Positions 1 through 64,000 of a DNA stretch of 64,000 bases are shown here, in pieces. The notes beneath the pieces are model-generated. The model worked only from the letters and a program-made list of their open reading frames with translations, made no database searches and was not told the origin of the DNA. The position numbers were made by a program, and so were the translations under genes. Every line of letters begins with the position of its first letter. Position 1 is the first letter of the stretch. The DNA is from Loktanella sp. (GTDB lineage Bacteria > Pseudomonadota > Alphaproteobacteria > Rhodobacterales > Rhodobacteraceae): positions 124,001 through 188,000 of the forward strand of contig JAFPBO010000051.1 of assembly GCA_017390475.1 (NCBI GenBank), written 5' to 3'.

Positions 1-1
1 T

Positions 2-190
2 CTGAAGAAGATCACCGGTGTCGGCCCGGCGCTGGAAAAGAAGCTGCATGAAGCAGGCATCACATCCTACGCGCAGATCGCTGCATGGAGTGAAGAAGAT
101 ATCGCCGGTTACGAAGAGACATTGTCTCTGGGTGGCCGCGTTGAACGTGATGACTGGGTCGCACAAGCGACCGAGCTGTCCAAAGCTTAA
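2..190 (+). CDS. rplU: 50S ribosomal protein L21, C-terminal part
   Basis: The gene enters from the left edge, so only the last 62 residues are visible. They are a short helical extension ([19 protein letters not shown], then a second helical stretch ending in ATELSKA) that looks like a helix-hairpin-helix. Rhodobacterales L21 proteins are known to carry such an extension after the ribosomal core. The position 11 bp before the L27 gene matches the usual rplU-rpmA pair. The core L21 domain cannot be checked here. Confidence 0.85.
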
Positions 191-201
191 GGAGAGACCA
201 G

Positions 202-471
202 ATGGCACATAAAAAAGCAGGCGGTTCATCCCGTAACGGACGCGACTCTGCGGGTCGTCGTCTTGGTGTGAAGAAATTCGGCGGCGAAGCCGTCATTCCC
301 GGCAACATCATCATGCGCCAGCGTGGCACAAAGATGTGGCCAGGCATGGGCGTTGGCATGGGCAAGGATCACACCATCTTTGCAACTGCTGAAGGCGCTG
401 TGAAATTTCACAAGGGCCTGAAAGGCCGCACCTTTATTTCGGTTCTCCCCGTGGCGGAGGCCGCAGAGTAA
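202..471 (+). CDS. rpmA: 50S ribosomal protein L27
   Basis: This 89-residue protein is the normal length for L27 of the large ribosomal subunit. It starts [20 protein letters not shown], the conserved basic N-terminal arm that reaches toward the peptidyl-transferase centre, and contains the family stretch [19 protein letters not shown] ribosome binding site (AAGGAGAG) precedes the ATG. It lies 11 bp after rplU, probably in one transcript, and is followed by an intrinsic terminator. Confidence 0.97.
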
Positions 472-498
472 GCCGAAAATCTCAATCAGAAAATTTGA

Positions 499-526
499 GG
501 GGATCGGTGCAAGCCGGTCCCCTTTC
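499..526 (+). terminator. Intrinsic terminator after rpmA
   Basis: A 9-bp stem (GGGGATCGG with CCGGTCCCC, one G-T pair) with a 6-nt loop is followed by TTT and a pyrimidine run. It lies 28 bp after the rpmA stop and separates the ribosomal pair from the GNAT genes. Confidence 0.75.
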
Positions 527-596
527 TCGTTCATAAATTCGCAACTATCTGGGTTTATGACAGCGCCAAACCGGCTTGTTTTCGAGGAGGGAAAAC

Positions 597-1139
597 ATGA
601 TCCACGAAGGAATAGTTGTGCAAGAGGTGATCCCGTCGGATCGTTTCATCCTGCGCCCGTGCCGCAAATCCGATGCTGGCCTGATCGCCATGTATGCCAG
701 CGACGACCGCGTCGCGCGCGGCACTCGTTCTGTCCCGCATCCCTTGCCCCCCGGTACGGTAGAGGCGATGATTGACCGCGCCCTGCGCCCCGACCGGACA
801 GAGGATATCTGGGTCATCGACGGGTCTGCCCGCGGCCATGCCGAGGCATTGGGCCTGATCTCGCTGGAACGGATGGATCGCAAACAATCCGAAATTTTCT
901 ATTGGATCGCGCCCGCCTTCTGGAACACCGGTTTCGCGTCAGAGGCGGTGCGCGCCCTTATCGCCGCCAACCCGCATCAATCCGAACGGATCTTTGCCGA
1001 GGTGTTTCAGGACAATCCCGGCTCCGCCCGTGTGCTGACCAATTGCGGTTTCGATTATCTGGGCGATGCAGAGGCGTTTTCCGTTTCCCGCGGTGCGACA
1101 GTACCGACATGGACCTATACGCTGAAAACCGGGCAGTGA
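597..1139 (+). CDS. GNAT family N-acetyltransferase (first of three)
   Basis: A 180-residue RimJ/RimL-type acetyltransferase. The start at 597 was chosen because AGGAGG sits at 585-590. The fold is recognisable from DRFILRPCRKSDA near the N-terminus, FYWIAPAFWNTGFASEAV (acetyl-CoA binding region) and DNPGSARVLTNCGF, the usual NxxSxxVxxxxGF motif. The family transfers acetyl groups from acetyl-CoA to amines of proteins or small molecules; the substrate cannot be told from sequence. Its stop overlaps the GTG start of the next acetyltransferase (GTGA), so the two are probably translationally coupled. Confidence 0.85.
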   Translation: MIHEGIVVQEVIPSDRFILRPCRKSDAGLIAMYASDDRVARGTRSVPHPLPPGTVEAMIDRALRPDRTEDIWVIDGSARGHAEALGLISLERMDRKQSEIFYWIAPAFWNTGFASEAVRALIAANPHQSERIFAEVFQDNPGSARVLTNCGFDYLGDAEAFSVSRGATVPTWTYTLKTGQ

Positions 1140-1640
1140 CTGTCCCGACCTTGCAGACGGCGCGGCTAACGCTGCGCCCTCTGGCGTGGTCGGACCGCGC
1201 CGCGATCACCGCTGCGCTGAATAATTGGGAGATCACCCGCTGGCTGTCGCAGGTGCCGTTTCCCTATACGCTCGCGGATGCGGACCAATTCATCGATATT
1301 GCGCAGCGTGGTCCTGACGACGCTCATTGGGCAATCGACCAAGGCACAGGGCTGATTGGCGTGATCTCAGTCAAGCCTGATCTGGGCTATTGGCTGGACC
1401 AGGCGCATCACGGACGGGGCTTGATGACCGAAGCTGCGCGCGCGGTGGTCACCTGGTATTTCACCGATCACGCAGGCCCGGTCATATCTGGGCATTTTGC
1501 AGGCAATGCCGCGTCGCGGGCGATCCTGACCGGGCTGGGGTTCACCGATACCCATACCAAAACAGTCACGCCGGTCGGCGCTGACACGCCCGTCACGCTG
1601 CAACGGATGGTCCTGTCCCGTGCGGAATGGGATCAGGCCA

Positions 1641-1648
<8 letters not shown>
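1136..1648 (+). CDS. GNAT family N-acetyltransferase (second of three)
   Basis: A 170-residue protein if it starts at GTG 1136, which overlaps the preceding stop by 4 nt; the open frame continues upstream but would then lie inside the first GNAT. Family signs are LQTARLTLRPLAWSDRAAI, LGYWLDQAHHGRGLMTEAAR (the pyrophosphate-binding loop) and GNAASRAILTGLGF. The stop overlaps the ATG of the third GNAT by 8 nt. The tandem copies probably arose by duplication, because all three share the layout, but they are clearly diverged. The substrate is unknown. Confidence 0.82.
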
Positions 1649-4322
<2,674 letters not shown>

Positions 4323-4331
4323 GGATTTGAT

Positions 4332-5588
4332 ATGAATGATATTTCTGCGATGATGGACAAGATCGGTGCCGATGCCCGCGCTGCTGCCACGGTGCTGGCG
4401 ACCACCGGATCGGAACGCAAATATGCCGCCCTGATCGGCGCTGCCGATGCGATCTGTGACAATATCATGGAAATCCTCGACGCCAATGCCGAAGATCAGG
4501 TCTATGCCGAACAAAAAGGCCTGTCCCCCGCGATGATGGACCGGCTGATCCTGACCGAACCGCGCATCCGCGCCATGGCCGAAGGCTTGCGCAATGTCGC
4601 CGCCCAGCATGACCCGGTGGGCGAGGTTATCACGGAATGGGACATGCCCACGGGCCTGCATATCCAGCGGGTTCGCACACCCTTGGGGGTGGTCGGGGTG
4701 ATCTATGAAAGCCGTCCGAATGTGACTGCCGATGCCGGTGCGCTCTGCCTGCAGTCGGGCAATGCGGTGATTTTGCGCGGTGGGTCGGAAAGTTTCCATT
4801 CCTCCGCCGCGATCCACAAGTGCCTGCAAATCGGATTGAAACAGGCGGGCCTGCCTGAAACCGCGATCCAGCTTGTGCCGACCCGCGACCGCGCCGCTGT
4901 CAGCGCCATGCTGACCGCGACCGACCATATTGATGTGATCGTGCCGCGCGGCGGCAAAGGGTTGGTCGGTCTGGTCCAGCGCGAGGCGCGGGTGCCGGTC
5001 TTTGCCCATCTCGAAGGCATCTGCCATATCTATGTCGGTGCCACCGCCGACCCCGCCATGGCGCTGGAAATCGTGCTGAACGCCAAAACCCGCCGCACCG
5101 GCATCTGCGGCGCGATGGAATGCCTGCTGATCGACTGGCGCTTCTATACGCAGCACGGGTCCTTGCTGATCGACGCGCTGATCAAGGCCGGGGTCGAGGT
5201 GCGCGCCGATGGCGATCTGGCGAAAATCGCGGGCACGACCAAGGCCAAGCCTGATGATTTCGGGCAGGAGTTCCTTGACATGATCTGTGCCACAAAACTA
5301 GTCGACGGGGTGGATGCGGCGATTGCCCATATCCGGCAATATGGTTCGAATCATACCGATGCGATCATCACCGAAGACGCGCAGGCAGCGGCGCATTTCT
5401 TTGCCCAGCTTGATTCCGCGATCCTGATGCACAATGCCTCGACCCAATTCGCCGATGGTGGCGAATTCGGGATGGGCGCGGAAATCGGGATTGCAACAGG
5501 CAAGATGCATGCGCGCGGCCCGGTGGGGGCGGAACAGCTCACCAGTTTCAAATACCTCGTCACCGGAAAGGGCGCTGTGCGGGCCTGA
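4332..5588 (+). CDS. proA: Gamma-glutamyl phosphate reductase
   Basis: A 418-residue NADPH-dependent reductase that converts gamma-glutamyl phosphate to glutamate semialdehyde, the second step of proline synthesis. The active-site cysteine lies in [35 protein letters not shown] and the C-terminal [13 protein letters not shown] are family signatures. It follows proB by 9 bp with a ribosome binding site (TAAGGATTTGAT). No frameshift or missing domain is seen. Confidence 0.97.
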
Positions 5589-5597
5589 ACACCGCAT

Positions 5598-5616
5598 CTT
5601 CTTATTTCCCCAAATA
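5598..5616 (-). repeat. Short intergenic repeat, copy of the element at 8171-8220
   Basis: Read on the minus strand this 19-bp stretch is TATTTGGGGAAATAAGAAG. It differs at two bases from TATTTGCAGAAATAAGAAG at the end of olsA. It lies between the convergent ends of proA and chpT. It looks like one copy of a small dispersed repeat found at gene ends in this genome. Confidence 0.5.
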
Positions 5617-5648
5617 CGCGTCTTTTTCTTCGGATAAAATCCGGAACG

Positions 5649-6239
5649 TCAGAACTGCGCGATGATCTGGTCCGCGCTGATATCAATCTGCAACGACCGT
5701 CCGGCTTCTTCCAGATAGCCAGGCATCAGGGCGAATTGCACAAGCGCGGCAGAACAGGCCAAGGACCGTTCGCCCGCCACCATCTGCTGCCACAGCGCGT
5801 CGTCAATCCTGAAACGTAGGCTATGGGCGCGCATTATCCAGCGGCCATCGGTAAATTGCACATGAATATCACCACCCAACGGCATTGCCGTCTCGAAACA
5901 TTGCAGCAACAGCAAGGCGCAGCGCACCTCGCGGCGCGGCCGGTCTTCGGCCACCTGCCAGAAATAGGTGAACCGCCCGCCACGTGCGAGGATCGAGATG
6001 AACGACAGAACTTCTTGACTGTTCAGCACCTGTCCGGCACCGGCGGCACCATAGGCGATGCGATAGAATCTGATCCGGGCATTGGCATTCTGTACGGAAT
6101 CGCTGATCAGTGCCATTTCCGCGCCGGTATCGCCATCAGTCAGCGACAACAGTTCCAGACCATTGCCGATTGCGCCGATTGGGCTGATAAGGTCGTGGCA
6201 AATCCGCGAGCCGACAAGTGTGGCAAGATCAGGCTGCAT
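5649..6239 (-). CDS. chpT: Histidine phosphotransferase ChpT
   Basis: A 196-residue cytoplasmic protein. ChpT passes phosphate from the hybrid kinase CckA to the response regulators CtrA and CpdR. The phospho-accepting histidine is in SRICHDLISPIGAIGNGLEL (His15), the typical DHp-like helix. The C-terminal part (about residues 80-196) is the degenerate ATPase-like domain that docks receivers. It is divergent from the DUF3553 gene with only 29 bp between start codons. Its downstream target ctrA lies 18 kb away in this window and is interrupted. Confidence 0.92.
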   Translation of the reverse strand: MQPDLATLVGSRICHDLISPIGAIGNGLELLSLTDGDTGAEMALISDSVQNANARIRFYRIAYGAAGAGQVLNSQEVLSFISILARGGRFTYFWQVAEDRPRREVRCALLLLQCFETAMPLGGDIHVQFTDGRWIMRAHSLRFRIDDALWQQMVAGERSLACSAALVQFALMPGYLEEAGRSLQIDISADQIIAQF

Positions 6240-6268
6240 GGATTAGGCTCCTTTGGAGGTAGACAGAG

Positions 6269-6466
6269 ATGTTGGGAATAAATGCCATTCTGGAACCAGG
6301 GATGCTGGTGCGGCATTCGGCAGCGCCTGACTGGGGTGTAGGACAGGTCCAGTCCAATGTGGCAGGTCGGATCACGGTGAATTTCAGAGAGGCGGGCAAG
6401 GTCGTCATAGATGGGAACCGTATCACTTTGGAAATTGTCGACGCAGAGGAACACAACCTTGAGTAG
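6269..6466 (+). CDS. DUF3553 small protein
   Basis: A 65-residue protein with the DUF3553 core MLVRHSAAPDWGVGQVQSN followed by ITVNFREAGKVVID. The fold resembles the small barrel seen in CarD/UvrD-tail-like modules that bind RNA polymerase or DNA; that is a family-level resemblance, and no function is established. GGAGG lies 9 bp before the ATG. The gene is divergent from chpT and followed by 77 bp of AT-rich DNA before olsB. The pairing with chpT is common in Rhodobacterales. Confidence 0.85.
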   Translation: MLGINAILEPGMLVRHSAAPDWGVGQVQSNVAGRITVNFREAGKVVIDGNRITLEIVDAEEHNLE

Positions 6467-6529
6467 AGTATACAATCTTTGTGTCAACCAATACCCGTTT
6501 CATTGTTTTACTTTATGGCTGAAAAAGGG

Positions 6530-6544
6530 TTAAATCTTTCTTAA
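6530..6544 (+). promoter_or_regulatory. Candidate CtrA-binding box TTAA-N7-TTAA
   Basis: TTAA at 6530-6533 and TTAA at 6541-6544 are separated by exactly seven bases, the classical full CtrA recognition pattern. The site overlaps the start codon of olsB, so if it is used it would repress or act on a start site elsewhere. In AT-rich DNA such a match can also occur by chance. Confidence 0.4.
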
Positions 6545-7359
6545 TGACCGAGATAACCGATCAATCTTTGCCCGATTTCTCTGATCCGCCGCAACAATTG
6601 CGGTTTCAGGTCAGTATTGCGCAGACTCCGGCTGAATTGCAGGCGGCGCAACGCCTGCGCTATCTGGTCTTTGTTGCCGAACTGGGCGGCACTGGCCCCT
6701 TGGTCGATCATCAGGCACGGCTGGAAAAGGATGATTTCGACCCCTTTGCCACCCATCTGATCCTGCGCGACATGGACCGCCCGGCCGAGGACAGGGTGGT
6801 CGGCGTCTACCGGCTGCTGACTGAAGAAGGTGCCAGGGCGGCGGGCCAGTTTTACTGCGAGACCGAATATGATCTGACCCGGTTGAAAACCTCTGGCCAG
6901 AAACTGCTGGAACTGGGCCGGTCCTGTCTGCATCCGGCCTATCGTGGCGGCATGGCGATGATGCATCTGTGGCAGGCGTTGGCAATCTATGTGCAGGACC
7001 ACGATATTGACATCCTGTTCGGCGTTGCCTCGTTTCATGGCACCAACCTCGACAGTCTGTCTGCGCCGCTGAGCCTGTTGTTTCACCGCCATCTGGCGCC
7101 CGAGGCGTTGCGGGTGCATGCCATTGGCGCGGGGGCACTGGATTTCACCCCCTTGCCTGAAACCCAATTCGACCGGATCAACGCCCTGCGCGATACTCCG
7201 GCCCTGATCAAAGCCTATCTGCGGATCGGCGGCGTTGTGGGGCAGGGTGTTTATGTCGATCAAGCCTTCAATACCACCGATGTCTGCCTGATTCTGCCAA
7301 CATCCGGGGTTAATGAAATGCAGCGCCAGATCTATACACGTGCCCGCCGCAATGGCTGA
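6544..7359 (+). CDS. olsB: Ornithine N-acyltransferase, OlsB-like
   Basis: A 271-residue GNAT-fold acyltransferase of the hemolysin/OlsB family. OlsB adds a 3-hydroxyacyl chain to ornithine, giving lyso-ornithine lipid. Seen here are AQRLRYLVFVAELGGTG, LELGRSCLHPAYRGG and FGVASFHGTNLDSL. The following gene is an OlsA-like acyltransferase overlapping by 8 nt, which supports the assignment. The ATG at 6544 has only a distant AAAGGG, so a TTG start at 6568 is possible. A CtrA-like box covers the start. Confidence 0.85.
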   Translation: MTEITDQSLPDFSDPPQQLRFQVSIAQTPAELQAAQRLRYLVFVAELGGTGPLVDHQARLEKDDFDPFATHLILRDMDRPAEDRVVGVYRLLTEEGARAAGQFYCETEYDLTRLKTSGQKLLELGRSCLHPAYRGGMAMMHLWQALAIYVQDHDIDILFGVASFHGTNLDSLSAPLSLLFHRHLAPEALRVHAIGAGALDFTPLPETQFDRINALRDTPALIKAYLRIGGVVGQGVYVDQAFNTTDVCLILPTSGVNEMQRQIYTRARRNG

Positions 7360-8215
7360 AACCTGGCAAGGCGACGCGGCCATGGTGCATCAAACCCCCG
7401 GTATGCGCGACTGGCTGCGCATTATCCGGCGCGGCCTGCCTTTGGTTGTGCTGGTCTTTGGCGGGTTTCTGGTCCTGTTGCTGATCCGGCTGATCGAGCG
7501 CCCGCTTTGCGCCCTGCGCCGTCCGGTCACCCCTTACGTGACGCAATTCGTCTGCCGCAATGCCTTTGCCCTGATGGGGATCACCTACCGGATGCAGGGC
7601 CGCCCGATGAAAGGCGCGGGCGCCGTCGTGGCCAATCATGCCAGCTGGCTGGATATCTTCGCGCTGAACGCGCGCAAGCGGATCTATTTCGTGTCGAAGT
7701 CAGAGGTCGCCGCCTGGCCCGGCATCGGCTGGCTGGCCCGCGCGACCGGCACGGTGTTCATCCGCCGTGACCGGCGCGACACGCTGAGCCAGATCAATCT
7801 GTTCCGCGACCGCCTGCAAGCCGGGCATAAATTGCTGTTCTTCCCCGAAGGCACCTCGACCGATGGTCTGCAGGTCCTGCCGTTCAAGCCGACGCTGTTC
7901 GCGGCCTTCTTTGACCCCGCATTGCGCGATATTTTGCAGATCCAACCGGTGACGCTGCGCTATACCGCGCCCAAAGGGGCCGACCCCCGGTTTTACGGCT
8001 GGTGGGGCGATATGGGTTTTGGGCCGCATCTGTTGGCGATATTGGCCGCAAAGCGACAGGGGGAGGTCTGTGTGACCTACCATCCCCCGGTCAATGTGCG
8101 CGATTTCGCGGATCGCAAGGCGCTGGCGCGGGTGCTGGAAGACAGGGTGCGCGCGGGACTGATGACCAAGGGGGGCGCTGCCCCCCTATCCCCCCCGGAG
8201 TATTTGCAGAAATAA
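7352..8215 (+). CDS. olsA: Lyso-ornithine lipid O-acyltransferase, OlsA/PlsC-like
   Basis: A 287-residue 1-acyl-glycerol-3-phosphate-acyltransferase-type enzyme that adds the second chain to form ornithine lipid. It has one N-terminal membrane segment (LPLVVLVFGGFLVLLLI), the catalytic NHASWLD (H-x4-D) and FPEGTSTDG. The start at 7352 overlaps the end of olsB. The last 14 or so residues (GGAAPLSPPEYLQK) are encoded by a short genomic repeat and are probably not part of the enzyme core. Confidence 0.88.
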   Translation: MAETWQGDAAMVHQTPGMRDWLRIIRRGLPLVVLVFGGFLVLLLIRLIERPLCALRRPVTPYVTQFVCRNAFALMGITYRMQGRPMKGAGAVVANHASWLDIFALNARKRIYFVSKSEVAAWPGIGWLARATGTVFIRRDRRDTLSQINLFRDRLQAGHKLLFFPEGTSTDGLQVLPFKPTLFAAFFDPALRDILQIQPVTLRYTAPKGADPRFYGWWGDMGFGPHLLAILAAKRQGEVCVTYHPPVNVRDFADRKALARVLEDRVRAGLMTKGGAAPLSPPEYLQK

Positions 8216-8220
8216 GAAGG
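8171..8220 (+). repeat. Dispersed gene-end repeat forming a GC-rich hairpin
   Basis: GGGGGGCGCTGCCCCCC followed by CCCCCGGAGTATTTGCAGAA and AATAAGAAGG. It forms a strong hairpin and includes the stop codon of olsA. A reduced copy lies at 5598-5616 on the other strand. It sits between convergent olsA and the ThiE-like gene, where it may act in transcription termination, although the run after the stem is not a pure T run. Confidence 0.5.
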
Positions 8221-8222
8221 GG

Positions 8223-8849
8223 TCAGCTGTCCATGGCGCGGACCAGATCGCGCAGCGTGTTTACGGGATCGTCGCTGCGCCAGATCTCGTCACCGATGCC
8301 AAAGAAATCCGTATGCGGGGCCAGTTGCCGGATCAGGGCGAGGTCCAGCGCGCCTTCGGCGACGACAGGGACTTCGATCATTGCTGACCACCATTCAAAG
8401 AGTTCCAGTTCAGCTGTGCGTCCGTCGCCCAAGGCCGTGTTGCCGACCGGGCCAAAGCTGACATAATCGGCACCCAGTTCACCTGCCGTCATCCCGTCAT
8501 GCCGCGACTGGCCGCAGAAGGCACCGACGATGGCGTCTGTACCCAGATCCTTGCGGATCGCTTTCACCGACCGCGCGGAATCGAGCAGATGCACGCCATC
8601 GAGTCCCAGCCTGTCCACCATCAGCACATGGCTTTCGATCACCAGCGCGACGTCCCGTTCATGAGTCACAGCGCGCAATGCATCGGCGGCTTTTGCGATC
8701 TTGCTGTCGTCCTTGGTGGCCAGCGCCAGCCGGACGCAGCCCACCTCTGTGCTGTCCAGACAGGCGGCGAGCCGGTCGGGAAAATCCAGCAGGTCGAATT
8801 CCGTCGGGGTGATCAGGTAGATTTGCGGGGTGTCTTGGGCATCCGACAT
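8223..8849 (-). CDS. ThiE/TenI-family protein (thiamine phosphate synthase-like)
   Basis: A 208-residue TIM-barrel protein, starting MSDAQDTPQIYLITPTEF. The family couples hydroxymethylpyrimidine diphosphate with thiazole phosphate. The strand pattern and YVSFGPVGNTALG fit ThiE. However, the C-terminal phosphate-binding glycine motif of ThiE (usually A-x-G-G-I) appears as VVAEGALDLALI, so catalysis is uncertain. No other thiamine genes are nearby. It is convergent with olsA, separated by 7 bp. Confidence 0.7.
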   Translation of the reverse strand: MSDAQDTPQIYLITPTEFDLLDFPDRLAACLDSTEVGCVRLALATKDDSKIAKAADALRAVTHERDVALVIESHVLMVDRLGLDGVHLLDSARSVKAIRKDLGTDAIVGAFCGQSRHDGMTAGELGADYVSFGPVGNTALGDGRTAELELFEWWSAMIEVPVVAEGALDLALIRQLAPHTDFFGIGDEIWRSDDPVNTLRDLVRAMDS

Positions 8850-8977
8850 CTGAGGCTTTCCGGGCAAGGGTAATTCCCGCGCTTTTAGCGGGGTTTGCAG
8901 CGCTTGGCCATGGCTTGCTTGCCTTGGCCGCGTGGCCCAAGTATCAGGCGCAAAACCTGACCAGAAAGCCTGTGAAC

Positions 8978-9712
8978 GTGTCTGATCCTCAACCTGCCTT
9001 CGTGCTGATCCGTCCCCAGATGGGCGAAAACATCGGGGCCGCTGCCCGCGCGATGTGGAATTTCGGGCTGGACCGGATGCGGGTGATCGCGCCCCGCGAT
9101 GGCTGGCCCAATACCCGCGCCGTCGCCATGGCCAGCGGCGCGGGCCGTCTGCTGGATGAGGCGCAGTTGTTTGATGGCACGGCGGCGGCGATTGCTGATT
9201 GCGATTTCGTCTATGCCACCACGGCGCGGCCCCGCGGATTGACAAAGCCGGTGTTTTCGCCAGAGGCGGCGATGCAGGATGCCTATGCGCGCATTGCGGC
9301 AGGTGGGAAGGTGGCTGTGATGTTCGGCCCGGAACGTGCCGGGATGGAGAATGACGATATCGCGCGGGCCAATGCGATTATCTCGGTCCCGGTGAACCCG
9401 GAATTTCCGTCGCTCAATCTGGCGCAATGCGTGTTGCTGCTGGGCTATGAATGGCGGCGGATCGTGACCGAGGTGACGCCGATGCGCGTTGATGCGGTGG
9501 CCGATTGGGCGTCTCAGGTCGAGGTCGAAAAACTGGCCGATCATTATCAGGACAGGCTGGATGAGGCGGGGTTCTTTTTCCCCGATCACAAGGCCGCGAA
9601 TATGCAGATGAACCTGCGCAATCTGTGGTCGCGCATGCCACTGACCCGCGCCGATGTGCAGATGCTGCATGGCATCCTGCGCCAGATGGTGCGGTGGAAG
9701 GAACGTGGCTAG
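8978..9712 (+). CDS. trmJ: tRNA (cytidine/uridine-2'-O-)-methyltransferase TrmJ
   Basis: A 244-residue SPOUT-class methyltransferase that 2'-O-methylates position 32 of tRNAs with S-adenosylmethionine. Motif 1 is RPQMGENIGAAARAMWNFG, motif 2 is VMFGPERAGMENDDI and motif 3 is SLNLAQCVLLLGYE. The GTG at 8978 (MSDPQPAF) was preferred because homologues start close to the first strand; GTG 8972 is an alternative. It lies divergent from the ThiE-like gene with about 130 bp between. Confidence 0.9.
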   Translation: MSDPQPAFVLIRPQMGENIGAAARAMWNFGLDRMRVIAPRDGWPNTRAVAMASGAGRLLDEAQLFDGTAAAIADCDFVYATTARPRGLTKPVFSPEAAMQDAYARIAAGGKVAVMFGPERAGMENDDIARANAIISVPVNPEFPSLNLAQCVLLLGYEWRRIVTEVTPMRVDAVADWASQVEVEKLADHYQDRLDEAGFFFPDHKAANMQMNLRNLWSRMPLTRADVQMLHGILRQMVRWKERG

Positions 9713-9784
9713 AAGCTGTGGCTTTCTGACGCTTGCACTGGGGCGACTGCGGACCTAGGTTCCGCCCAAATGACGGAGACCGCA

Positions 9785-10921
9785 ATGGCAACCAAACGCA
9801 GCATTTTTGAAGAGGTTGGCGACAGCCCCAAACAGACAGCCACCCCCGGCGGGATCGCCCGCGCGGGCATGGGCGCGCGCCGCGCGATCCGGGGCTGGCT
9901 GATGATGCTGTTCGCGCTGGTCTTGATCATGATCGCGGTGGGCGGGCTGACCCGGCTGACCGACAGCGGCTTGTCGATCACCGAATGGGCACCTGTGACC
10001 GGGGCTTTGCCACCGATGTCGGCAGAGGCCTGGGAGAGTGAATTCGATAAATACCGCGAGATTCCGCAATACCAGCTGATGAACCGGGGCATGAGCCTCG
10101 ATGAATTCAAGGTGATCTATTATTGGGAATGGGGCCACAGGCAGCTGGGCAGGTTTATCGGGCTGGTCTGGGCTGTGGGCTTTGTCTGGTTTCTGGCGGC
10201 GCGTCAGATACCGAAAGGCTGGACCGGGCGGCTGTTGCTGCTGGGGGGCTTGGGTGGTCTGCAAGGGGCGATCGGCTGGTGGATGGTCGCATCCGGGCTG
10301 GAAGAGGGCATGCTGAGCGTCGCATCCTATCGCCTTGCGACCCATCTGGGGCTTGCTTTCGTGATCTTTGGCTTCATCGCCTGGTTTATCTATCTGCTGA
10401 GCCGAACGCCTGCCGATCTGTTGCAGGCAAGGCGTAGCGGCGATGCCCGGCTGGTGCGGCTGGGCAATCTGCTGGTCGGGTTGGCCTTTGTGCAGATCCT
10501 GCTGGGCGCGCTGGTCGCGGGGATTGACGCTGGCCGCGCCTTCCCGGACTGGCCATTGATGGCCGGCGGGTTCCTTCCGCCGCAGCCGTTCAGCCTGCAA
10601 CCGATTTGGCGCAATTTCTTTGAAGACGCCGGGCTGGTGCAATTCATGCACCGGATGGCGGGCTATATCCTGTTTGCTTTCGCGCTGGTGTTGTGGTGGA
10701 TCGCCCGCAAATCGGCCAACAGGCAGATCACGGCATCCTTCAACATGATGATGGTGGTGATGCTGGCGCAGGTCGTGCTGGGGATTTTCACCGTGATCTA
10801 TTCCGCGCCGGTGGAACTGGCGATCACGCACCAATTTGTCGCCGTGATCCTCTGGGCGATGATCCTGCGGGCACGTTTTGTTGCGCAATATCCCAAACCA
10901 CAATCCGTGAGGACCGCCTAG
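9785..10921 (+). CDS. ctaA: Heme A synthase CtaA (COX15 type)
   Basis: A 378-residue inner-membrane protein that oxidises the C8 methyl group of heme O to make heme A for cytochrome c oxidase. Eight hydrophobic segments are visible. The N-terminal GGLTRLTDSGLSITEWAP and conserved histidines in WEWGHRQLGRFIGL and QFMHRMAGY are typical of the type 2 COX15 group. Start 9785 has GGAG 6 bp before; ATG 9770 is also open. The next gene begins immediately after the stop. Confidence 0.94.
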   Translation: MATKRSIFEEVGDSPKQTATPGGIARAGMGARRAIRGWLMMLFALVLIMIAVGGLTRLTDSGLSITEWAPVTGALPPMSAEAWESEFDKYREIPQYQLMNRGMSLDEFKVIYYWEWGHRQLGRFIGLVWAVGFVWFLAARQIPKGWTGRLLLLGGLGGLQGAIGWWMVASGLEEGMLSVASYRLATHLGLAFVIFGFIAWFIYLLSRTPADLLQARRSGDARLVRLGNLLVGLAFVQILLGALVAGIDAGRAFPDWPLMAGGFLPPQPFSLQPIWRNFFEDAGLVQFMHRMAGYILFAFALVLWWIARKSANRQITASFNMMMVVMLAQVVLGIFTVIYSAPVELAITHQFVAVILWAMILRARFVAQYPKPQSVRTA

Positions 10922-12391
10922 ATGACCGCTTATACTGACCTGATGCATTTCCAGCGCGAGACAGAGGCATTGGCGCAAGTCGCGGGCCGTCTTGGCTGGG
11001 ATCAGGAAACCATGATGCCCGATGGGGCCGGGCCGCAACGGGCCGAGGAACATGGCGCCATGGCCAATATCCTGCATGCCCGCCGGGTTGATCCACGCGT
11101 GGGCGACTGGCTGGCCAAGGCCGAAGCGGTGGATGATGTCGCCGCTGCGAACCTGCGCCTGATCCGCCGCAGCTTTGACCGGGCAACCAAGGTGCCTGCG
11201 CGTCTAGCGGCGGAACTGGCGCGGACCACGTCGCTGGCGCATCGGGTCTGGGCCAAGGCACGGGCCGAGGAAGATGTCGCCGCTTTCCTGCCGATGCTGC
11301 AAAAAGTGCTGGACCTGCGCCGCGAAGAGGCGGCAGCGATTGCGGGCAATACCGATCCCTATGATGCCTTGCTGGATGATTATGAACCCGGGGCAACAGG
11401 GGCGAGCCTGTCGGCAATGTTCGCTGCCCTGCGCCCCCGTCTGGTGGCCCTGCGCGAGGCTGTGCTGGACCGGCCCGCGCCGCAGATGCTGCAAGGCAGC
11501 TTTGACGAGGCCGGGCAATTGGCATTGTCACAGAAACTGGCGTTGGCCTTTGGCTATGACCTGAACATTGGCCGGATCGACAAGGCGGTGCATCCGTTTT
11601 CATCCGGCTCTGGCCTTGATGTGCGGATCACCACGCGGACCAATCCGGTCGATCCGTTCAATTGTTTCTATTCGACGATCCATGAGGTCGGCCATGCCGC
11701 CTATGAACAAGGCATCGATCATGCGCATCTGTTGACGCCGGTCGGTGCCGGTGTCTCGATGGGTGTGCATGAAAGCCAAAGCCGGATTTATGAAAACCAG
11801 CTGGGCCGCAGCCGCGCCTTTACCGGCTGGCTTTACGGTCAGATGCGCGATCAATTCGGCGATTTCGGGATTGATGGCGAAGATGAATTTTACGCCTGCG
11901 TCAACCGCGTCAGCGACGGGTTCATCCGGACGGAAGCCGATGAGCTGCAGTATAACCTGCATGTGCTGCTGCGCTTTGATCTGGAACGCGCGCTGATTTC
12001 GGGCGATCTGGCGGTGGCTGATCTGGAAGCGGCGTGGAATGACCGTTTCAAGGCTGATTTCGGCTTTGCGGTGGATCGGCCCTCCAACGGTATCTTGCAG
12101 GATGTGCATTGGTCCGAAGGGTTGTTCGGCTATTTCCCGACCTATACTTTGGGCAATGTCTATGCGGGTTGCCTGCATCAGGCGCTGCGTGCGGCCGTGC
12201 CTGATCTGGATGATGATCTGGCGCGCGGCGATACATCACGCGCGACAGGCTGGCTGCGCGCGAATGTCCAGCAACATGGCGGGTTGCGAGAGCCGGTTGC
12301 GACGATCAGCCATGCCGCAGGGATGGCCCCGCAAGAGGGGCCGTTGCTGGATTATCTGGAGGCCAAGTTTGGCGCGATCTACGGGGTTTAA
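10922..12391 (+). CDS. M32 family metallocarboxypeptidase
   Basis: A 489-residue zinc carboxypeptidase of the Taq/Pfu type. The zinc-binding HExxH is in FYSTIHEVGHAAYEQG, with the family stretches GVHESQSRIYENQLGRS and NLHVLLRFDLERALISGDL. Members remove single C-terminal amino acids from peptides in the cytoplasm. The ATG directly follows the TAG of ctaA, so they are likely co-transcribed although functionally unrelated. Confidence 0.93.
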   Translation: MTAYTDLMHFQRETEALAQVAGRLGWDQETMMPDGAGPQRAEEHGAMANILHARRVDPRVGDWLAKAEAVDDVAAANLRLIRRSFDRATKVPARLAAELARTTSLAHRVWAKARAEEDVAAFLPMLQKVLDLRREEAAAIAGNTDPYDALLDDYEPGATGASLSAMFAALRPRLVALREAVLDRPAPQMLQGSFDEAGQLALSQKLALAFGYDLNIGRIDKAVHPFSSGSGLDVRITTRTNPVDPFNCFYSTIHEVGHAAYEQGIDHAHLLTPVGAGVSMGVHESQSRIYENQLGRSRAFTGWLYGQMRDQFGDFGIDGEDEFYACVNRVSDGFIRTEADELQYNLHVLLRFDLERALISGDLAVADLEAAWNDRFKADFGFAVDRPSNGILQDVHWSEGLFGYFPTYTLGNVYAGCLHQALRAAVPDLDDDLARGDTSRATGWLRANVQQHGGLREPVATISHAAGMAPQEGPLLDYLEAKFGAIYGV

Positions 12392-12392
12392 G

Positions 12393-12441
12393 TCCGGCTG
12401 CGCCGGAGCCTCCGGCGGGGATATTTTTACTCGGAAGATGA
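12393..12441 (+). repeat. Intergenic repeat, copy related to 17705-17755
   Basis: It reads TCCGGCTGCGCCGGAGCCTC, then CGGCGGGGATATTTTTACTC and GGAAGATGA. It matches 17705-17755 closely in order and spacing. The GC part can fold (GCCGG/CCGGC) and is followed by ATATTTTTA. It lies between two convergent genes and supplies the last codons (SSSE) of the enoyl-CoA hydratase. Confidence 0.55.
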
Positions 12442-13218
12442 CCAATCAGGGCGGCGCTTTTCGAGGAATGCGCTGATCCCTTCGTCGGTGTCGGGGGTCA
12501 GCATGTTTTCCACCATCACGGCGCTGGTGAAAGCGTAAGCCTCTGCCGTGGTCAGTTGCGCCTGATCGTAAAAGGCAGATTTGCCGATCTTGACGGCTAC
12601 AGGCAGTTTGGCGGCGATACTCTGGGCCAGCTCTTGGTTGGCGCGGGTCAGATCGGCGGCGGGCACGGCGCGGTTGATCAGGCCAAGGCGCGTGGCCTCA
12701 TCGGCATGGATGAATCGCCCGGTTGTCAGCATCTCGAAGGCGGCTTTGCGCGGGATGTTGCGGGTCAGGGCGACCATTGGGGTGGAACAGAACAGCCCGA
12801 TATTCACGCCGTTCACGCCAAAGCGCGTGTCATCGGCGGCAATCGCCAGATCACAGGTCGCGACCAATTGGCAACCCGCAGCGGTGGCGATGCCATGGAC
12901 CTGCGCGATGACTGGCTGGGGCAGGGACTGGATGCGCTGCATCAGGGCGGCACAGCGCGCAAAAAGATCCGCAAAATAGGCGGCACCGGCATCATCAGCC
13001 TGCCGCGCGGCCTGCATTTCGCGCAGATCATGGCCCGCGCAGAAGGCTTTGCCCGCGCCTGCGATGATCACGGCGCGGATATCGGGGTTACCGGCGATAT
13101 CGTCCAGGGTATCATGCAATGCCGCCAGCATCGCATCGGACAGTGCGTTCAGCCGCTCCGGCGCGTTCAGCGTCAGATGGGCGACATGGTCGCGATCTTC
13201 GCGCAGCAGGATATCCAT
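12427..13218 (-). CDS. Enoyl-CoA hydratase/isomerase family protein
   Basis: A 263-residue crotonase-fold enzyme. The oxyanion-hole motif is AGAGKAFCAGHDLREMQA and the second glycine-rich region is QVHGIATAAGCQLVATCDLA. Glutamates used by true hydratases are not obvious at the usual places (NIGLFCSTPMVALTRNI), so it may be an isomerase or a different crotonase member. The start MDILLREDRDHVAHLTLN at 13218 fits the family; the open frame extends further upstream without support. It is divergent from the thioesterase at 13280. Confidence 0.85.
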   Translation of the reverse strand: MDILLREDRDHVAHLTLNAPERLNALSDAMLAALHDTLDDIAGNPDIRAVIIAGAGKAFCAGHDLREMQAARQADDAGAAYFADLFARCAALMQRIQSLPQPVIAQVHGIATAAGCQLVATCDLAIAADDTRFGVNGVNIGLFCSTPMVALTRNIPRKAAFEMLTTGRFIHADEATRLGLINRAVPAADLTRANQELAQSIAAKLPVAVKIGKSAFYDQAQLTTAEAYAFTSAVMVENMLTPDTDEGISAFLEKRRPDWSSSE

Positions 13219-13279
13219 CGGCTTGTCCTTTGTTCTGGTTCCGGGCCATGCTAGGCCAGCAACGGGAGTGAGGGAAGCC

Positions 13280-13696
13280 ATGACGCTGAAGATGGATATC
13301 GCGGATTTACACGGATTTCTGGCCGAGACCTTTCCGCAGGTGGGGACTGATTTCATCGTCGATGCGCTGACGCCCGCGGCAATCACCGTCCATATGCCGG
13401 TCGCCGACCGCCATATGCGCCCCGGCGGCACGATATCCGGCCCCGCGATGTTCGCACTGGCTGATGTGACGGCCTATCTGATCATTCTGGCCAATATTGG
13501 GCCAAGGGCGCTGGCGGTGACAACCAATTGCAGCATCGATTTCATGCGCAAACCCGCAGCCGGGCAGATGCTGATCTGCGAAGGACGGTTGTTGAAACTG
13601 GGCCGGGCGCTGGCTGTGGTCGATGCGCTGATCTACAGCGCGGGGCAGGCGGCACCGGTGGCGCGCGCAAGTTTGACCTATTCGCTGCCAAAATGA
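13280..13696 (+). CDS. PaaI-family hotdog thioesterase
   Basis: A 138-residue hotdog-fold protein. The helix-associated segment HMRPGGTISGPAMFALADV and the strand NCSIDFMRKP are typical of PaaI/4HBT thioesterases, which hydrolyse acyl-CoA thioesters. The substrate is unknown. The ATG at 13280 is preceded by GGGAG. It sits divergent from the crotonase-family gene, possibly sharing a pathway of aromatic or fatty acyl-CoA metabolism. Confidence 0.85.
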   Translation: MTLKMDIADLHGFLAETFPQVGTDFIVDALTPAAITVHMPVADRHMRPGGTISGPAMFALADVTAYLIILANIGPRALAVTTNCSIDFMRKPAAGQMLICEGRLLKLGRALAVVDALIYSAGQAAPVARASLTYSLPK

Positions 13697-13699
13697 TGG

Positions 13700-13713
13700 G
13701 GTATCATGATACC
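13700..13713. promoter_or_regulatory. 14-bp perfect palindrome, possible operator
   Basis: GGTATCATGATACC is a perfect inverted repeat, 3 bp after the thioesterase stop and 50 bp before the rplM promoter. Its shape suits a dimeric regulator such as a GntR-type protein. No regulator can be named. Confidence 0.3.
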
Positions 13714-13761
13714 TAATTTGCAAGGTATTGTTTTTGCCTATTTTATTCGGACAAACCACGC

Positions 13762-13789
13762 TTGACGCGAAAACTGCGGCGCTTATAAG
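13762..13789 (+). promoter_or_regulatory. Sigma-70-type promoter of rplM-rpsI
   Basis: TTGACG at 13762-13767 and TATAAG at 13784-13789 are separated by 16 bp, a strong housekeeping pattern for alphaproteobacteria. Transcription would start near 13796, leaving a leader of about 45 nt before rplM. Confidence 0.7.
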
Positions 13790-13841
13790 CCCTCTATCCG
13801 AATGACCGTGGCGCAATGCCACCCCAAAACTTTGGTGAGAT

Positions 13842-14303
13842 ATGAAAACCTTTACCGCTACCCCGGCGGATATCGAGAAAAAATGGATCCTGATCGACGC
13901 TGAAGGCGTTGTTCTGGGACGTCTTGCCTCGATCATCGCCATGCGCTTGCGCGGCAAGCACAAGCCTTCCTTCACACCGCACATGGATATGGGCGACAAT
14001 GTGATCGTGATCAATGCCGAGAAAATCCAGATGACCGGTAACAAACGTGATGAGCGTTATTACTGGCACACGGGCCACCCCGGCGGGATCAAATCCAAGA
14101 CCAAGGCCGAAATCCTCGAAGGCAAGCATCCAGAGCGCGTCGTCGAAAAAGCCGTTCAGCGCATGCTGCCCGGTGGCAAGCTGTCCCGCCTGCAAATGAC
14201 CCATCTGCGTATCTTCGCAGGCGCGGAACATGGCATGGAAGCTCAGAAGCCCGAAGTTCTGGATGTTGCATCCATGAACAAAAAGAACACGAGGACCGCA
14301 TAA
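13842..14303 (+). CDS. rplM: 50S ribosomal protein L13
   Basis: A 153-residue L13, one of the early-assembling proteins of the large subunit. Characteristic stretches are [34 protein letters not shown] and [16 protein letters not shown]. The stop TAA overlaps the ATG of rpsI by one base (TAATG), the usual coupled rplM-rpsI arrangement. Confidence 0.98.
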
Positions 14304-14797
14304 TGGCCGATCAAGTCAATTCGCTCGAAGAGCTGGGGCAGGTCGCTGAAGGTGTTGAAGCTGCGGCACCAACACCCGTCGCCGCCCCCCGTGAACCCGT
14401 CCGTGACGAATTCGGTCGGTCCTATGCCACTGGCAAGCGTAAAGATGCGGTCGCCCGCGTCTGGATCCGCCCCGGTTCCGGCAAGGTCACCGTCAACGGC
14501 AAGGAAATGAAGACATATTTTGCACGCCCCGTGCTGCAGATGATCCTCGCCCAGCCGTTCTCCATTGCCGGTGTCACAGGTCAGTTTGACGTTGTCGCCA
14601 CTGTCAAAGGTGGCGGTCTGTCCGGTCAGGCCGGTGCGGTCAAGCATGGTGTGTCGAAAGCATTGCAGCTGTACGATCCATCCCTGCGCCCCGCGCTGAA
14701 AGCCGCTGGCTTCCTGACCCGCGACAGCCGCGTTGTGGAACGGAAAAAATACGGCAAGGCGAAAGCGCGTAAGAGCTTCCAGTTCTCCAAGCGTTAA
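14303..14797 (+). CDS. rpsI: 30S ribosomal protein S9
   Basis: A 164-residue S9 with the longer N-terminal tail usual in alphaproteobacteria (about 40 residues before [15 protein letters not shown]). The C-terminal [17 protein letters not shown] reaches the P-site tRNA in the small subunit. It is co-transcribed with rplM and ends at a clear intrinsic terminator. Confidence 0.98.
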
Positions 14798-14817
14798 GTT
14801 TGGCAATTATTTGGAAA

Positions 14818-14839
14818 GGCCCGCAAGCGCGGGCCTTTT
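14818..14839 (+). terminator. Intrinsic terminator after rpsI
   Basis: A perfect 7-bp stem GGCCCGC/GCGGGCC with loop AAGC is followed by TTTT. It lies 20 bp after the rpsI stop. Confidence 0.9.
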
Positions 14840-14951
14840 CGCGTTTTCAGTGTGACGCCTAATCGGGCAAGTGCCGGATAAATTGACAAAATGACGATGC
14901 GTCCGGTCATTTTCATATTGATCTTTCCGGCGCGGCGCGGAAGATCACCAC

Positions 14952-15824
14952 ATGTTCAGAAAAATGACATCCACAGAGGGCGGGCGCGGATTGCTGTTGA
15001 TCAGCCCGCCGTTTTTCTATGCTTTGCTGCTGATGGCCTTCCCTTTGGGGGCGATCATCCTGTTCAGTTTCTGGACCCAGAATTTCATGGATGTCGATAC
15101 GACATTCACCCTGAACAATTATCGCACGATCATCGACCAGCCGATCTATGGCGCGCTGTTGCAGCGCTCGCTTTATGTTTCGGCGGTGGTGACGGCGGTG
15201 ACGGTGCTGCTGGCCTTTCCGATTGCGTATTTCGTGTCGTTCCATGTGCGGCCGGACCGCAAATCGCTTTGGCTGTTTTTGATCACCATCCCGTTCTGGA
15301 CGTCCTATCTGATCCGGGTTTTCCTGTGGAAAGTGATCCTTGGCTATAACGGGGTGATCAATACCGGGCTGTTGAATATCGGTATCATCGATGAACCGCT
15401 GACATTCATCCTTTATAACGTGAACGCAGTGATCATCACGCTGGCCCATGCTTTCGCGCCTTTCGCGATCCTGCCGATTTTCGTGGCGTTGGAAAAGATT
15501 GACCGCTCACTGCTGGAAGCATCGCAGGATCTGGGCGAAAACAAGGTGATGACGTTTTTCCGCGTGACCTTGCCCTTGGCGATGCCGGGCGTGGTGGCGG
15601 CGGTGCTGATCGTGTTCATTCCCACGATTGGCGATTACGTCACGCCGGAACTGATGGGCGGGGCAGGTGGCAAGTTGATCGCGAATATGATCCAGACCCA
15701 GTTTCTGGCACTGAACAATGCGCCACTTGGCGCGGCGCTGGCCGTGGTGGCGATGTTGTCGGTCACCGCGATCAGCCTGTTTTTCGTGCTGCTGAACCGT
15801 CGTTTCCTGCGGGGCCGGTCATGA
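14952..15824 (+). CDS. ABC transporter permease, PotB-like
   Basis: A 290-residue inner-membrane permease of the spermidine/putrescine family with about six membrane segments. The cytoplasmic EAA loop is EASQDLGENKVMTFFRVTLP, which contacts the ATPase. It forms the channel with the next permease. Its stop overlaps the next start (ATGA). The real substrate depends on a binding protein that is not in the cluster. Confidence 0.88.
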   Translation: MFRKMTSTEGGRGLLLISPPFFYALLLMAFPLGAIILFSFWTQNFMDVDTTFTLNNYRTIIDQPIYGALLQRSLYVSAVVTAVTVLLAFPIAYFVSFHVRPDRKSLWLFLITIPFWTSYLIRVFLWKVILGYNGVINTGLLNIGIIDEPLTFILYNVNAVIITLAHAFAPFAILPIFVALEKIDRSLLEASQDLGENKVMTFFRVTLPLAMPGVVAAVLIVFIPTIGDYVTPELMGGAGGKLIANMIQTQFLALNNAPLGAALAVVAMLSVTAISLFFVLLNRRFLRGRS

Positions 15825-16621
15825 GCCTGCGCATCTATGCCATCGCCTATCTGATCTTTCTCTATGCGCCGATCGTGCTGCTGCCGGTCTTTGCCTTCAA
15901 TGATGCAACGATCATCGCCTTTCCGCTGTCGGGCTTTACCACCAATTGGTTTGAAGCTTTGATGAATAATTCATCCCTGCATACGGCAGTACGCAATTCG
16001 CTGTTCATCGCGGTGATGACGGCGATCCTGTCCACCCTGCTGGGGATCTGTGCGGCACGGGCCGGGGCGATGTATCGCTTTCCGGTCAAGGCCGGGATTA
16101 TGGGGTTCATCATGCTGCCGCTGGTCCTGCCCGAAATCATCGTGGCGGTGTCACTGCTGGTCGTTGTGGTACAGATTTTCGATATGGGCCTGTCACATTG
16201 GACGATTATCGCCGCCCATGTGCTGATCTGCACACCGTTCTGCATCGCGATCCTGAACGGGGCGTTCCAGAACCTGGACCCCAGCATGGAAGAAGCGGCC
16301 ATGGACCTTGGCGAAAGCCGGTTTTCGGCGTTCCGGCTGGTGACGCTGCCTTTGGTCATGCCGGGGATCATTTCCAGTATGTTGATCGCCTTTACCATCT
16401 CGCTGGACGAATTCATCATCGCGTTTTTCCTGTCCGGCGTCAGCCCGACGATGCCGGTCTATATCTGGGGCCTGATGCGGTTCCCGGCCTCTTTGCCCGT
16501 CGTCATGGCGCTGGGGACGATTCTGGTCGCGCTGTCGATCATCCTGTTGACTATCGCAGAGCTTTTGCGCCGCCGCGGCATGGCCCGCAGCGGTGTAAAG
16601 GACAAAGGGGGCTTTCTTTGA
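15821..16621 (+). CDS. ABC transporter permease, PotC-like
   Basis: A 266-residue second permease with about six membrane segments. The EAA loop reads EAAMDLGESRFSAFRLVTLP. The stop overlaps the TTG start of the ATPase gene (TTGA). Together with the previous gene it forms the membrane pore of a polyamine-type importer. Confidence 0.88.
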   Translation: MSLRIYAIAYLIFLYAPIVLLPVFAFNDATIIAFPLSGFTTNWFEALMNNSSLHTAVRNSLFIAVMTAILSTLLGICAARAGAMYRFPVKAGIMGFIMLPLVLPEIIVAVSLLVVVVQIFDMGLSHWTIIAAHVLICTPFCIAILNGAFQNLDPSMEEAAMDLGESRFSAFRLVTLPLVMPGIISSMLIAFTISLDEFIIAFFLSGVSPTMPVYIWGLMRFPASLPVVMALGTILVALSIILLTIAELLRRRGMARSGVKDKGGFL

Positions 16622-17703
16622 CAGCTTTGATCACGCTTACGGGCGTCAATAAATATTACGGCGATTATCACGCCCTGCGCGGGATCGATCTGACGATCAA
16701 CGCGGGCGAGTTTTTCTCGCTCCTCGGCCCGTCGGGCTGTGGCAAGACCACTTTGTTGCGGGTGATCGCCGGGTTGGAGGATGTGTCGGGCGGTGTCGTG
16801 ACGATTGGCGGCAAGAACATGGCCGGTGTCTCGGCCAACCTGCGCCCGACCAATATGGTGTTCCAGTCCTATGCGATTTTCCCACATCTGTCGGTGGCGG
16901 AAAACGTGGCCTTCGGCCTGCGCAAACGGTCTGATCTGGGCAAAGAGGTCAAGGCCCAGATGGTCGAAGAGGCGTTGAGCATGGTCGGCCTGTCTGGCTA
17001 TGGCAAACGTGCCTCGCATGCTTTGTCGGGCGGGCAAAGGCAGCGGGTGGCGCTGGCGCGTGCGCTGATCCTGAAACCCAAGGTCCTGCTGCTGGATGAG
17101 CCTTTGTCGGCGCTCGATAAGAAAATGCGCGAACAGATGCAGGTCGAACTGATCCGTCTGCAACGCCATGTTGGCATCACCTTCATTCTGGTCACCCATG
17201 ATCAGGAAGAAGCCTTGGTCATGTCCGACCGCATCGCCGTGATGTTCGAAGGCGAGATCGGGCAATTGGCCGATCCTGAAACGCTGTACCGGCGGCCCAA
17301 TTCGCGCCGGGTCGCGGAATTTATCGGCAAGATGAATTTCCTCGCCGCCGATGTGCTGGCGATTGGCGACACGATCGAGGTTGATGTCGCCGGCCTTGGG
17401 CGTGTCAGCGTGAACGCGGAACAAGCACCGATGCCTTTGCGCACGGGGCAGGCGGTCGCAGGCGTGCGGCCAGAGACGCTGGCGATCCTGTTCGACGGCG
17501 AGACGACAGAGCGCAAACTGGTAGATGGCGTGGTGGATGAGGTCGTCTATTACGGCGACATGACCTATTACGATGTGCGCATTGCCGGGGTCGATCAGCC
17601 GCTGAATATCGCGATGAAGAACCTGATTGGGCGGCCGGTGCTGGATGTCGGCACAAGGACCAAGGTTGTCTGGGACGAACGTTCGCTGGTGTTGCTGGCG
17701 TAA
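16618..17703 (+). CDS. ABC transporter ATP-binding protein, PotA-like
   Basis: A 361-residue ATPase. The start is TTG 16618, overlapping the upstream stop; the open frame extends further only through the permease gene. Walker A is LGPSGCGKTTLL, the signature is HALSGGQRQRVALARAL and Walker B is VLLLDEPLSALD. The last 100 residues are the TOBE regulatory domain. It powers uptake by the two preceding permeases. The periplasmic binding protein is missing from the neighbourhood. Confidence 0.9.
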   Translation: MTALITLTGVNKYYGDYHALRGIDLTINAGEFFSLLGPSGCGKTTLLRVIAGLEDVSGGVVTIGGKNMAGVSANLRPTNMVFQSYAIFPHLSVAENVAFGLRKRSDLGKEVKAQMVEEALSMVGLSGYGKRASHALSGGQRQRVALARALILKPKVLLLDEPLSALDKKMREQMQVELIRLQRHVGITFILVTHDQEEALVMSDRIAVMFEGEIGQLADPETLYRRPNSRRVAEFIGKMNFLAADVLAIGDTIEVDVAGLGRVSVNAEQAPMPLRTGQAVAGVRPETLAILFDGETTERKLVDGVVDEVVYYGDMTYYDVRIAGVDQPLNIAMKNLIGRPVLDVGTRTKVVWDERSLVLLA

Positions 17704-17704
17704 A

Positions 17705-17755
17705 TTCCGGTTGCGCCGGAGCGCGCCGCGCGGGGATACTTCTACGCGGAAGATC
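17705..17755 (+). repeat. Intergenic repeat, copy related to 12393-12441
   Basis: It reads TTCCGGTTGCGCCGGAGC, then a GC stretch and GGGGATACTTCTACGCGGAA. The order TCCGG-TGCGCCGGAG-GCGGGGATA-CGGAAGAT is shared with 12393-12441. It lies between the convergent ABC ATPase and PagL-like genes. Confidence 0.55.
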
Positions 17756-17758
17756 GGA

Positions 17759-18274
17759 TTAGTTCAGTGGCATCGCAAAGCGCAGACCCACGGTTTCGAG
17801 ACCGGGGTTGATATCGCCCAGATCGGCGTTGGAGCGGTGGTCGGCCAGAACCGTCAGCGTGGCCCCATTGTCGAAGGTGTAGCCGACGCCAAGCGCGCCG
17901 CGAAATTCCAGCGCGCCGCCCAGATCGGGGCCGTCGCCCTGCATATAGACCCCCGGCATGAACGACAGTTCAACAAAGAACGGACCATCGATCACCTTCT
18001 GCGTCGTCCATTTTGCCCCGGCCCCAAACCAAAGAGCGCCATCGCTGGTGGCACTGGCCCCGATCACCGGCTGGAAGGCGCCATAGCTGCGGGCCAGATC
18101 ATAGGTGGCGTAGATTTCATTGCTGATGTTTTCGGATTGGAAATAGGTATCGCTTAGCTGCACAGCGGCGCGGGCAGGGGCGTCGCGCAGCTGATAGCAG
18201 CCCGTGGGGCATTCGTTCAGATAGGTGTCGGTCAGCCCGACGATGAAGAAAATGACTGCGAATGTTCCGTCCAT
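17759..18274 (-). CDS. Acyloxyacyl hydrolase, PagL-like
   Basis: A 171-residue protein starting with a hydrophobic segment (FAVIFFIVGLTDTYL). The C-terminal DHRSNADLGDINPGLE matches the His-x-Ser-Asn catalytic region and NPG of PagL lipid A 3-O-deacylases, which are outer-membrane beta-barrels. If active it would remove an acyl chain from lipid A. The signal peptide is unusual, with the charged end almost absent, so the start may be uncertain. Confidence 0.7.
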   Translation of the reverse strand: MDGTFAVIFFIVGLTDTYLNECPTGCYQLRDAPARAAVQLSDTYFQSENISNEIYATYDLARSYGAFQPVIGASATSDGALWFGAGAKWTTQKVIDGPFFVELSFMPGVYMQGDGPDLGGALEFRGALGVGYTFDNGATLTVLADHRSNADLGDINPGLETVGLRFAMPLN

Positions 18275-18283
18275 GATGTGATC

Positions 18284-18901
18284 CTATAGGTCTGGGTCCA
18301 GCAGGCCAAGCCCGCGCAGATAGATGCCGATGCCGGTTTCCAGCAGATCATCGGGCGGAAAGGGGCTGGTCCGCCCCGGACTGCCGCGCGCGAAAAGTTC
18401 CACCACACCATGCGACATCGCCCAGATATGGGCGCTGAACATCTGCGCGGGCGGGCGTTTATGCGCGGGGATATGTTGGCTGAGCGCGTCAGCGGCCTTT
18501 TCCAGCACCCCCATCGCGCGGGTGGCTACGGCATGCAATTCGGTGCTGTGGTTGATCGAGACACCCGATTCAAACATCGCGATGTAATGGCCGGGATAGC
18601 GCCGGGCAAAAGCCAGATAGGCCCGGCCCGTCGCGCCAAAGGCAGCGAGCGCAGAGGGTTTGCCATTGTCAAAGGCGTGATCCATCAGATCGGCGAAGAT
18701 GGCATAGCCTTCCTGCGCGGCGGCGGCGATCAGGTCTTCGCGGCCAGCGAAATGGCGGTAAACGGCGGCGGGGGTTACGCCTGCCTCACGCGCGGCTTCG
18801 GACAGGGTGAAACCGGTCGGCCCGCGTTTTTCGATCAGCTCAAGACAGGCTGTGATCAGCGCCTGCCGCAGATTGCCGTGGTGATAGCCTTGTTTAGACA
18901 T
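18284..18901 (-). CDS. TetR-family transcriptional regulator
   Basis: A 205-residue regulator. The helix-turn-helix is FTLSEAAREAGVTPAAVYRH, preceded by HHGNLRQALITACLELIEKRG as in many TetR proteins. The C-terminal ligand domain resembles the TetR_C_33 type. The start at 18901 overlaps the end of ppk2 by 8 nt on the same strand, suggesting co-transcription. The target and ligand are unknown. Confidence 0.87.
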   Translation of the reverse strand: MSKQGYHHGNLRQALITACLELIEKRGPTGFTLSEAAREAGVTPAAVYRHFAGREDLIAAAAQEGYAIFADLMDHAFDNGKPSALAAFGATGRAYLAFARRYPGHYIAMFESGVSINHSTELHAVATRAMGVLEKAADALSQHIPAHKRPPAQMFSAHIWAMSHGVVELFARGSPGRTSPFPPDDLLETGIGIYLRGLGLLDPDL

Positions 18902-19763
18902 GCCAAAGGTCGGGGCCACCGGCGATTTTTGGGTCGATGTCGCCCAAGGCTGCGGCATCCTTGCCGGTGTAGTCCAACCCATGCAGGATCGACCGGATCA
19001 CATTGACCCGCGCGCGGCGCTTGTCATCGGCCCGCACGATGGTCCATGGGGCCAGCGGGCGATGGGTGCGGTTCAGCGTCTCGCTGATCGCGGCGGAATA
19101 TTCATCCCAGAGCGCCATGCCGTCAACGTCAATCGCGCTGAGTTTCCATTGTTTCAGCGCGTCTTTTTCGCGCGCCAGAAATCGGTCCAATTGCGTAGCG
19201 CGCCCGATGTTGAGCCAGATCTTGAACAGGGTGATGCCTTCATTCGCCAGCATATCTTCAAATTCGGGGACCTGATGAAACCAGTTTTCGCGCTGTTGCG
19301 GTGTGCAAAAGCCAAAGACATGTTCGACAACGCCGCGGTTATACCAGCTGCGGTCATAAAGCGTCATTTGCCCCTTGGCGGGCAGATGTTTGATGTAGCG
19401 TTGGAAATACCATTGCCCGGCCTCGGTATCACTGGGCTTGGGCAAAGCCACCAGTTTCGCGCCGCGTGGGTTCAGGTTCGCCCGGAACCGTTTGATGGTG
19501 CCACCTTTGCCTGCGGCATCGCGCCCCTCGAACACCACGACGATGCGTTGGCCGGTGTCGCGGACCCAGGCCTGCATGCGGACCAGTTCAAGCTGGAGCT
19601 TGTCGATGGCGTCCTGATATTCGGCCTTTATCCAGCGCTTGTCATAGGGAAAGCCGGGGTTGAGGATGTCTTTCTTGCTGGCACCTGTGATCAGCGCGCG
19701 CACCTCTGCCGGGGCGTCGTCGTTGAAATAACGGCTGATCGCGCCGTCGAATGGTAGGTCCAT
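18894..19763 (-). CDS. ppk2: Polyphosphate kinase 2
   Basis: A 289-residue PPK2-family kinase that moves phosphate between polyphosphate and nucleotides. Walker A is FEGRDAAGKGGTIKRF, the lid/Walker B region is TLYDRSWYNRGVVEHVFG, and NPRGAKLVALPKPSDTE is conserved. Start 19763 (MDLPFDGAISRYF) has GGGGA upstream; ATG 19790 is an alternative. The TetR gene follows with an 8-nt overlap. Confidence 0.92.
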   Translation of the reverse strand: MDLPFDGAISRYFNDDAPAEVRALITGASKKDILNPGFPYDKRWIKAEYQDAIDKLQLELVRMQAWVRDTGQRIVVVFEGRDAAGKGGTIKRFRANLNPRGAKLVALPKPSDTEAGQWYFQRYIKHLPAKGQMTLYDRSWYNRGVVEHVFGFCTPQQRENWFHQVPEFEDMLANEGITLFKIWLNIGRATQLDRFLAREKDALKQWKLSAIDVDGMALWDEYSAAISETLNRTHRPLAPWTIVRADDKRRARVNVIRSILHGLDYTGKDAAALGDIDPKIAGGPDLWHV

Positions 19764-19808
19764 GAAATCATCCCCGCTGTCCGGCACCATTATGGGCGTT
19801 GCAGCCGC

Positions 19809-20801
19809 CTAGCGCAATCCGGCGCGGGCGGCGGCGCGGTCTATCGCGGCGATTGCTTCGGGTTCATTGCTGTGGTGCGGTTGGTGGCCGACACCGTCCA
19901 GCCGGACAAGATTGGCCGATGGCACGATCTTGATCAGTTCCTCGGCATGGACATGGATCGGGACGGTATTGTCGGCAGTGCCGTGAATGATCTCGACCGG
20001 GATCGTCAGCTGCGGGTAAAGCTGCGTCATCTCGACCACGAAGGGCCGCAGCGTGTTCACCTGCCGCGCATTGGCCCGGAAGGTGCGTTCGCGCAAGGCC
20101 AGTTCACCGCCAAGATGGTCGATATAGCCTTCGGGTGCGGATTGCGGGGCAAAGGTTTCTGCAACAACACTGTCTACCGTGCTTTGCGGGGTGAAGGCGC
20201 TGATCAGCGGGATCACCAGACCGCCGCCCAACGCGGAACCGTTGACCGAATAATAGGCACCCAGACCACCCGGCCATGGCATCGACACACCGGCAAAGGT
20301 GACGATGGCGGCGGCATTGGTGGGGTCATCCTGCGTCAGGCTGGTCGTGCCCCAGGCCATGGCGACGATGCCGCCGAAACTATGCCCGACGACAACGGGA
20401 TCGGTGATGTTCAGGGCGGTCGCGGCCTCGCGCAGCATGGCGACCTGATCATTGGGGCTTTCGCCCTTGGTCGCGAAAGGGCCGGTCGGTGTGCCGGGCG
20501 CGCGGTCGGTATAGCCCAGACCGGGCCGGTCAAAGGCGGTAACGCGGTAGCGGTCGGTCAGTTGATCCATCAGCGAAAAGGTATAATCGCGCAGATTGCC
20601 GCCCGCGCCATGCAGCAGGATCACATCGGGGCCTTGGCCGGCCTGCACGTAATGCACACGTCCGCCGGTGACATTGATGAACTGGCCGACGGGGGGATAG
20701 GCCGCCTCGATCCGTTCCGCACGCTGGGTCGCGGTGCAGGCGGTCAGGACAGCGCCAAGGCCAAGGGCGACAGCGGTGAGGGTGATCGCTTTAAGTGCCA
20801 A
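19809..20801 (-). CDS. Alpha/beta hydrolase, probable lipoprotein
   Basis: A protein of about 330 residues. It opens with a signal segment ([18 protein letters not shown]) ending in a lipobox-like LTAC, so it is likely anchored in a membrane. The fold shows the oxyanion loop [12 protein letters not shown], nucleophile elbow [12 protein letters not shown] (Ser) and the final His in [11 protein letters not shown]. The start is probably TTG 20801, overlapping metA by 11 nt; an ATG is lacking. The substrate is not inferable. Confidence 0.8.
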
Positions 20802-21708
20802 TTTTATCCATATCGAAATAGGTGGTCTGATAGATCTCGTTGATCCAATTTCCATATAGAAGGTGCGCGTGACTGCGCCAGCGGTTTTGTGGCGTCTTCA
20901 ACGGATCGTCATCTGGGTAATAATTCGCGGGGATATTGATCGGCGTGCCATTGGCGACGTCGCGGTCATATTCCTGTTTCAGCGTGCCGGTGTCGTACTC
21001 AAAATGGTTAAATACATAAAGCGCACGATGCGCGGCATCCTCAACCAAGGCTGGCCCGGCTTCATCACTGGTGATCAGGGTTTTCAGCCCCGGTGTCGCG
21101 TCGATTTCATCCTGGCGCATTTCGGTCCAGCGGCTGACGGGGATCACGCAATCATCAGAGAACCCGCGCAGATAGGGGGAAGAGGGTGCCTTGTTCTGAT
21201 GCCGCAGGCAGCCGAATAACTTCTGATCCAGCAGATGTTTCTGCACGCCGTGGAAATAATTGATCATCGCCATCCCACCCCAGCAAACGCCAAAGGTGGA
21301 ATGGACATTGGTCTGGGTCCAGTCGAAAACCTGTTTCAATTCATCCCAATAGGTCACATCCGTGAAGGGCAGATGTTCGATGGGCGCGCCTGTGATGATC
21401 AGCCCGTCGAATTTTTCACCCCTGACATCGCTGAAGGGGCGATAGAATTCCTCCATATGATCAGCGGCGGTGTTCCGCGTCTGGTGTTCCGACATGCGGA
21501 TCAGCGAAAATTCGATCTGCAACGGCGTGGCCCCGATCAGCCGGGCGAATTGGTTTTCGGTCTGGATTTTCTTGGGCATCAGGTTCAGCAAAGCGATCCG
21601 CAAGGGGCGGATATCCTGACGCGCGGCGGTGACTTCATCCAGCACCATGACGCCTTCTTTTGACAGAACATCATAGGCGGGCAGGGCAGAGGGGAGTTTG
21701 ATCGGCAT
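20791..21708 (-). CDS. metA: Homoserine O-acyltransferase MetA
   Basis: A 305-residue enzyme of methionine synthesis that acylates homoserine with acetyl- or succinyl-CoA. The catalytic cysteine is in [18 protein letters not shown] and the His/Glu pair in [15 protein letters not shown]. The family name is historically succinyltransferase, but many alphaproteobacterial members use acetyl-CoA. Only 36 bp separate it from the upstream ATPase gene on the same strand, leaving no room for a SAM riboswitch. Confidence 0.95.
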
Positions 21709-21744
21709 GGGATGTATCCTGACAGAGGCGTTGAGATAGGCGGC

Positions 21745-22608
21745 TTAGCCCCGCATCTCAAGGGCTGTGGCGATCATGTCGATGAAACCTTGCGCATCCC
21801 TTACCGCCGCCACGTCATCCTGCGCGACGGTTAATCCCCAACGCTCTGCCATCGCCTTGTAGCGCGGCTGACGATGCGCCAACGCCTTGGCAAAGGCCCA
21901 GCGGATGAAATCATCCGGGTCCACCGCATCGGGGGCCTTGTTGAATTCCGCCAGATAAGCCTGCCATGTTTCCAGCAGAAACACTGGGTCATAGGACATC
22001 GGCTTGGGTTCGCGGTCGAACCGGCGGATCAGTTCTGCGGTATGGGCATCGGTGCCTTCGATCCAGACCATCAGGGTCTTGGCGGCCAGATCCGTCATGA
22101 TCGGATCATCGGGGTCAGTCACATCGACCCATTCACAGATCGATCCGCCCGTGTCGCAGACAAAATGCGGATATTGGTACAGGTCATGCGAGCGTTCGAT
22201 GAAATGGCCGGTGTCGTGCAGCGCCGCGACCTCGGCCTTTTGAAACTGGTCCTGACGGCGGGTATATTCATCCCACGGCAGGCCGCCCTTGGCCGGATCG
22301 CCGGGCTTGCCAAGGTAAGACGACATCGGCCGCAGGTCGTTGAAGGAAATGTTGGAGCCGATGTAAATGCTGTCGCTGCGCAACAGATCGCGCAGGAAGG
22401 GGACCTTCATCGCCTCGCGCTTGGCATTATCGGCGATATATTCGCCCATATAGCGGGTGCCGATCCGGTAATCGATGGAATAATGGAACCAATCGCCCGT
22501 CTCGCGCAGCATGCTGGACAGATAGGTCTTGCCCAGCCCCGACATAGCGAACAGCAGGACACGTTTTTGCGGCGCGGCGCGCCAGTCTGATGCGGATGTA
22601 TAAATCAT
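21745..22608 (-). CDS. P-loop ATPase of unknown role
   Basis: A 287-residue protein with Walker A LLFAMSGLGKTYLSSML near the N-terminus. The rest is unlike well-known families; it is rich in aromatic and acidic residues (IDYRIGTRYMGEYIADN; FVCDTGGSICEWVDVTDPDD) and resembles a nucleoside-kinase-like P-loop protein. Similar genes occur in Rhodobacterales next to metA. No function should be assigned. Confidence 0.7.
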   Translation of the reverse strand: MIYTSASDWRAAPQKRVLLFAMSGLGKTYLSSMLRETGDWFHYSIDYRIGTRYMGEYIADNAKREAMKVPFLRDLLRSDSIYIGSNISFNDLRPMSSYLGKPGDPAKGGLPWDEYTRRQDQFQKAEVAALHDTGHFIERSHDLYQYPHFVCDTGGSICEWVDVTDPDDPIMTDLAAKTLMVWIEGTDAHTAELIRRFDREPKPMSYDPVFLLETWQAYLAEFNKAPDAVDPDDFIRWAFAKALAHRQPRYKAMAERWGLTVAQDDVAAVRDAQGFIDMIATALEMRG

Positions 22609-22652
22609 GCGCCTTGGGTAATCGGGACAGCGATGATCTGCCAGCGTTTTTT

Positions 22653-22670
22653 GCGCCCCAGCAGGGGCGC
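22653..22670. repeat. GC-rich hairpin downstream of mnmA
   Basis: GCGCCCC and GGGGCGC pair perfectly around AGCA. The T run (TTTTTT at 22647-22652) lies on the side that would not make a terminator for mnmA transcripts, so its role is unclear. Confidence 0.4.
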
Positions 22671-22674
22671 CGGG

Positions 22675-23814
22675 TTAGGCGCCCCGCCAGATCCAGCCAC
22701 CGCCGAGGATGCGGGTGGTTTCAAGATCATAGAACACACAGGCCTGTCCGGGTGACACGCCCTGTTCAGCGACCAGCAATTCGACCTCGGCCTCGGTATC
22801 ACTGATCGGGCGCAGGACAGCCTCGGTCGGGGGCCGCGTGGACCGGACCCGCACGCCGATCTGGCGTTCGGCGAAATCTGTGATCTTACCGCCGCCGATC
22901 CAGTTGATCTCGCGGATCGGCACCCGGCGGGTGGCGAGCATATCTTTCGGCCCGACGATGACCTGCTTTTTATCGACATCCAGACGCACCACATAAAGCG
23001 GGTCCGCCAACCCGCCGATGCCAAGGCCGCGCCGCTGACCCACAGTGTAGTGGATCACCCCGTTATGCTGGCCCAGCACAGTGCCGTTGATATCGACAAT
23101 CTCGCCCGGTGCCGCAGCCCCGGGGCGCAGTTTTTCGATCACCGCAGCATAATCACCATTGGGGACGAAACAGATATCCTGACTGTCGGGTTTATCCGCC
23201 ACGCTCAGCCCGTATTTCGCGGCCAAGGCGCGGGTTTCATCCTTGCTTTTGTGATGGCCCAAGGGAAAGCGCAGGTAATCCAGCTGGTCCTGCGTGGTGG
23301 AAAACAAAAAGTAACTTTGATCCTTGGCCGCATCGGCGGCAGAATGCAGTTCCGCGCCTTCAAGACCCATCTTGCGCTGGATATAATGGCCGGTGGCCAT
23401 GCAATCGGCGTCCAGATCCTTGGCCGTCTGCAACAGATCCTTGAATTTCACACGCTCGTTGCAGCGGATGCAGGGTACTGGCGTTGCACCGCCCAGATAG
23501 CTGTCGGCGAATTCATCCATCACCGCCTCGCGAAAGGTGTTTTCGTAATCCAGCACGTAATGCGGAAATCCCATTTCCTCGGCCACGCGGCGGGCGTCAT
23601 GGATATCGCGCCCGGCGCAACAGGCACCCTTCTTGGCCAGCGCCGCGCCATGGTCATAAAGCTGCAAGGTGACGCCGACGACATCATAGCCTTCTTCCGC
23701 CAGCTTTGCCGCCACGACAGAGCTGTCAACGCCCCCGGACATGGCAACAACCACGCGGGTATCGGCAGGGGCCTTGGCAAAACCAAGCGAGTTCAAAGGT
23801 GTTTCAAAGGGCAT
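22675..23814 (-). CDS. mnmA: tRNA-specific 2-thiouridylase MnmA
   Basis: A 379-residue enzyme that thiolates U34 of Lys, Glu and Gln tRNAs. The PP-loop is [16 protein letters not shown], the catalytic cysteines are in [13 protein letters not shown] and [11 protein letters not shown], and [13 protein letters not shown] is conserved. Start 23814 (MPFETPL) has GGAAG upstream; ATG 23829 is also possible. It is divergent from the sciP-like gene. Confidence 0.95.
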
Positions 23815-23944
23815 GTCAGCTTCCGTCATGGCGTGGACCGTTACAAATATAGGAAAATGCAACCTATTCTCAAGGCGCGGATATACCTGTCGTTAAGTCA
23901 TTGCCCCGATAACACCTGCGGGAGTTGCAGGAAAGGGGTTCAAG

Positions 23945-24223
23945 ATGCGGATCAAGAAACTGAAAGGGCCGCGCGCGGTGACTTTGCCGGACGGATCGGT
24001 GATGACCCGTGCCGATCTGCCGGACAAGGCCACCAAACGCTGGGTCGCGTCGCGCAAGGCGGCGGTGGTACGGGCCGTAACCCATGGCCTGATCAACCGC
24101 GCCGAAGCGCTGGAAACCTACGCGCTGTCAGAGGAAGAATTTACCGCCTGGGAACAGGCGGTTCAAAATCATGGCGAGGCTGCCCTGAAAGCCACTTCTG
24201 TGCAGAAATACAGACAACCTTGA
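23945..24223 (+). CDS. sciP: DUF1153 protein, SciP-like CtrA inhibitor
   Basis: A 92-residue helix-turn-helix protein. The core LPDGSVMTRADLPDKATKRW and then KAAVVRAVTHGLINRAEALE matches DUF1153, the family of Caulobacter SciP, which binds CtrA and blocks its recruitment of RNA polymerase. GGAAAGGGG lies 8 bp before the ATG. It sits 89 bp upstream of ctrA, an arrangement seen in Rhodobacterales. Here it is intact although its partner is cut. Confidence 0.85.
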   Translation: MRIKKLKGPRAVTLPDGSVMTRADLPDKATKRWVASRKAAVVRAVTHGLINRAEALETYALSEEEFTAWEQAVQNHGEAALKATSVQKYRQP

Positions 24224-24261
24224 CGTGTAATTTTGTTTCGTATTACGACAGTAACGTGTAG

Positions 24262-24280
24262 TTAACCTTTTTGTGTTTAA
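24262..24280 (+). promoter_or_regulatory. Possible CtrA half-sites in the ctrA promoter
   Basis: TTAACC (24262-24267) and TTTAAG (24276-24281) lie about 40 bp before ctrA. The spacing of TTAA to TTAA is 11, not the 7 of a full box, so these are at best half-sites for autoregulation. Confidence 0.3.
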
Positions 24281-24312
24281 GGTGAATGGTACAAGTAGAG
24301 TGGAGTAACCCG

Positions 24313-25014
24313 ATGCGCGTCCTGCTGGTCGAAGATGACCCGACAACAGCCAAAAGCATTCAGTTGATGCTGACCCATGCCAATCTGAACGTCTATATCA
24401 CTGATCTGGGTGAGGAAGGCATCGATCTGGCGAAACTATATGATTACGATCTGATCCTGCTGGACCTGAACCTGCCCGACATGAACGGGCATGAGGTGTT
24501 GCGCCAGCTACGGCTCAGCCGGATTGACACGCCGATCCTGGTGCTGACCGGTGACGACGACACCGAAAGCAAATTGAAAAGCTTTGGTTTCGGTGCCGAT
24601 GATTACCTGACCAAACCGTTCCACCGCGAAGAACTGGTCGCACGCATCCATGCGATCGTCCGGCGGTCAAAAGGCCATGCGCAATCTGTCATCCGCACCG
24701 GGCAGGTGGCCGTCAATCTGGATGCCAAAACGGTCGAGGTGGCGGGCAGTCCGGTGCATCTGACAGGCAAGGAATATCAGATGTTGGAACTGCTGTCGCT
24801 GCGCAAAGGCACGACGCTGACCAAGGAAATGTTCCTGAACCACCTTTATTGCACTATAATAGCTTTGTTTTGTTGGGCAAGAAAAAAGCGTTTCAATTTG
24901 TGTTTCAAGGTTCGCTCTTTGACCCCCTTGCGTTCTGCGCCTCTTTCGCGCGGGCTTTTTGCTCGGCAGACCCCGAATAAAGCCGCGCCATCGCCTCTGA
25001 TGAATGGCCGGTGA
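24313..25014 (+). pseudogene. ctrA: ctrA, cut by the prophage; chimeric 233-residue ORF
   Basis: Residues 1-179 match CtrA closely: acidic pocket VEDD, phospho-acceptor Asp51 in [27 protein letters not shown], and [20 protein letters not shown]. The match stops at MFLNHLY (codon ending 24849). Normal CtrA continues with GGMDEPELKIIDVFICKL, the recognition helix, then the wing. Here the frame continues into phage DNA with 54 unrelated residues starting [13 protein letters not shown] and antisense to the integrase end. The receiver should still accept phosphate but DNA binding should be lost. GGAG precedes the ATG. The rest of ctrA should lie beyond 64,000. Confidence 0.93.
24831..24850. other. 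Left attachment junction (attL) within ctrA
   Basis: CtrA coding identity ends at the TAT codon 24847-24849, and phage sequence follows directly. The attachment core must end here or within the preceding ctrA bases. The exact core length needs the right junction, which is outside the window. Confidence 0.75.
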
Positions 25015-25924
25015 TCGACATTACGTGTTCGCGCGTCATGCCCGGCAAGCTGGCAATCTCTGACGCAGCCGTGTGCCGCAAACAGTGAATATCCCAAGCC
25101 TCTGCGCCGATCTTGCGGCGGACACTCATGAAGTCGCGCCATGCCAAATTGTAGCCAAGTTTTCGCCCGTTATTCTGGCTGACAATGTAAGGGCCAATGC
25201 GCGGGGCATCCGCTAAGGCCTTGGCCAGATCGGCTGTAAGCGGAATGCTGACACGCTTGTCGGTTTTCTGTTGCTGGACGCTGATGCCGTCCGGCCCGAT
25301 ATGGTCCCACTGCATCATTAGCACATCGCCAATCCGTTGCCCGGTGGCGATCAGCATTTCAAACAGCAGCAGCGTTCGGGGATCTGCTGCCTTGCGGAAC
25401 TTGGCGATCTTGTCGGCGGGCCATGGTTCACGCTTTGGGCGATTACCCTTTAGCTTGTCAACCTTGTGCGCGGGGTTGCCATTGGCCTTTTTGATCCAAT
25501 CGATGTTGATTGCATATTCCATCAGAACGGATAGCGCGCCAACCTTTCGGCTGGCATCGGTTGGAATGTCTGCCAATGAATCCCGCATCTCGATCACGTG
25601 AACCCTTCGGATCGTTGCCGGATCAATGCTGCCCATCGTTTCCTCAAAGTAAGTGAAGTGACGGCGGTATGATTTCTGCGTGTTCAGTGCCAGCTTGGCC
25701 CACTTGTGGCTGGCAAGGTAGTGCGCAATCAGCTTTTTAACGGTGCGGGTAGGGGCCGCTAGGTTGCCTTTCATCAGGCGCGCGTATTCAACAGCAAAAT
25801 CAGCCGTGCCAGGTTCGCACATCATCCTGATCGGCTTTGCCCCACGGCGGCAGAAATACAGATACCCCTTGCGTCCTTTTGGGTAGACATATGCTGGTAA
25901 GTCGCGTTTCACCTGCGCCCCCAT
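24905..25924 (-). CDS. int: Tyrosine recombinase (phage integrase)
   Basis: A 339-residue site-specific recombinase. The catalytic residues are visible: Arg in [12 protein letters not shown], Lys in [25 protein letters not shown] (His-x-x-Arg), GHSS and the Tyr in [11 protein letters not shown]. The N-terminal part holds the SAM-like core-binding domain. It lies next to attL and reads toward ctrA. It overlaps the small gene upstream by 16 nt, which may be an excision factor. Confidence 0.95.
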
Positions 25925-26094
25925 GTCACTAGATCGATCGGTTGGGTTTCTGTTGCCGTCATATCATCACGCTTTGCTTCCCCGAATTTCAATTCGATTG
26001 TGCTGCCGTCGATACGCGCAGACAGCACCACCTTGCCCGCCGCCTCACTAGCGCGCAGCATCTTTTCTAGGCGCTGGTCAATCGGCGCTGGCAT
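25909..26094 (-). CDS. Small protein upstream of integrase
   Basis: A 61-residue protein (MPAPIDQRLEKMLRASEAAG, then KVVLSARIDGSTIELKFG). A GGGGGTG ribosome site precedes it. It overlaps the integrase start by 16 nt, so the two are coupled. The predicted helix followed by a beta hairpin is not a recognised excisionase fold, but size and position allow a directionality factor. Function unknown. Confidence 0.65.
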   Translation of the reverse strand: MPAPIDQRLEKMLRASEAAGKVVLSARIDGSTIELKFGEAKRDDMTATETQPIDLVTWGRR

Positions 26095-26149
26095 GGCTAC
26101 ACCCCCGCCGCTGGCGCGGGTAGCAGGCGCGGGGTGTAGGTGATGGCGG

Positions 26150-26767
26150 TCATGGCTTGGCATCCACAGCAGATTTATCCCACGCAAACCACCTCGAAAT
26201 GTAATCGACTGCATCGCTGCAAATTTGTGGCGGTGGTTGATCGTCTGTCCCATTTAGTCGCGGGGGCATTACACCAAGTTCGGAATATAAATTACCAACG
26301 CTTTGATACGGGAAAACATCTGTTCCTAAATCGGGTCGCAAATAGTGAAACTGGCTTTTGCGATTTTCAGGGATCGGATGCTTAACGCTGTATGCGGGGA
26401 AAAACCTTCCCAATCCTGCGCTATCATAAGGCGTTGTAAAAGGTAGGTCATTTTTTAAAAGCCAATCTTCGAACGGTGCCTCGACACTTTCGCGCATTTT
26501 GGCGGTATATGTGGCGTCGTGTTCTGCGCACCAATCAAGACCAAACCTCTTGAGGTATTTATACAAACTCCACAGCCGATCTAAGGGGTCTCGCACGACC
26601 CCAACCTTGCGCCATCTATCATATCCGTGTGGAACGCCATCCGCCTCCATATGCCGGTACAAAAGCATCGAATTTGGATATTCATCAGCGATAGCGCGCT
26701 TTAGTGATCGGGTTCCGGTTCTTGGGACCAAAATCACAACCGTTTTGATTTCTGGAATTAATATCAT
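26150..26767 (-). CDS. Sulfotransferase-like protein
   Basis: A 205-residue protein with the two PAPS-binding signatures of sulfotransferases: VPRTGTRSLKRAI near residue 16 (5'-phosphosulfate loop) and VVRDPLDRLWSLYKYLKRFG (3'-phosphate site). Such an enzyme would transfer sulfate to a glycan or other acceptor. It stands between the integrase pair and the small-gene operon, with ATGA coupling to the micro-ORF upstream. It is probably a cargo gene of the lysogen or modifies a host surface. The acceptor is unknown. Confidence 0.72.
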   Translation of the reverse strand: MILIPEIKTVVILVPRTGTRSLKRAIADEYPNSMLLYRHMEADGVPHGYDRWRKVGVVRDPLDRLWSLYKYLKRFGLDWCAEHDATYTAKMRESVEAPFEDWLLKNDLPFTTPYDSAGLGRFFPAYSVKHPIPENRKSQFHYLRPDLGTDVFPYQSVGNLYSELGVMPPRLNGTDDQPPPQICSDAVDYISRWFAWDKSAVDAKP

Positions 26768-26817
26768 TCCCGCCCCTCCGCCCACATCGCCACGCGGTCA
26801 TAGTCGCGGCGGGTCAT
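26764..26817 (-). CDS. 17-residue micro-ORF in leftward operon
   Basis: MTRRDYDRVAMWAEGRE. It is linked by ATGA overlaps at both ends (to 26814 and to 26767), which is the main support. It shares the start MTRRD with the next upstream gene. It may be a true microprotein or only a coupling device. Confidence 0.35.
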   Translation of the reverse strand: MTRRDYDRVAMWAEGRE

Positions 26818-27017
26818 TGTCCAGCCTCCCGTATTTCGCGCGTTTGACGCAGAATTTTGGCCGTTCGCATGGCGTGAAACGTGTGCGGTGGTGGAGTGCA
26901 TCCGGGGCATGGATCGTATTCGCATTTCACGGCAACTGTGCTTTTCGGCGGATACGACATGCCGACCATTACACGGCCACGGCCCATGCAGATCAGGCAA
27001 TCATCGCGGCGGGTCAT
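26814..27017 (-). CDS. Small zinc-ribbon-like protein
   Basis: A 67-residue protein with cysteine pairs CLIC and CPGC (MTRRDDCLICMGRGR and KCEYDPCPGCTPPP), as in DnaJ-type or rubredoxin-like zinc ribbons. It is joined by ATGA overlaps to both neighbours. Probably an early phage protein of unknown role. Confidence 0.6.
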   Translation of the reverse strand: MTRRDDCLICMGRGRVMVGMSYPPKSTVAVKCEYDPCPGCTPPPHTFHAMRTAKILRQTREIREAGQ

Positions 27018-27817
27018 GGCTGGGCCTCGATAGCGGCACGGAATACGTTGGGGAAATTCATGGCATCAACTTTGTTGACCCTGCCGTCTGCCCGCTTTGC
27101 AACGCTTGGTATGTTGGCATCTAACCAAGCATCAATTATTTGCCAGCTTACAACTTCGCTTGTTGGGTCGATGAACAGAACCTTTTGACCATCGACTGTC
27201 GCAGTTGTGAGGCTGATGAACACTGGCTTGCCGCCGAACGTGCCGACAGTGGCACCAAAGCCACTGCTGTGCGAAACCCAATTGCGCCCTCCGCGATAGT
27301 TTTGCCAAAGGCACATAGTCTCAAAGCTGTTCGCCTCAACGACGCCTACAACATCCGCCAGAAACGCCTTAACTTCGTCGCTTGCTAGTTTAACGTCAGC
27401 CAGCGGGGCGGCGGGAGTGATATTGAGCGTCGAAAGGACGCTAGCACTGCGGTGTTCATAACAAGCTGCCATAACTTGTTCTTTTGTAGCTTTGGTGTTG
27501 GGCTTGACTATAAAATAACCTTTGGTCCCGCCATGAATTAGGTAAAAAGCGCCCCAGCCGTTAAACTCCCACTCTACTATGTAGGATACTCCATCAAAAT
27601 GCGCTGCGTAGCACAGTGGTTCGATTTCATACCGTTCTCCGTAGGAAACCCAGTCAAGCCCCTTCACAGCCACCACGGGCGCTGCTGCGCGGGTGTTCCA
27701 GACTTGCCGGTTCGGTGCTGATGTCCCACAGTCTTGGCACTCAACAGCGCCAGTCCGCATCACGTCCTCAATTTGGCTGCTCCAACAAAGCGGGCATGGC
27801 TTAAGTGCGTCATTCAT
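27014..27817 (-). CDS. Lar-like zinc ribbon fused to a larger domain
   Basis: A 267-residue protein starting MNDALKPCPLCWSSQ and continuing VECQDCGTSAPNRQVWNTRA. This is the two CxxC arrangement and WNTR ending of the Lar restriction-alleviation family. The remaining 210 or so residues (from about residue 55) have no recognised domain; GFGATVGTFGGKPVFISL suggests a beta-rich fold. A true Lar protein is about 60-90 residues, so this is a fusion or an unrelated user of the ribbon. Confidence 0.6.
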   Translation of the reverse strand: MNDALKPCPLCWSSQIEDVMRTGAVECQDCGTSAPNRQVWNTRAAAPVVAVKGLDWVSYGERYEIEPLCYAAHFDGVSYIVEWEFNGWGAFYLIHGGTKGYFIVKPNTKATKEQVMAACYEHRSASVLSTLNITPAAPLADVKLASDEVKAFLADVVGVVEANSFETMCLWQNYRGGRNWVSHSSGFGATVGTFGGKPVFISLTTATVDGQKVLFIDPTSEVVSWQIIDAWLDANIPSVAKRADGRVNKVDAMNFPNVFRAAIEAQP

Positions 27818-28094
27818 CTGCTTTCTCCTGTGCGATAGCCGCGCGGATCGTCTCTTTCGCCCGCTGATGTTCTGCGTTTGTGAATAGGCTGCTGTCCAGA
27901 TGTGCAAGCGCAGTCACCAGCGCCGCGCGGGCAGCGTTGCGCTCAAGTCCCATTGCCATGGCTTGCTGATACCACTGCTTTGCTTCGGCGCGCGCTGCGT
28001 CACGTTTCATCTCAGTCTCAACCAGCTTAGCGCGCAGATCGGCTATAATGTCCTGCGCTCTAGCAAGGTTGTCCGTCATCATGTCAGGTGTCAT
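27810..28094 (-). CDS. Helical early phage protein
   Basis: A 94-residue protein, almost entirely alpha helix (IIADLRAKLVETEMKRDAAR, rich in Ala, Glu, Arg), probably a coiled coil. Start MTPDMMTDNLARAQD at 28094, overlapping the upstream gene by 4 nt. Function unknown. Confidence 0.6.
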   Translation of the reverse strand: MTPDMMTDNLARAQDIIADLRAKLVETEMKRDAARAEAKQWYQQAMAMGLERNAARAALVTALAHLDSSLFTNAEHQRAKETIRAAIAQEKADE

Positions 28095-28678
28095 GCAGCA
28101 TCCTCGCCAAGCAATGATGAAGCCAGACCGCGAACTTCTGGCGCAAATGGCCGGTCCTTGCTCAGACTGCCAAGGTGCGCGTATCCGGCACCAACCGCCA
28201 AGGCATTCGCAATCATCCAAGCGACTTGCGGGGCTAGTTCGGGCGGCAAGTCAATTTCCCAGCGGCTATCCAGTTGCAGCGAAACCAACCCGTTGCGCTC
28301 TGTCATGCGCATCTTTGGGATTTCTCGATTTTCGACAACAACGGTGTGGTAATGCGTCTGGCATCCCTTCATGGCCTCTACGGCATCCCTGACGCGCAGT
28401 GCTTCGGCTTCTTCTGGTGTTGGGTTTATTTCACTCATTCCGACCTCCATATCGCCACGATCAGCAGCTTGATTAAAATTGCGTCCAGCATCAGGCAGCA
28501 GATCGCCGTTGCTGTCCTGGCGTTTACAGACGCGCCCTGTCGGCCAGTAGCAGCATCCGTTGGTGTCCCGCAGTGTGCCGTCCGGGTCTATGCGCGCGAT
28601 GGTGGCCGTCCATTTTCCGCCGCGTGTCGGGTAGGTCTGTCCGATAACAAAGGCGGGTGTATGTGTGTCTTTCATCAT
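28091..28678 (-). CDS. Early phage protein of unknown function
   Basis: A 195-residue protein. The first part (FVIGQTYPTRGGKWTATIAR, then NGCCYWPTGRV) is like short beta-sheet domains in many phage early genes; the second half (ERNGLVSLQLDSRWEIDLPP) looks separate. The start is MM at 28678 or 28675, joined by ATGA to the neighbours. Function unknown. Confidence 0.6.
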   Translation of the reverse strand: MMKDTHTPAFVIGQTYPTRGGKWTATIARIDPDGTLRDTNGCCYWPTGRVCKRQDSNGDLLPDAGRNFNQAADRGDMEVGMSEINPTPEEAEALRVRDAVEAMKGCQTHYHTVVVENREIPKMRMTERNGLVSLQLDSRWEIDLPPELAPQVAWMIANALAVGAGYAHLGSLSKDRPFAPEVRGLASSLLGEDAA

Positions 28679-28794
28679 ACGCCCCCGACAAAACCGCCAC
28701 GCGCGCGGTGTGGGTGCGGTATCTGCGCTTGGCGTTCGGCCTCGCAGCGGGCGGCTGCTGCGATCAGGGCTGCGGCGGCGGGGGATTGCGTCAT
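28675..28794 (-). CDS. 39-residue microprotein
   Basis: MTQSPAAAALIAAAARCEAE followed by a basic tail. ATGA overlaps on both sides support translation. It has one short helix and no recognisable function. Confidence 0.45.
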   Translation of the reverse strand: MTQSPAAAALIAAAARCEAERQAQIPHPHRARGGFVGGV

Positions 28795-28946
28795 GTTTTG
28801 CCCCCCATAAGCCAAACACCCATCCCAAGACCTAAAATCATGCCAAAGGTTAAGTGCGGCGAAGCCATGCCAACCCCTAAACCCGCCCCGTATCCCAAAA
28901 GAATGCCAACGGTTCCCCCTAAAAATACCATCATGCTTTTGCTCAT
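28791..28946 (-). CDS. 51-residue glycine-rich membrane protein
   Basis: Two hydrophobic segments rich in glycine (MMVFLGGTVGILLGYGAGLG and LTFGMILGLGMGVWLM) suggest a hairpin in the inner membrane. It is coupled by ATGA to both neighbours. It may act in superinfection exclusion, which is only a guess from size and place. Confidence 0.5.
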   Translation of the reverse strand: MSKSMMVFLGGTVGILLGYGAGLGVGMASPHLTFGMILGLGMGVWLMGGKT

Positions 28947-29155
28947 CTCCCATACCCCCAGACACACAGCAGCGCGCCCGCCACGACAAAGGCGGTGAAC
29001 CAGAACGCGCGGCGGCGTTGCTTGCGCTGGAAGATGCTGTATTCGGTGTCTAGCTGCACCGGCTCCCACTCGCTGCAACCGTCTGGGTAGCCCATGTCCC
29101 TGAGTTTGAGAAATTGCGCTGTCGTCAACGCGGGGCGGATGTTCTGGTGTATCAT
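28943..29155 (-). CDS. Small membrane-anchored protein
   Basis: A 70-residue protein with a soluble N-terminus (TTAQFLKLRDMGYPDGCSEW), a basic stretch RKQRRRAF and one C-terminal membrane segment (WFTAFVVAGALLCVWGYG). ATGA overlaps on both sides. Function unknown. Confidence 0.55.
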   Translation of the reverse strand: MIHQNIRPALTTAQFLKLRDMGYPDGCSEWEPVQLDTEYSIFQRKQRRRAFWFTAFVVAGALLCVWGYGR

Positions 29156-29640
29156 GACAGCACCTCGCGCACATGAATGATGCTGGGCCACATCAGCTTA
29201 GAGCAGGCGTCCTGCGCTTCTTGCAGGCTGTCGTATGCCTCGCAGCCTCCAACGATCCAGAACTCACGCAGCACGACAGGCGCGGGCTTGATGCGGTAGG
29301 CGTAATCTTTTATCCACCCGCCGTGCATTTTTTCTATCCATCTGGCATTAACCCAGACTTGGATATCCTTCCCTGCCATTTGCGCTTTTACCAACGCGCC
29401 CACTTGGGCATCACTCATGTCTTTCCACAGCACAGGCGTGTCGGGCTTGGCGTCGGATGCGCGGGATACAATGCGGAAAAGCGATACGTTGTAGTAGGAA
29501 ACGGGGCATCCATGAATGCAGTTGCGGTCATCCAGCCTGTATTCTTTTCCGACCACAAAATCAGAACCGGATTTGATGCACTCCACCACATCCCCCGGCT
29601 GCACGTTCAGTTCTTTCAGTGTCCGTCCTTCAGTCATCAC
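29152..29640 (-). CDS. Early phage protein of unknown function
   Basis: A 162-residue protein. The first third (LNVQPGDVVECIKSGSDFVV) looks like a small SH3-like or beta-barrel fold, and the middle has WKDMSDAQVGALVKAQMAGK. There is no family I can name. ATGA overlaps with both neighbours. Confidence 0.6.
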   Translation of the reverse strand: MMTEGRTLKELNVQPGDVVECIKSGSDFVVGKEYRLDDRNCIHGCPVSYYNVSLFRIVSRASDAKPDTPVLWKDMSDAQVGALVKAQMAGKDIQVWVNARWIEKMHGGWIKDYAYRIKPAPVVLREFWIVGGCEAYDSLQEAQDACSKLMWPSIIHVREVLS

Positions 29641-29864
29641 GCAAACTCCGCGTCTTGTGCCAGCGCATGAACCGCAATCAGCAGGTCAGCGGGCAGTGTT
29701 CGGGGGTCGCAATCGACGCCCAATATCGTCAGGCTGTGAATTGCGATACTATCGGGGTTGACTTCGGTTTCGGTTATCGTGCCGGGGCCGTAGTCATAGC
29801 GGTCAGATTCGGCCGTGAAGGTGACGTTGACCTCCTCGCCGATGTGTTGGGCTGTTGCGGTCAT
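29637..29864 (-). CDS. Small acidic protein
   Basis: A 75-residue acidic protein (MTATAQHIGEEVNVTFTAES, then DRYDYGPGTITETEVNPDS). The negative charge and small beta-type fold are features often found in phage anti-host or anti-defence proteins, but nothing specific is seen. ATGA coupled. Confidence 0.5.
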   Translation of the reverse strand: MTATAQHIGEEVNVTFTAESDRYDYGPGTITETEVNPDSIAIHSLTILGVDCDPRTLPADLLIAVHALAQDAEFA

Positions 29865-30316
29865 CGCGCGGCCCTCGCCTTTTTGTGAAGCTCAACGTGG
29901 TGCTTTCTGCAAAGCCACCAAACGTTCAGGGGCTTGCTGTAGTCCTCGTGGTGCGCGTCAACTTTTGTTTCGCCACAAACTTGGCAAGGCTGTCTGATTA
30001 AAGCGCCTGATTGTATGGCGCTTGCTACTTTCCAGCGGGCCTCGTGCCTGTATCGCAGCTCACCTTCCCGATATTTCTTTGCATTGCGCGCTTTTCTCGC
30101 TTTGACGCTAGGAATAGTTTTGTAAGTCTGTTCGTATTCCCTGTGGTATTCACTAGGCATACGAGTCCCGCTGACTGATTTACCTTCCGCCCTACGCTTA
30201 GCGCGGTTTTCTAGGTTCTGAGCCTTTCTGCACGGCTTGCAGACCCAGTATCCTTTTTTGAGTTGCGCCTGCGTTGGTTCGCAATCAGCACTGCACTTCC
30301 AGCATTTTTCAGTCAT
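29861..30316 (-). CDS. HNH-type zinc-binding endonuclease-like protein
   Basis: A 151-residue protein with an N-terminal Cys pair region (CWKCSADCEPTQAQL ... CKPCRKAQ) and a C-terminal CQVCGETKVDAHHEDYSKPL followed by WWLCRKHHVELH. This is the degenerate HNH/zinc pattern found in phage endonuclease-like proteins. A basic helix joins the two. It may bind or cut DNA. Confidence 0.65.
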   Translation of the reverse strand: MTEKCWKCSADCEPTQAQLKKGYWVCKPCRKAQNLENRAKRRAEGKSVSGTRMPSEYHREYEQTYKTIPSVKARKARNAKKYREGELRYRHEARWKVASAIQSGALIRQPCQVCGETKVDAHHEDYSKPLNVWWLCRKHHVELHKKARAAR

Positions 30317-30668
30317 GAGATTTCACCTTGGCGATTGCGGCGTCTAGCGCGTCCAATGCTTCGCTGCATGTTGTGCGAACCCCAAGTGATGGGATGTGCC
30401 AAATGCCAGTAAAGGCCCTGCCGCCGGTGCGTGTCATTTCAGACTGCATCACCGCCCCAAGAACCTGCGCCGCCTCCAGCAGTTCCGCGCTGTCCGTGGC
30501 GCGGGTGTTCCATGGATCGATGAATTGAGGAACGTGCCACCATGTTTGACCAGACAAAAGGCAATTGGCTGACGGGTGCTGAACCTTTTTAATATCCCGC
30601 GTGATGGGGCTTCCCAACACTTCCAAATTGCCACCACAGAAAGGGCATGGCTTGAGTGCATCCGTCAT
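30309..30668 (-). CDS. Lar-like zinc ribbon protein
   Basis: A 119-residue protein starting MTDALKPCPFCGGNLEVLG and ending its first part in DPWNTRA, the Lar restriction-alleviation pattern, though only the first CxxC is clear (a single C in PSANCLLSG follows). The second half is a helical domain (ELLEAAQVLGAVMQSEM). It is a relative of the N-terminus of the 27014-27817 product. Confidence 0.6.
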   Translation of the reverse strand: MTDALKPCPFCGGNLEVLGSPITRDIKKVQHPSANCLLSGQTWWHVPQFIDPWNTRATDSAELLEAAQVLGAVMQSEMTRTGGRAFTGIWHIPSLGVRTTCSEALDALDAAIAKVKSHD

Positions 30669-30835
30669 ACCCGCACCTCCCGATCCCAAGCGCGGCGGGG
30701 CATAGCTGCGCGCAATGTCGGGCGCGGTATCGACAGATCATGTGCGCCGAGCGTTGCGCGGATGCGTTGCTGCGGCGTCATCTGCGCAAGCGTCAGGCTG
30801 ATGCCGTCATTGCCGATGTAAAATCTTCCGTTCAT
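30665..30835 (-). CDS. 56-residue protein of unknown function
   Basis: MNGRFYIGNDGISLTLAQMT, then a basic tail (RPTLRAAMPRRAWDREVRV). The start could also be ATG 30847. It is ATGA-coupled to the Lar-like gene. Confidence 0.45.
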   Translation of the reverse strand: MNGRFYIGNDGISLTLAQMTPQQRIRATLGAHDLSIPRPTLRAAMPRRAWDREVRV

Positions 30836-30880
30836 GTCAGCCTCCATTGTGCTGTGTGTTGGGGGTGTCGGGGGCGCGGG

Positions 30881-31177
30881 TCATGGGGCGCTTTCCCGCT
30901 GCATAATCAGTTCTGCGATCTGGTCTGGCCAAACCCACCAGACGGGAAATGCGCCTTCATCTTCGGCCCGCTGAAAGTCGCCACCATTGCGGACACGACG
31001 CCCCTTTTGGTCGAAGCATAGGGCGGTGAAGTGTTCGCCCCGCCGGCCCTTCGCAGGGCCTTGATGCTCTGTGTTGTGATACTTCGGATGCGAGGTCAGG
31101 CACCGTGTCGCGCGGACAACCCACTCCCCGTGGCTTGCAAACGACTGGCCATCTATGGCTACGAAGGCGCGGGTCAT
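30881..31177 (-). CDS. Small protein of unknown function
   Basis: A 98-residue protein with many aromatic and charged residues (HGEWVVRATRCLTSHPKYHN, FPVWWVWPDQIAELIM). No motif is recognised. It overlaps the upstream gene by ATGA. Confidence 0.5.
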   Translation of the reverse strand: MTRAFVAIDGQSFASHGEWVVRATRCLTSHPKYHNTEHQGPAKGRRGEHFTALCFDQKGRRVRNGGDFQRAEDEGAFPVWWVWPDQIAELIMQRESAP

Positions 31178-31464
31178 GGGGTGACGCCTTTGGCCTTGGC
31201 GATGGCGGCGCGGTTGGCGTGGACAGCATCTGTCACGCGCTGATTGTTTTTCAGCGCAGGCACCGATTGCAAAAGCGTGTTTGCTTCTTCTAGCGCAGCC
31301 AGCAGATCATCAGCGGCTTCGCGGGCTGGCGTGGCAAGCAGGTATTCGGCTGCATCGTCAGCGAAATGGGCATCCCAGTTCCGCCACTTCCCCGAAACGC
31401 GATCACCCAATTTGGCTTCTTGCCAAGCCCATATCCGGTCCTGCGTGTGTGCTGTAACGCTCAT
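31174..31464 (-). CDS. Helical early phage protein
   Basis: A 96-residue alpha-helical protein (MSVTAHTQDRIWAWQEAKLG, then a helix-rich C-terminus ending AAIAKAKGVTP). Coupled by ATGA to 31461-31622 upstream. Function unknown. Confidence 0.5.
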   Translation of the reverse strand: MSVTAHTQDRIWAWQEAKLGDRVSGKWRNWDAHFADDAAEYLLATPAREAADDLLAALEEANTLLQSVPALKNNQRVTDAVHANRAAIAKAKGVTP

Positions 31465-31622
31465 GACGCCACCTGCGCGATCCGATAGCTGCGCCAGCCT
31501 TTTGTGGCGTGATACTGAACTTCGCGGCCATTCATCTTTTTCGTGATTAAGATGCGTTTGCCATATTCGCCCTGCCGTTTTGGCGAAGATGCTTTGCCCT
31601 TATTGTTTCGTGTGATTGCCAT
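31461..31622 (-). CDS. First gene of leftward operon, 53-residue basic protein
   Basis: MAITRNNKGKASSPKRQGEY and then GKRILITKKMNGREVQYHAT, strongly basic, suggesting nucleic-acid binding. It is the promoter-proximal gene of the leftward operon. Its stop overlaps the next start (TCATGA). Its place recalls early regulators such as N of lambdoid phages, but no sequence similarity supports that. Confidence 0.55.
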   Translation of the reverse strand: MAITRNNKGKASSPKRQGEYGKRILITKKMNGREVQYHATKGWRSYRIAQVAS

Positions 31623-31727
31623 TGTGTCGTTCCCTCTGTTGGCGAGGGGGCGATGCCTTGATCTGGGTCAATGTTTCGACTGGCAGATCGTGGTGTAGGC
31701 AGGGCGTCCCTCGTGTGTATGAGGGTG

Positions 31728-31756
31728 AGACTATCCACCAAATGTGGATCACGCAA
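31728..31756 (-). promoter_or_regulatory. Candidate leftward early promoter
   Basis: On the minus strand TTGCGT (31756-31751) and TAGTCT (31733-31728) are 17 bp apart, with the operator-like 13-mer at 31735-31747 in the spacer. It would drive the leftward operon from 31622. The -10 box is weak. Confidence 0.4.
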
Positions 31757-31821
31757 GGATAAAATCACATATTGTGGAAAATGATTGATACGGGTATGAA
31801 TCCACTAGCCACAACTTGCGG
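31735..31821. promoter_or_regulatory. Left operator cluster, three 13-bp sites
   Basis: CCACCAAATGTGG (31735-31747), TCACATATTGTGG (31765-31777) and CCACAACTTGCGG (31809-31821) fit the shared inverted-repeat pattern CCACA-N3-TGTGG. The middle one is identical to the site at 32256-32268. They lie between the leftward operon and the 57-residue gene at 31860, as expected for repressor or Cro binding. Confidence 0.65.
31772..31800 (+). promoter_or_regulatory. Candidate rightward promoter for the 31860 gene
   Basis: TTGTGG (31772-31777) and TATGAA (31795-31800) are separated by 17 bp. The -35 box overlaps the operator-like site at 31765-31777, so a repressor would block it. Confidence 0.4.
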
Positions 31822-31859
31822 GGTGTTGCTAGTATGTTCTCATCACAAAGGAGGGTAGT

Positions 31860-32033
31860 ATGCAGCAGGTAGATCAACGGCTGGACCGGATGATTCAGAT
31901 CGCCAATGAAACAGGCTTTTCGCTAGACGCTGTGGTGTCTGTAATGGGACGCTGCGATCAAAGCACCTTTGACGCGCTGTCAGATAAACCGTCACGCCTG
32001 CCAAGATATATGAAGTCTAGCGTCAGGCCGTAA
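31860..32033 (+). CDS. 57-residue protein overlapping the repressor 3' end
   Basis: MQQVDQRLDRMIQIANETGF, then SLDAVVSVMGRCDQSTFDAL. An excellent AAAGGAGG lies 6 bp before the ATG, and operators and a candidate promoter precede it. The last 76 bp overlap the repressor gene on the other strand, so transcription here would run antisense to the repressor message. Role unknown; possibly an antirepressor. Confidence 0.55.
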   Translation: MQQVDQRLDRMIQIANETGFSLDAVVSVMGRCDQSTFDALSDKPSRLPRYMKSSVRP

Positions 32034-32218
32034 AGCGCGCAAAGCCGTTCTGCCGACTCTACGGTGATACGGCGGATGCCGCCTTCCCAATTGTTCCACT
32101 GTGTAACGGTGAAGCCGTGCTTCACTGCCCACTGCTTTTGGTTCAGGTCAGAGAATCCTTCACGGATCGCTACAAGCCTGTCTGCTATATCTTTGTGGGG
32201 GGCGTCTTGATTCGTCAT
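31958..32218 (-). CDS. CI-like phage repressor (helix-turn-helix)
   Basis: An 86-residue helix-turn-helix protein. The recognition region is NQKQWAVKHGFTVTQWNNWE followed by GGIRRITVESAERLCALYGL, a typical XRE-type fold. There is no C-terminal cleavage domain, so it is not a LexA-like CI. The start at 32218 (MTNQDAPHKD) is preferred because operators lie between it and the Cro-like gene; the open frame runs upstream through them. No Shine-Dalgarno sequence is seen. Confidence 0.75.
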   Translation of the reverse strand: MTNQDAPHKDIADRLVAIREGFSDLNQKQWAVKHGFTVTQWNNWEGGIRRITVESAERLCALYGLTLDFIYLGRRDGLSDSASKVL

Positions 32219-32255
32219 AAGTGTGGATTTTACGAAAACATCGTTTTCATGCAAT

Positions 32256-32293
32256 TCACATATTGTGGTCTTGCAACGGTCCACAAAATGTGG
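32256..32293. promoter_or_regulatory. Right operator pair between repressor and Cro-like genes
   Basis: TCACATATTGTGG (32256-32268) and CCACAAAATGTGG (32281-32293) are 13-bp sites 25 bp apart, the second a perfect CCACA-N3-TGTGG repeat. They lie in the 88-bp gap between the divergent start codons. TTGCAA (32271-32276) with TTCAGT (32294-32299) is a possible rightward promoter that would give a nearly leaderless message. Confidence 0.7.
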
Positions 32294-32306
32294 TTCAGTC
32301 TGGTCC

Positions 32307-32573
32307 ATGATCACATCCCTAGAAGTAGCAGACGCCATTGGGCGCAAAAAGCTGTCAGACGCTCTAGGCGTCGGAACAACAGCCGTTAGCAACGCTGTGG
32401 TGCGGGGCTGGTTTCCTGCAACATGGTTCATAGTCGTTTCCGATCTGGCGAAGGAAAAGGGCTTAGAATGTCCGCCTTGCTTGTTCAAAATGGCTGTCGA
32501 TAAATCACAAAGTGTGGATTGCCCCGCGTCTATTCAAGGGCCGGAATCTACTCAGTCGGGCGGTGTCGTATGA
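32307..32573 (+). CDS. Cro-like/helix-turn-helix regulator
   Basis: An 88-residue protein. MITSLEVADAIGRKKLSDAL followed by GVGTTAVSNAVVRGWFPATW fits a Cro/YdaS-type helix-turn-helix. Divergent from the repressor with the operator pair between them, it should start the lytic program. The stop overlaps the methyltransferase start (ATGA). A sixth operator-like site lies inside its 3' end. Confidence 0.75.
   Translation: MITSLEVADAIGRKKLSDALGVGTTAVSNAVVRGWFPATWFIVVSDLAKEKGLECPPCLFKMAVDKSQSVDCPASIQGPESTQSGGVV
32505..32517. promoter_or_regulatory. Operator-like 13-mer inside cro-like gene
   Basis: TCACAAAGTGTGG fits the same pattern as the other five sites. It lies 53 bp before the methyltransferase start and could act on transcription of the rightward operon or as a distant looping site. 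Confidence 0.5.
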
Positions 32574-33676
32574 ACGCCCACTTTGGACATAACGAAATGA
32601 CTGCGCGTCTTGGCTTGCTTGCCGATGATGCAAAGAAGGCGCTGGTCCGTGTTGCTGCTGGTGAATCCGATACGATCGAAGGCTGGCTGGCCTATGGGTC
32701 TGCGCTGAATGAGGGGCGATCTTTATACCCAGATAAAGAGGGTGACAGGGCGTTTGGCGAATGGGTTGATGTGTCGCAACTTGCGACACATGCCGATGGC
32801 AAGCTGATAACTCGCGATGATCGCGCCGCAGCGATGTGGGCCGCTGCAAACCCAGATCAGTTTGCAGAAGCCCGCGAAGCGGGCAATGCGCGCACGGTGC
32901 GCGGTATCCATGCTAAATGGCAGGAAATAGACGATCAGCGCAAGCGCGAGGAAGCCGCCAAATTGGCAGAGCAAGCTCGCGCGAAAGCAGAAGCCGCAGC
33001 GCAAGAGGAATACGAAAACCGTAAGCGTTCAGAGGAGGCGCGCGGCGACGAAGAGCGACAAGAATACGCACGCAAGGCTGATGATGCCGAAAACGAGCGC
33101 GTTCAGTATGAAAACGAAACGAGGGCGTGGCAGGAAACAGCGGAAGCGCCAGAGCGTCCAAAGCTAGATCAAAAGAAAGCACACGTTGCCAACAACAGCG
33201 GCAATAACGAATGGTATACGCCAGCACCGTTTGTTGAGGCTGCGCGGGCTGTCATGGGCGGGTTTGATCTCGACCCTGCATCATCCGAAATCGCCAACCG
33301 CACAGTGCAGGCCGACCGCATATTCACCCAAGACGATGATGGCCTAAAGCAAGATTGGCCCATTGGCCGGGTATGGATGAACCCGCCCTACGCACAACCG
33401 CTGATGGGGCAGTTTGCAGACAAGTTTGCCGCCGAAATCCGTAAAGGTTCTGAGGGTGTCGTGCTGGTGAACAATGCAACAGAGACCGCATGGTTTCAAA
33501 CGATTGCAGCGGAATGTTCAGCAATTTGTTTTCCCAAGACACGCATCAGGTTCCTTGATCCTGATGGCAACCCCGGCGCGCCATTGCAGGGGCAGGCAAT
33601 CATTTATTGCGGGCCTGATGTTGACGCCTTCAAGGAAGCCTTTGGCGCTTTCGGTTTGGTGGTGTCTCATGGGTAA
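32570..33676 (+). CDS. Phage DNA N6-adenine methyltransferase with helical N-terminus
   Basis: A 368-residue protein. Residues about 210-360 are the phage Dam domain: NNEWYTPAPFVEAARAVMGG, FDLDPASSEIANRTVQADR and the catalytic VWMNPPYAQPL (NPPY). Residues 1-80 form a helical domain like those in plasmid or phage partition-type proteins (RLGLLADDAKKALVRVAAGE), and 110-200 are a long charged coiled coil. It may protect phage DNA from restriction. The recognition site is unknown. Confidence 0.85.
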   Translation: MNAHFGHNEMTARLGLLADDAKKALVRVAAGESDTIEGWLAYGSALNEGRSLYPDKEGDRAFGEWVDVSQLATHADGKLITRDDRAAAMWAAANPDQFAEAREAGNARTVRGIHAKWQEIDDQRKREEAAKLAEQARAKAEAAAQEEYENRKRSEEARGDEERQEYARKADDAENERVQYENETRAWQETAEAPERPKLDQKKAHVANNSGNNEWYTPAPFVEAARAVMGGFDLDPASSEIANRTVQADRIFTQDDDGLKQDWPIGRVWMNPPYAQPLMGQFADKFAAEIRKGSEGVVLVNNATETAWFQTIAAECSAICFPKTRIRFLDPDGNPGAPLQGQAIIYCGPDVDAFKEAFGAFGLVVSHG

Positions 33677-34214
33677 GTTTGAACAGGCTCTTGCCTTTGG
33701 GCAGATGGGCGAAAGCGCCATTTCAAAATGGTTGCAGTCGCGCGGCCATGCCGTGTTCCCTGCATATCAGGTTGAACACCAGACAGGCAAAGGGCCGCAG
33801 CTTTTCGCGGCGTCTGGCGATCTGGTATTACCGGACTTGCTGGCATTTCGCGCGGGCGAAGTCCGTTGGTTTGAAGCAAAGCACAAGACTTGCTTCACAT
33901 GGCATCGCATTTCTAGGCAGTGGACCACCGGTATCGACCTGCGTCACTACGGCGAATATCAGGAAGTTGCAGAACGCACATCCCTACCAGTTTGGTTGCT
34001 TTTCTGGCATCCAAAGGAGCAACCATCAGATAACGACCTTGCGTTCGGCTGTCCGGCTAAATGTCCGACTGGATTGTTTGGTGGCGATATCGCTGAGTTG
34101 ACGCAATGCGAAAACCACCGCTCAGACAGGCATGGCCGCACTGGCATGGTTTACTGGGCGCATAGCAGCCTTAAGCGCATCGCAGCGGACATATCCCAAC
34201 AGGTGACGGCATGA
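33669..34214 (+). CDS. PD-(D/E)XK nuclease-like protein
   Basis: A 181-residue protein. The pattern SGDLVLPDLLAFRAGEVRWF followed by EAKHKTCFTWHR looks like the Asp ... Glu-x-Lys core of PD-(D/E)XK nucleases. Start ATG 33669, overlapping the methyltransferase end by 8 nt. It could act in phage recombination or in pairing with the methyltransferase. Cleavage activity is inferred only. Confidence 0.6.
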   Translation: MGKFEQALAFGQMGESAISKWLQSRGHAVFPAYQVEHQTGKGPQLFAASGDLVLPDLLAFRAGEVRWFEAKHKTCFTWHRISRQWTTGIDLRHYGEYQEVAERTSLPVWLLFWHPKEQPSDNDLAFGCPAKCPTGLFGGDIAELTQCENHRSDRHGRTGMVYWAHSSLKRIAADISQQVTA

Positions 34215-34423
34215 CCGCGCTGACCGTCAAACAGCACACCGTCCTAGCGCACCTATCCGATGGCGACTGGCGTCAGGGCTATGAACTGGCCTCTGCTGGC
34301 GTTCTGGGCGTCCTACAGCGGCGTGAACTTATCCGCGACGATATGAGCGTCAAGGCCATGGAAGAACGCCTGTGGACCATCACACCGGATGGGCTGGCTG
34401 CGCTTGAAAGGGCCGGACAATGA
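34211..34423 (+). CDS. Small winged-helix protein
   Basis: A 70-residue protein; KQHTVLAHLSDGDWRQGYEL followed by VLQRRELIRDD and LWTITPDGLAALERAG fits a winged helix of the MarR type. ATGA coupling on both sides. It is probably a DNA-binding early regulator. Confidence 0.6.
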   Translation: MTALTVKQHTVLAHLSDGDWRQGYELASAGVLGVLQRRELIRDDMSVKAMEERLWTITPDGLAALERAGQ

Positions 34424-34887
34424 CCGCCCAAGAGACACCGACGCGCGGCGGTATATCCGCGCCCGAAGCCTCCCCAACTGCTGGCTTGTCGCCCTCCCTC
34501 GGCAAGCCAGCATTTTTGGGTGAGCGCACAATCGTTTTACCGTGGCCCCCCGCCGCCTTATCGCCAAACGCTAAGCGTAGGGGCCACTGGCGGGCATATG
34601 CGCCTGTCACCAAGGCCTACCGCCACGACTGCGCTGTAGAGGCCCTAGCGCAAGGCCTGCGGGCCTGTCCTGACCAGCCGTTGCACCTGTCGCTGACGTT
34701 CTGCCCGCCTGACAACCGCCGCCGCGATCTGGACGGGATGCTTGGCGCGTTCAAGGCGGGTTTAGACGCCCTGTCTGACGTGATGGGTGTCGATGACAGC
34801 CGGTGGGCTTTGTCTATCCGCAAGGGGGCAAAGGCCATGCGCGGGCTTGTTCTGGTGTCTATCACAGGAGGCGCAGATGCAGATTGA
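34420..34887 (+). CDS. rusA: RusA-family Holliday junction resolvase
   Basis: A 155-residue protein. LPWPPAALSPNAKRRGHW is the usual RusA start, and the acidic catalytic region is RRRDLDGMLGAFKAGLDALS followed by DVMGVDDSRW. RusA proteins cut Holliday junctions made during phage replication and recombination. The first 35 residues are not part of the fold, so a downstream start is possible. It overlaps the next gene by 11 nt. Confidence 0.85.
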   Translation: MTAQETPTRGGISAPEASPTAGLSPSLGKPAFLGERTIVLPWPPAALSPNAKRRGHWRAYAPVTKAYRHDCAVEALAQGLRACPDQPLHLSLTFCPPDNRRRDLDGMLGAFKAGLDALSDVMGVDDSRWALSIRKGAKAMRGLVLVSITGGADAD

Positions 34888-35233
34888 TATTGAGGCCATT
34901 GCTAAAATGCGGACGGACGGCCTGTCATACGACGACATAAAGGCACGGACAGGGCTTAGCCAGTCGTCAGTAGGCAACATGGTGCGGCTTGCAAAAAACG
35001 CTGGCCTGCTGGCTGAACGCGAAGTGCTGCATGACCGGAAATCCTTGGCCGAACGCGCTTGGATGGCATACGGCGTCCGGCTTGGGAAAACGACAGATGC
35101 CCTACGCGCACTTGACCGCGACCAGTTCGAATGGCTGGCGCGGGAAGCGGGCATGGTTGGCTGCGAAAGCATCGCCGAATACCTCACCGAACTGGTTCGC
35201 GATGCTCATGCGGAAGCGACAGAAAGCCTATGA
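34877..35233 (+). CDS. Helix-turn-helix early protein
   Basis: A 118-residue protein. SYDDIKARTGLSQSSVGNMV is a clear helix-turn-helix. The C-terminal half is helical. The start at 34877 (MQIDIEAIAKM) has GGAGG 7 bp upstream. It probably regulates or joins DNA replication. Confidence 0.65.
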   Translation: MQIDIEAIAKMRTDGLSYDDIKARTGLSQSSVGNMVRLAKNAGLLAEREVLHDRKSLAERAWMAYGVRLGKTTDALRALDRDQFEWLAREAGMVGCESIAEYLTELVRDAHAEATESL

Positions 35234-35352
35234 TTCGCTTGCATAATTCCAGCCATAATGCTAAACGAAACGGGCGGGAAGGCATTACCAGTGCCACCCC
35301 CGCCCTAAGACATATACAAACCTGTATGAGAGGTTCGACCAATGCCCTTTGA
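35230..35352 (+). CDS. 40-residue early ORF
   Basis: MIRLHNSSHNAKRNGREGIT, basic. Supported only by the ATGA overlap with the gene before it and by overlap with the next small ORF. Role unknown. Confidence 0.35.
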   Translation: MIRLHNSSHNAKRNGREGITSATPALRHIQTCMRGSTNAL

Positions 35353-35425
35353 GCATCAATATGGCGATTCCGCCGTATTTATCAATCCCTATTCTGACAA
35401 AGCTGACGCCACGGTGGCGATATGA
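35342..35425 (+). CDS. 27-residue early ORF
   Basis: MPFEHQYGDSAVFINPYSDK followed by ADATVAI. Its TGA overlaps the ATG of the initiator-like gene, so it may couple translation. Role unknown. Confidence 0.35.
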   Translation: MPFEHQYGDSAVFINPYSDKADATVAI

Positions 35426-35883
35426 GCGCCCGTGCAATCATCTGGGCGCGAGATCAGCGCCTGCCAGCCCCGCAAAAGGTGGTGTTGCTGATACTGGCAT
35501 CGCACCACAATCCCAAGGACGACAAGTGCTTTCCATCGCAGGAATTGCTTGCATGGGAAACTGGGTTATCCCGTCGCGCAGTCCAGATTGCGCTAAAAAG
35601 CCTTGTCAAGTCAAAGCATGTTGAAGTCGAAAAAAAGCGCCACAAAGGCCAGTGGTCGTCGTGCTTTTACCGCCTTCACATGGGAGAACAAACCGCGAAA
35701 AAAGCCACTAACCATGCGCATGAGGTGCGCACGGACCATAGTAATAAAACGGCGCACGGTGAAAAATCCCACCATGCGCATGAGGTGCGCACTAAAGGGT
35801 ATATATATAATACAGGCGAAGAAGACCCAGCCAAGATATGCGATAAACCTTTGCTGCGTGTTGTGTCTGGCGGTGCAGCATGA
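35422..35883 (+). CDS. Replication initiator-like helix-turn-helix protein
   Basis: A 153-residue protein. Residues about 15-75 (PAPQKVVLLILASHHNPKDD ... AVQIALKSLVKSKHVEVEKK) form the winged helix-turn-helix found at the N-terminus of phage replication initiators such as lambda O and DnaT-like proteins. Its middle is encoded by two 22-bp direct repeats. It directly precedes helicase and primase genes, and its stop overlaps the helicase start. Confidence 0.7.
   Translation: MSARAIIWARDQRLPAPQKVVLLILASHHNPKDDKCFPSQELLAWETGLSRRAVQIALKSLVKSKHVEVEKKRHKGQWSSCFYRLHMGEQTAKKATNHAHEVRTDHSNKTAHGEKSHHAHEVRTKGYIYNTGEEDPAKICDKPLLRVVSGGAA
35711..35816. other. Candidate phage replication origin inside the initiator gene
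   Basis: Two copies of ACCATGCGCATGAGGTGCGC (plus AC) lie at 35711-35732 and 35771-35792, exactly 60 bp apart; each holds two TGCGCA palindromes. Immediately after the second is the AT-rich GGGTATATATATAATACA (35798-35815). Iterons next to an AT-rich stretch inside the initiator gene is the layout of lambda ori within gene O. Confidence 0.6.
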
Positions 35884-37373
35884 AGGACATGTTTGCAGAA
35901 CCCGTCCGCAAGACACTTCGCCCTTATCAGTTGGATGCCCTAGCCAAGATAAAGAATTCTATTCTGGCTGGAAACCGTAGGATTGTTACCGTCCTGCCGA
36001 CAGGTGCAGGCAAGACGCTTTTGGCTTCCCATATCGTGGCTGGGGCTTTGGATAAGGGTGGCAAGGTAGTTTTCTGCGCACCCATGATTACCCTGATCGA
36101 TCAGACGATAGGCGCTTTTGAGGCTGAGGGCATCAACGACATCGGCGCGATACAGGCAAGCCACCCGCGCACCAACTGGCAGGCAAGCGTCCAAGTCGCA
36201 TCTGTCCAGACGCTGCAGCGGCGCGATGCCATGCCGCCAGCATCCGTTGTTTTGGTGGACGAATGCCACGTATACAGCAAAGCCATTGTTGATTGGATGG
36301 CGGAATGCCCTGACTTGGTGTTCATCGGCCTTAGTGCCACACCGGGACGGACTGGCATGGCCGAGGAATGGCAGGATTTGGTTGTCGGTGTCACGACAAG
36401 CGAATTGATTGCTGCAGGGTATCTGTCGCGGTTCACAGTATACGCGCCATCGACTGCCGATTTGTCAGGCGTCAAGATCGTTGCAGGCGAATATCAGACA
36501 AGCGGTGCAGAGGCTGCGATGCAGGACGGTGCGCTCGTTGGCGATATCCTGCAGAACTACATCACGCACGGCGAAAACCGCCCAACGCTGGGCTTTGCCG
36601 TTTCGATTGCCCACGCGCAACGCATGGCGGAAGAATTCACCAACGCGGGTATCCCATCGGCCTATGTCGAGGCTCGCACCGACACGCTAGAGCGCCAAGC
36701 TATACAAGCTGCATTTCGGCGGGGTGATATCCGCGTGATCTGGTCGGTCCGCACCATGACGACAGGTGTTGACTTGCCGGTGTCTGGCATCATCGACGCA
36801 GCGCCAACCCGTTCCTCAATGCTGCACCAGCAAAAAATCGGACGGGGCTTGCGCGTTAACGATGGCACCGAAGATTTGAAAATCTGGGATCATGCGGGCA
36901 ACACGCTGCGCTTGGGCTTTGTCACCGATCTGGACTGGTCGGAACTGCCATCTGGCAAGCGCGAAGTCAAAAAAGTTGAACGCAAAGAACCGCTGCCGAA
37001 GGAATGCGCCAACTGCGCAACTCTGATGCAGCAGCGTGTCAAGATTTGCCCTTGCTGCGGCGAAGAACGCAAGCCGCCTAACGGATATGTCGAAACTGAA
37101 GATGGCGAACTGGTGGCGATCAATGCCGAAGTCGGGCGGGCCGAAGTGCCAACGTCCGTAAAGCAGGACTGGTATCAGATGCTGATCGGCGCTGCCATCG
37201 AACGGGGCAAGAAACCCGGCATGGCGTATTTTCAATACAAGGAAAAATTCGGCGTCTTTCCATCTACCCAGTTTTCCAAGACGCCGAAGCCACCGACTGC
37301 AGAAGTGCGGTCTTGGGTAAAGTCGCGCGCAATAGCTTACGCCAAGGCGAAGGAGAAGCGCGATGCTGCTTGA
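35880..37373 (+). CDS. DEAD/DEAH-box helicase
   Basis: A 497-residue superfamily 2 helicase. Motif I is VLPTGAGKTLLASHI, motif II VLVDECHVYS (DECH), motif III LSATPGRTG, and motif VI QQKIGRGLRVN. A zinc ribbon (CANCATLMQQRVKICPCCGE) follows at about residue 380. It probably unwinds DNA at the phage origin together with the primase downstream. The next gene overlaps by 11 nt. Confidence 0.92.
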   Translation: MKDMFAEPVRKTLRPYQLDALAKIKNSILAGNRRIVTVLPTGAGKTLLASHIVAGALDKGGKVVFCAPMITLIDQTIGAFEAEGINDIGAIQASHPRTNWQASVQVASVQTLQRRDAMPPASVVLVDECHVYSKAIVDWMAECPDLVFIGLSATPGRTGMAEEWQDLVVGVTTSELIAAGYLSRFTVYAPSTADLSGVKIVAGEYQTSGAEAAMQDGALVGDILQNYITHGENRPTLGFAVSIAHAQRMAEEFTNAGIPSAYVEARTDTLERQAIQAAFRRGDIRVIWSVRTMTTGVDLPVSGIIDAAPTRSSMLHQQKIGRGLRVNDGTEDLKIWDHAGNTLRLGFVTDLDWSELPSGKREVKKVERKEPLPKECANCATLMQQRVKICPCCGEERKPPNGYVETEDGELVAINAEVGRAEVPTSVKQDWYQMLIGAAIERGKKPGMAYFQYKEKFGVFPSTQFSKTPKPPTAEVRSWVKSRAIAYAKAKEKRDAA

Positions 37374-37983
37374 TATCACTGGAATGAAGTTTGGTCGGCT
37401 GACCGTAGTCGAGAAAGCTAAACGCCCTGCGCACGTCAAAAGTCAAATGGCATACTGGCGATGTGTCTGCGAATGCGGCGGCGAAGCCATCCACACTAAG
37501 GGTAATCTTGCGAAGGGCAGCGTGAAGTCGTGTGGATGCCTTCGCAGGGAAGTCGCGGGGCGTGAGCCTATCCACGGGCTTTGGGAAGCGCTCTCATATC
37601 GCAAGTGGGTAGCGATGATCAGCCGCTGCTATCATCCGTCTCAGCAAAGCTACCCGATATACGGCGGTCGCGGCATATCTGTCTGCGAAGAATGGCGGAA
37701 TGATCCTGCAGCCTTTGACGCTTGGGCTACAGCAAACGGTCTGTCCGAAGGGCTGCACTTAGATCGGATAGACACGGACGGCGACTACTCGCCCGAAAAT
37801 TGCCGGTTCGTGACGCCGAAGCAGAACGCAAATAACCGCAGAAGCAACCGCATTGTGATGGTGCAAGGCAGTGAAATGACATTGGCCGCAGCTGCAGCGA
37901 GGTTTGGTGTCAAAGCCAGCGTTGCGGCGAAGCGCATCAAGCGTGGATGGACCGAGGAAGAAGCGTTTGAGGTGTCGAAATGA
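37363..37983 (+). CDS. HNH/AP2-type mobile endonuclease-like protein
   Basis: A 206-residue protein. The N-terminal part (MKFGRLTVVEKAKR, YWRCVCECGG, SVKSCGCLRRE) is the AP2-like zinc DNA-binding module, and GLHLDRIDTDGDYSPENCRF with QNANNRRSN is the HNH-like part seen in many freestanding phage endonucleases. It sits between helicase and primase with overlaps at both ends, typical for a homing-type gene that has settled in. Confidence 0.75.
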   Translation: MLLDITGMKFGRLTVVEKAKRPAHVKSQMAYWRCVCECGGEAIHTKGNLAKGSVKSCGCLRREVAGREPIHGLWEALSYRKWVAMISRCYHPSQQSYPIYGGRGISVCEEWRNDPAAFDAWATANGLSEGLHLDRIDTDGDYSPENCRFVTPKQNANNRRSNRIVMVQGSEMTLAAAAARFGVKASVAAKRIKRGWTEEEAFEVSK

Positions 37984-38888
37984 TGCTGGACATTCATGAA
38001 CTTTGTCAGGGCCGGTGGCGAGGGATATTGAGCCATTTTGGGCTGTCTCAGAAGGAATTGAACGGGAAGCACGGGCCTTGCCCCGTGTGTGGCGGCACAG
38101 ATCGCTGGCGCTTTGACAATCAAGGCGGGCGTGGGACGTTCTACTGCACCAACTGCGGGGCCGGATCAGGTGTTGATCTGGTGATGAAACTGCGCGGCTG
38201 GGATTTTAAGCAAGCGGTTTCTGAAATTCGCCCGCTGGTTGGCATGGCGGCTGCAGAACCCGTCAAGGCTGGAATGTCGGACGCTGACAAAAAAGCAATG
38301 CGGCAATCGATCTGGCGGGCAAGCTATCCCGTCACCAAGGGCGATGCGGTGGATCGATACTTAGAAGCGCGCAAGGTGGATCAGCCGTCCTACCCAACGA
38401 CGCTGCGGATGAACCCAGAATGCCGGTATTCCGAAGCGCTTTCATTCCCCGCGATGATTGCAGCGGTGCAGGACTTGGAAGGCACATGCGTTTCGCTGCA
38501 CCGGACGTTCATCAAGGACGGCGACAAGGCACCTGTTGACAACCCGCGCATGGTGACACCCGGCGAACTGCCAAACGGCAGCGCAGTCAGGTTGACACCT
38601 GCAGGAGAAGTGCTGGGCATCGCGGAAGGCATCGAAACGGCGCTTGCTGCAGGTGATCGGTTCGGCATCCCGACATGGGCCGCGCTGAATGCAAATCTTC
38701 TGGCTGAATGGGAACCACCTGCAGGCGTTCGTGAAGTCGCAATCTTTGGCGACAACGACGCCAGTTTTACCGGACAGGCTGCAGCTTACCAACTCGCAAG
38801 GCGGTTAGCGCGACGCAAGATCGAAACAACTGTTCACATACCAACAATGATCGGCACCGACTGGGCTGATGAAGTTAAGGGCGCTTAA
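37980..38888 (+). CDS. Phage primase (zinc ribbon plus Toprim)
   Basis: A 302-residue protein. The N-terminal zinc ribbon is GPCPVCGGTDRWRFDNQGGR followed by CTNCGAG, and the Toprim part holds VLGIAEGIETALAAGDRFGI and AIFGDNDAS. This is the P4-alpha/DnaG-like primase layout without a helicase domain, which is supplied by the DEAD helicase gene upstream. ATGA overlap with the preceding gene. Confidence 0.88.
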   Translation: MMLDIHELCQGRWRGILSHFGLSQKELNGKHGPCPVCGGTDRWRFDNQGGRGTFYCTNCGAGSGVDLVMKLRGWDFKQAVSEIRPLVGMAAAEPVKAGMSDADKKAMRQSIWRASYPVTKGDAVDRYLEARKVDQPSYPTTLRMNPECRYSEALSFPAMIAAVQDLEGTCVSLHRTFIKDGDKAPVDNPRMVTPGELPNGSAVRLTPAGEVLGIAEGIETALAAGDRFGIPTWAALNANLLAEWEPPAGVREVAIFGDNDASFTGQAAAYQLARRLARRKIETTVHIPTMIGTDWADEVKGA

Positions 38889-38891
38889 AAT

Positions 38892-39311
38892 ATGGCGGGT
38901 TCAGAAGGCAAAATTTGCGCGCATTGCGGCTCGCGCTTTGAGCGCCGCTCAAGGATGTCGGATGCGCAATGGGCAGGCCGCAAGTATTGCTGCAAGCCGT
39001 GCGCAGATGCGCGTCCTGCCGCGCGCGATGCCAAGATCGTCGCCATGTATGCAGATAACAAATCATCGCTGCAAATTTCAGAGGCTATCGGAATATCTGC
39101 GGTGCATGTGATCCGAGTTCTGCGAAGCTGTGGCGTCAAAGTTCGCACCTTTGTTGAGGCAGAGAAAATCAACCAAAACAGGCTGAAAAGCAGGGCGGAA
39201 AAACCGCAATTTGCTTGTAAAAACAACGGTTTCGTTATAAAATCAAGCAATCAGCAGGGCGCTTGGAACCGCCCCGCTGATCTATCAATCCAAAGCCATA
39301 GGAGGGCTTAG
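38892..39311 (+). CDS. Zinc-finger and helix-turn-helix protein
   Basis: A 139-residue protein. ICAHCGSRFERRSRMSDAQW ... YCCKPCADAR is a zinc finger; IVAMYADNKSSLQISEAIGI and SAVHVIRVLRSCGV are a helix-turn-helix. It may bind phage DNA or regulate the recombination genes that follow. Three bp separate it from the primase. Confidence 0.65.
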   Translation: MAGSEGKICAHCGSRFERRSRMSDAQWAGRKYCCKPCADARPAARDAKIVAMYADNKSSLQISEAIGISAVHVIRVLRSCGVKVRTFVEAEKINQNRLKSRAEKPQFACKNNGFVIKSSNQQGAWNRPADLSIQSHRRA

Positions 39312-39313
39312 AA

Positions 39314-39979
39314 ATGAATGCCATGACAGATACAAAGATTCCCGTAGAGGTGCAACACAGCACGATTGGCGCTGCACTTGCCGCTGCGCAAATGCAGATG
39401 GGCCGCGCGTTGAAATCTGCGAACAACCCGCACTTCAAAAGCAAGTACGCCGATCTCGCTAGCGTGATGGAGGCATGTATGCCCGCGCTGAACAATGCCG
39501 GTATCGCTGTTATCCAGCCGACGACAGACGAAGAAGCTGGACGGTATGTCGAAACGATCTTGATACACGGCGCAAGCGGAGAAACCCTAAAATGCCGCGT
39601 TCCGCTAATTGTCGGCAAAAATGATATGCAGGGTTACGGGTCGGCAGTCACGTATGCACGTCGCTACGGCTTAATGAGCATGGCTGGGATTGCGCCGGAG
39701 GACGACGATGGGAACGCGGCGGCGAAGGCTGCGCCTGTTGCCGAGAAACAGCCCGATTTGCCCAAGTTTATCAATGCGGAGCAATACGTGCGACTGCGCG
39801 CCAAGGTAGATTTGTGGGGCGGTGACGAAGCTAAGTTTTTGGCTGGATACAAGGCCGATAGCCTTCACGAATTTCCGCTTGGGCGTTTCGCCGAGGCAAT
39901 GACTGCACTTCAAAAGCGCATCGATGAAGCCAAGCCCGCACCAGCCGACGATCTGGCTGGCGATGAAATCCCATATTGA
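39314..39979 (+). CDS. erf: ERF-family single-strand annealing protein
   Basis: A 221-residue protein with the ERF core: AAQMQMGRALKSANNPHFKS, YADLASVMEACMPALNNAGI and the GYGSAVTYARRYGLMSMAGI. ERF anneals single strands in phage recombination. AGGAGG lies 11 bp before the ATG. The C-terminal 70 residues are variable. Confidence 0.9.
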   Translation: MNAMTDTKIPVEVQHSTIGAALAAAQMQMGRALKSANNPHFKSKYADLASVMEACMPALNNAGIAVIQPTTDEEAGRYVETILIHGASGETLKCRVPLIVGKNDMQGYGSAVTYARRYGLMSMAGIAPEDDDGNAAAKAAPVAEKQPDLPKFINAEQYVRLRAKVDLWGGDEAKFLAGYKADSLHEFPLGRFAEAMTALQKRIDEAKPAPADDLAGDEIPY

Positions 39980-39990
39980 GAGGGGCCGAA

Positions 39991-40194
39991 ATGTTTGTAT
40001 CCGTGAAATTTAACCCAAACCATGACCGCACTTACACCTATGCTTACGCAGGGGAAAAGGAGTTGACTAAAGGCGATCTTGTCTTAGTGGAAACTGCCGA
40101 GGGCAAAAAGATTGTCACCGTTGAGAACTGCAATGTCGATAAGCCGTCATTCGCGTGCAAGCCGATTTATGCGGTGTGTGAGGTGGTGGCATGA
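39991..40194 (+). CDS. Small beta-rich protein
   Basis: A 67-residue protein (MFVSVKFNPNHDRTYTYAYA, then GDLVLVETAEGKKIVTVENC). The pattern resembles the small N-terminal barrel of PriA-like proteins and is common in phages near recombinase genes. Start ATG 39991 with GAGAGGGG upstream. Role unknown. Confidence 0.6.
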   Translation: MFVSVKFNPNHDRTYTYAYAGEKELTKGDLVLVETAEGKKIVTVENCNVDKPSFACKPIYAVCEVVA

Positions 40195-40886
40195 ACGATA
40201 TGACGCCCGCAGGAATTGGTCACAACAACTCGCCAGACCCTATCGACGCCATTTGCGCCGCATATGAGGAAGCCCGCACCGAAAGTGAAAACTGGCTGGA
40301 CGGCGGTAAGGTTGAAACAGAAGGGCAAATGAAAGCGGTTGACGCACTGCGCAAGTCGATGCGCGAATGCCGTCTATCGCTAGAGGCGGGGCAAAAATCC
40401 GCAACCGCCCCGCTGCACGATGTCTACAAGGCTGAACTCGCCCGCTGGAAGCCAACTATTGAGGACACCAAGCGGATTGAGGGCTGTCTTGTTGCGGCTG
40501 TCGATACGTTTAAGCGCAAGCTGGCAGAGGAAAAGCCGGCGGCTGAAAAGGCCGCGTGGGAAGAAACCAACCGTCTGCGCCGCGAGGCCGAGGAAAAGGC
40601 GCGCCAAGCCGATGCATCCAACCTTGAAGCGCAGCGCGAGGTTGAAGCTGCGCGTCATGCCGCAATGGAGGCAGAGAAGGCCGCAAAGGTTGCTGCAAAA
40701 GATCAGCCCAAGGGTATGCGCACGGTCACGCGATACGAGATCGAAGACCACAAGGCTGCGCTGCATTGGATTGCTGCAAACGACCGCGCTGCAATGACCG
40801 CGTTTATTGATGAATACGTGCGCCGCAATCACAAGAGCGCAACCATCGGCGGCGTCCGCGTCTACACCGAAAAGGAGGCCTACTGA
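40191..40886 (+). CDS. Coiled-coil protein of the recombination cluster
   Basis: A 231-residue protein with a long charged coiled coil (about residues 100-185, rich in Glu, Ala, Arg, Lys). Similar proteins with the opening GIGHNNSPDPIDAICAAYEE occur near ERF/RecT genes in many alphaproteobacterial phages. It may be an accessory to annealing. Overlaps both neighbours by ATGA or TGATG. Confidence 0.6.
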   Translation: MNDMTPAGIGHNNSPDPIDAICAAYEEARTESENWLDGGKVETEGQMKAVDALRKSMRECRLSLEAGQKSATAPLHDVYKAELARWKPTIEDTKRIEGCLVAAVDTFKRKLAEEKPAAEKAAWEETNRLRREAEEKARQADASNLEAQREVEAARHAAMEAEKAAKVAAKDQPKGMRTVTRYEIEDHKAALHWIAANDRAAMTAFIDEYVRRNHKSATIGGVRVYTEKEAY

Positions 40887-41074
40887 TGACGACCGCAAAA
40901 GGCCGCGCGCATTGCATATCCCGCCTATCGTCATGCCCTGACATAGACGCACTAGCCCGCGTCTGGTCGGGGCTGGGCAAGTCTTACCAGATTGACGACG
41001 AGGTAAGCGCCTTCAAGGACAAGATGAAAAAACAGCTATCCCAAGGCCCAGACAATCGCGGGGTGGCGGCATGA
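40886..41074 (+). CDS. 62-residue early protein
   Basis: Helical and basic; SSCPDIDALARVWSGLGKSY is its clearest stretch. It is coupled to both neighbours by overlaps. No function recognised. Confidence 0.5.
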   Translation: MTTAKGRAHCISRLSSCPDIDALARVWSGLGKSYQIDDEVSAFKDKMKKQLSQGPDNRGVAA

Positions 41075-41688
41075 AGGCGCGGCAACCCGGCGAAACGGAC
41101 GCCAGCTACATCGCCCGGTTGGAGGCTGCGAACGCTGACCTGCGTATGAACAACAAGCGTTCATCTGAGGCGATCAGCCGTGTCTATGAAATTGCGACAG
41201 TCGCGGCATCGCGGACGGGGCTTTTGTTCGACTATGCCGCCGATATCTGCGGAATGGCGGATACACCGGAGCATGTCGCCATCAAGAAAGCGCTTGCGGG
41301 GCTGTGCCACATGCAGTGGCAGGATGGTGTGCCAAGCATCCCAGACAAGCCGCAATGGAAAGTCGCAAACCCAGACCCGCCATCAGATGCGGGGATGATC
41401 CTGCGTTCCGCATTGGAAATCTGCAAGGCAGCGACACCGCCTTGGGAATTCCAAAAGGGCATGTATCCTGACTATCTGGCCCCGATTGACAGATGGGACA
41501 TGGAGACGGTTCGGCATGAGATATTCGACGCGCTTCAAAGCCTAGAGTTCAGCAGGGGCTTGCTGCGTGACGATTTGCGTTCGGCAATGTTTGATCACTG
41601 CATCAGCCAGATTGCACGGGCGGCGCGTGTGGGTGGCGATATTGCCGAACCCAGCGCCGAGCCATCCGACAGCATGGTGGATTTTTAG
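41071..41688 (+). CDS. Early protein of unknown function
   Basis: A 205-residue mainly helical protein (EAISRVYEIATVAASRTGLL, then a C-terminal acidic tail). No motif is recognised. Coupled upstream by ATGA; the next gene begins 2 bp after. Confidence 0.55.
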   Translation: MKARQPGETDASYIARLEAANADLRMNNKRSSEAISRVYEIATVAASRTGLLFDYAADICGMADTPEHVAIKKALAGLCHMQWQDGVPSIPDKPQWKVANPDPPSDAGMILRSALEICKAATPPWEFQKGMYPDYLAPIDRWDMETVRHEIFDALQSLEFSRGLLRDDLRSAMFDHCISQIARAARVGGDIAEPSAEPSDSMVDF

Positions 41689-41689
41689 C

Positions 41690-42127
41690 ATGACTAGCCG
41701 ACTGCTAAAAACGCCAGAACAGCGCGATGAATGGGTGGCGCTATTGCAGTCGCGCAAGCTGCCAATGACTGTCACCGCAATTTCAGGTCGCAACCGGACT
41801 AACGAACAAAACCGGCTGCAACGCAAATGGGTAGGCGAAGTATCAGAACAGCGCGGGGATATCACGGCAGAGGAAGCGCGCGGATATTCAAAGCTACACT
41901 TTGGCGTCCCTATCCTGCGGAATGAGGACGAGGAATTTGTGGCTGTATATGACCGGATCATCCGCCCGCTGCCATATGAGGACAAGCTGTCGCTGATGCA
42001 GGTGCCGATTGACCTGCCCGTCACCAGCCGGATGAACACCGGCCAAAAAAAGCGATACCTTGACGCCATGTTTGCACACTGGACAGCGCAAGGCGTGGTT
42101 CTGACGATGCCGGAGGATTGCGCATGA
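41690..42127 (+). CDS. ninB: NinB-like recombination protein
   Basis: A 145-residue protein. LPMTVTAISGRNRTNEQNRL, EEARGYSKLHFGVPILRNED and MNTGQKKRYLDAMFAHWTAQ match the NinB (Orf) family, which binds single-stranded DNA and helps phage recombination. Start ATG 41690. Overlaps the DUF1364 gene by 4 nt, like the ninR order of lambdoid phages. Confidence 0.8.
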   Translation: MTSRLLKTPEQRDEWVALLQSRKLPMTVTAISGRNRTNEQNRLQRKWVGEVSEQRGDITAEEARGYSKLHFGVPILRNEDEEFVAVYDRIIRPLPYEDKLSLMQVPIDLPVTSRMNTGQKKRYLDAMFAHWTAQGVVLTMPEDCA

Positions 42128-42465
42128 ACCTCACTGGCCAAAGCATCTACACCAAGGGCAGCAAGCCAGTCGTCAGCAAGGCCATGCGCAACGCGGCACG
42201 CGGCAAGGACTGCACCCTACGCCTAGACGGATGCCGCAACGACACATCAACGGTGGTGCTATGCCATCTGCGCATGTTCGGGGCGGCAGGCATGGGGCAG
42301 AAACCCCACGACGCGCTGGCGGTGTTCGGGTGTGCATCATGCCACGCCAAATTGGATCGGGCCGACACGTCCGGCACATGGGGCTATGAGGACGTTTTGC
42401 GCGCCCTGATCCTCACACTATCGCAGCAGATCGCAAGCGGAAACATAACCGTCAAAGGCGACTAA
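42124..42465 (+). CDS. DUF1364 nuclease-like protein
   Basis: A 113-residue protein. AARGKDCTLRLDGCRNDTST, VVLCHLRMFGAAGMGQKPHD and GCASCHAKLD match DUF1364, a zinc-containing HNH-related family often next to NinB or RusA genes. It probably acts in DNA recombination. Confidence 0.75.
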   Translation: MNLTGQSIYTKGSKPVVSKAMRNAARGKDCTLRLDGCRNDTSTVVLCHLRMFGAAGMGQKPHDALAVFGCASCHAKLDRADTSGTWGYEDVLRALILTLSQQIASGNITVKGD

Positions 42466-42488
42466 CCCCCAGCAACAGGACAGGCACA

Positions 42489-42863
42489 ATGACACTCATA
42501 GAACAGATCAAGGCGGACAGAGAGGCAGGAACGGCGGGGCCGTGGGCGGTGGATGATCCAAGCGAAGAATGGCCCGCCGCAATTGAAGCGCCATCGGGGC
42601 AGGAGGTATTGTCCGGCTGCGGTTGTTGCGGATCACCCAATTTGTCAGGCGTAGACGCCCGCCGCATCGCCCGCGTCCCTGACATGGAGGCCGGGCTACT
42701 GGCGGCGGATGAACTGGCGCGCGAGTGCGAACGGATCGCGCCCATTGTGGCAGAGGTAACCCGTGACGCTCAATTAGGCGGGCCTTACGGCGTCATGTCT
42801 GACAACAAATTCTCAGAAAAATTAGCCGCATACCGCCGCGCAGTTGAAGGAGGTGGGGAATGA
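42489..42863 (+). CDS. Early protein of unknown function
   Basis: A 124-residue protein. It opens MTLIEQIKADREAGTAGPWA, a start shared with many ead/Ea22-like phage early proteins, followed by a Cys-rich loop (GCGCCGSPN) and a helical tail. Role unknown. Confidence 0.55.
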   Translation: MTLIEQIKADREAGTAGPWAVDDPSEEWPAAIEAPSGQEVLSGCGCCGSPNLSGVDARRIARVPDMEAGLLAADELARECERIAPIVAEVTRDAQLGGPYGVMSDNKFSEKLAAYRRAVEGGGE

Positions 42864-43372
42864 CAAGCAAGGCAGAGGCAAGACGCCGCAAGAAGGCCAG
42901 AGCCATCAATGGCGCTACCACACCCGCCCGCCAGCTAGAGGTGATCCGGCCAGAACAGCACACAGCACGGCCAACGCCCGAACGCTGGGCGCGCGGTAGA
43001 TGGGCAGAAGCAACCGGCGCAGGCAAGGACGCCCGCCCGCTGGTGGATCTAGCGCACGACATGATTGGCAGGCTGTACTTGCAAGGGCAAATCACCGCCG
43101 CTCAGCACGACAACGCCAGGACGTTCCAAGAATTGCGCGCAGGCTACCTACAAGAACTTGGTGCCAAGGGCTTCCGCAGTTGCCTTGGTGGCGGCGTGGG
43201 TGGGTACGATGCCGGCGATGGCAATGTAGCTGCTGTCGTGGCCTATCGCAGCATGGAGCGCCACATCGGAAAGGCGCACACGTCCACCCTGATCTGGGAC
43301 TTGGAACAGATATACGGCCAGCCCCGCGACCTTGCCAAACTGCGCGCAGCATTGGATGCAGTAGGGGCTTGA
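42860..43372 (+). CDS. Protein of unknown function before the late region
   Basis: A 170-residue basic protein (SKAEARRRKKARAINGATTP) with a helical C-terminus (TSTLIWDLEQIYGQPRDLAK). Its position just before a terminator and the late genes would suit an antiterminator, but there is no sequence support. Confidence 0.5.
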   Translation: MTSKAEARRRKKARAINGATTPARQLEVIRPEQHTARPTPERWARGRWAEATGAGKDARPLVDLAHDMIGRLYLQGQITAAQHDNARTFQELRAGYLQELGAKGFRSCLGGGVGGYDAGDGNVAAVVAYRSMERHIGKAHTSTLIWDLEQIYGQPRDLAKLRAALDAVGA

Positions 43373-43444
43373 CGATGGGGGCGAAATATGCCAATTTCTT
43401 AGGGCAGTCGAAGTGCGTCTAGATTTTCGACTGTAAGATATTCC

Positions 43445-43474
43445 AGCGCCTGCCTCTTGCGGTTGGCGCTTTTT
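43445..43474 (+). terminator. Intrinsic terminator before the late genes
   Basis: AGCGCC pairs with GGCGCT over a 14-nt loop and is followed by TTTT. It separates the early operon from the HNH/terminase block and may be the site passed by antitermination. Confidence 0.5.
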
Positions 43475-43495
43475 GCGTTTCGCGGGGTGTCCGCA

Positions 43496-44257
43496 ATGGC
43501 ATGGCAGGGCGATAGAGGCACACGCCATCAACGCGGATATGGTCACAGGTGGGTCAAGCTGCGCGATACCATCCTGCAACGTGACGGCCATCTGTGCATC
43601 CCATGCCTACATAACGGCAGGCCAACACCGGCCAAGCAAGTTGACCACATCACGCCCAAGTCACAGGGCGGCACAGATGAACACGACAACCTGCAATCCA
43701 TCTGCGTTGATTGCCATAAAGCTAAGACAGCATCGGAAGCCGCAGTCATACGGGATGCGTTGCGCGCAGAGGGCAAGCCAAGCATAGGCGATGACGGTTG
43801 GGTGACACTGCCGACTAAGTGGGGCTATAGCATACCGCACGGGCTACGGCCATCGGCCATCCCTGTCACAATCATCTGCGGCCCGCCTGCATCGGGCAAG
43901 ACGACATACGCGCATGAACACGCAGCACCTACAGACAAGATCATAGACCTAGACGAAATCACGCAACGCATCGGCGGAAAGATGTGGGAGACAGACCGGG
44001 CAATCATACGCCGCGCCCTGTCGTATCGCGATGTAATGATCCGATCACTAGCAGATGCCCATACAGGCGCTGCATGGTTCATCGTTACAGGCAAGACAGC
44101 GCAAGAGCGCAAGACGTGGCTGCAAGCACTAGGCGAAAAGGCAAGGCTGGTCGTGATGGATACGCCAAAGGCTGTCTGCATTGAGCGGATACTGGCCGAG
44201 CCAAGGCGGGCAGATGCCGCTAGAAGCCAGATATTAGCTGTTGACAAGTGGCAATAA
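43496..44257 (+). CDS. HNH endonuclease fused to a P-loop kinase-like domain
   Basis: A 253-residue protein. Residues 1-95 are a complete HNH domain (LRDTILQRDGHLCIPCLHNG, QVDHITPKSQGGTDEHDN, CVDCHKAK). Residues about 125-253 form a P-loop domain (TIICGPPASGKTTYAHEH) with YRDVMIRSLADAHTGAAWFI and a lid rich in Arg, like polynucleotide or adenylate kinases. HNH proteins next to terminase help cut packaging sites in HK97-type phages. A joined kinase-like part is unusual. Confidence 0.8.
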   Translation: MAWQGDRGTRHQRGYGHRWVKLRDTILQRDGHLCIPCLHNGRPTPAKQVDHITPKSQGGTDEHDNLQSICVDCHKAKTASEAAVIRDALRAEGKPSIGDDGWVTLPTKWGYSIPHGLRPSAIPVTIICGPPASGKTTYAHEHAAPTDKIIDLDEITQRIGGKMWETDRAIIRRALSYRDVMIRSLADAHTGAAWFIVTGKTAQERKTWLQALGEKARLVVMDTPKAVCIERILAEPRRADAARSQILAVDKWQ

Positions 44258-44396
44258 ACACGGATTTCAGCCCCCAAAATATAAAACCAAGCAATAACAA
44301 ATGCTTAGGGGGGGTATCGAAAGTCTAAAACTTACTGCTGGGGGACCGGCGGATTGGGGAGAAAAAACCCCATCCACAAAATGGGGAATAAAGATC

Positions 44397-44780
44397 ATGG
44401 CAGGCAGGCCAAGACTGCCGATTGAGGTGGCAAAGATTACCGGCGCGGTCGCCAAGAACGCGGGCCGGTTCAAGGATAGGGCGGCACCGCAGGTTAAATC
44501 GCTGGGGCTAGCGCCTAAGCGGTTCAGCGGAGCGCAGCGTGAAATGTGGGACGAGTTCAACGCAGACTTTCCGTGGTTGGGCCGGTCAGATCGCGGCATC
44601 GTCAGCTTGGCGGTTTTGCTCCAATGGCAAATTGAAATGGCAGGAGAGGAAGCAACGCCTCCGATGATCGCGCAGATGCGTTTGCTGCTGTCGTCTATGG
44701 GTGGAACGCCGGTTGACAGATCGAAAGTGAAAGCACCGGATGAAGAAGACGAAGACCCCGCCGAAAAGTTCTTCAACTGA
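44397..44780 (+). CDS. terS: Terminase small subunit
   Basis: A 127-residue protein, starting MAGRPRLPIEVAKITGAVAK at 44397, with the P27-type arrangement (LAPKRFSGAQREMWDEFNAD) and an acidic C-terminus (EEDEDPAEKFFN). It recognises phage DNA for packaging. It overlaps the large-subunit gene by 41 nt. Confidence 0.8.
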   Translation: MAGRPRLPIEVAKITGAVAKNAGRFKDRAAPQVKSLGLAPKRFSGAQREMWDEFNADFPWLGRSDRGIVSLAVLLQWQIEMAGEEATPPMIAQMRLLLSSMGGTPVDRSKVKAPDEEDEDPAEKFFN

Positions 44781-46533
44781 TCCGGTCACTGCCTACGCGC
44801 AAGCTGTTGTTGCAGGCGAGATAGTCGCGGGGCCGCATGTTCGGGACGCTGCGGCGCGGCACCTGCGGGATCTGGTCGAGGGGCCGAAGCGCGGGCTGGT
44901 CTGGGACGTTGAAGCGGCGGAACGGTTCTTTGATTTTTGCCGTACTGTGCTGCGATTGAGCGAAGGCCAGTTTGACGGTGTGCCGTTTGAATTGCAGCCT
45001 TCGCAAAAGTTCATCTGCGGTTCGCTGTTTGGCTGGAAGTGGAAAACATCAGGCAAGCGCCGGTATCGTCGGGGGTATATCGAGCAAGGCAAGGGCAATG
45101 GCAAGTCGCCAATGGTTGGGGCAATCGGGCTATACGGTTTGGTCGCTGATGGTGAAGCCGGCGCGCAGATTTACGCGGCTGGCGCGACTAAGGAACAGGC
45201 CAGCATCTTGTTCCGCGATGCGGTCAACATGGCTGACAAGGCACCGGCACTAAACCGCAACCGCATCCGGCGCAGCGGCGGGCCGGGGCGCGAATATAAT
45301 CTGGCGCACGTCAAGTCGGGCAGTTTCTTTCGCCCGGTGTCGCGCGAGACAAAAAAAACAGGTTCAGGGCCGCGACCACATTTCGCTTTGTGCGACGAGG
45401 TGCATGAACACCCTGACGGCGGCGTGATCGAAATTCTAGAACGCGGGTTCAAGTTCCGCGAACAACCGCTGCTGATAATGATTACCAACAGCGGATCGGA
45501 CCGGAAAAGTATCTGCTGGCAGGAACGCAAACACGCGGTAGCGGTAGCGGCTGGCGACGTGGAAGACGACACGGCCTTCTCATATGTGTGCAGTCTTGAC
45601 GAAGGGGACGATGCGTTCAACGATCCGTCCTGCTGGATCAAGGCAAACCCGCTTTTGGGCGTGACGATTACGGAAGACTACCTAGCGATCCAAGTCAAAC
45701 AGGCCAAGGATATCGCGGCCAAGGCCAACGGCATCCGGCGCTTGCACTTCTGTGAATGGACCGACGCTGAAAGCGCGTGGATCAGCCGGGCGATGTGGGA
45801 AAGCATCGAAGACGCCAGCCTAGAGATTGACGATTTCGCGGGAAAGCGCTGCTACGCGGGGCTGGACCTTTCGGCCAAGGCTGACCTTACGGCCAAGGCG
45901 CTGATCTTTGAAGACGGCCACGCGGAAGATGGCAAGCCCAAGTTTGCGGCGTTTGTTCATGGCTACACGCCAGCGGATACGTTGCGCGCGCGGTGCGAAA
46001 AGGACGGCGCGCCCTACGATCTGTGGGCAGATGCCGGATACATTACGGCGGTTCCAGGCAAGAAAACCCGGCTGGACTTTGTGGCGCAAGACTTGCTGGA
46101 CGATGCCGAGGCATACGATCTGGATTTCGTGGCCTACGATAACTTTCTGATCGCTGATTTTGAGGCGATTGTGGGCGACATGGGCGGCAGCTTGCCAATG
46201 CTGGACCATCCGCAAGGGTGGAACAAGCGCAAGCGGGAAGCGCCAGACGGGTCAGAGATAACACTCTGGATGCCGGGTAGCATAGACGAATTAGAAACGC
46301 TGATCATGGAAGGCCGCATTCGGGTTCATGTTAACCCGGCTTTGCGGTCGGCGGTCGGCAGCGCGACTTTTGACAGATCACCGTCCGACTTGCGGCGGTT
46401 CACAAAGCACAAAGCAACGGCGCGCATTGACATGGCGGTTGCGCTGGCGATGGGCGTAGGCGCTGCTGTGGCGCGCGCGGAAAATGAAAAAGGCCCCAGC
46501 GTATACGAGACGCGCGGTGTGCTGGTATTTTAA
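44740..46533 (+). CDS. terL: Terminase large subunit
   Basis: A 597-residue motor of the HK97/Terminase_1 type. The Walker A-like motif is IEQGKGNGKSPMVGA, Walker B HFALCDEVHEHPDG, and the nuclease part has CYAGLDLSAKADLTA and DMAVALAMG. It cuts and pumps DNA into the head. The start at 44740 lies in the end of terS; later ATGs would remove only a basic tail. Confidence 0.93.
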   Translation: MKKTKTPPKSSSTDPVTAYAQAVVAGEIVAGPHVRDAAARHLRDLVEGPKRGLVWDVEAAERFFDFCRTVLRLSEGQFDGVPFELQPSQKFICGSLFGWKWKTSGKRRYRRGYIEQGKGNGKSPMVGAIGLYGLVADGEAGAQIYAAGATKEQASILFRDAVNMADKAPALNRNRIRRSGGPGREYNLAHVKSGSFFRPVSRETKKTGSGPRPHFALCDEVHEHPDGGVIEILERGFKFREQPLLIMITNSGSDRKSICWQERKHAVAVAAGDVEDDTAFSYVCSLDEGDDAFNDPSCWIKANPLLGVTITEDYLAIQVKQAKDIAAKANGIRRLHFCEWTDAESAWISRAMWESIEDASLEIDDFAGKRCYAGLDLSAKADLTAKALIFEDGHAEDGKPKFAAFVHGYTPADTLRARCEKDGAPYDLWADAGYITAVPGKKTRLDFVAQDLLDDAEAYDLDFVAYDNFLIADFEAIVGDMGGSLPMLDHPQGWNKRKREAPDGSEITLWMPGSIDELETLIMEGRIRVHVNPALRSAVGSATFDRSPSDLRRFTKHKATARIDMAVALAMGVGAAVARAENEKGPSVYETRGVLVF

Positions 46534-46544
46534 GGCGGGCGCGT

Positions 46545-47831
46545 ATGGGCTATCTGAAAAACTTGCTCAATGCGGCTCTGGGGCAAAAGCCGCAAGCAAG
46601 CACCACCTACGACCTGTCGAATATGACCCATGATGAGGCGCGTGAGTTTTTACGTGTTGGTGGCGCTGTTGAGACGGCTTCCGGCGCACATGTCGGCGAG
46701 ACAAGCGCCATGCGAGTGGCGGCAGCCTGGCGTAGCGTAAACATCATTTCGGGTGTTATGGGTTCGCTGCCTATTGATCTAATCCGTAGGGAATCTGAAG
46801 GTGTTCGCCGACCTGCAGCGGGGCATCCGCTCCGTCGAGTTTTGACCGTAAAGCCTAATCAGTGGCAGACGCCTAACGAGTTCCGCCGCATGATGCAGGC
46901 GCATTTGCTGCTTCGCGGAAATGCCTACGCGATGAAGGTAATGGGTGGCGACAGAGTTTTAGCTTTAATCCCGCTGCATCCAGATCGCGTTGGCGTCGAG
47001 CAGCTAGACGACTATACCATTGAATATAAGGTTTCTCTTAAGGGCGGGCGCTATCTGACACTTCAGCAGAAGGATATGTTTCATCTTCGGGGCATGTCGC
47101 TTGATGGTGTGAAGGGTCTTTCCGTGCTGTCTCACATGCGCGAAAGCCTTGGAATAGCCCTGCAGGCCGAACGCACAAGCGCTAGGCTTATGAAGAACGG
47201 GCAGTTTGTCGGTGGTGTTTTATCACACCCACAAACACTTTCGCCCGAAGCGCATGGTCGGCTAAAAGCATCAATTGATGAAAAGCACTCTGGTGCGGAC
47301 AACGCCGGAAAAATGCTTCTTTTGGAAGAGGGAATGGGTTTCAGCGCTGTCAGCATGACGGCAACCGATCTGCAATTTTTAGAGCAGCGCGACTTTCAGC
47401 GCTACGACATCGCAATGTTTTTTGGTGTTCCGCCTCATATGCTTGGCGCGACAGAGAAGACAACAAGCTGGGGGTCTGGAATTGAGCAGCAGGGTATCGG
47501 GTTTGTAACCTACACGCTGAACGACTGGATTAAGATTTGGGAAGAAGCCTGTAAGCGCGACCTGATCGCAGAGCGCGAATGGGACACGCTTGATGTCAGG
47601 GTGTACACGCAGGGCCTGATGCGCGGCGATGCGAAGGCCCGCTGGGAAGCACACACAAAAGGCCTGCAGTGGGGTGTTATTAGCCCTGATGAAGTTCGCG
47701 CACTTGAAGACATGAACCCGCGTCCTGATGGGCTTGGCGGCGTTTACTACGACCCGCCGAACACTGCTGGCGGCGCAACAGAAGGAGAAGGCGATGAGCC
47801 TCAAGAAACTTCCGCAGCCGCAAGCGTTTGA
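46545..47831 (+). CDS. Portal protein
   Basis: A 428-residue HK97-type portal, the ring through which DNA passes. SAMRVAAAWRSVNIISGVMG, HPLRRVLTVKPNQWQTPNEF, LRGNAYAMKV and FFGVPPHMLGATEKTTSWGS are family signs. It follows terL by 11 bp. Codon use is less GC-rich than in terL. Confidence 0.93.
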   Translation: MGYLKNLLNAALGQKPQASTTYDLSNMTHDEAREFLRVGGAVETASGAHVGETSAMRVAAAWRSVNIISGVMGSLPIDLIRRESEGVRRPAAGHPLRRVLTVKPNQWQTPNEFRRMMQAHLLLRGNAYAMKVMGGDRVLALIPLHPDRVGVEQLDDYTIEYKVSLKGGRYLTLQQKDMFHLRGMSLDGVKGLSVLSHMRESLGIALQAERTSARLMKNGQFVGGVLSHPQTLSPEAHGRLKASIDEKHSGADNAGKMLLLEEGMGFSAVSMTATDLQFLEQRDFQRYDIAMFFGVPPHMLGATEKTTSWGSGIEQQGIGFVTYTLNDWIKIWEEACKRDLIAEREWDTLDVRVYTQGLMRGDAKARWEAHTKGLQWGVISPDEVRALEDMNPRPDGLGGVYYDPPNTAGGATEGEGDEPQETSAAASV

Positions 47832-48651
47832 TCGCCCGCAAGGGTATGCTTGGGATGCTTCATCTGAGGCTATGTCGCACTGGGCTGATAAGCCAATTGC
47901 TGCAGAAGCTGACGATCCAAACACAGTATCGATTTATGGCGTGATCGGTGAGGATATGTTTGATGATGGATTCACCGCGCGGCGAATGGGCGCTGCGCTG
48001 CGATCTATTGGTAGGAATGCTGTAACTGTCAACGTGAACAGCCCCGGTGGCGACATGTTCGAAGGTTTGGCGATTTACAATTTGCTCCGCGAACATCCGG
48101 CGAAAGTTACCGTCAAAGTGATGGGTGTTGCTGCGTCGGCTGCTTCTCTTATCGCTATGGCTGGCGATGAAGTGCAGATGGGAACTGGTTCAATTATGAT
48201 GATCCATAACGCATGGGGCGCTGTCATCGGAAACCGACACGACTTTGCTGACGCGGCCAGCGTTTTTGAAACATTCGATGCATCAATGGCTTCCATCTAC
48301 GCCGCACGTACCGGCATGAAAGAGGAAGACTTGATGGCAATGCTTGATGGACCGAACAAGACTTCAGACGGAACCTACATGACAGCGGCAGAAGCAATCG
48401 AAAAAGGCTTTGCTGACACTGAATTTGAAGGCGCGTCGGGATCAACCGCCAGCGCATCTATCGCACCAGATATCCTTGCTCGGAGGCGGCTTGAAGCTGC
48501 TTTAGCAAAAACAGGAATGCCAAGGTCAGAACGCCGTGCGCTTCTGGCTGACGCAAAGGGGGGCAAGCATGACGCTGCCCCGACCGTCACGCATGACGCT
48601 GACGCTTTATCGGCTGGGCTATCCCAGCTTTTTACCGCAATCAAGTCATAA
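47794..48651 (+). CDS. Head maturation protease (ClpP-like)
   Basis: A 285-residue serine protease of the ClpP/S14 type. VNSPGGDMFEGLAIYNLLRE, the catalytic Ser in MGVAASAASLIAMAGDEVQM and the His in MMIHNAWGAVIGNRHD are visible. It matures the capsid shell. The start at 47794 (GAAGGAG upstream) overlaps the portal by 38 nt. The C-terminal 80 residues may act as a scaffold. Confidence 0.9.
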   Translation: MSLKKLPQPQAFDRPQGYAWDASSEAMSHWADKPIAAEADDPNTVSIYGVIGEDMFDDGFTARRMGAALRSIGRNAVTVNVNSPGGDMFEGLAIYNLLREHPAKVTVKVMGVAASAASLIAMAGDEVQMGTGSIMMIHNAWGAVIGNRHDFADAASVFETFDASMASIYAARTGMKEEDLMAMLDGPNKTSDGTYMTAAEAIEKGFADTEFEGASGSTASASIAPDILARRRLEAALAKTGMPRSERRALLADAKGGKHDAAPTVTHDADALSAGLSQLFTAIKS

Positions 48652-48661
48652 GGAAAAAATC

Positions 48662-49972
48662 ATGACTATGCATCAGAAAATGCCCTTTCGGGGTATTGCA
48701 TCTGTGCGCGCGGATGCCAGCGATCCTGCGGCACTCGTCGGGCAGATCAAATCGGCTTTTGAAGAATTCAAGGCTGCGAATGATCAGCGCATCAAGGCGC
48801 TTGAAACTGGCAAGAGCGATGTTGTTCTTGACCAGAAGGTTGACACGATCAACGCAACTATCACTGAGCTGCAGGGCCAGCTTGCCGATGTAGCTGCTAA
48901 AGCCGCTGCGCGCGGGCTTGGTCAAGGCGGTGGCGACGATGCAGTAGCCAAGGCTGCTGCAGCATTTGCCGCAGAGCGCGGCATCGCAACGGATGTTGAG
49001 GCCTACAAAGGCTATGTATCGGCGCTTGATACGTACTTCCGTCGCGGTGATGCAACGCCAGCGGCTGTTCGCGCTGAAATGTCGGTCGGTTCCGATCCTG
49101 ACGGCGGCTACAGCGTCACCCCGGATATGACGGGCCGTATTGTGCAGCGCGTCTATGAGACTTCGCCCATGCGTCAGGTCGCGTCTGTTGTTGCAATCGG
49201 GACAGACGCGCTAGAGGGTTTCAACGATCTGGATGAAGCTGCAGCTTCTTGGGTTGGGGAAAAGCAGACACGCGATGACACTGCAACGCCAACACTTGGC
49301 AAGTGGTCAATCCCGGTTCACGAACAGGCAGCAATGCCAAAGACCACACAAAAGCTGTTGGACGATTCCATGTTCAACATCGAGGCGTGGCTTTCCGGTA
49401 AGGTTGCTGACAAGTTTGCACGTTCGGAAAACGCGGCTTTCGTCGCAGGCGATGGCAATCTGAAACCACGCGGCTTGTTTGCATACGAAACGCTGGCGAC
49501 CGGAGACACAACGCGCGCATGGGGTAAGTTTCAGCACATCGTGTCTGGCACATCCGGCACGTTGGGGGCAACACCCGGTGATAAGCTGATCGACTTGGTT
49601 TTTTCGCTGAAAGCCTTCTACCGCAACAACGCGAACTGGATGATGTCGCGTTCGATCCTGGCAGATATCCGCAAGATCAAGGACGGCGACGGCAACTATC
49701 TCTGGCAGCCTGATTACACTCAGCGTCAAGGCGGTCTGCTGCTTGGTTACGGCATTGTAGAGGCCGAGGATGTTCCTGCGGCTGCAGCAAATTCCCTCTC
49801 TGTTGCCTTTGGGGATTTCCGTGAAGCCTACACCATCGTGGATCGCACCGGCATTCATGTTCTGCGTGACCCGTTCACTCAAAAGGGTTTCATCCGCTTC
49901 TACACCACCAAGCGTGTTGGCGGCGGCGCGGTGAACTTCGAAGCGGCCAAGTTTCTGAAACTGGCGGCGTAA
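48662..49972 (+). CDS. Major capsid protein (HK97 fold)
   Basis: A 436-residue protein. Residues about 1-110 are the helical delta domain, expected to be removed at maturation; SDPDGGYSVTPDMTGRIVQR begins the mature shell protein. WMMSRSILADIRKIKDGDGN and the C-terminal DPFTQKGFIRFYTTKRVGGG are typical of HK97. AAGGAAAA precedes the ATG at 48662. It is followed by a strong hairpin. Confidence 0.94.
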   Translation: MTMHQKMPFRGIASVRADASDPAALVGQIKSAFEEFKAANDQRIKALETGKSDVVLDQKVDTINATITELQGQLADVAAKAAARGLGQGGGDDAVAKAAAAFAAERGIATDVEAYKGYVSALDTYFRRGDATPAAVRAEMSVGSDPDGGYSVTPDMTGRIVQRVYETSPMRQVASVVAIGTDALEGFNDLDEAAASWVGEKQTRDDTATPTLGKWSIPVHEQAAMPKTTQKLLDDSMFNIEAWLSGKVADKFARSENAAFVAGDGNLKPRGLFAYETLATGDTTRAWGKFQHIVSGTSGTLGATPGDKLIDLVFSLKAFYRNNANWMMSRSILADIRKIKDGDGNYLWQPDYTQRQGGLLLGYGIVEAEDVPAAAANSLSVAFGDFREAYTIVDRTGIHVLRDPFTQKGFIRFYTTKRVGGGAVNFEAAKFLKLAA

Positions 49973-49980
49973 CAGCCACA

Positions 49981-50003
49981 GCGGGGCGTTCGCGCCCTGC
50001 TTT
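49981..50003 (+). terminator. Hairpin with TTCG loop after the capsid gene
   Basis: GCGGGGCG pairs with CGCCCTGC (one G-T pair) around a TTCG tetraloop, followed by TTTCCCTCTC. It lies 8 bp after the capsid stop and probably reduces read-through into later genes. Confidence 0.7.
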
Positions 50004-50033
50004 CCCTCTCTCATATATTGAAAGGATGGTCCA

Positions 50034-50417
50034 ATGCGTGACCTTCAATCGAATATCGGCGTGGTGGCTGCAGTTGCGCCAGCTACGTTGACAGCGACAA
50101 ACACTTCTGCAGCGATTGACCTGCAAGGTTTCAATAGCGCGTGTGTTGTTATCAATACCGGCGCAATCGGAGGCGCAGGCAACTTCACTCCCAAGCTGAC
50201 AGAATGCGACACATCCGGCGGCGTTTATACCGATGTGGCGGCTGGCGATCTTGTCGGCACGTTCCCTGAGGCACTTGAGGCGGCAAGCGTCTACAAGGTT
50301 GGGTACATTGGAAACAAGCGGTTCCTCAAAACCGTTCTGACGCTGAACAGCGGCACTAACATCGCTGCAGGTGCAGTCTTGGTTTTGGGTGATCCTGCAC
50401 AGGCACCAGTTGCTTGA
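50034..50417 (+). CDS. Probable head decoration or head-fibre protein
   Basis: A 127-residue beta-rich protein (LTATNTSAAIDLQGFNSACV, VLTLNSGTNIAAGAVLVLGD). It lies between two terminators directly after the capsid gene. Position and size fit a decoration protein; similarity is not conclusive. AAAGGA precedes the ATG. Confidence 0.6.
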   Translation: MRDLQSNIGVVAAVAPATLTATNTSAAIDLQGFNSACVVINTGAIGGAGNFTPKLTECDTSGGVYTDVAAGDLVGTFPEALEAASVYKVGYIGNKRFLKTVLTLNSGTNIAAGAVLVLGDPAQAPVA

Positions 50418-50425
50418 TAAAAGTG

Positions 50426-50461
50426 GCCCGCGCGCTGGCTTGGTGCGCGGGCTTGCCTTTT
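50426..50461 (+). terminator. Second terminator in the head region
   Basis: GCCCGCGC pairs perfectly with GCGCGGGC around an 11-nt loop, followed by TTGCCTTTT. With 49981-50003 it brackets the decoration-type gene. Confidence 0.7.
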
Positions 50462-50474
50462 CGAAGGAAATAAT

Positions 50475-50993
50475 ATGAACCGAAACGCACCGCCTGTTCT
50501 TGTCACCGCACCTGTTTTGCCAGTCGTGACGCTGGCTGACATGCGCGCGCATCTGCGCATGACGGCTGCTGACGACGACGCGCAGATCGTGGCGATTGAG
50601 CGGGCCGCTGTGGCGCATCTGGACGGCTGGCGCGGTGTGCTTGGCCGGTGCCTGATGCCGCAGACATGGCGGCAGGATTTTGACGGCTGGGGCCGGTTGC
50701 GAATTGCAATGCCGGATGCCGACGATATCACGGTGTCCTATCGGGACGCAGACGGGGCATACCAGCCACAGACAGACGTTGTGACGGGCATTGACGCCCT
50801 TGGGCCATACGTGGACGCCGCAGGCCCTGACACTGGCGCTGTGCGCGTGGAATACGTCTGCGCGATGCCGGTTGAACAACTGGACGGCGCGCGAATGGCG
50901 GTCAAGCTGATGGCCGAGCATCTTTATGACGGGTCGGACCTGTCACCGGCTTTCGGTGCGCTTGTCGCGGCTATGCGGTGGCGGACGGCATGA
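50475..50993 (+). CDS. Head-tail connector protein (gp6-like)
   Basis: A 172-residue protein. VTLADMRAHLRMTAADDDAQ followed by IVAIERAAVAHLDGWRGVLG is the helical start of the HK97 gp6/phiE125 gp8 family that sits under the portal. The C-terminus (LDGARMAVKLMAEHLYDGSD) is typical. ATGA overlap with the next gene. Confidence 0.85.
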   Translation: MNRNAPPVLVTAPVLPVVTLADMRAHLRMTAADDDAQIVAIERAAVAHLDGWRGVLGRCLMPQTWRQDFDGWGRLRIAMPDADDITVSYRDADGAYQPQTDVVTGIDALGPYVDAAGPDTGAVRVEYVCAMPVEQLDGARMAVKLMAEHLYDGSDLSPAFGALVAAMRWRTA

Positions 50994-51220
50994 CTGTTCT
51001 TCACGATTTAGCGCGGGCCGTGGCCGCTGATTTGTCAGATATTGACCGCAAGCAGCTGCGCTTCAATGAAATCGTCGAAACTGCCAAGCTGTTTTATGGC
51101 GCACCGGAAGCCGGTGTTCGCGAGTTGACACAAGCGTGTGACCGAAACTCACCACTTTATGTCGGCAAGCAGCCGATGTGGCAGGTTTTGCGCGAACAAT
51201 ATGGCTGGATGATACCGTGA
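50990..51220 (+). CDS. Small head-region protein
   Basis: A 76-residue protein (LHDLARAVAADLSDIDRKQL). It lies between the connector and head-closure genes with overlaps to both, so it likely belongs to the neck. No family is recognised. Confidence 0.55.
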   Translation: MTVLHDLARAVAADLSDIDRKQLRFNEIVETAKLFYGAPEAGVRELTQACDRNSPLYVGKQPMWQVLREQYGWMIP

Positions 51221-51567
51221 AGGTGCGGCGTTTAGATCGGCTGATCCAATTTCAGCGGGCATCTGTGACTGATGCCGGCTTCGGCCCGGTCGAAGGCGAG
51301 TTTGCGAACCACGGCGCGCCTGTATGGGCAGAGCGTTCGGACGTCAGCGATGGCGAAAAATCAAGAGCCGGAATTGTCGAAGCGTCTTTAATGTCCCGCT
51401 TCAAAATCCGCTACAGCGATTTCGCCGCCGATCTGACGCCAGCGGATCGCTTGGTGACGGAAGGTGTGACGATGAACATTACCGGAATCAAGGAAATCAC
51501 CGAAACGGGCGGGCGCAGACTTCGCCGCGAATGGCTGGAAATATCAGCCACGGCGCGGGCGAGTTAG
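51217..51567 (+). CDS. Head-tail adaptor (head closure) protein
   Basis: A 116-residue beta-barrel type protein. RLDRLIQFQRASVTDAGFGP, APVWAERSDVSDGEKSRAGI and NITGIKEITETGGRRLRREW are the standard order of the SPP1 gp16/HK97 gp7-like family. The start is GTG 51217, overlapping the upstream stop. Confidence 0.85.
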   Translation: MKVRRLDRLIQFQRASVTDAGFGPVEGEFANHGAPVWAERSDVSDGEKSRAGIVEASLMSRFKIRYSDFAADLTPADRLVTEGVTMNITGIKEITETGGRRLRREWLEISATARAS

Positions 51568-51576
51568 GAGAGGCGA

Positions 51577-51822
51577 ATGGTAACGAATATCGGCACTATC
51601 AGCGTCAATGTAAAAAATGACGCTTTGGACGCGATCAACCGTATGGCGGCGCATTTTGAAACTGCCCCCAATGATGATCCGGCCAAGATGGCTATGGCAG
51701 CTTTTGGTGAGATTGACGCCGAAAAGCATCTAATCATCGAAGGCGGGAAAGAAGGCGGTGAATACTTCGTTCGGACCACGCTGTCGCCAGAACTGCAAGC
51801 CATTTGCGATATGGTCCCCTAA
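51577..51822 (+). CDS. 81-residue protein in the neck cluster
   Basis: MVTNIGTISVNVKNDALDAI and a C-terminus YFVRTTLSPELQAICDMVP. It overlaps the gp10-like gene by one base. No family is recognised; it may be regulatory rather than structural. Confidence 0.5.
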   Translation: MVTNIGTISVNVKNDALDAINRMAAHFETAPNDDPAKMAMAAFGEIDAEKHLIIEGGKEGGEYFVRTTLSPELQAICDMVP

Positions 51823-52277
51823 TGGAAATCCGCACAACCGGGTTCAAGGAATTAAACGACGCTTTGGACGAACTAACCAAGGGCGTTGGCAAAGGCGTGT
51901 TGCGCCGGTCGCTGCTAAAGGCTGCGCAGCCGATGGCGGAACTGGCAAAGGGCATGGCACCAGACGATCCGGCAACGGGCGGCTTTGATTTGAAAACGTC
52001 CATCACGGCAGGCACGAAGCTATCCCGCGCACAGACAAAGGCACACCGCAAGATGTTCCGCGATGATCGGGCCGCGGTTGAAGTGTTCGTGGGGCCGGGG
52101 CCGTTGCCGCAGGCGCATTTGCAAGAATTTGGCACAGTGCATCATGCGCCGCAGCCTTACCTTCGCCCGGCATTCGACGCGGACGCCGGGCCATTAATCG
52201 ACAGGCTCGGAGCCGAGATGAGCAAAGAAGTCAAAAAGGCGGTAGGCCGCGCGCGGCGTAAGGCGCTGAAAGGCTAA
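51822..52277 (+). CDS. HK97 gp10-like tail completion protein
   Basis: A 151-residue protein. MEIRTTGFKELNDALDELTK, the basic helix region LLKAAQPMAELAKGMAPDDP, VFVGPGPLPQAHLQEFGTVH and PYLRPAFDADAGPLIDRLG are the gp10 family pattern. It joins the tail to the neck. Confidence 0.88.
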   Translation: MEIRTTGFKELNDALDELTKGVGKGVLRRSLLKAAQPMAELAKGMAPDDPATGGFDLKTSITAGTKLSRAQTKAHRKMFRDDRAAVEVFVGPGPLPQAHLQEFGTVHHAPQPYLRPAFDADAGPLIDRLGAEMSKEVKKAVGRARRKALKG

Positions 52278-52281
52278 CCAA

Positions 52282-52668
52282 ATGAAAATCGAGTTTCGCG
52301 CCCTGCTGGCATCGGCCAGTGGGGTTTCAGGCATTGTTGGCAACCGCATCCATTGGGATGAAAGCCCGCAAGCCACGCCATACCCGCGCATTGTCCTGCA
52401 CGGCATCAGCCGCACGGCGCTGCACACTATGCGGGGAACAGTCAACCTAAAGACGCGCCGGATACAGGTCGATGTTTACACCCTGTCGGCGCAATCAACA
52501 CAGCAATTAGCTGACGCTGTTGAGGCCGTTTTGGACGGTTACAGCGGCGTGAATTTCCAAGGAATCTTTCTCGAAAATATTCGGGACGGACGCGAAAAAG
52601 GCTCAAACGAAGCAGAGCGGCCTTACTTCGCACAACTCGACTTCACCGTAAACTTTCACCAACCATAG
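52282..52668 (+). CDS. DUF3168 tail terminator-like protein
   Basis: A 128-residue protein. LLASASGVSGIVGNRIHWDE, PYPRIVLHGISRTALHTMRG and RIQVDVYTLSAQSTQQLADA match DUF3168, tail-completion proteins that cap the tail tube. Confidence 0.85.
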   Translation: MKIEFRALLASASGVSGIVGNRIHWDESPQATPYPRIVLHGISRTALHTMRGTVNLKTRRIQVDVYTLSAQSTQQLADAVEAVLDGYSGVNFQGIFLENIRDGREKGSNEAERPYFAQLDFTVNFHQP

Positions 52669-52677
52669 GAGGCCCTC

Positions 52678-53106
52678 ATGGCCGAAGCTACCGCCGTAAT
52701 TGGCTATGGGACCACTTTTGCTTTTGGCGATGGTGCTACCCCCGAAGTATTCACCGCGCTTGCCGAGGTGACGGACATCACGCCGCCATCGGACAGCGTA
52801 GATATCATTGAAACAACTCACATGGGTTCACCCAACCGGACGAAGGAGTTCACCGGAGGTCTGAACGATCCCGGCGAGTGTTCTTTCGATATCCACTTCC
52901 TGCCGGGTGTCGGTGACGATGCGCTGATCCAAGCCAAGCGCAACACGGGCTTGAAGGCAAACTACCAGATCACGTATCCGAACGATACGACATGGACCTT
53001 TGCAGGCATCCTGACTGGCTACGCGCCAACTGTGCCGGTGAATGACCGCATGACTGCGACCGTGACGTTCAAGGTCACATCGTCCTATGTTGCGGTGGCT
53101 GACTAA
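52678..53106 (+). CDS. Major tail tube protein
   Basis: A 142-residue tube subunit. GYGTTFAFGDGATPEVFTAL, DITPPSDSVDIIETTHMGSP and the NDTTWTFAGILTGYAPTVPV are typical of siphovirus tail tubes. AGGAGG precedes the start. Its TAA overlaps the next ATG. Confidence 0.92.
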   Translation: MAEATAVIGYGTTFAFGDGATPEVFTALAEVTDITPPSDSVDIIETTHMGSPNRTKEFTGGLNDPGECSFDIHFLPGVGDDALIQAKRNTGLKANYQITYPNDTTWTFAGILTGYAPTVPVNDRMTATVTFKVTSSYVAVAD

Positions 53107-53477
53107 TGGCTAACGCACAGCGGGGCGAAGTTTCGTTGCAGGCCGGTGGGGAAACCTACCGGCTTGCGTTTACCACTAACTCTATCTGCGAACTTGAGGA
53201 CGCAGTGGGCGTGTCTATCACCGTCTTTAATAAGCGTTTTTTAGTCAAGCCTGAAGAGGTAAAACTTTTCGATCTGCGATTGTTGCTTTGGGGCGCAATG
53301 CTTGAACATCATGATGGCGCGACGATCAAGGATGCAGGCAGGCTTATTGACAATGTTGGCTTCGCCCAAGCGGCCCAAGACGCAATGAAGGCTCTCGAAC
53401 TGTATTTTCCAGACCCAGTTGAGGGCAAGTCGGCGGCGGGAAAGCCGAAGGTCAGCAAGCCTCAATCCGCTGGCTAG
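53106..53477 (+). CDS. Tail assembly chaperone, short form (gpG-like)
   Basis: A 123-residue protein. GEVSLQAGGETYRLAFTTNS followed by ICELEDAVGVSITVF is the GTA/HK97 tail-chaperone family. Near its end the slippery heptamer GGGAAAG allows a shift to the -1 frame, which would add the following ORF. The short form ends at TAG 53477. Confidence 0.85.
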   Translation: MANAQRGEVSLQAGGETYRLAFTTNSICELEDAVGVSITVFNKRFLVKPEEVKLFDLRLLLWGAMLEHHDGATIKDAGRLIDNVGFAQAAQDAMKALELYFPDPVEGKSAAGKPKVSKPQSAG

Positions 53478-53773
53478 ACTTGCTGGCCGATTATGTCTCT
53501 GCCGGGCTTCCGCCAGATTTGTTCTGGCGGATCACCCTGCGCGAATACGCCGCCCATATGGACGGGGCCGCGCGCAGACTGGAACGCGAACACAAAAGCC
53601 GCGCATGGCTGGCGCATACTACTGCCGCACTGTCTGGCGTGTCGGGAAAGAAGTTCCCCAAGCTAGAGGAATTGACAGCCGGCAAGCCGAAGGCGGAACC
53701 CGGCGCGGATCTGCTGCTGATCGCGCGGCGATGGAATGCGGCGGTGAATATGCAGGGGCCTAATCGGCGGTGA
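53423..53773 (+). CDS. Tail assembly chaperone, T part read by -1 frameshift
   Basis: This frame is open from 53423 to the stop at 53773, without a good ATG. It encodes SIRWLDLLADYVSAGLPPDL followed by FWRITLREYAAHMDGAARR, a pattern usual for the frameshift half of tail chaperones. After shifting at 53438-53444 the fusion would be about 222 residues. TTG 53480 is the only possible independent start. Confidence 0.75.
   Translation, partial: GQVGGGKAEGQQASIRWLDLLADYVSAGLPPDLFWRITLREYAAHMDGAARRLEREHKSRAWLAHTTAALSGVSGKKFPKLEELTAGKPKAEPGADLLLIARRWNAAVNMQGPNRR
53438..53444 (+). promoter_or_regulatory. Programmed -1 ribosomal frameshift site G-GGA-AAG
   Basis: GGGAAAG is in the correct phase (G GGA AAG) relative to the 53106 gene and is the same heptamer used by lambda G-T. 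Moving -1 joins the two chaperone frames without a stop. Confidence 0.75.
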
Positions 53774-54149
53774 TCGGATCGCCGTTTACGTCCCAAGGCG
53801 CATAAACGGTTACTTCGCCGTAAAGCTGATCCATAGGCATGTCATCGTAAATATCGAAATATCCCAGCGTCACATTTAGCGTTTCGCCCGGCTCTATGCC
53901 GCCAGCAACGCTTATTGTTTCTGGCCTTCTGTCGTTGCCAATGGTTGCCCACGGCACTGTTCGGCCATTCTCGAATATTTCAATGCTGTGGTTTAGCCGC
54001 GCAATTGCTGTGCTTGAAGTGTTTTTAACATCGCAGTCAATTCGGTGCGTTGAGAAGCCGCCTTCTAAAACTGTGCAGTTAGTTACCGCGGCGGCATCCG
54101 CAAAAGCGGGCGCGGCAATCAGGCTCATTAGGGCCGCAAGTCTAATCAT
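53760..54149 (-). CDS. Secreted protein, moron-type insertion
   Basis: A 129-residue protein on the strand opposite to all tail genes. It has a signal peptide (MIRLAALMSLIAAPAFADAA) and a beta-sandwich-like mature part with two cysteines (NCTVLEGG ... RIDCDVKNTSS), likely in the periplasm. GGGAA precedes the ATG, and TTGACG at 54205-54200 could be a promoter of its own. It is likely expressed by the lysogen, for example for exclusion or fitness. Function unknown. Confidence 0.7.
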   Translation of the reverse strand: MIRLAALMSLIAAPAFADAAAVTNCTVLEGGFSTHRIDCDVKNTSSTAIARLNHSIEIFENGRTVPWATIGNDRRPETISVAGGIEPGETLNVTLGYFDIYDDMPMDQLYGEVTVYAPWDVNGDPITAD

Positions 54150-54216
54150 CGTAATTCCCTTTCGCTAACATGCCTCAACTTGGGGGCCTATTGGCGTTTC
54201 GTCAAGGATTTCAGCC

Positions 54217-56706
54217 ATGTCCAGTGTAATCGGAAGTCTGAGGGTCAACCTCGGTTTAGACTCGGCAAAGTTTACACGCGGCATGTCTGAGGCGCAAAAA
54301 AGTCTGGCCCGCGCAAGCAAGCAATTTGCAGCCGTTGCTGGGGCCGCTACAGTAGCTTTTGCGAGTGTTACTGCGGCTGCACTAAAAGGTGCCAAGGCAA
54401 TCGACGAAAACGCCAAGGCGGCACGGCGTCTTGATAGCAGTGTTGCAGGTTTTCGCGCGCTTGAAATGGCGGCTGATGATGCTGGTGTAAGCCTGTCGTC
54501 GCTTGCCGACAACGTGCAGACGATGAACCGCGAGATCGCTAAGAACAGCCAAGGTGCGCAAGATGCGTTGCGAAGGATTGGGATCGCGGCGTCTGACTTG
54601 AACGGGCTGGATGCCGATCAGAAGCTAGCAATCATTGCGGATCAAGTGCAGGGCCTTGGGCTGAACAGCGCAGAAGCGTCTGCTTTGCTGCAACAGCTTG
54701 GCGTCCGTAACCGCGAAATGGCTTTGCTGGTCACGCAAGGCGGCGATGCATTACGGGCCGCGCGCGTTGATGTTGAGCAATTCGGCCTTGCGATTTCAGA
54801 TGTTGATGCCGCGCGGATTGAAGCGGCCAACGACGAATTGGCGGGCCTTGCTGATATCACGACCTACATCGGCGACCAGCTTGCGCTAAAGTTCGTCCCA
54901 GCCATGGGCGATATGGCCAAGGCTATGACTGACAGCCTGCGGGAAGGCGGCGCGCTGCGGCGTGTGCTGGATGGTCTGATCGGCAGTCTTGACCGCATCG
55001 GGGTTTACATCGGTGTCATCGTGACCGGCTTCGGGGTCCGTTATGTCGCGGCCTTGGCGGCTGCGCGCTTTGCCACGTTGTCCCTTGTCGGGGCGCTGGC
55101 GGCGCTGCGCACGGCTATCATTCGCACTGGTATCGGTGTGCTGGTTGTTGGGGCGGGCGAGTTGGTTCTGTGGTTGGGCCGCGTGATAGAACGTGTCGGT
55201 GGCGTGGGTAATGCGTTTAAGCTACTGGCGGCACAGGCACAGGCATCCGCCGCCGCCATGAAGTCTTGGTTTTTGCGAGGAATCGCCGACATTGTAAAAG
55301 GCTTCGAGGATATGACTTGGGCCTTTGCGCGGGGCTTCAACGGCTTGTTCGGCGCTAACTTGCAAGGCATGTCTGGCTCTGTTTTTACATCGGTTAATAA
55401 TTCAGCCCGCGAGGCGATGGGGGCCGCAAACGCCGCGCGTGTAGCTGTTGATGATTTGCGTGATTCCATTGCAGAAACTGGCGACACCGCCACAGACACA
55501 GGCGCTGACGTATCCGACAGCATGGACGCCATCGCAGACGCTGCCGACGATGTTGGCGGCGCAGGTCGAGGGGCTGGCCGTGCTATCCGTGACGGGTTGC
55601 AGCCTGCAATCCCAGTGATTGAGGAAGCAACCAGCGCATTTCAGGACATGGTTTCGCAAGGTGTGGATAGCCTTGCCGGTGCCTTTGGCGATTTCATCAG
55701 CAACGGCCTGCGCGACTTCCAATCCTTCGCGGGCAGCATCCTGGACACGTTCAAACGGATGATTTCGCAGATGATCGCGACATCGCTGGCGAACCCGATC
55801 AAGATTGCGCTTGGCATGGGTGGTTCTGTTGCCGGAACCGCCGCTCAGGCTGGCACTGGCTTGCTGGGCGGTGGTGGCCTGCTGGCGGGCGCTGGTGCGC
55901 TTGCGGGCGGCGTAGGGACGGGCCTGACGGGCGTTCTGGGCGGCGGTGGTATCGGTGCAGGCATCAGCGGCGGGCTTGCCGCAGGGGGCGCTGCTGGCAT
56001 CGGAGCAGCCCTTGGCGCGGCCATCCCGATCCTTGCGCCACTGGCAATCGGCGCGATGCTGTTTGGCCGCAGACGGCGCAGGCGGCAAGAACGCGAGGCG
56101 GCGGCACAAGCGGCGCAGCAGCGGGCGGCGGAGGAAGCGCAGCGGCAGGCGGTTATCGCTGATCAGTCTTTCGGGCTGGAAGTGCGCAATCTGGAACTGT
56201 CGGGCCGTGGCGCAGAAGCCCTAGCGATGGTGCGCGAACGTGAAATTGCAGCGATAGATGCATCTTTGCAACCGTTGGCGCGGCTGAATTTCCAACTTGA
56301 GGACGCCGCGCGGGTAGCCGGTGAACGGTTTGGGCTTGAAACCCGGCTGCTGCAATTGCAGGGCGACACAGCGGCACTGCGGGAGCGCGAATTACAGGGC
56401 GTTGACGCGCTGAACCGTGGTCTGCTTGAGCAGATTTTTTCGTTCGAGGATGCGGCTGACGCGATGGCCGAGGTCAATCGCCGCCTTGAAAGCTTTACGG
56501 CAAATTCCAGCAACTTCGCTACACTGGCTGATCAGACGTTTGCGGCATCGCAGGTAGGCAACCAGCGGTCAATCAACGACATGGAAATCACGCAAGCTCT
56601 GATGAAAGAACTTATCCGCGCGGTGCGTGAGGGTGACCAGAATAACGGTCGTCTGACATCGCAGCTTGTTGCGATCCAGCAGCGGGGGGCGCTTGCACCG
56701 ACATGA
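54217..56706 (+). CDS. Tail tape measure protein
   Basis: An 829-residue protein. A helical N-terminus (VIGSLRVNLGLDSAKFTRGM), two hydrophobic blocks (residues about 260-320), a Gly/Ala-rich block near 545-610 and a charged coiled coil (GRRRRRRQEREAAAQAAQQR) are typical. By the usual 1.5 angstrom per residue rule it would set a tail of about 125 nm. Confidence 0.9.
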   Translation: MSSVIGSLRVNLGLDSAKFTRGMSEAQKSLARASKQFAAVAGAATVAFASVTAAALKGAKAIDENAKAARRLDSSVAGFRALEMAADDAGVSLSSLADNVQTMNREIAKNSQGAQDALRRIGIAASDLNGLDADQKLAIIADQVQGLGLNSAEASALLQQLGVRNREMALLVTQGGDALRAARVDVEQFGLAISDVDAARIEAANDELAGLADITTYIGDQLALKFVPAMGDMAKAMTDSLREGGALRRVLDGLIGSLDRIGVYIGVIVTGFGVRYVAALAAARFATLSLVGALAALRTAIIRTGIGVLVVGAGELVLWLGRVIERVGGVGNAFKLLAAQAQASAAAMKSWFLRGIADIVKGFEDMTWAFARGFNGLFGANLQGMSGSVFTSVNNSAREAMGAANAARVAVDDLRDSIAETGDTATDTGADVSDSMDAIADAADDVGGAGRGAGRAIRDGLQPAIPVIEEATSAFQDMVSQGVDSLAGAFGDFISNGLRDFQSFAGSILDTFKRMISQMIATSLANPIKIALGMGGSVAGTAAQAGTGLLGGGGLLAGAGALAGGVGTGLTGVLGGGGIGAGISGGLAAGGAAGIGAALGAAIPILAPLAIGAMLFGRRRRRRQEREAAAQAAQQRAAEEAQRQAVIADQSFGLEVRNLELSGRGAEALAMVREREIAAIDASLQPLARLNFQLEDAARVAGERFGLETRLLQLQGDTAALRERELQGVDALNRGLLEQIFSFEDAADAMAEVNRRLESFTANSSNFATLADQTFAASQVGNQRSINDMEITQALMKELIRAVREGDQNNGRLTSQLVAIQQRGALAPT

Positions 56707-57638
56707 AAATTATCAGCCCAACCCGCGTGACAGATAGCACCCTGATATCGTCAACAATCGCAGAGGATGACTATGCAGAATGGTCGTCGGCTACCGCCTA
56801 TGCTGTGGGTGATTTTGTCATCAGCATTGCAACGCATACTATCTACCGGAGCCTGACGGCCAATACCAACAAGAACCCTGATCTTGAGCAAGTCGCTTTG
56901 GCGGACCCGCTGATTGCAGATCCCGATCCGGTCAATTGGCAGGTTATCGGGGCAACGGATCGTTGGAAGCTGTTCGACAGCAAGCCGACACAGCGGGCCA
57001 TTGCGGCGGAAAACATCAATATTGTCAACGCGCCGGGTGTGTTTATCGGCGGCGTGGCTGGGATCAACATTTCTGCCAACAACGTCACCGTGTCGATGAT
57101 GGATGGCGTCGATGAAGTTTACAGCCGCACAATCGCGATGCAAGACGAAAGCGGCGTCATTGACGCTTACACATACTTTTTCACCGAAATTGCCGAACTG
57201 TCTGAATTTGTTCTCACAGACTTGCCGCCGTATTCAAACGCGGAAGTGACGGTTTCAATCAACCGCGAGGGCGGTAATGTATCTGTCGGTCAAGTCGTCA
57301 TGGGGCCAGTATGGGAAACGGGCCTGACATTTGCTGACGGTTCAGGCTTTAGCGGTCTTGATTTTAGTTCTGTCGAAACTGACGTTTTCGGCAACCTGAC
57401 CCGCGTTGTGCGCGAGGCGACCACCATTTCCAACTTTGAAGTTTTCTTGGACGCGGGCCAATTGCTGACCTTTCGCAACCGGATGCGCCAACTTCGCGGC
57501 GGTGTGGCGGCTGTCTGGATCGGCAGCGACGATCAGCGCAAGGCGGCAATCAATTACGGCATTCTGCGCGACTATCGGGTGTCTTACCAGACGCCACTTT
57601 ACAGCGTTATCCAACTTGAAACACAGGGGCTTGTTTAA
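56703..57638 (+). CDS. Distal tail protein with carbohydrate-binding-like start
   Basis: A 311-residue protein. The N-terminal segment EWSSATAYAVGDFVISIATH followed by TIYRSL resembles the small chitin/carbohydrate-binding module found in tail tips. The C-terminal part (VFLDAGQLLTFRNRMRQLRG) is beta-rich. It is placed directly after the tape measure, so it is a tail-tip part. Confidence 0.7.
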   Translation: MKIISPTRVTDSTLISSTIAEDDYAEWSSATAYAVGDFVISIATHTIYRSLTANTNKNPDLEQVALADPLIADPDPVNWQVIGATDRWKLFDSKPTQRAIAAENINIVNAPGVFIGGVAGINISANNVTVSMMDGVDEVYSRTIAMQDESGVIDAYTYFFTEIAELSEFVLTDLPPYSNAEVTVSINREGGNVSVGQVVMGPVWETGLTFADGSGFSGLDFSSVETDVFGNLTRVVREATTISNFEVFLDAGQLLTFRNRMRQLRGGVAAVWIGSDDQRKAAINYGILRDYRVSYQTPLYSVIQLETQGLV

Positions 57639-58399
57639 TGGATCAACCAATTCGGCCAGTAGGTCCACCGCCTGCACTTCGGTCGCAACCGGAAACGTTC
57701 AGTCCGAACTTTGAGGCATTTTTGCTTTATGTCTTGAACGCACACCCGGAATTTGTGGACCTGTCAAACGATTTCCAAGTCCTGCAAAACCAACAAGCCC
57801 TTGCCGCCGCTGTAGCCGCTGCTGCTGGCAACCTGTCGCCAGCACAGCGGGCCGCGTTTGCGGGCGGTGTTGTGGGGATCGCTACCGGCGGTGACAACCC
57901 GTTGGAGCCGGTGGATATCGTGGAATACGATGTTTCGGCGTTTACGGAAAGTCTCTTGGCACTGGTCGGCAATACTGAATGGCGCAACGCCTTGGGCGGT
58001 ACAACTATTGGAAATGCGGTTTTCACGGCTGTAGACGCCGCCGCCGCGCGGATAACGTTGGGTGTTCCAATATCTGGCAATCCGAACTTTACGCTCGATA
58101 CTGGGTCTTTAGCAACGCGGGATACGGTAAGAACTTTTGTTGACTCAAGTATTTTAGCCGGGGTTATCCCAGTCATAGCAGCGCAGCGTGTCGGCCAAAC
58201 AGGGACGTCTGCCCTTTTGAAATTTGCAACACTTACCAACGCCAGCACGGGTCAGTTGGTTGCCGGATCGGATTTGCAATATTCAAACGCGGTTGGCGCG
58301 AACTTGGGCGCAGTTGGCGTTGGTGTTTGGGAATTGCGGGGGGCAACTACAAACGCAAGCGCGCCAGCCTCAACTGCTGTTTTTGAGAGGATTTCGTGA
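57638..58399 (+). CDS. Tail fibre-type structural protein
   Basis: A 253-residue Ala/Gly-rich protein with short repeats (ALAAAVAAAAGNLSPAQRAA; NALGGTTIGNAVFTAVDAAA). It starts in the stop of the previous gene. Its low complexity and place fit a tail-tip or fibre subunit; no enzymatic motif is seen. Confidence 0.6.
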   Translation: MDQPIRPVGPPPALRSQPETFSPNFEAFLLYVLNAHPEFVDLSNDFQVLQNQQALAAAVAAAAGNLSPAQRAAFAGGVVGIATGGDNPLEPVDIVEYDVSAFTESLLALVGNTEWRNALGGTTIGNAVFTAVDAAAARITLGVPISGNPNFTLDTGSLATRDTVRTFVDSSILAGVIPVIAAQRVGQTGTSALLKFATLTNASTGQLVAGSDLQYSNAVGANLGAVGVGVWELRGATTNASAPASTAVFERIS

Positions 58400-58869
58400 T
58401 GAACTTTCGCAATGCAACCTACAACCATCTGGGCACGATCAATTGCGAAATAGATCACCCTAAATTCGGCTGGATACCATTCACGGCATCGCCTGATGAT
58501 GTGGAGGCACTGGGCCGTGACATCTTTGCCACTGCGCAGGCAGATGCAGCGCCCTACGTCGCGCCTGTCATTGACCCAGCCGAAGCCATTGCCGCACAGA
58601 AAGAGGCGTACCGCGCCGCTGTGCAGGCACACGTTGACGCCACCGCCCGTGATCGGCAATACAGCGACGGGGCGTCACTGGCAGGCTATGTTGCATCGGC
58701 ACACCCGGCATGGCGGGCGGAGGCTGAGACGTTTATTGCGTGGCGAGATGCCGTCTGGATCATGGTGTTTGATCTACTAGCGGAAGTGCAGGCGGGCGAT
58801 GCAGAGCCACCGGAAAGCGGCGAGGCACTGGTTGCAATGCTGCCGGTGATCGCATGGCCGGGGGTGTGA
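58399..58869 (+). CDS. Tail-fibre-associated protein
   Basis: A 156-residue protein. MNFRNATYNHLGTINCEIDH followed by FGWIPFTASPDD resembles tail-fibre assembly proteins and the short virion proteins of many phages. The middle is helical (AIAAQKEAYRAAVQAHVDAT). ATG 58399 is chosen over GTG 58396. Confidence 0.6.
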   Translation: MNFRNATYNHLGTINCEIDHPKFGWIPFTASPDDVEALGRDIFATAQADAAPYVAPVIDPAEAIAAQKEAYRAAVQAHVDATARDRQYSDGASLAGYVASAHPAWRAEAETFIAWRDAVWIMVFDLLAEVQAGDAEPPESGEALVAMLPVIAWPGV

Positions 58870-58872
58870 CTT

Positions 58873-59220
58873 ATGACCGATGAAAAACAGCCAAGGCAGC
58901 GCGGCGTAACCCGTACGGAGTTCAACGAAGTGAAGCTGGCCCTAAAGGATTATGAAAAGTTGCTGGATGAAGCCCGCGCAGACGCCAAGCTGGCGGCAAC
59001 ATCTGCCAAGGAAACGCACGACAAGGTGTCAGACGTTCACAAGGCGCTGATGATGCCTTTCCCAGGCCAAGACAAAAGCCTGCTGGACCGCATGGCTCTG
59101 GTCACAATCAACGTCGAAAGCGGCGGGCGGGTTGCGTCCATGACTGTCAAGCTTGCGGCCATTCTTGCGGCCATTGGCGCGACTTGGGCCATCATATCTG
59201 GGCTGATCGGCCCGAAGTAA
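58873..59220 (+). CDS. Coiled-coil membrane protein, possible holin accessory
   Basis: A 115-residue protein with a charged coiled coil (about residues 15-60) and one C-terminal membrane span (MTVKLAAILAAIGATWAIIS). This is the layout of XhlA-type proteins. It lies directly before the lysin gene, so it probably acts in lysis. Confidence 0.6.
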   Translation: MTDEKQPRQRGVTRTEFNEVKLALKDYEKLLDEARADAKLAATSAKETHDKVSDVHKALMMPFPGQDKSLLDRMALVTINVESGGRVASMTVKLAAILAAIGATWAIISGLIGPK

Positions 59221-59285
59221 CCAAACCCACATTCCCACAAACCCACACCCGCCCCGGCGGTCCTAATCACATGCGAGGTCGCAAC

Positions 59286-60017
59286 ATGGACAGAGCGAAA
59301 TTCTTTGTGGCTATCCGCCCCACGTTTGGAGGGAAGATGGACCCAAAACAGGTGAATGGGGTAGAGGCAGTTCTTAAGGAGTGCATCAAGCGCGGGGCCG
59401 ATATACCGCAGACTGCTTATATCCTTGCTACAGCACATGGCGAAACAGGCGGGCGAATGCAGCCAGCCCGCGAAAACATGTCTTACACGGCAGAGCGCAT
59501 CAGGCAGGTCTGGCCATCGCGCTTCCCGTCAGTCGCCGCCGCCAAGCCATTTGAGCGCAACCCCGTCGCGCTGGCCAACAAGGTCTACAATGGGCGCATG
59601 GGGAACGTCATTGGCAGCAATGACGGCTGGCTGTTTCGCGGCAATGGTATACCGCAGCTTACCGGGCGCGAAAACCATGCGAAATGGGGCGCGCGTCTTG
59701 GCATCAATCTACTCTTGAAGCCGGAGTTGATGAACGACCTTTCGGTATCCGTCCGCGCGCTGGTGCAGCCAATGCTTGACGGTTGGGCAACAGGCCTGCG
59801 GCTGGATCGGTTCGTATCAGGGCAGAGGCGCGATTACACAGGCGCACGGGCCGTCTGGGGCGGCGTTGATGCCGCAAAGTACGCAGCACTGGCAAGAGCC
59901 TACGAGGCTGCTCTAGCGGCGTCTGGATACACAGCGCCTGTCAGCCAACCGCTTGCACCCGCCGCGCCCAACTGGCTGCAAACCATAATCTCTTTCATCA
60001 AAGGACTCCTGAAATGA
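59286..60017 (+). CDS. Endolysin, GH19 chitinase/lysozyme type
   Basis: A 243-residue protein. AYILATAHGETGGRMQPARE (catalytic Glu), YNGRMGN and WLFRGNGIPQLTGRENHAKW are the GH19 lysin pattern. It would cut the peptidoglycan sugar chain. The end (WLQTIISFIKGLLK) is amphipathic. Start 59286; its stop overlaps the next small gene. Confidence 0.88.
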   Translation: MDRAKFFVAIRPTFGGKMDPKQVNGVEAVLKECIKRGADIPQTAYILATAHGETGGRMQPARENMSYTAERIRQVWPSRFPSVAAAKPFERNPVALANKVYNGRMGNVIGSNDGWLFRGNGIPQLTGRENHAKWGARLGINLLLKPELMNDLSVSVRALVQPMLDGWATGLRLDRFVSGQRRDYTGARAVWGGVDAAKYAALARAYEAALAASGYTAPVSQPLAPAAPNWLQTIISFIKGLLK

Positions 60018-60190
60018 ACACCATTATTGCACCCATTGCCCGAAGCCTTGCCCGATACGCCGCTGGCCTGATCGCGGGCTACGGCATCGCCGTTCCAGAG
60101 GCCGAACTTGCCATCCTGATTGCTGCACTGATCGCAGCAGGCACAGAGGCCGTCTATGCGCTGGCGAAGCGCAAGGGCTGGGCAACATGA
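60014..60190 (+). CDS. 58-residue membrane protein, possible holin
   Basis: MNTIIAPIARSLARYAAGLI, then a second hydrophobic stretch (AELAILIAALIAAGTEAVYA) and a basic tail. It overlaps the lysin stop and the i-spanin start (ATGA on each side). It suits a small holin, though phage genomes of this group often have several such genes. Confidence 0.6.
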   Translation: MNTIIAPIARSLARYAAGLIAGYGIAVPEAELAILIAALIAAGTEAVYALAKRKGWAT

Positions 60191-60417
60191 TCGGACGCCT
60201 CAAACGCTGGCTGGCGTGGCTTGCGGCGGGCGCTGCGGCTGTCTGGGGCGCATGGGCCTTGGGCAAGCGTGAAGGCACCCAGAAAGCCCGCACAGACAAC
60301 CAGATACAGGAGCACAACGAATATGTTGAAACCCGCAAACGTATGGAAGCCGCTGATCCCGGCAGCGATGTTGATAAGTGGCTGCGCGACCGTGCCAAGC
60401 GCGGTGGCGATCTGTGA
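60187..60417 (+). CDS. Inner-membrane spanin (Rz-like)
   Basis: A 76-residue protein with one N-terminal membrane span (WLAWLAAGAAAVWGAWALGK) and a charged coiled coil. This is the type II membrane layout of Rz. The gene contains the start of the o-spanin in another frame. Confidence 0.65.
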   Translation: MIGRLKRWLAWLAAGAAAVWGAWALGKREGTQKARTDNQIQEHNEYVETRKRMEAADPGSDVDKWLRDRAKRGGDL

Positions 60418-60535
60418 CGGGTCCGAGAGGCTACGCACGGATCATGCGCAGGCTCTTGTCACGGATGGCGGGCCGCAATCGAAGCAAACGGGTGCGCAAT
60501 TGATCGCTGCCATTGACGCGGGTTGTGACCAATGA
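60323..60535 (+). CDS. Outer-membrane spanin (Rz1-like lipoprotein), overlapping frame
   Basis: A 70-residue protein starting MLKPANVWKPLIPAAMLISG with the lipobox LISGC, so a lipoprotein. It starts within the Rz-like gene in another frame, as Rz1 does in lambda. AGGAG lies 12 bp before ATG 60323. It extends 118 bp beyond the Rz stop. Confidence 0.65.
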   Translation: MLKPANVWKPLIPAAMLISGCATVPSAVAICDGSERLRTDHAQALVTDGGPQSKQTGAQLIAAIDAGCDQ

Positions 60536-60669
60536 CCCGCCGCGTGATCCGCCTGCTGGGCTTTCGGGCGAAGCGCGTCCTTGTGACCGACGAAAACGGC
60601 AACATCCTGACCGACGAAAACGGCACCCCATATTTTACACTTGTGAGGCTTAACTATGGCGAAACTTAA
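60532..60669 (+). CDS. 45-residue protein
   Basis: MTRRVIRLLGFRAKRVLVTD, then a duplicated TDENGNIL/TDENGTPY. It is ATGA-coupled to the o-spanin and overlaps the fibre gene by 14 nt. Similar short TDE(N)GN peptides lie at the base of fibre genes in some phages. Role unknown. Confidence 0.45.
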   Translation: MTRRVIRLLGFRAKRVLVTDENGNILTDENGTPYFTLVRLNYGET

Positions 60670-63043
60670 TATCCCCTCCACACCGATTGATCTGGACGTT
60701 GTTCAGCTTGATCTTGGCGCAATTCAGCAATCCGCGTCAGACGCAGCCGCCAGCGCAACGCAGTCAGAGGTCGCGCGGGATCAGGCATTTGTCAGCGCCG
60801 GAAGCGTAGGTGGCTATTCGTCAACGGCTGCTGGCCTTGCTGATACCGTTGTTGGCGACAGGTTCAGCGCGCCAGATGGTGGTGATATCCAGCTTTATGT
60901 CCACGAAGCTGGGCCAGTAGCGACACCTGTTGAGGGCATGCGGTATCCTGCTGCGGCTGTAGCTTCTGCAATTGCGCAGCGGCAGCGTGGATATTTACTG
61001 CCGCAGCGAGACACTTTTGTCGCCGGTGAGGTCCTTGGGGCATATAGTGCTAACGGTGTAACGCTGTCTAATTTGGTCTGGGACATCGGAGCGTCCGGCG
61101 AGATCAATGTCACAGGCAATATGTCTGCCGACAACGCGCGATTGTTTTGGTCTGGGTTTGAGCGCGTGGCAGGGCAACCAATGACCGCTACGCTACGCAT
61201 GTCATTCGCGAACACAAGCGTTGACTGCCGCGCGATGATTGCAGTTATGACGCCGGGTGATAGCGCCACGCTGCAACAGCATATCATCAGGAATAACGGC
61301 AACCCTGAACGAGCTGACACAGGAAGTAATACTAATATCTATCAGCGGATCAGAACATCAAATGAACCCGCTTCTTTTGGCAATAATCAGACCGTGACTC
61401 TTACATTAGCGGTTAACGCCGATGGCGACGGATATCTGTACGCCGAAAGCGTAAATGGTGAATCTTCCTGCCAGATTGTCGGATTGCCATCAGGGCGTGT
61501 CTACTTTGGTGCGCGCACGAGTTCAGCGTGGACAGCACACGGGTTCAAGGCGGCGTCTTTTGATACGACAGGGGATTTCGTCGATGCCAGATCGCCTATC
61601 CTGACGGAAGAAAACCTACTGCCCAGTGATTTGACGGATGGTGCGGCAATTGCTGACGGTGCGACAACTGACAACGTATGGCGGTTTTCGGTCTCTGGTG
61701 ACGGTGTTGCGGCAGTTGAAAACATCGGCAATCGGCTAGGGGTGTCGCTGTTGAATAGTGCTGTGAGGGCGCGCATCCCGATACCGTCAGGTGCAGGTGA
61801 AAAACTGTCGTGGCATTTTTACATGCAAGATGCTCTTGGCCGAAATGCCACCACTGATGACAGATTTGTGCTGGTGCAATCTGATGCAAGCGGGAATGAG
61901 ATCACACGCGAAACTGTTTATCTCTCGGGGCTAAAGCCCGGCGCACAGGTTGGTACTGTCAATATAGAACCAGACTGTGCATCGGTGCTTTATTTCATTG
62001 GCACATCGCTGTCGCCAAACTCGTTCCCGGTTAAAGTATCTCAAGCAAGCCTCTGTTTTTCCGACATCGACGGTTTTCGGCCATGGCGTCCAGATGTTGA
62101 AGTTGATCTGACCGAAGTTGAGACACGCCTCGATGCGGTAGAGGCTGAATTGGGCGTTTCGTCCGGCGATCCTGTTTTGCTTGGGTGGAAAATCCTGCCG
62201 AATTTTCCACTTGATCGAAATGAAAACCAGTTCCCAGCCATTCCTGCACCAAGCGCGGGTTTTACTGTCACTGGTGCAGATGAGATTAAGACTGGTGTCT
62301 ATAAAGGCTGTCCGTTGTTGGGCAATGATGGCCGTTTTAACGAGCAAAGCGGCGCGCCGGGTATGATCTATAATCCGCACGTGCATGTTGTTGATCGCAA
62401 TCACGACCGCATCTTGAGATCGTTCCCTGTCGGCACGGGCGATCATTCGGTGCAGGGCGTTGCAACTGATACGTTGACGGCAGCGGAAACGTTCTGGGTT
62501 GCGCTGGCCGGAAACAGGACGATCCGACACTACCACCTGTATGGTGCGTCTGCGGGAACAGAAATTTCTGCTGATGTGATCAACTTTGGCACTCTCGGGA
62601 TCACTCCAAACCCGAACGGTCTTGCCTTTGATCCTGACGAGGGCAGCGGGAAAGGCGCATTGTGGGCGGGTGGCTTTACCGGCACGACTGTATGGTTGAT
62701 CGACTGTGATCCAGCGGCATCTCCGCGCATCATTCGCACTATCACGCTGCCACATGCCAGCGCTGATCAGTTTCAACTCGTAAAGATCGGCGCGACAAGG
62801 TTTTTGCTTTACTCTGTTGGGCCAAACGGAAGCAACGGCGCAATCCATTGGTATAACCCAGAGACCAATGCCACTGGCACGCTGGGCGCAGCTTTCGACC
62901 AAAGCACGGCGATTGAAGGCATGATCTATAGGCACGTTACGCGAACGGTAGATGTATATAACGATGCTTACTTTCACAGCACGAATGCCAAGCCTCAATG
63001 CAACATGGTTGCATCGTACAAAGTGACGGGTTTGCCGGTGTAG
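60656..63043 (+). CDS. Tail fibre/tailspike, probable receptor-binding protein
   Basis: A 795-residue protein. The N-terminal 90 residues anchor it to the tail (DAAASATQSEVARDQAFVSA helix; then VVGDRFSAPDGGDIQLYVHE, seen in many phage spikes). The middle is beta-rich. The C-terminal 280 residues have repeated strands (HVHVVDRNHDRILRSFPVGT; GLAFDPDEGSGKGALWAGGF) like a beta-propeller. It probably determines host binding. Confidence 0.75.
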   Translation: MAKLNIPSTPIDLDVVQLDLGAIQQSASDAAASATQSEVARDQAFVSAGSVGGYSSTAAGLADTVVGDRFSAPDGGDIQLYVHEAGPVATPVEGMRYPAAAVASAIAQRQRGYLLPQRDTFVAGEVLGAYSANGVTLSNLVWDIGASGEINVTGNMSADNARLFWSGFERVAGQPMTATLRMSFANTSVDCRAMIAVMTPGDSATLQQHIIRNNGNPERADTGSNTNIYQRIRTSNEPASFGNNQTVTLTLAVNADGDGYLYAESVNGESSCQIVGLPSGRVYFGARTSSAWTAHGFKAASFDTTGDFVDARSPILTEENLLPSDLTDGAAIADGATTDNVWRFSVSGDGVAAVENIGNRLGVSLLNSAVRARIPIPSGAGEKLSWHFYMQDALGRNATTDDRFVLVQSDASGNEITRETVYLSGLKPGAQVGTVNIEPDCASVLYFIGTSLSPNSFPVKVSQASLCFSDIDGFRPWRPDVEVDLTEVETRLDAVEAELGVSSGDPVLLGWKILPNFPLDRNENQFPAIPAPSAGFTVTGADEIKTGVYKGCPLLGNDGRFNEQSGAPGMIYNPHVHVVDRNHDRILRSFPVGTGDHSVQGVATDTLTAAETFWVALAGNRTIRHYHLYGASAGTEISADVINFGTLGITPNPNGLAFDPDEGSGKGALWAGGFTGTTVWLIDCDPAASPRIIRTITLPHASADQFQLVKIGATRFLLYSVGPNGSNGAIHWYNPETNATGTLGAAFDQSTAIEGMIYRHVTRTVDVYNDAYFHSTNAKPQCNMVASYKVTGLPV

Positions 63044-63122
63044 GAGATGATTCCTCGCCGCCGCCCTGCTTATCGCGACCAGCGCGGCGGGGCAACAATC
63101 CACAACATAGCGGGGTAATCCC

Positions 63123-63458
63123 ATGCAACGGAATTTCCTTGCGTTGGCCATAAGCAAAGCTTTCGCGTTGCTCTTCCTGGCAACACCGGCAATGGCGGAC
63201 TGCTACAACCGCGACCACCTCGAGGCGTTCCTAAAGTCGGAATACGGGATGTCCCTGCATTCGTGGGGCCTGACGGGCAGCGGGGATATGGCCGAGTTGT
63301 GGCTTGCTGAAAACGGCCACTTCGCAGCCGTCACGACCACACCTGCGGGCTGTGTCAGCGTCCTGATGATTGAGCACCTGCACGACAGGTTGCGACAGCC
63401 ACCAAGCCGCAACCGCGCCATTCCGCCGGGGCCGCTGGATCGAGGGGAACCAACCTGA
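63123..63458 (+). CDS. Exported protein after the fibre gene
   Basis: A 111-residue protein with a signal peptide (AISKAFALLFLATPAMADCY, cut after AMA). The short mature part has two cysteines and WGLTGSGDMAELWLAENGHF. It ends in the start of the next gene (TGATG). It is possibly a lysogenic conversion or lysis-related protein. Function unknown. Confidence 0.6.
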   Translation: MQRNFLALAISKAFALLFLATPAMADCYNRDHLEAFLKSEYGMSLHSWGLTGSGDMAELWLAENGHFAAVTTTPAGCVSVLMIEHLHDRLRQPPSRNRAIPPGPLDRGEPT

Positions 63459-64000
63459 TGCCGACACCAACGATAGCCAACCGCGCCCTGACCGAATCGC
63501 AGGAACAGGCGTGGCAAGCCGTGCAAGAGCATGGCGGCATCCGCGCCGCTGCCCGTGCATTGGGCAAGAGCTACACCGCCGTTCACGGCACTTATACCAT
63601 CGCCAAGCGCAAGGTGGAACTGGACCCGGCTATCCAAGACAGCATGGAAGCGGTAGGCACAGGGCTTATCCCTGCGCTGGCGTGGGCGAAAACGAAATCG
63701 ACTGACGGCACCAGCTATTCAGTGCTGCTGAAACCACAGCAGGCCGGGCCCGACGATCTGCTAGACCGGATTCGCACCGCCTTTGACGACATCGAGCCTG
63801 CGCCACCAATCACGCCACCCGAAAACGTCATGGCCGACCTGTGCAGCGTGTTCCCCCTGATGGACGTGCACCTTGGCTTACATGCATGGGGCCGCGAAAC
63901 AGGTGGCGACGATTACGACCTAAAGCTGGCCCTGTCCGACATGCGCCACGCTTTCGCAAAGGTCATGGCGATCACACCGCCAAGCGATACGGCTGTTCTA
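63458..64000 (+). CDS. Helix-turn-helix plus metallophosphatase-like protein, partial
   Basis: The open frame runs off the window (181 codons seen). Residues 25-50 (HGGIRAAARALGKSYTAVHG) form a helix-turn-helix, and from about residue 135 comes LMDVHLGLHAWGRETGGDDY followed by DLKLALSDMRHAF, the first metal-binding motif (D-x-H) of Mre11/calcineurin-like phosphatases. Similar genes are found in many alphaproteobacterial phages. The catalytic remainder is not visible. Confidence 0.7.
   Translation, partial: MPTPTIANRALTESQEQAWQAVQEHGGIRAAARALGKSYTAVHGTYTIAKRKVELDPAIQDSMEAVGTGLIPALAWAKTKSTDGTSYSVLLKPQQAGPDDLLDRIRTAFDDIEPAPPITPPENVMADLCSVFPLMDVHLGLHAWGRETGGDDYDLKLALSDMRHAFAKVMAITPPSDTAVL

What the first reader, a model, noticed from the sequence alone, without database searches (positions are those of the whole stretch)
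24313..25014. A complete-looking prophage is inserted inside ctrA, removing its DNA-recognition half
Seen: the ORF matches CtrA to residue 179 (MFLNHLY) and then becomes unrelated phage-encoded residues next to an integrase. Known: CtrA is an OmpR-type regulator, and the lost part is the recognition helix and wing. In Rhodobacterales CtrA is usually not essential and promotes motility and gene-transfer-agent functions. Inferred: this phage uses a master regulator as its attachment site, so lysogens are functionally CtrA-null. I know of no described phage that uses ctrA this way, although I could not search.
Basis: partly seen in the sequence, partly recalled or inferred. Interest (0 to 1): 0.92.

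Follow-up and report, generated by a model that had tools for sequence, protein, structure and literature searches.

The report
Prophage splitting ctrA, a recurrent target
A complete-looking temperate phage has inserted itself into the middle of ctrA, a master regulator gene of the bacterium, and phages with related integrases have done the same at the same few codons in other genera, so they probably switch the regulator off for as long as they stay.

Summary
Confirmed and extended. The window ORF is CtrA up to codon 179; the missing 58 codons lie 41.6 kb further on the same contig, beyond the window. A 20-base direct repeat (one mismatch) flanks a complete-looking tailed-phage prophage. No second CtrA was found (next best 32%). 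It is not a one-off: of 13 genome loci (12 genomes; Paracoccus, Salipiger, Pseudooceanicola, the window's genus) with an integrase of this clade, 12 border a ctrA cut within the same few codons; the 13th sits in another gene of a genome whose ctrA is already occupied. The integrases form one supported clade; in 9 of 9 genomes checked with more distant integrases ctrA is unbroken. The phages share few other genes. Precedent: Paracoccus phages Pkon1 and PD15 were reported in 2019 to insert in an 'OmpR family' regulator gene (passages of PMC6536676), whose main text does not name ctrA. Lysogens are predicted CtrA-null, yet 12 of 12 keep ChpT and a GTA gene, the latter broken in two. Benefit to the phage and reversibility are untested.

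The parts
24313..24849 (+). 5' part of ctrA (codons 1-179: receiver domain, linker and start of the winged-helix domain)
   Evidence: 94% identity to relative L009 over 1-180; Pfam Response_reg full, Trans_reg_C 1-35 of 77
24830..24849 (+). attL core, TGTTCCTGAACCACCTTTAT; its partner attR is outside the window at L038 2459-2478 (would be 66459-66478)
   Evidence: direct comparison; 19 of 20 bases identical
24850..25014 (+). phage-derived tail of the fusion ORF (54 codons and stop); the fusions of the six other lysogens read stop at 179-185 aa with unrelated tails
24850..64000 (.). prophage, part inside the window; it runs on to about 66458, 41.6 kb in all
24905..25924 (-). tyrosine integrase of the ctrA-site clade
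   Evidence: Pfam Phage_integrase 57.9 bits; PHROG integrase E 3.2e-47; tree
25909..26253 (-). small ORF overlapping the integrase start; candidate directionality factor, inferred from position only
31958..32488 (-). repressor-like HTH protein
   Evidence: PHROG transcriptional regulator E 1.1e-7; Pfam HTH_31 below cut-off
32519..33676 (+). Dam-type adenine methyltransferase domain protein
   Evidence: Pfam PF05869 66.1 bits
34420..34887 (+). RusA-like resolvase
   Evidence: PHROG E 3.7e-20
35880..37373 (+). phage DNA helicase
   Evidence: PHROG E 8e-82
37980..38888 (+). phage primase
   Evidence: PHROG E 5.8e-67; Pfam Toprim_3
39314..39979 (+). Erf-like annealing protein
   Evidence: PHROG E 4e-40
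43457..44257 (+). terminase small subunit / HNH
   Evidence: PHROG terminase small subunit E 3.5e-43, HNH families next
44740..46533 (+). terminase large subunit
   Evidence: PHROG E 4.7e-136, Pfam TerL domains
46545..47831 (+). portal
   Evidence: PHROG E 8.6e-107
47728..48651 (+). head maturation protease
   Evidence: PHROG E 7.4e-89
48536..49972 (+). major head protein
   Evidence: PHROG E 8.7e-75
54217..56706 (+). tail tape measure protein
   Evidence: PHROG E 8.4e-36
23945..24223 (+). small conserved gene upstream of ctrA, probably sciP (name recalled, no family search run)
   Evidence: ORF; a similar gene beside ctrA in L050 was read by eye

Best explanation
A temperate tailed phage has integrated by site-specific recombination between its attP and an attB inside ctrA (codons ATG TTC CTG AAC CAY CTN TAT, residues 173-179). 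The insertion cuts CtrA before its recognition helix and wing, and nothing seen at the junction restores them, so the lysogen is predicted to make a receiver-containing stub and to lack CtrA activity while lysogenic. The integrase belongs to a clade whose members sit at this same spot in several Rhodobacterales genera, in phages that otherwise share few genes. Precise excision would rebuild an intact ctrA. Shown: the split, the direct repeats, the recurrence, the clade, no other CtrA found. Inferred: loss of function in the cell, and that excision still occurs.
For: Both ctrA halves and a 19-of-20 direct repeat flank 41.6 kb of phage DNA. Joining the two flanks in a script gives a 237-residue CtrA without an inner stop. 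12 of 13 loci with this integrase clade border ctrA, whose 5' part ends at codons 176-181. The 3' half was found in 11 of 12 genomes, in 7 of them 10.5-49.9 kb away on the same contig. 17-row clade support 100/99; 9 of 9 genomes checked with more distant integrases have ctrA unbroken over residues 1-227 or more. Fusion tails of the 7 lysogens read differ, and by eye hold no replacement domain (Pfam run on the window one only). The next best CtrA-like match by E-value in the 12 genomes is 32-41% identical. The published attB of the induced phage Pkon1 fits these codons. Both halves of the window ctrA show purifying constraint: against the two nearest of six relatives compared, 5' part dN 0.03-0.035, dS 0.65-0.86, 3' part dN 0.009-0.019, dS 1.2-1.9; against the other four, dN 0.06-0.08 in both parts with dS 0.8 to saturated.
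Against: One of 13 loci (S. thiooxidans L089) sits at the start of an rlmJ-like gene instead, so the site is preferred, not exclusive. In G696 the prophage lies the other way round, the integrase beside the 3' half. In G699 the halves are 1.09 Mb apart on opposite strands and in G807 no 3' half was found, so some insertions may have become irreversible. No expression, phenotype or excision data are at hand. The P. kondratievae host gene itself was not read; that it is ctrA is inferred from attB and integrase kinship.
Confidence: 0.9

Rival explanations
1. Reversible switch (active lysogeny): the phage excises under some conditions to restore ctrA and re-enters, so host and phage use the prophage as an on/off switch for the CtrA regulon, as with comK or hlb prophages.
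For: Both halves are constrained in the window genome; ChpT and a GTA_TIM match are kept in 12 of 12 genomes; Pkon1 was induced from its host (passages of PMC6536676); the IMG/VR contig L101 carries an unsplit attP resembling ctrA codons 173-180.
Against: The same facts fit simple recent lysogeny. No read-level excision data. G807, G699 and perhaps the 10.5 kb remnant in G712 look stuck or decayed.
Confidence: 0.25
2. Selected knock-out: losing CtrA helps the prophage, by silencing the host's gene transfer agents, whose release lyses cells, or by closing the door to phages that need CtrA.
For: GTA_TIM match in 12 of 12 lysogens; an R. capsulatus ctrA deletion is resistant to phage Jorvik (passages of PMC10589892); the CtrA phosphorelay controls the GTA cluster in R. 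capsulatus and flagella in D. shibae (passages of PMC4046655); one integrase clade keeps the target in phages that share few other genes.
Against: GTA genes are widespread in this order (abstract in the listing), so their presence is weak evidence; no set of non-lysogens was tested for enrichment. GTA_TIM is broken across frames in G685 and G807. Integrase clades can keep their attB without any benefit from the gene hit.
Confidence: 0.3
3. Neutral target: ctrA is simply a very conserved, dispensable gene in Rhodobacterales, a reliable landing site; the loss of CtrA is tolerated collateral damage.
For: CtrA has not been found essential in the Rhodobacterales strains examined (passages of PMC4046655); the core codon pattern is present in 28 of the 29 relative loci L009-L037 (L022 lacks it); the rlmJ-like second site has a similar core.
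Against: Integrases often favour gene ends that are rebuilt (recalled; three tRNA-site phages in PMC6536676); this clade cuts inside the gene in the 12 ctrA cases.
Confidence: 0.45
4. Assembly artefact or chimera at 24849.
For: A draft assembly of 56 contigs.
Against: A ctrA 5' part cut at the same place in 12 genomes, with the 3' half found in 11, and junctions read in seven.
Confidence: 0.01

Closest known systems
Paracoccus phage vB_PkoS_Pkon1 and prophage vB_PpaP_PD15 (PMC6536676)
   Same: Pkon1 integrase 57.9% identical to the window's and in the same clade; attB GTTTCTCAA(G/C)CAT disrupting an OmpR-family regulator gene; PD15, with an integrase reported 92.7% similar to Pkon1's, also in an OmpR-family gene
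   Different: Published as an unnamed OmpR-family gene; 'ctrA' has no occurrence in that paper's main text. Apart from the integrase no ORF of the window prophage matched Pkon1 at E <= 1e-8 over half its length
comK prophages of Listeria (recalled) and hlb-inserting Sa3 phages of Staphylococcus (abstracts in the listing)
   Same: Insertion inside a host gene with loss of its product; comK is also a regulator gene (recalled)
   Different: Reversible excision is described there, not shown here; hosts and integrases differ
HK022 prophage beside the tor genes of E. coli (abstract and headings of PMC6814406)
   Same: Lysogeny changes a host signal-transduction system
   Different: There by transcription from a phage promoter, here by cutting the response regulator gene
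Phages regulated by CtrA, 'lytic deferment' (abstract and passages of PMC9437464), and phage Jorvik (passages of PMC10589892)
   Same: Alphaproteobacterial phages tied to CtrA
   Different: They use or need CtrA; these split its gene. TTAA-N7-TTAA had 1 match in the window, at 6530, none in its prophage part (the last 2.5 kb of the prophage, in L038, was not scanned)

Membership tests
temperate tailed phage prophage | integrase, packaging, head and tail genes between direct repeats | tested here: met
   24 of 65 called ORFs were searched, and no lysis gene or excisionase was recognised among them
ctrA-site integrase clade (incl. Pkon1) | integrase clusters with the others and borders ctrA cut at codons 176-181 | tested here: met
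CtrA ortholog (gene hit) | orthologous identity and position between mnmA/sciP-like genes and ligA | tested here: met
   94% to same-genus CtrA; the relative L009 matches the solved CtrA receiver 4qpj best; the 3' half is followed by an ORF read as ligA (neighbour names recalled)
target-restoring integration (as in tRNA genes) | phage DNA rebuilds the interrupted gene end | tested here: not met
   tails of 7 lysogens read by eye, no wing or recognition helix; Pfam on the window fusion
active lysogeny / phage regulatory switch | regulated excision restores the gene without lysis | not testable with these tools
   needs reads or cultures
active lysogeny / phage regulatory switch | both gene halves remain intact and in frame for rejoining | tested here: met
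   window genome only; joined frame 237 codons and stop

The most novel reading that the evidence does not exclude
A lineage of phage integrases has specialised on ctrA and spreads among unrelated phages because cutting ctrA pays: the lysogen stops making gene transfer agents and CtrA-dependent surface structures, which keeps the host from lysing itself and shuts out rival phages, and excision returns the regulator. Lysogeny would thus act as a reversible off-switch for the master regulator of swimming and gene transfer.
Probability: 0.2. Interest if true: 0.9.

Novelty: new member of a known kind. Interest (0 to 1): 0.66.

Why it matters
CtrA is a conserved alphaproteobacterial regulator; in this order it drives flagella and gene transfer agents. 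A phage integrase clade that repeatedly splits it gives natural ctrA disruptions in 12 genomes found here, may confound motility and GTA work on those strains (Salipiger bermudensis HTCC2601 among them), and makes the phage-versus-GTA conflict testable with existing isolates and an inducible phage (Pkon1).

Tried and rejected
Assembly error: rejected by recurrence. Second CtrA copy: none seen in the 12 lysogens (next best 32-41%). Phage-supplied replacement C-terminus: rejected, tails are short or unrelated. CtrA boxes in the prophage: no match of the strict pattern in the part inside the window. The first IMG/VR scan with the single integrase found nothing; a scan with a three-row alignment found 9 loci, six of them over 50% identical: L097 borders ctrA residues 86-179, L101 has an unsplit attP, and L096, L098, L099 and L100 end with their contig just past the integrase, so show no flank. 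Paper searches for an earlier description; only PMC6536676 came near, and no listing or passage seen named ctrA as a phage attachment site. Most subscription papers are not in that library. The ORF caller evidently missed the G685 integrase (no ORF shared with the window there, although one search finds one at 55%), so its shared-gene counts are lower bounds.

Full report
What is there. The window lies in contig C42 (124001-188000) of a genome of 4.13 Mb in 56 contigs. Its genus is not named here, but it shares a family with G127, which has the coordinates and contig length of Salipiger bermudensis AmN7-7, so it is one of the Rhodobacterales. The ORF at 24313 is CtrA through codon 179, then leaves the family; Pfam sees the receiver but only 35 of 77 positions of the DNA-binding domain. 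The intact relative L009 aligns along its length with a solved OmpR-family regulator, 1kgs; that the part beyond the cut is the recognition helix and wing is established knowledge of the fold. Searching the own genome with the missing part found it at C42:190473-190652, 88% identical to the relative, in an open frame of 76 aa, preceded by TGTTCCTGAACCATCTTTAT; the copy at the left end is TGTTCCTGAACCACCTTTAT. Between them lie 41.6 kb with integrase, a repressor-like gene, helicase, primase, both terminase subunits, portal, protease, major head and tape-measure genes. The prophage looks complete, though 24 of 65 called ORFs were searched and no excisionase or lysis gene was recognised among them.

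Is ctrA really gone? The genome has 22 matches to the 179-residue query; the next best by E-value after ctrA itself is 32% identical. In the same genus a match was found in 40 of 40 genomes searched, this one included; in one, G026 (84% complete), ctrA itself is in two pieces with stops. The 29 relative loci fetched, L009-L037, gave alignments reaching residue 225 or 237. Both halves of the window ctrA show low dN and high dS against six relatives, so the break is recent or reversible.

Recurrence. The closest integrase in the phage collection is that of Paracoccus phage Pkon1 (57.9%), whose record marks its attachment site 'in OmpR-family transcriptional regulator gene'. A search of 394 genomes of the family gave matches in 51 at E <= 1e-40, of which only the window genome and G127 (53%) belong to this clade; G127's integrase abuts a cut ctrA. 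A scan of the GTDB contigs with a three-row alignment gave nine loci, eight over 50% identical: Paracoccus methylarcula, P. cavernae, Pseudooceanicola marinus, three Salipiger bermudensis strains and two copies in S. thiooxidans. The genus of G680 (10 of 125 genomes at E <= 1e-60, six of this clade) and that of G127 (4 of 20) added G696, G699, G712 and a partial G807 copy; the window's own genus has it in 1 of 56, and a draw from the order had matches at E <= 1e-75 in 6 of 390, three of them of this clade. With duplicates between calls removed this is 13 loci in 12 genomes. Eleven border the 5' part of ctrA, one (G696) the 3' part, and one (L089) the start of an rlmJ-like gene with a related core, in a genome whose ctrA is already taken. 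All 12 genomes hold a cut 5' part; the 3' half was found in 11: on the same contig 10.5-49.9 kb away in seven, on another contig in three (G680, G682, G684), 1.09 Mb away on the other strand in G699, and not at all in G807.

Specificity. On a tree of 34 integrases the 12 ctrA-site rows (11 genomes and IMG/VR L097; the partial G807 copy was left out), Pkon1, the rlmJ-site copy and three other IMG/VR rows form one clade with 100/99 support. Nine genomes with more distant integrases (G189, G341, G665, G519, G686, G733, G760, G767, G768) have ctrA unbroken; the other genomes with distant integrases were not checked. Among eight phages or prophage regions, pairs share 0 to 5 ORFs out of 51-74 (12 in the G712 remnant); with Pkon1 and G813 the window prophage shares one, with G470 and G696 four. 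The junctions of seven lysogens, read by eye, place the exchange at or beside T(C/T)CT(C/G)AA. The fused proteins end at 179-185 aa in six of seven and at 233 aa in the window genome, with unrelated tails.

Consequence. CtrA has not been found essential in the Rhodobacterales studied and controls flagella and gene transfer agents (passages of PMC4046655; of PMC12363192). In R. capsulatus a ctrA deletion also blocks phage Jorvik (passages of PMC10589892). All 12 lysogens still encode ChpT and a GTA_TIM match; GTA_TIM is split over frames in G685 and G807, which may be decay or sequencing error. I therefore predict CtrA-null lysogens with an otherwise kept pathway. Whether the disruption is selected, neutral or a reversible switch cannot be told from sequence; I put a neutral landing site first, selection second.

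Prior knowledge. PMC6536676 (passages) reports that Pkon1 disrupts a putative OmpR regulator gene and that PD15 of P. pantotrophus J46, with an integrase 92.7% similar, also sits in an OmpR-family gene; the word ctrA does not occur in its main text. The present work points to ctrA as that gene through the clade, and shows the breadth and the codons. It is a new member of a known kind, gene-disrupting lysogeny, with an unusually important target.

Noticed in passing
L089 7000-7850 (S. thiooxidans, = G826:C18): A second phage with a ctrA-clade integrase sits at the start of an rlmJ-like gene (name recalled) whose core CAACACCTCTAC resembles the ctrA core, in a genome whose ctrA is already occupied: a likely secondary attB.
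   Followed up: partly
G696:C1:2295252-2336455 (L136, L156, L181-L183): Prophage in inverted orientation: the integrase abuts the 3' half of ctrA; by eye its flanking arm resembles that of G712 read the other way.
   Followed up: partly
G807:C1:3093954-3094944; G699:C1:1204599 and 2290712: G807 keeps ctrA codons 1-179 and a 135-aa integrase end, no 3' half found; in G699 the two ctrA halves are 1.09 Mb apart on opposite strands. Permanent ctrA loss may have followed lysogeny.
   Followed up: no
G685:C1:2016190-2017085; G807:C1:508636-509531: GTA_TIM gene broken across frames in two lysogens; decay after CtrA loss or sequencing error.
   Followed up: no
window 25909-26253 and the same place in relatives: A small ORF overlapping the integrase start; in 11 of 16 clade rows it ends in a D-x-V/I-x-W-like motif (the other five picks look out of frame); candidate directionality factor.
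   Followed up: partly
L038 2749-6995: ORFs read as ligA and recG (names recalled) follow the ctrA 3' half; the prophage separates them from the ctrA promoter, so polarity on a ligase gene is possible.
   Followed up: no
window 5670-6014: ChpT-type phosphotransferase domain (PF10090, 78.4 bits), of the same phosphorelay, lies 18 kb upstream of the broken ctrA.
   Followed up: no
L101 5390-5430: IMG/VR contig with an unsplit attP resembling ctrA codons 173-180 downstream of a ctrA-clade integrase: a phage not integrated in ctrA.
   Followed up: partly
G712:C44:123857-134309: Only 10.5 kb between the ctrA halves, with integrase and 11 other called ORFs: a remnant or a satellite.
   Followed up: partly
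G026:C13:77326-77867: In one same-genus relative without this integrase ctrA is found in two pieces with stops: another broken ctrA or a sequencing error.
   Followed up: no
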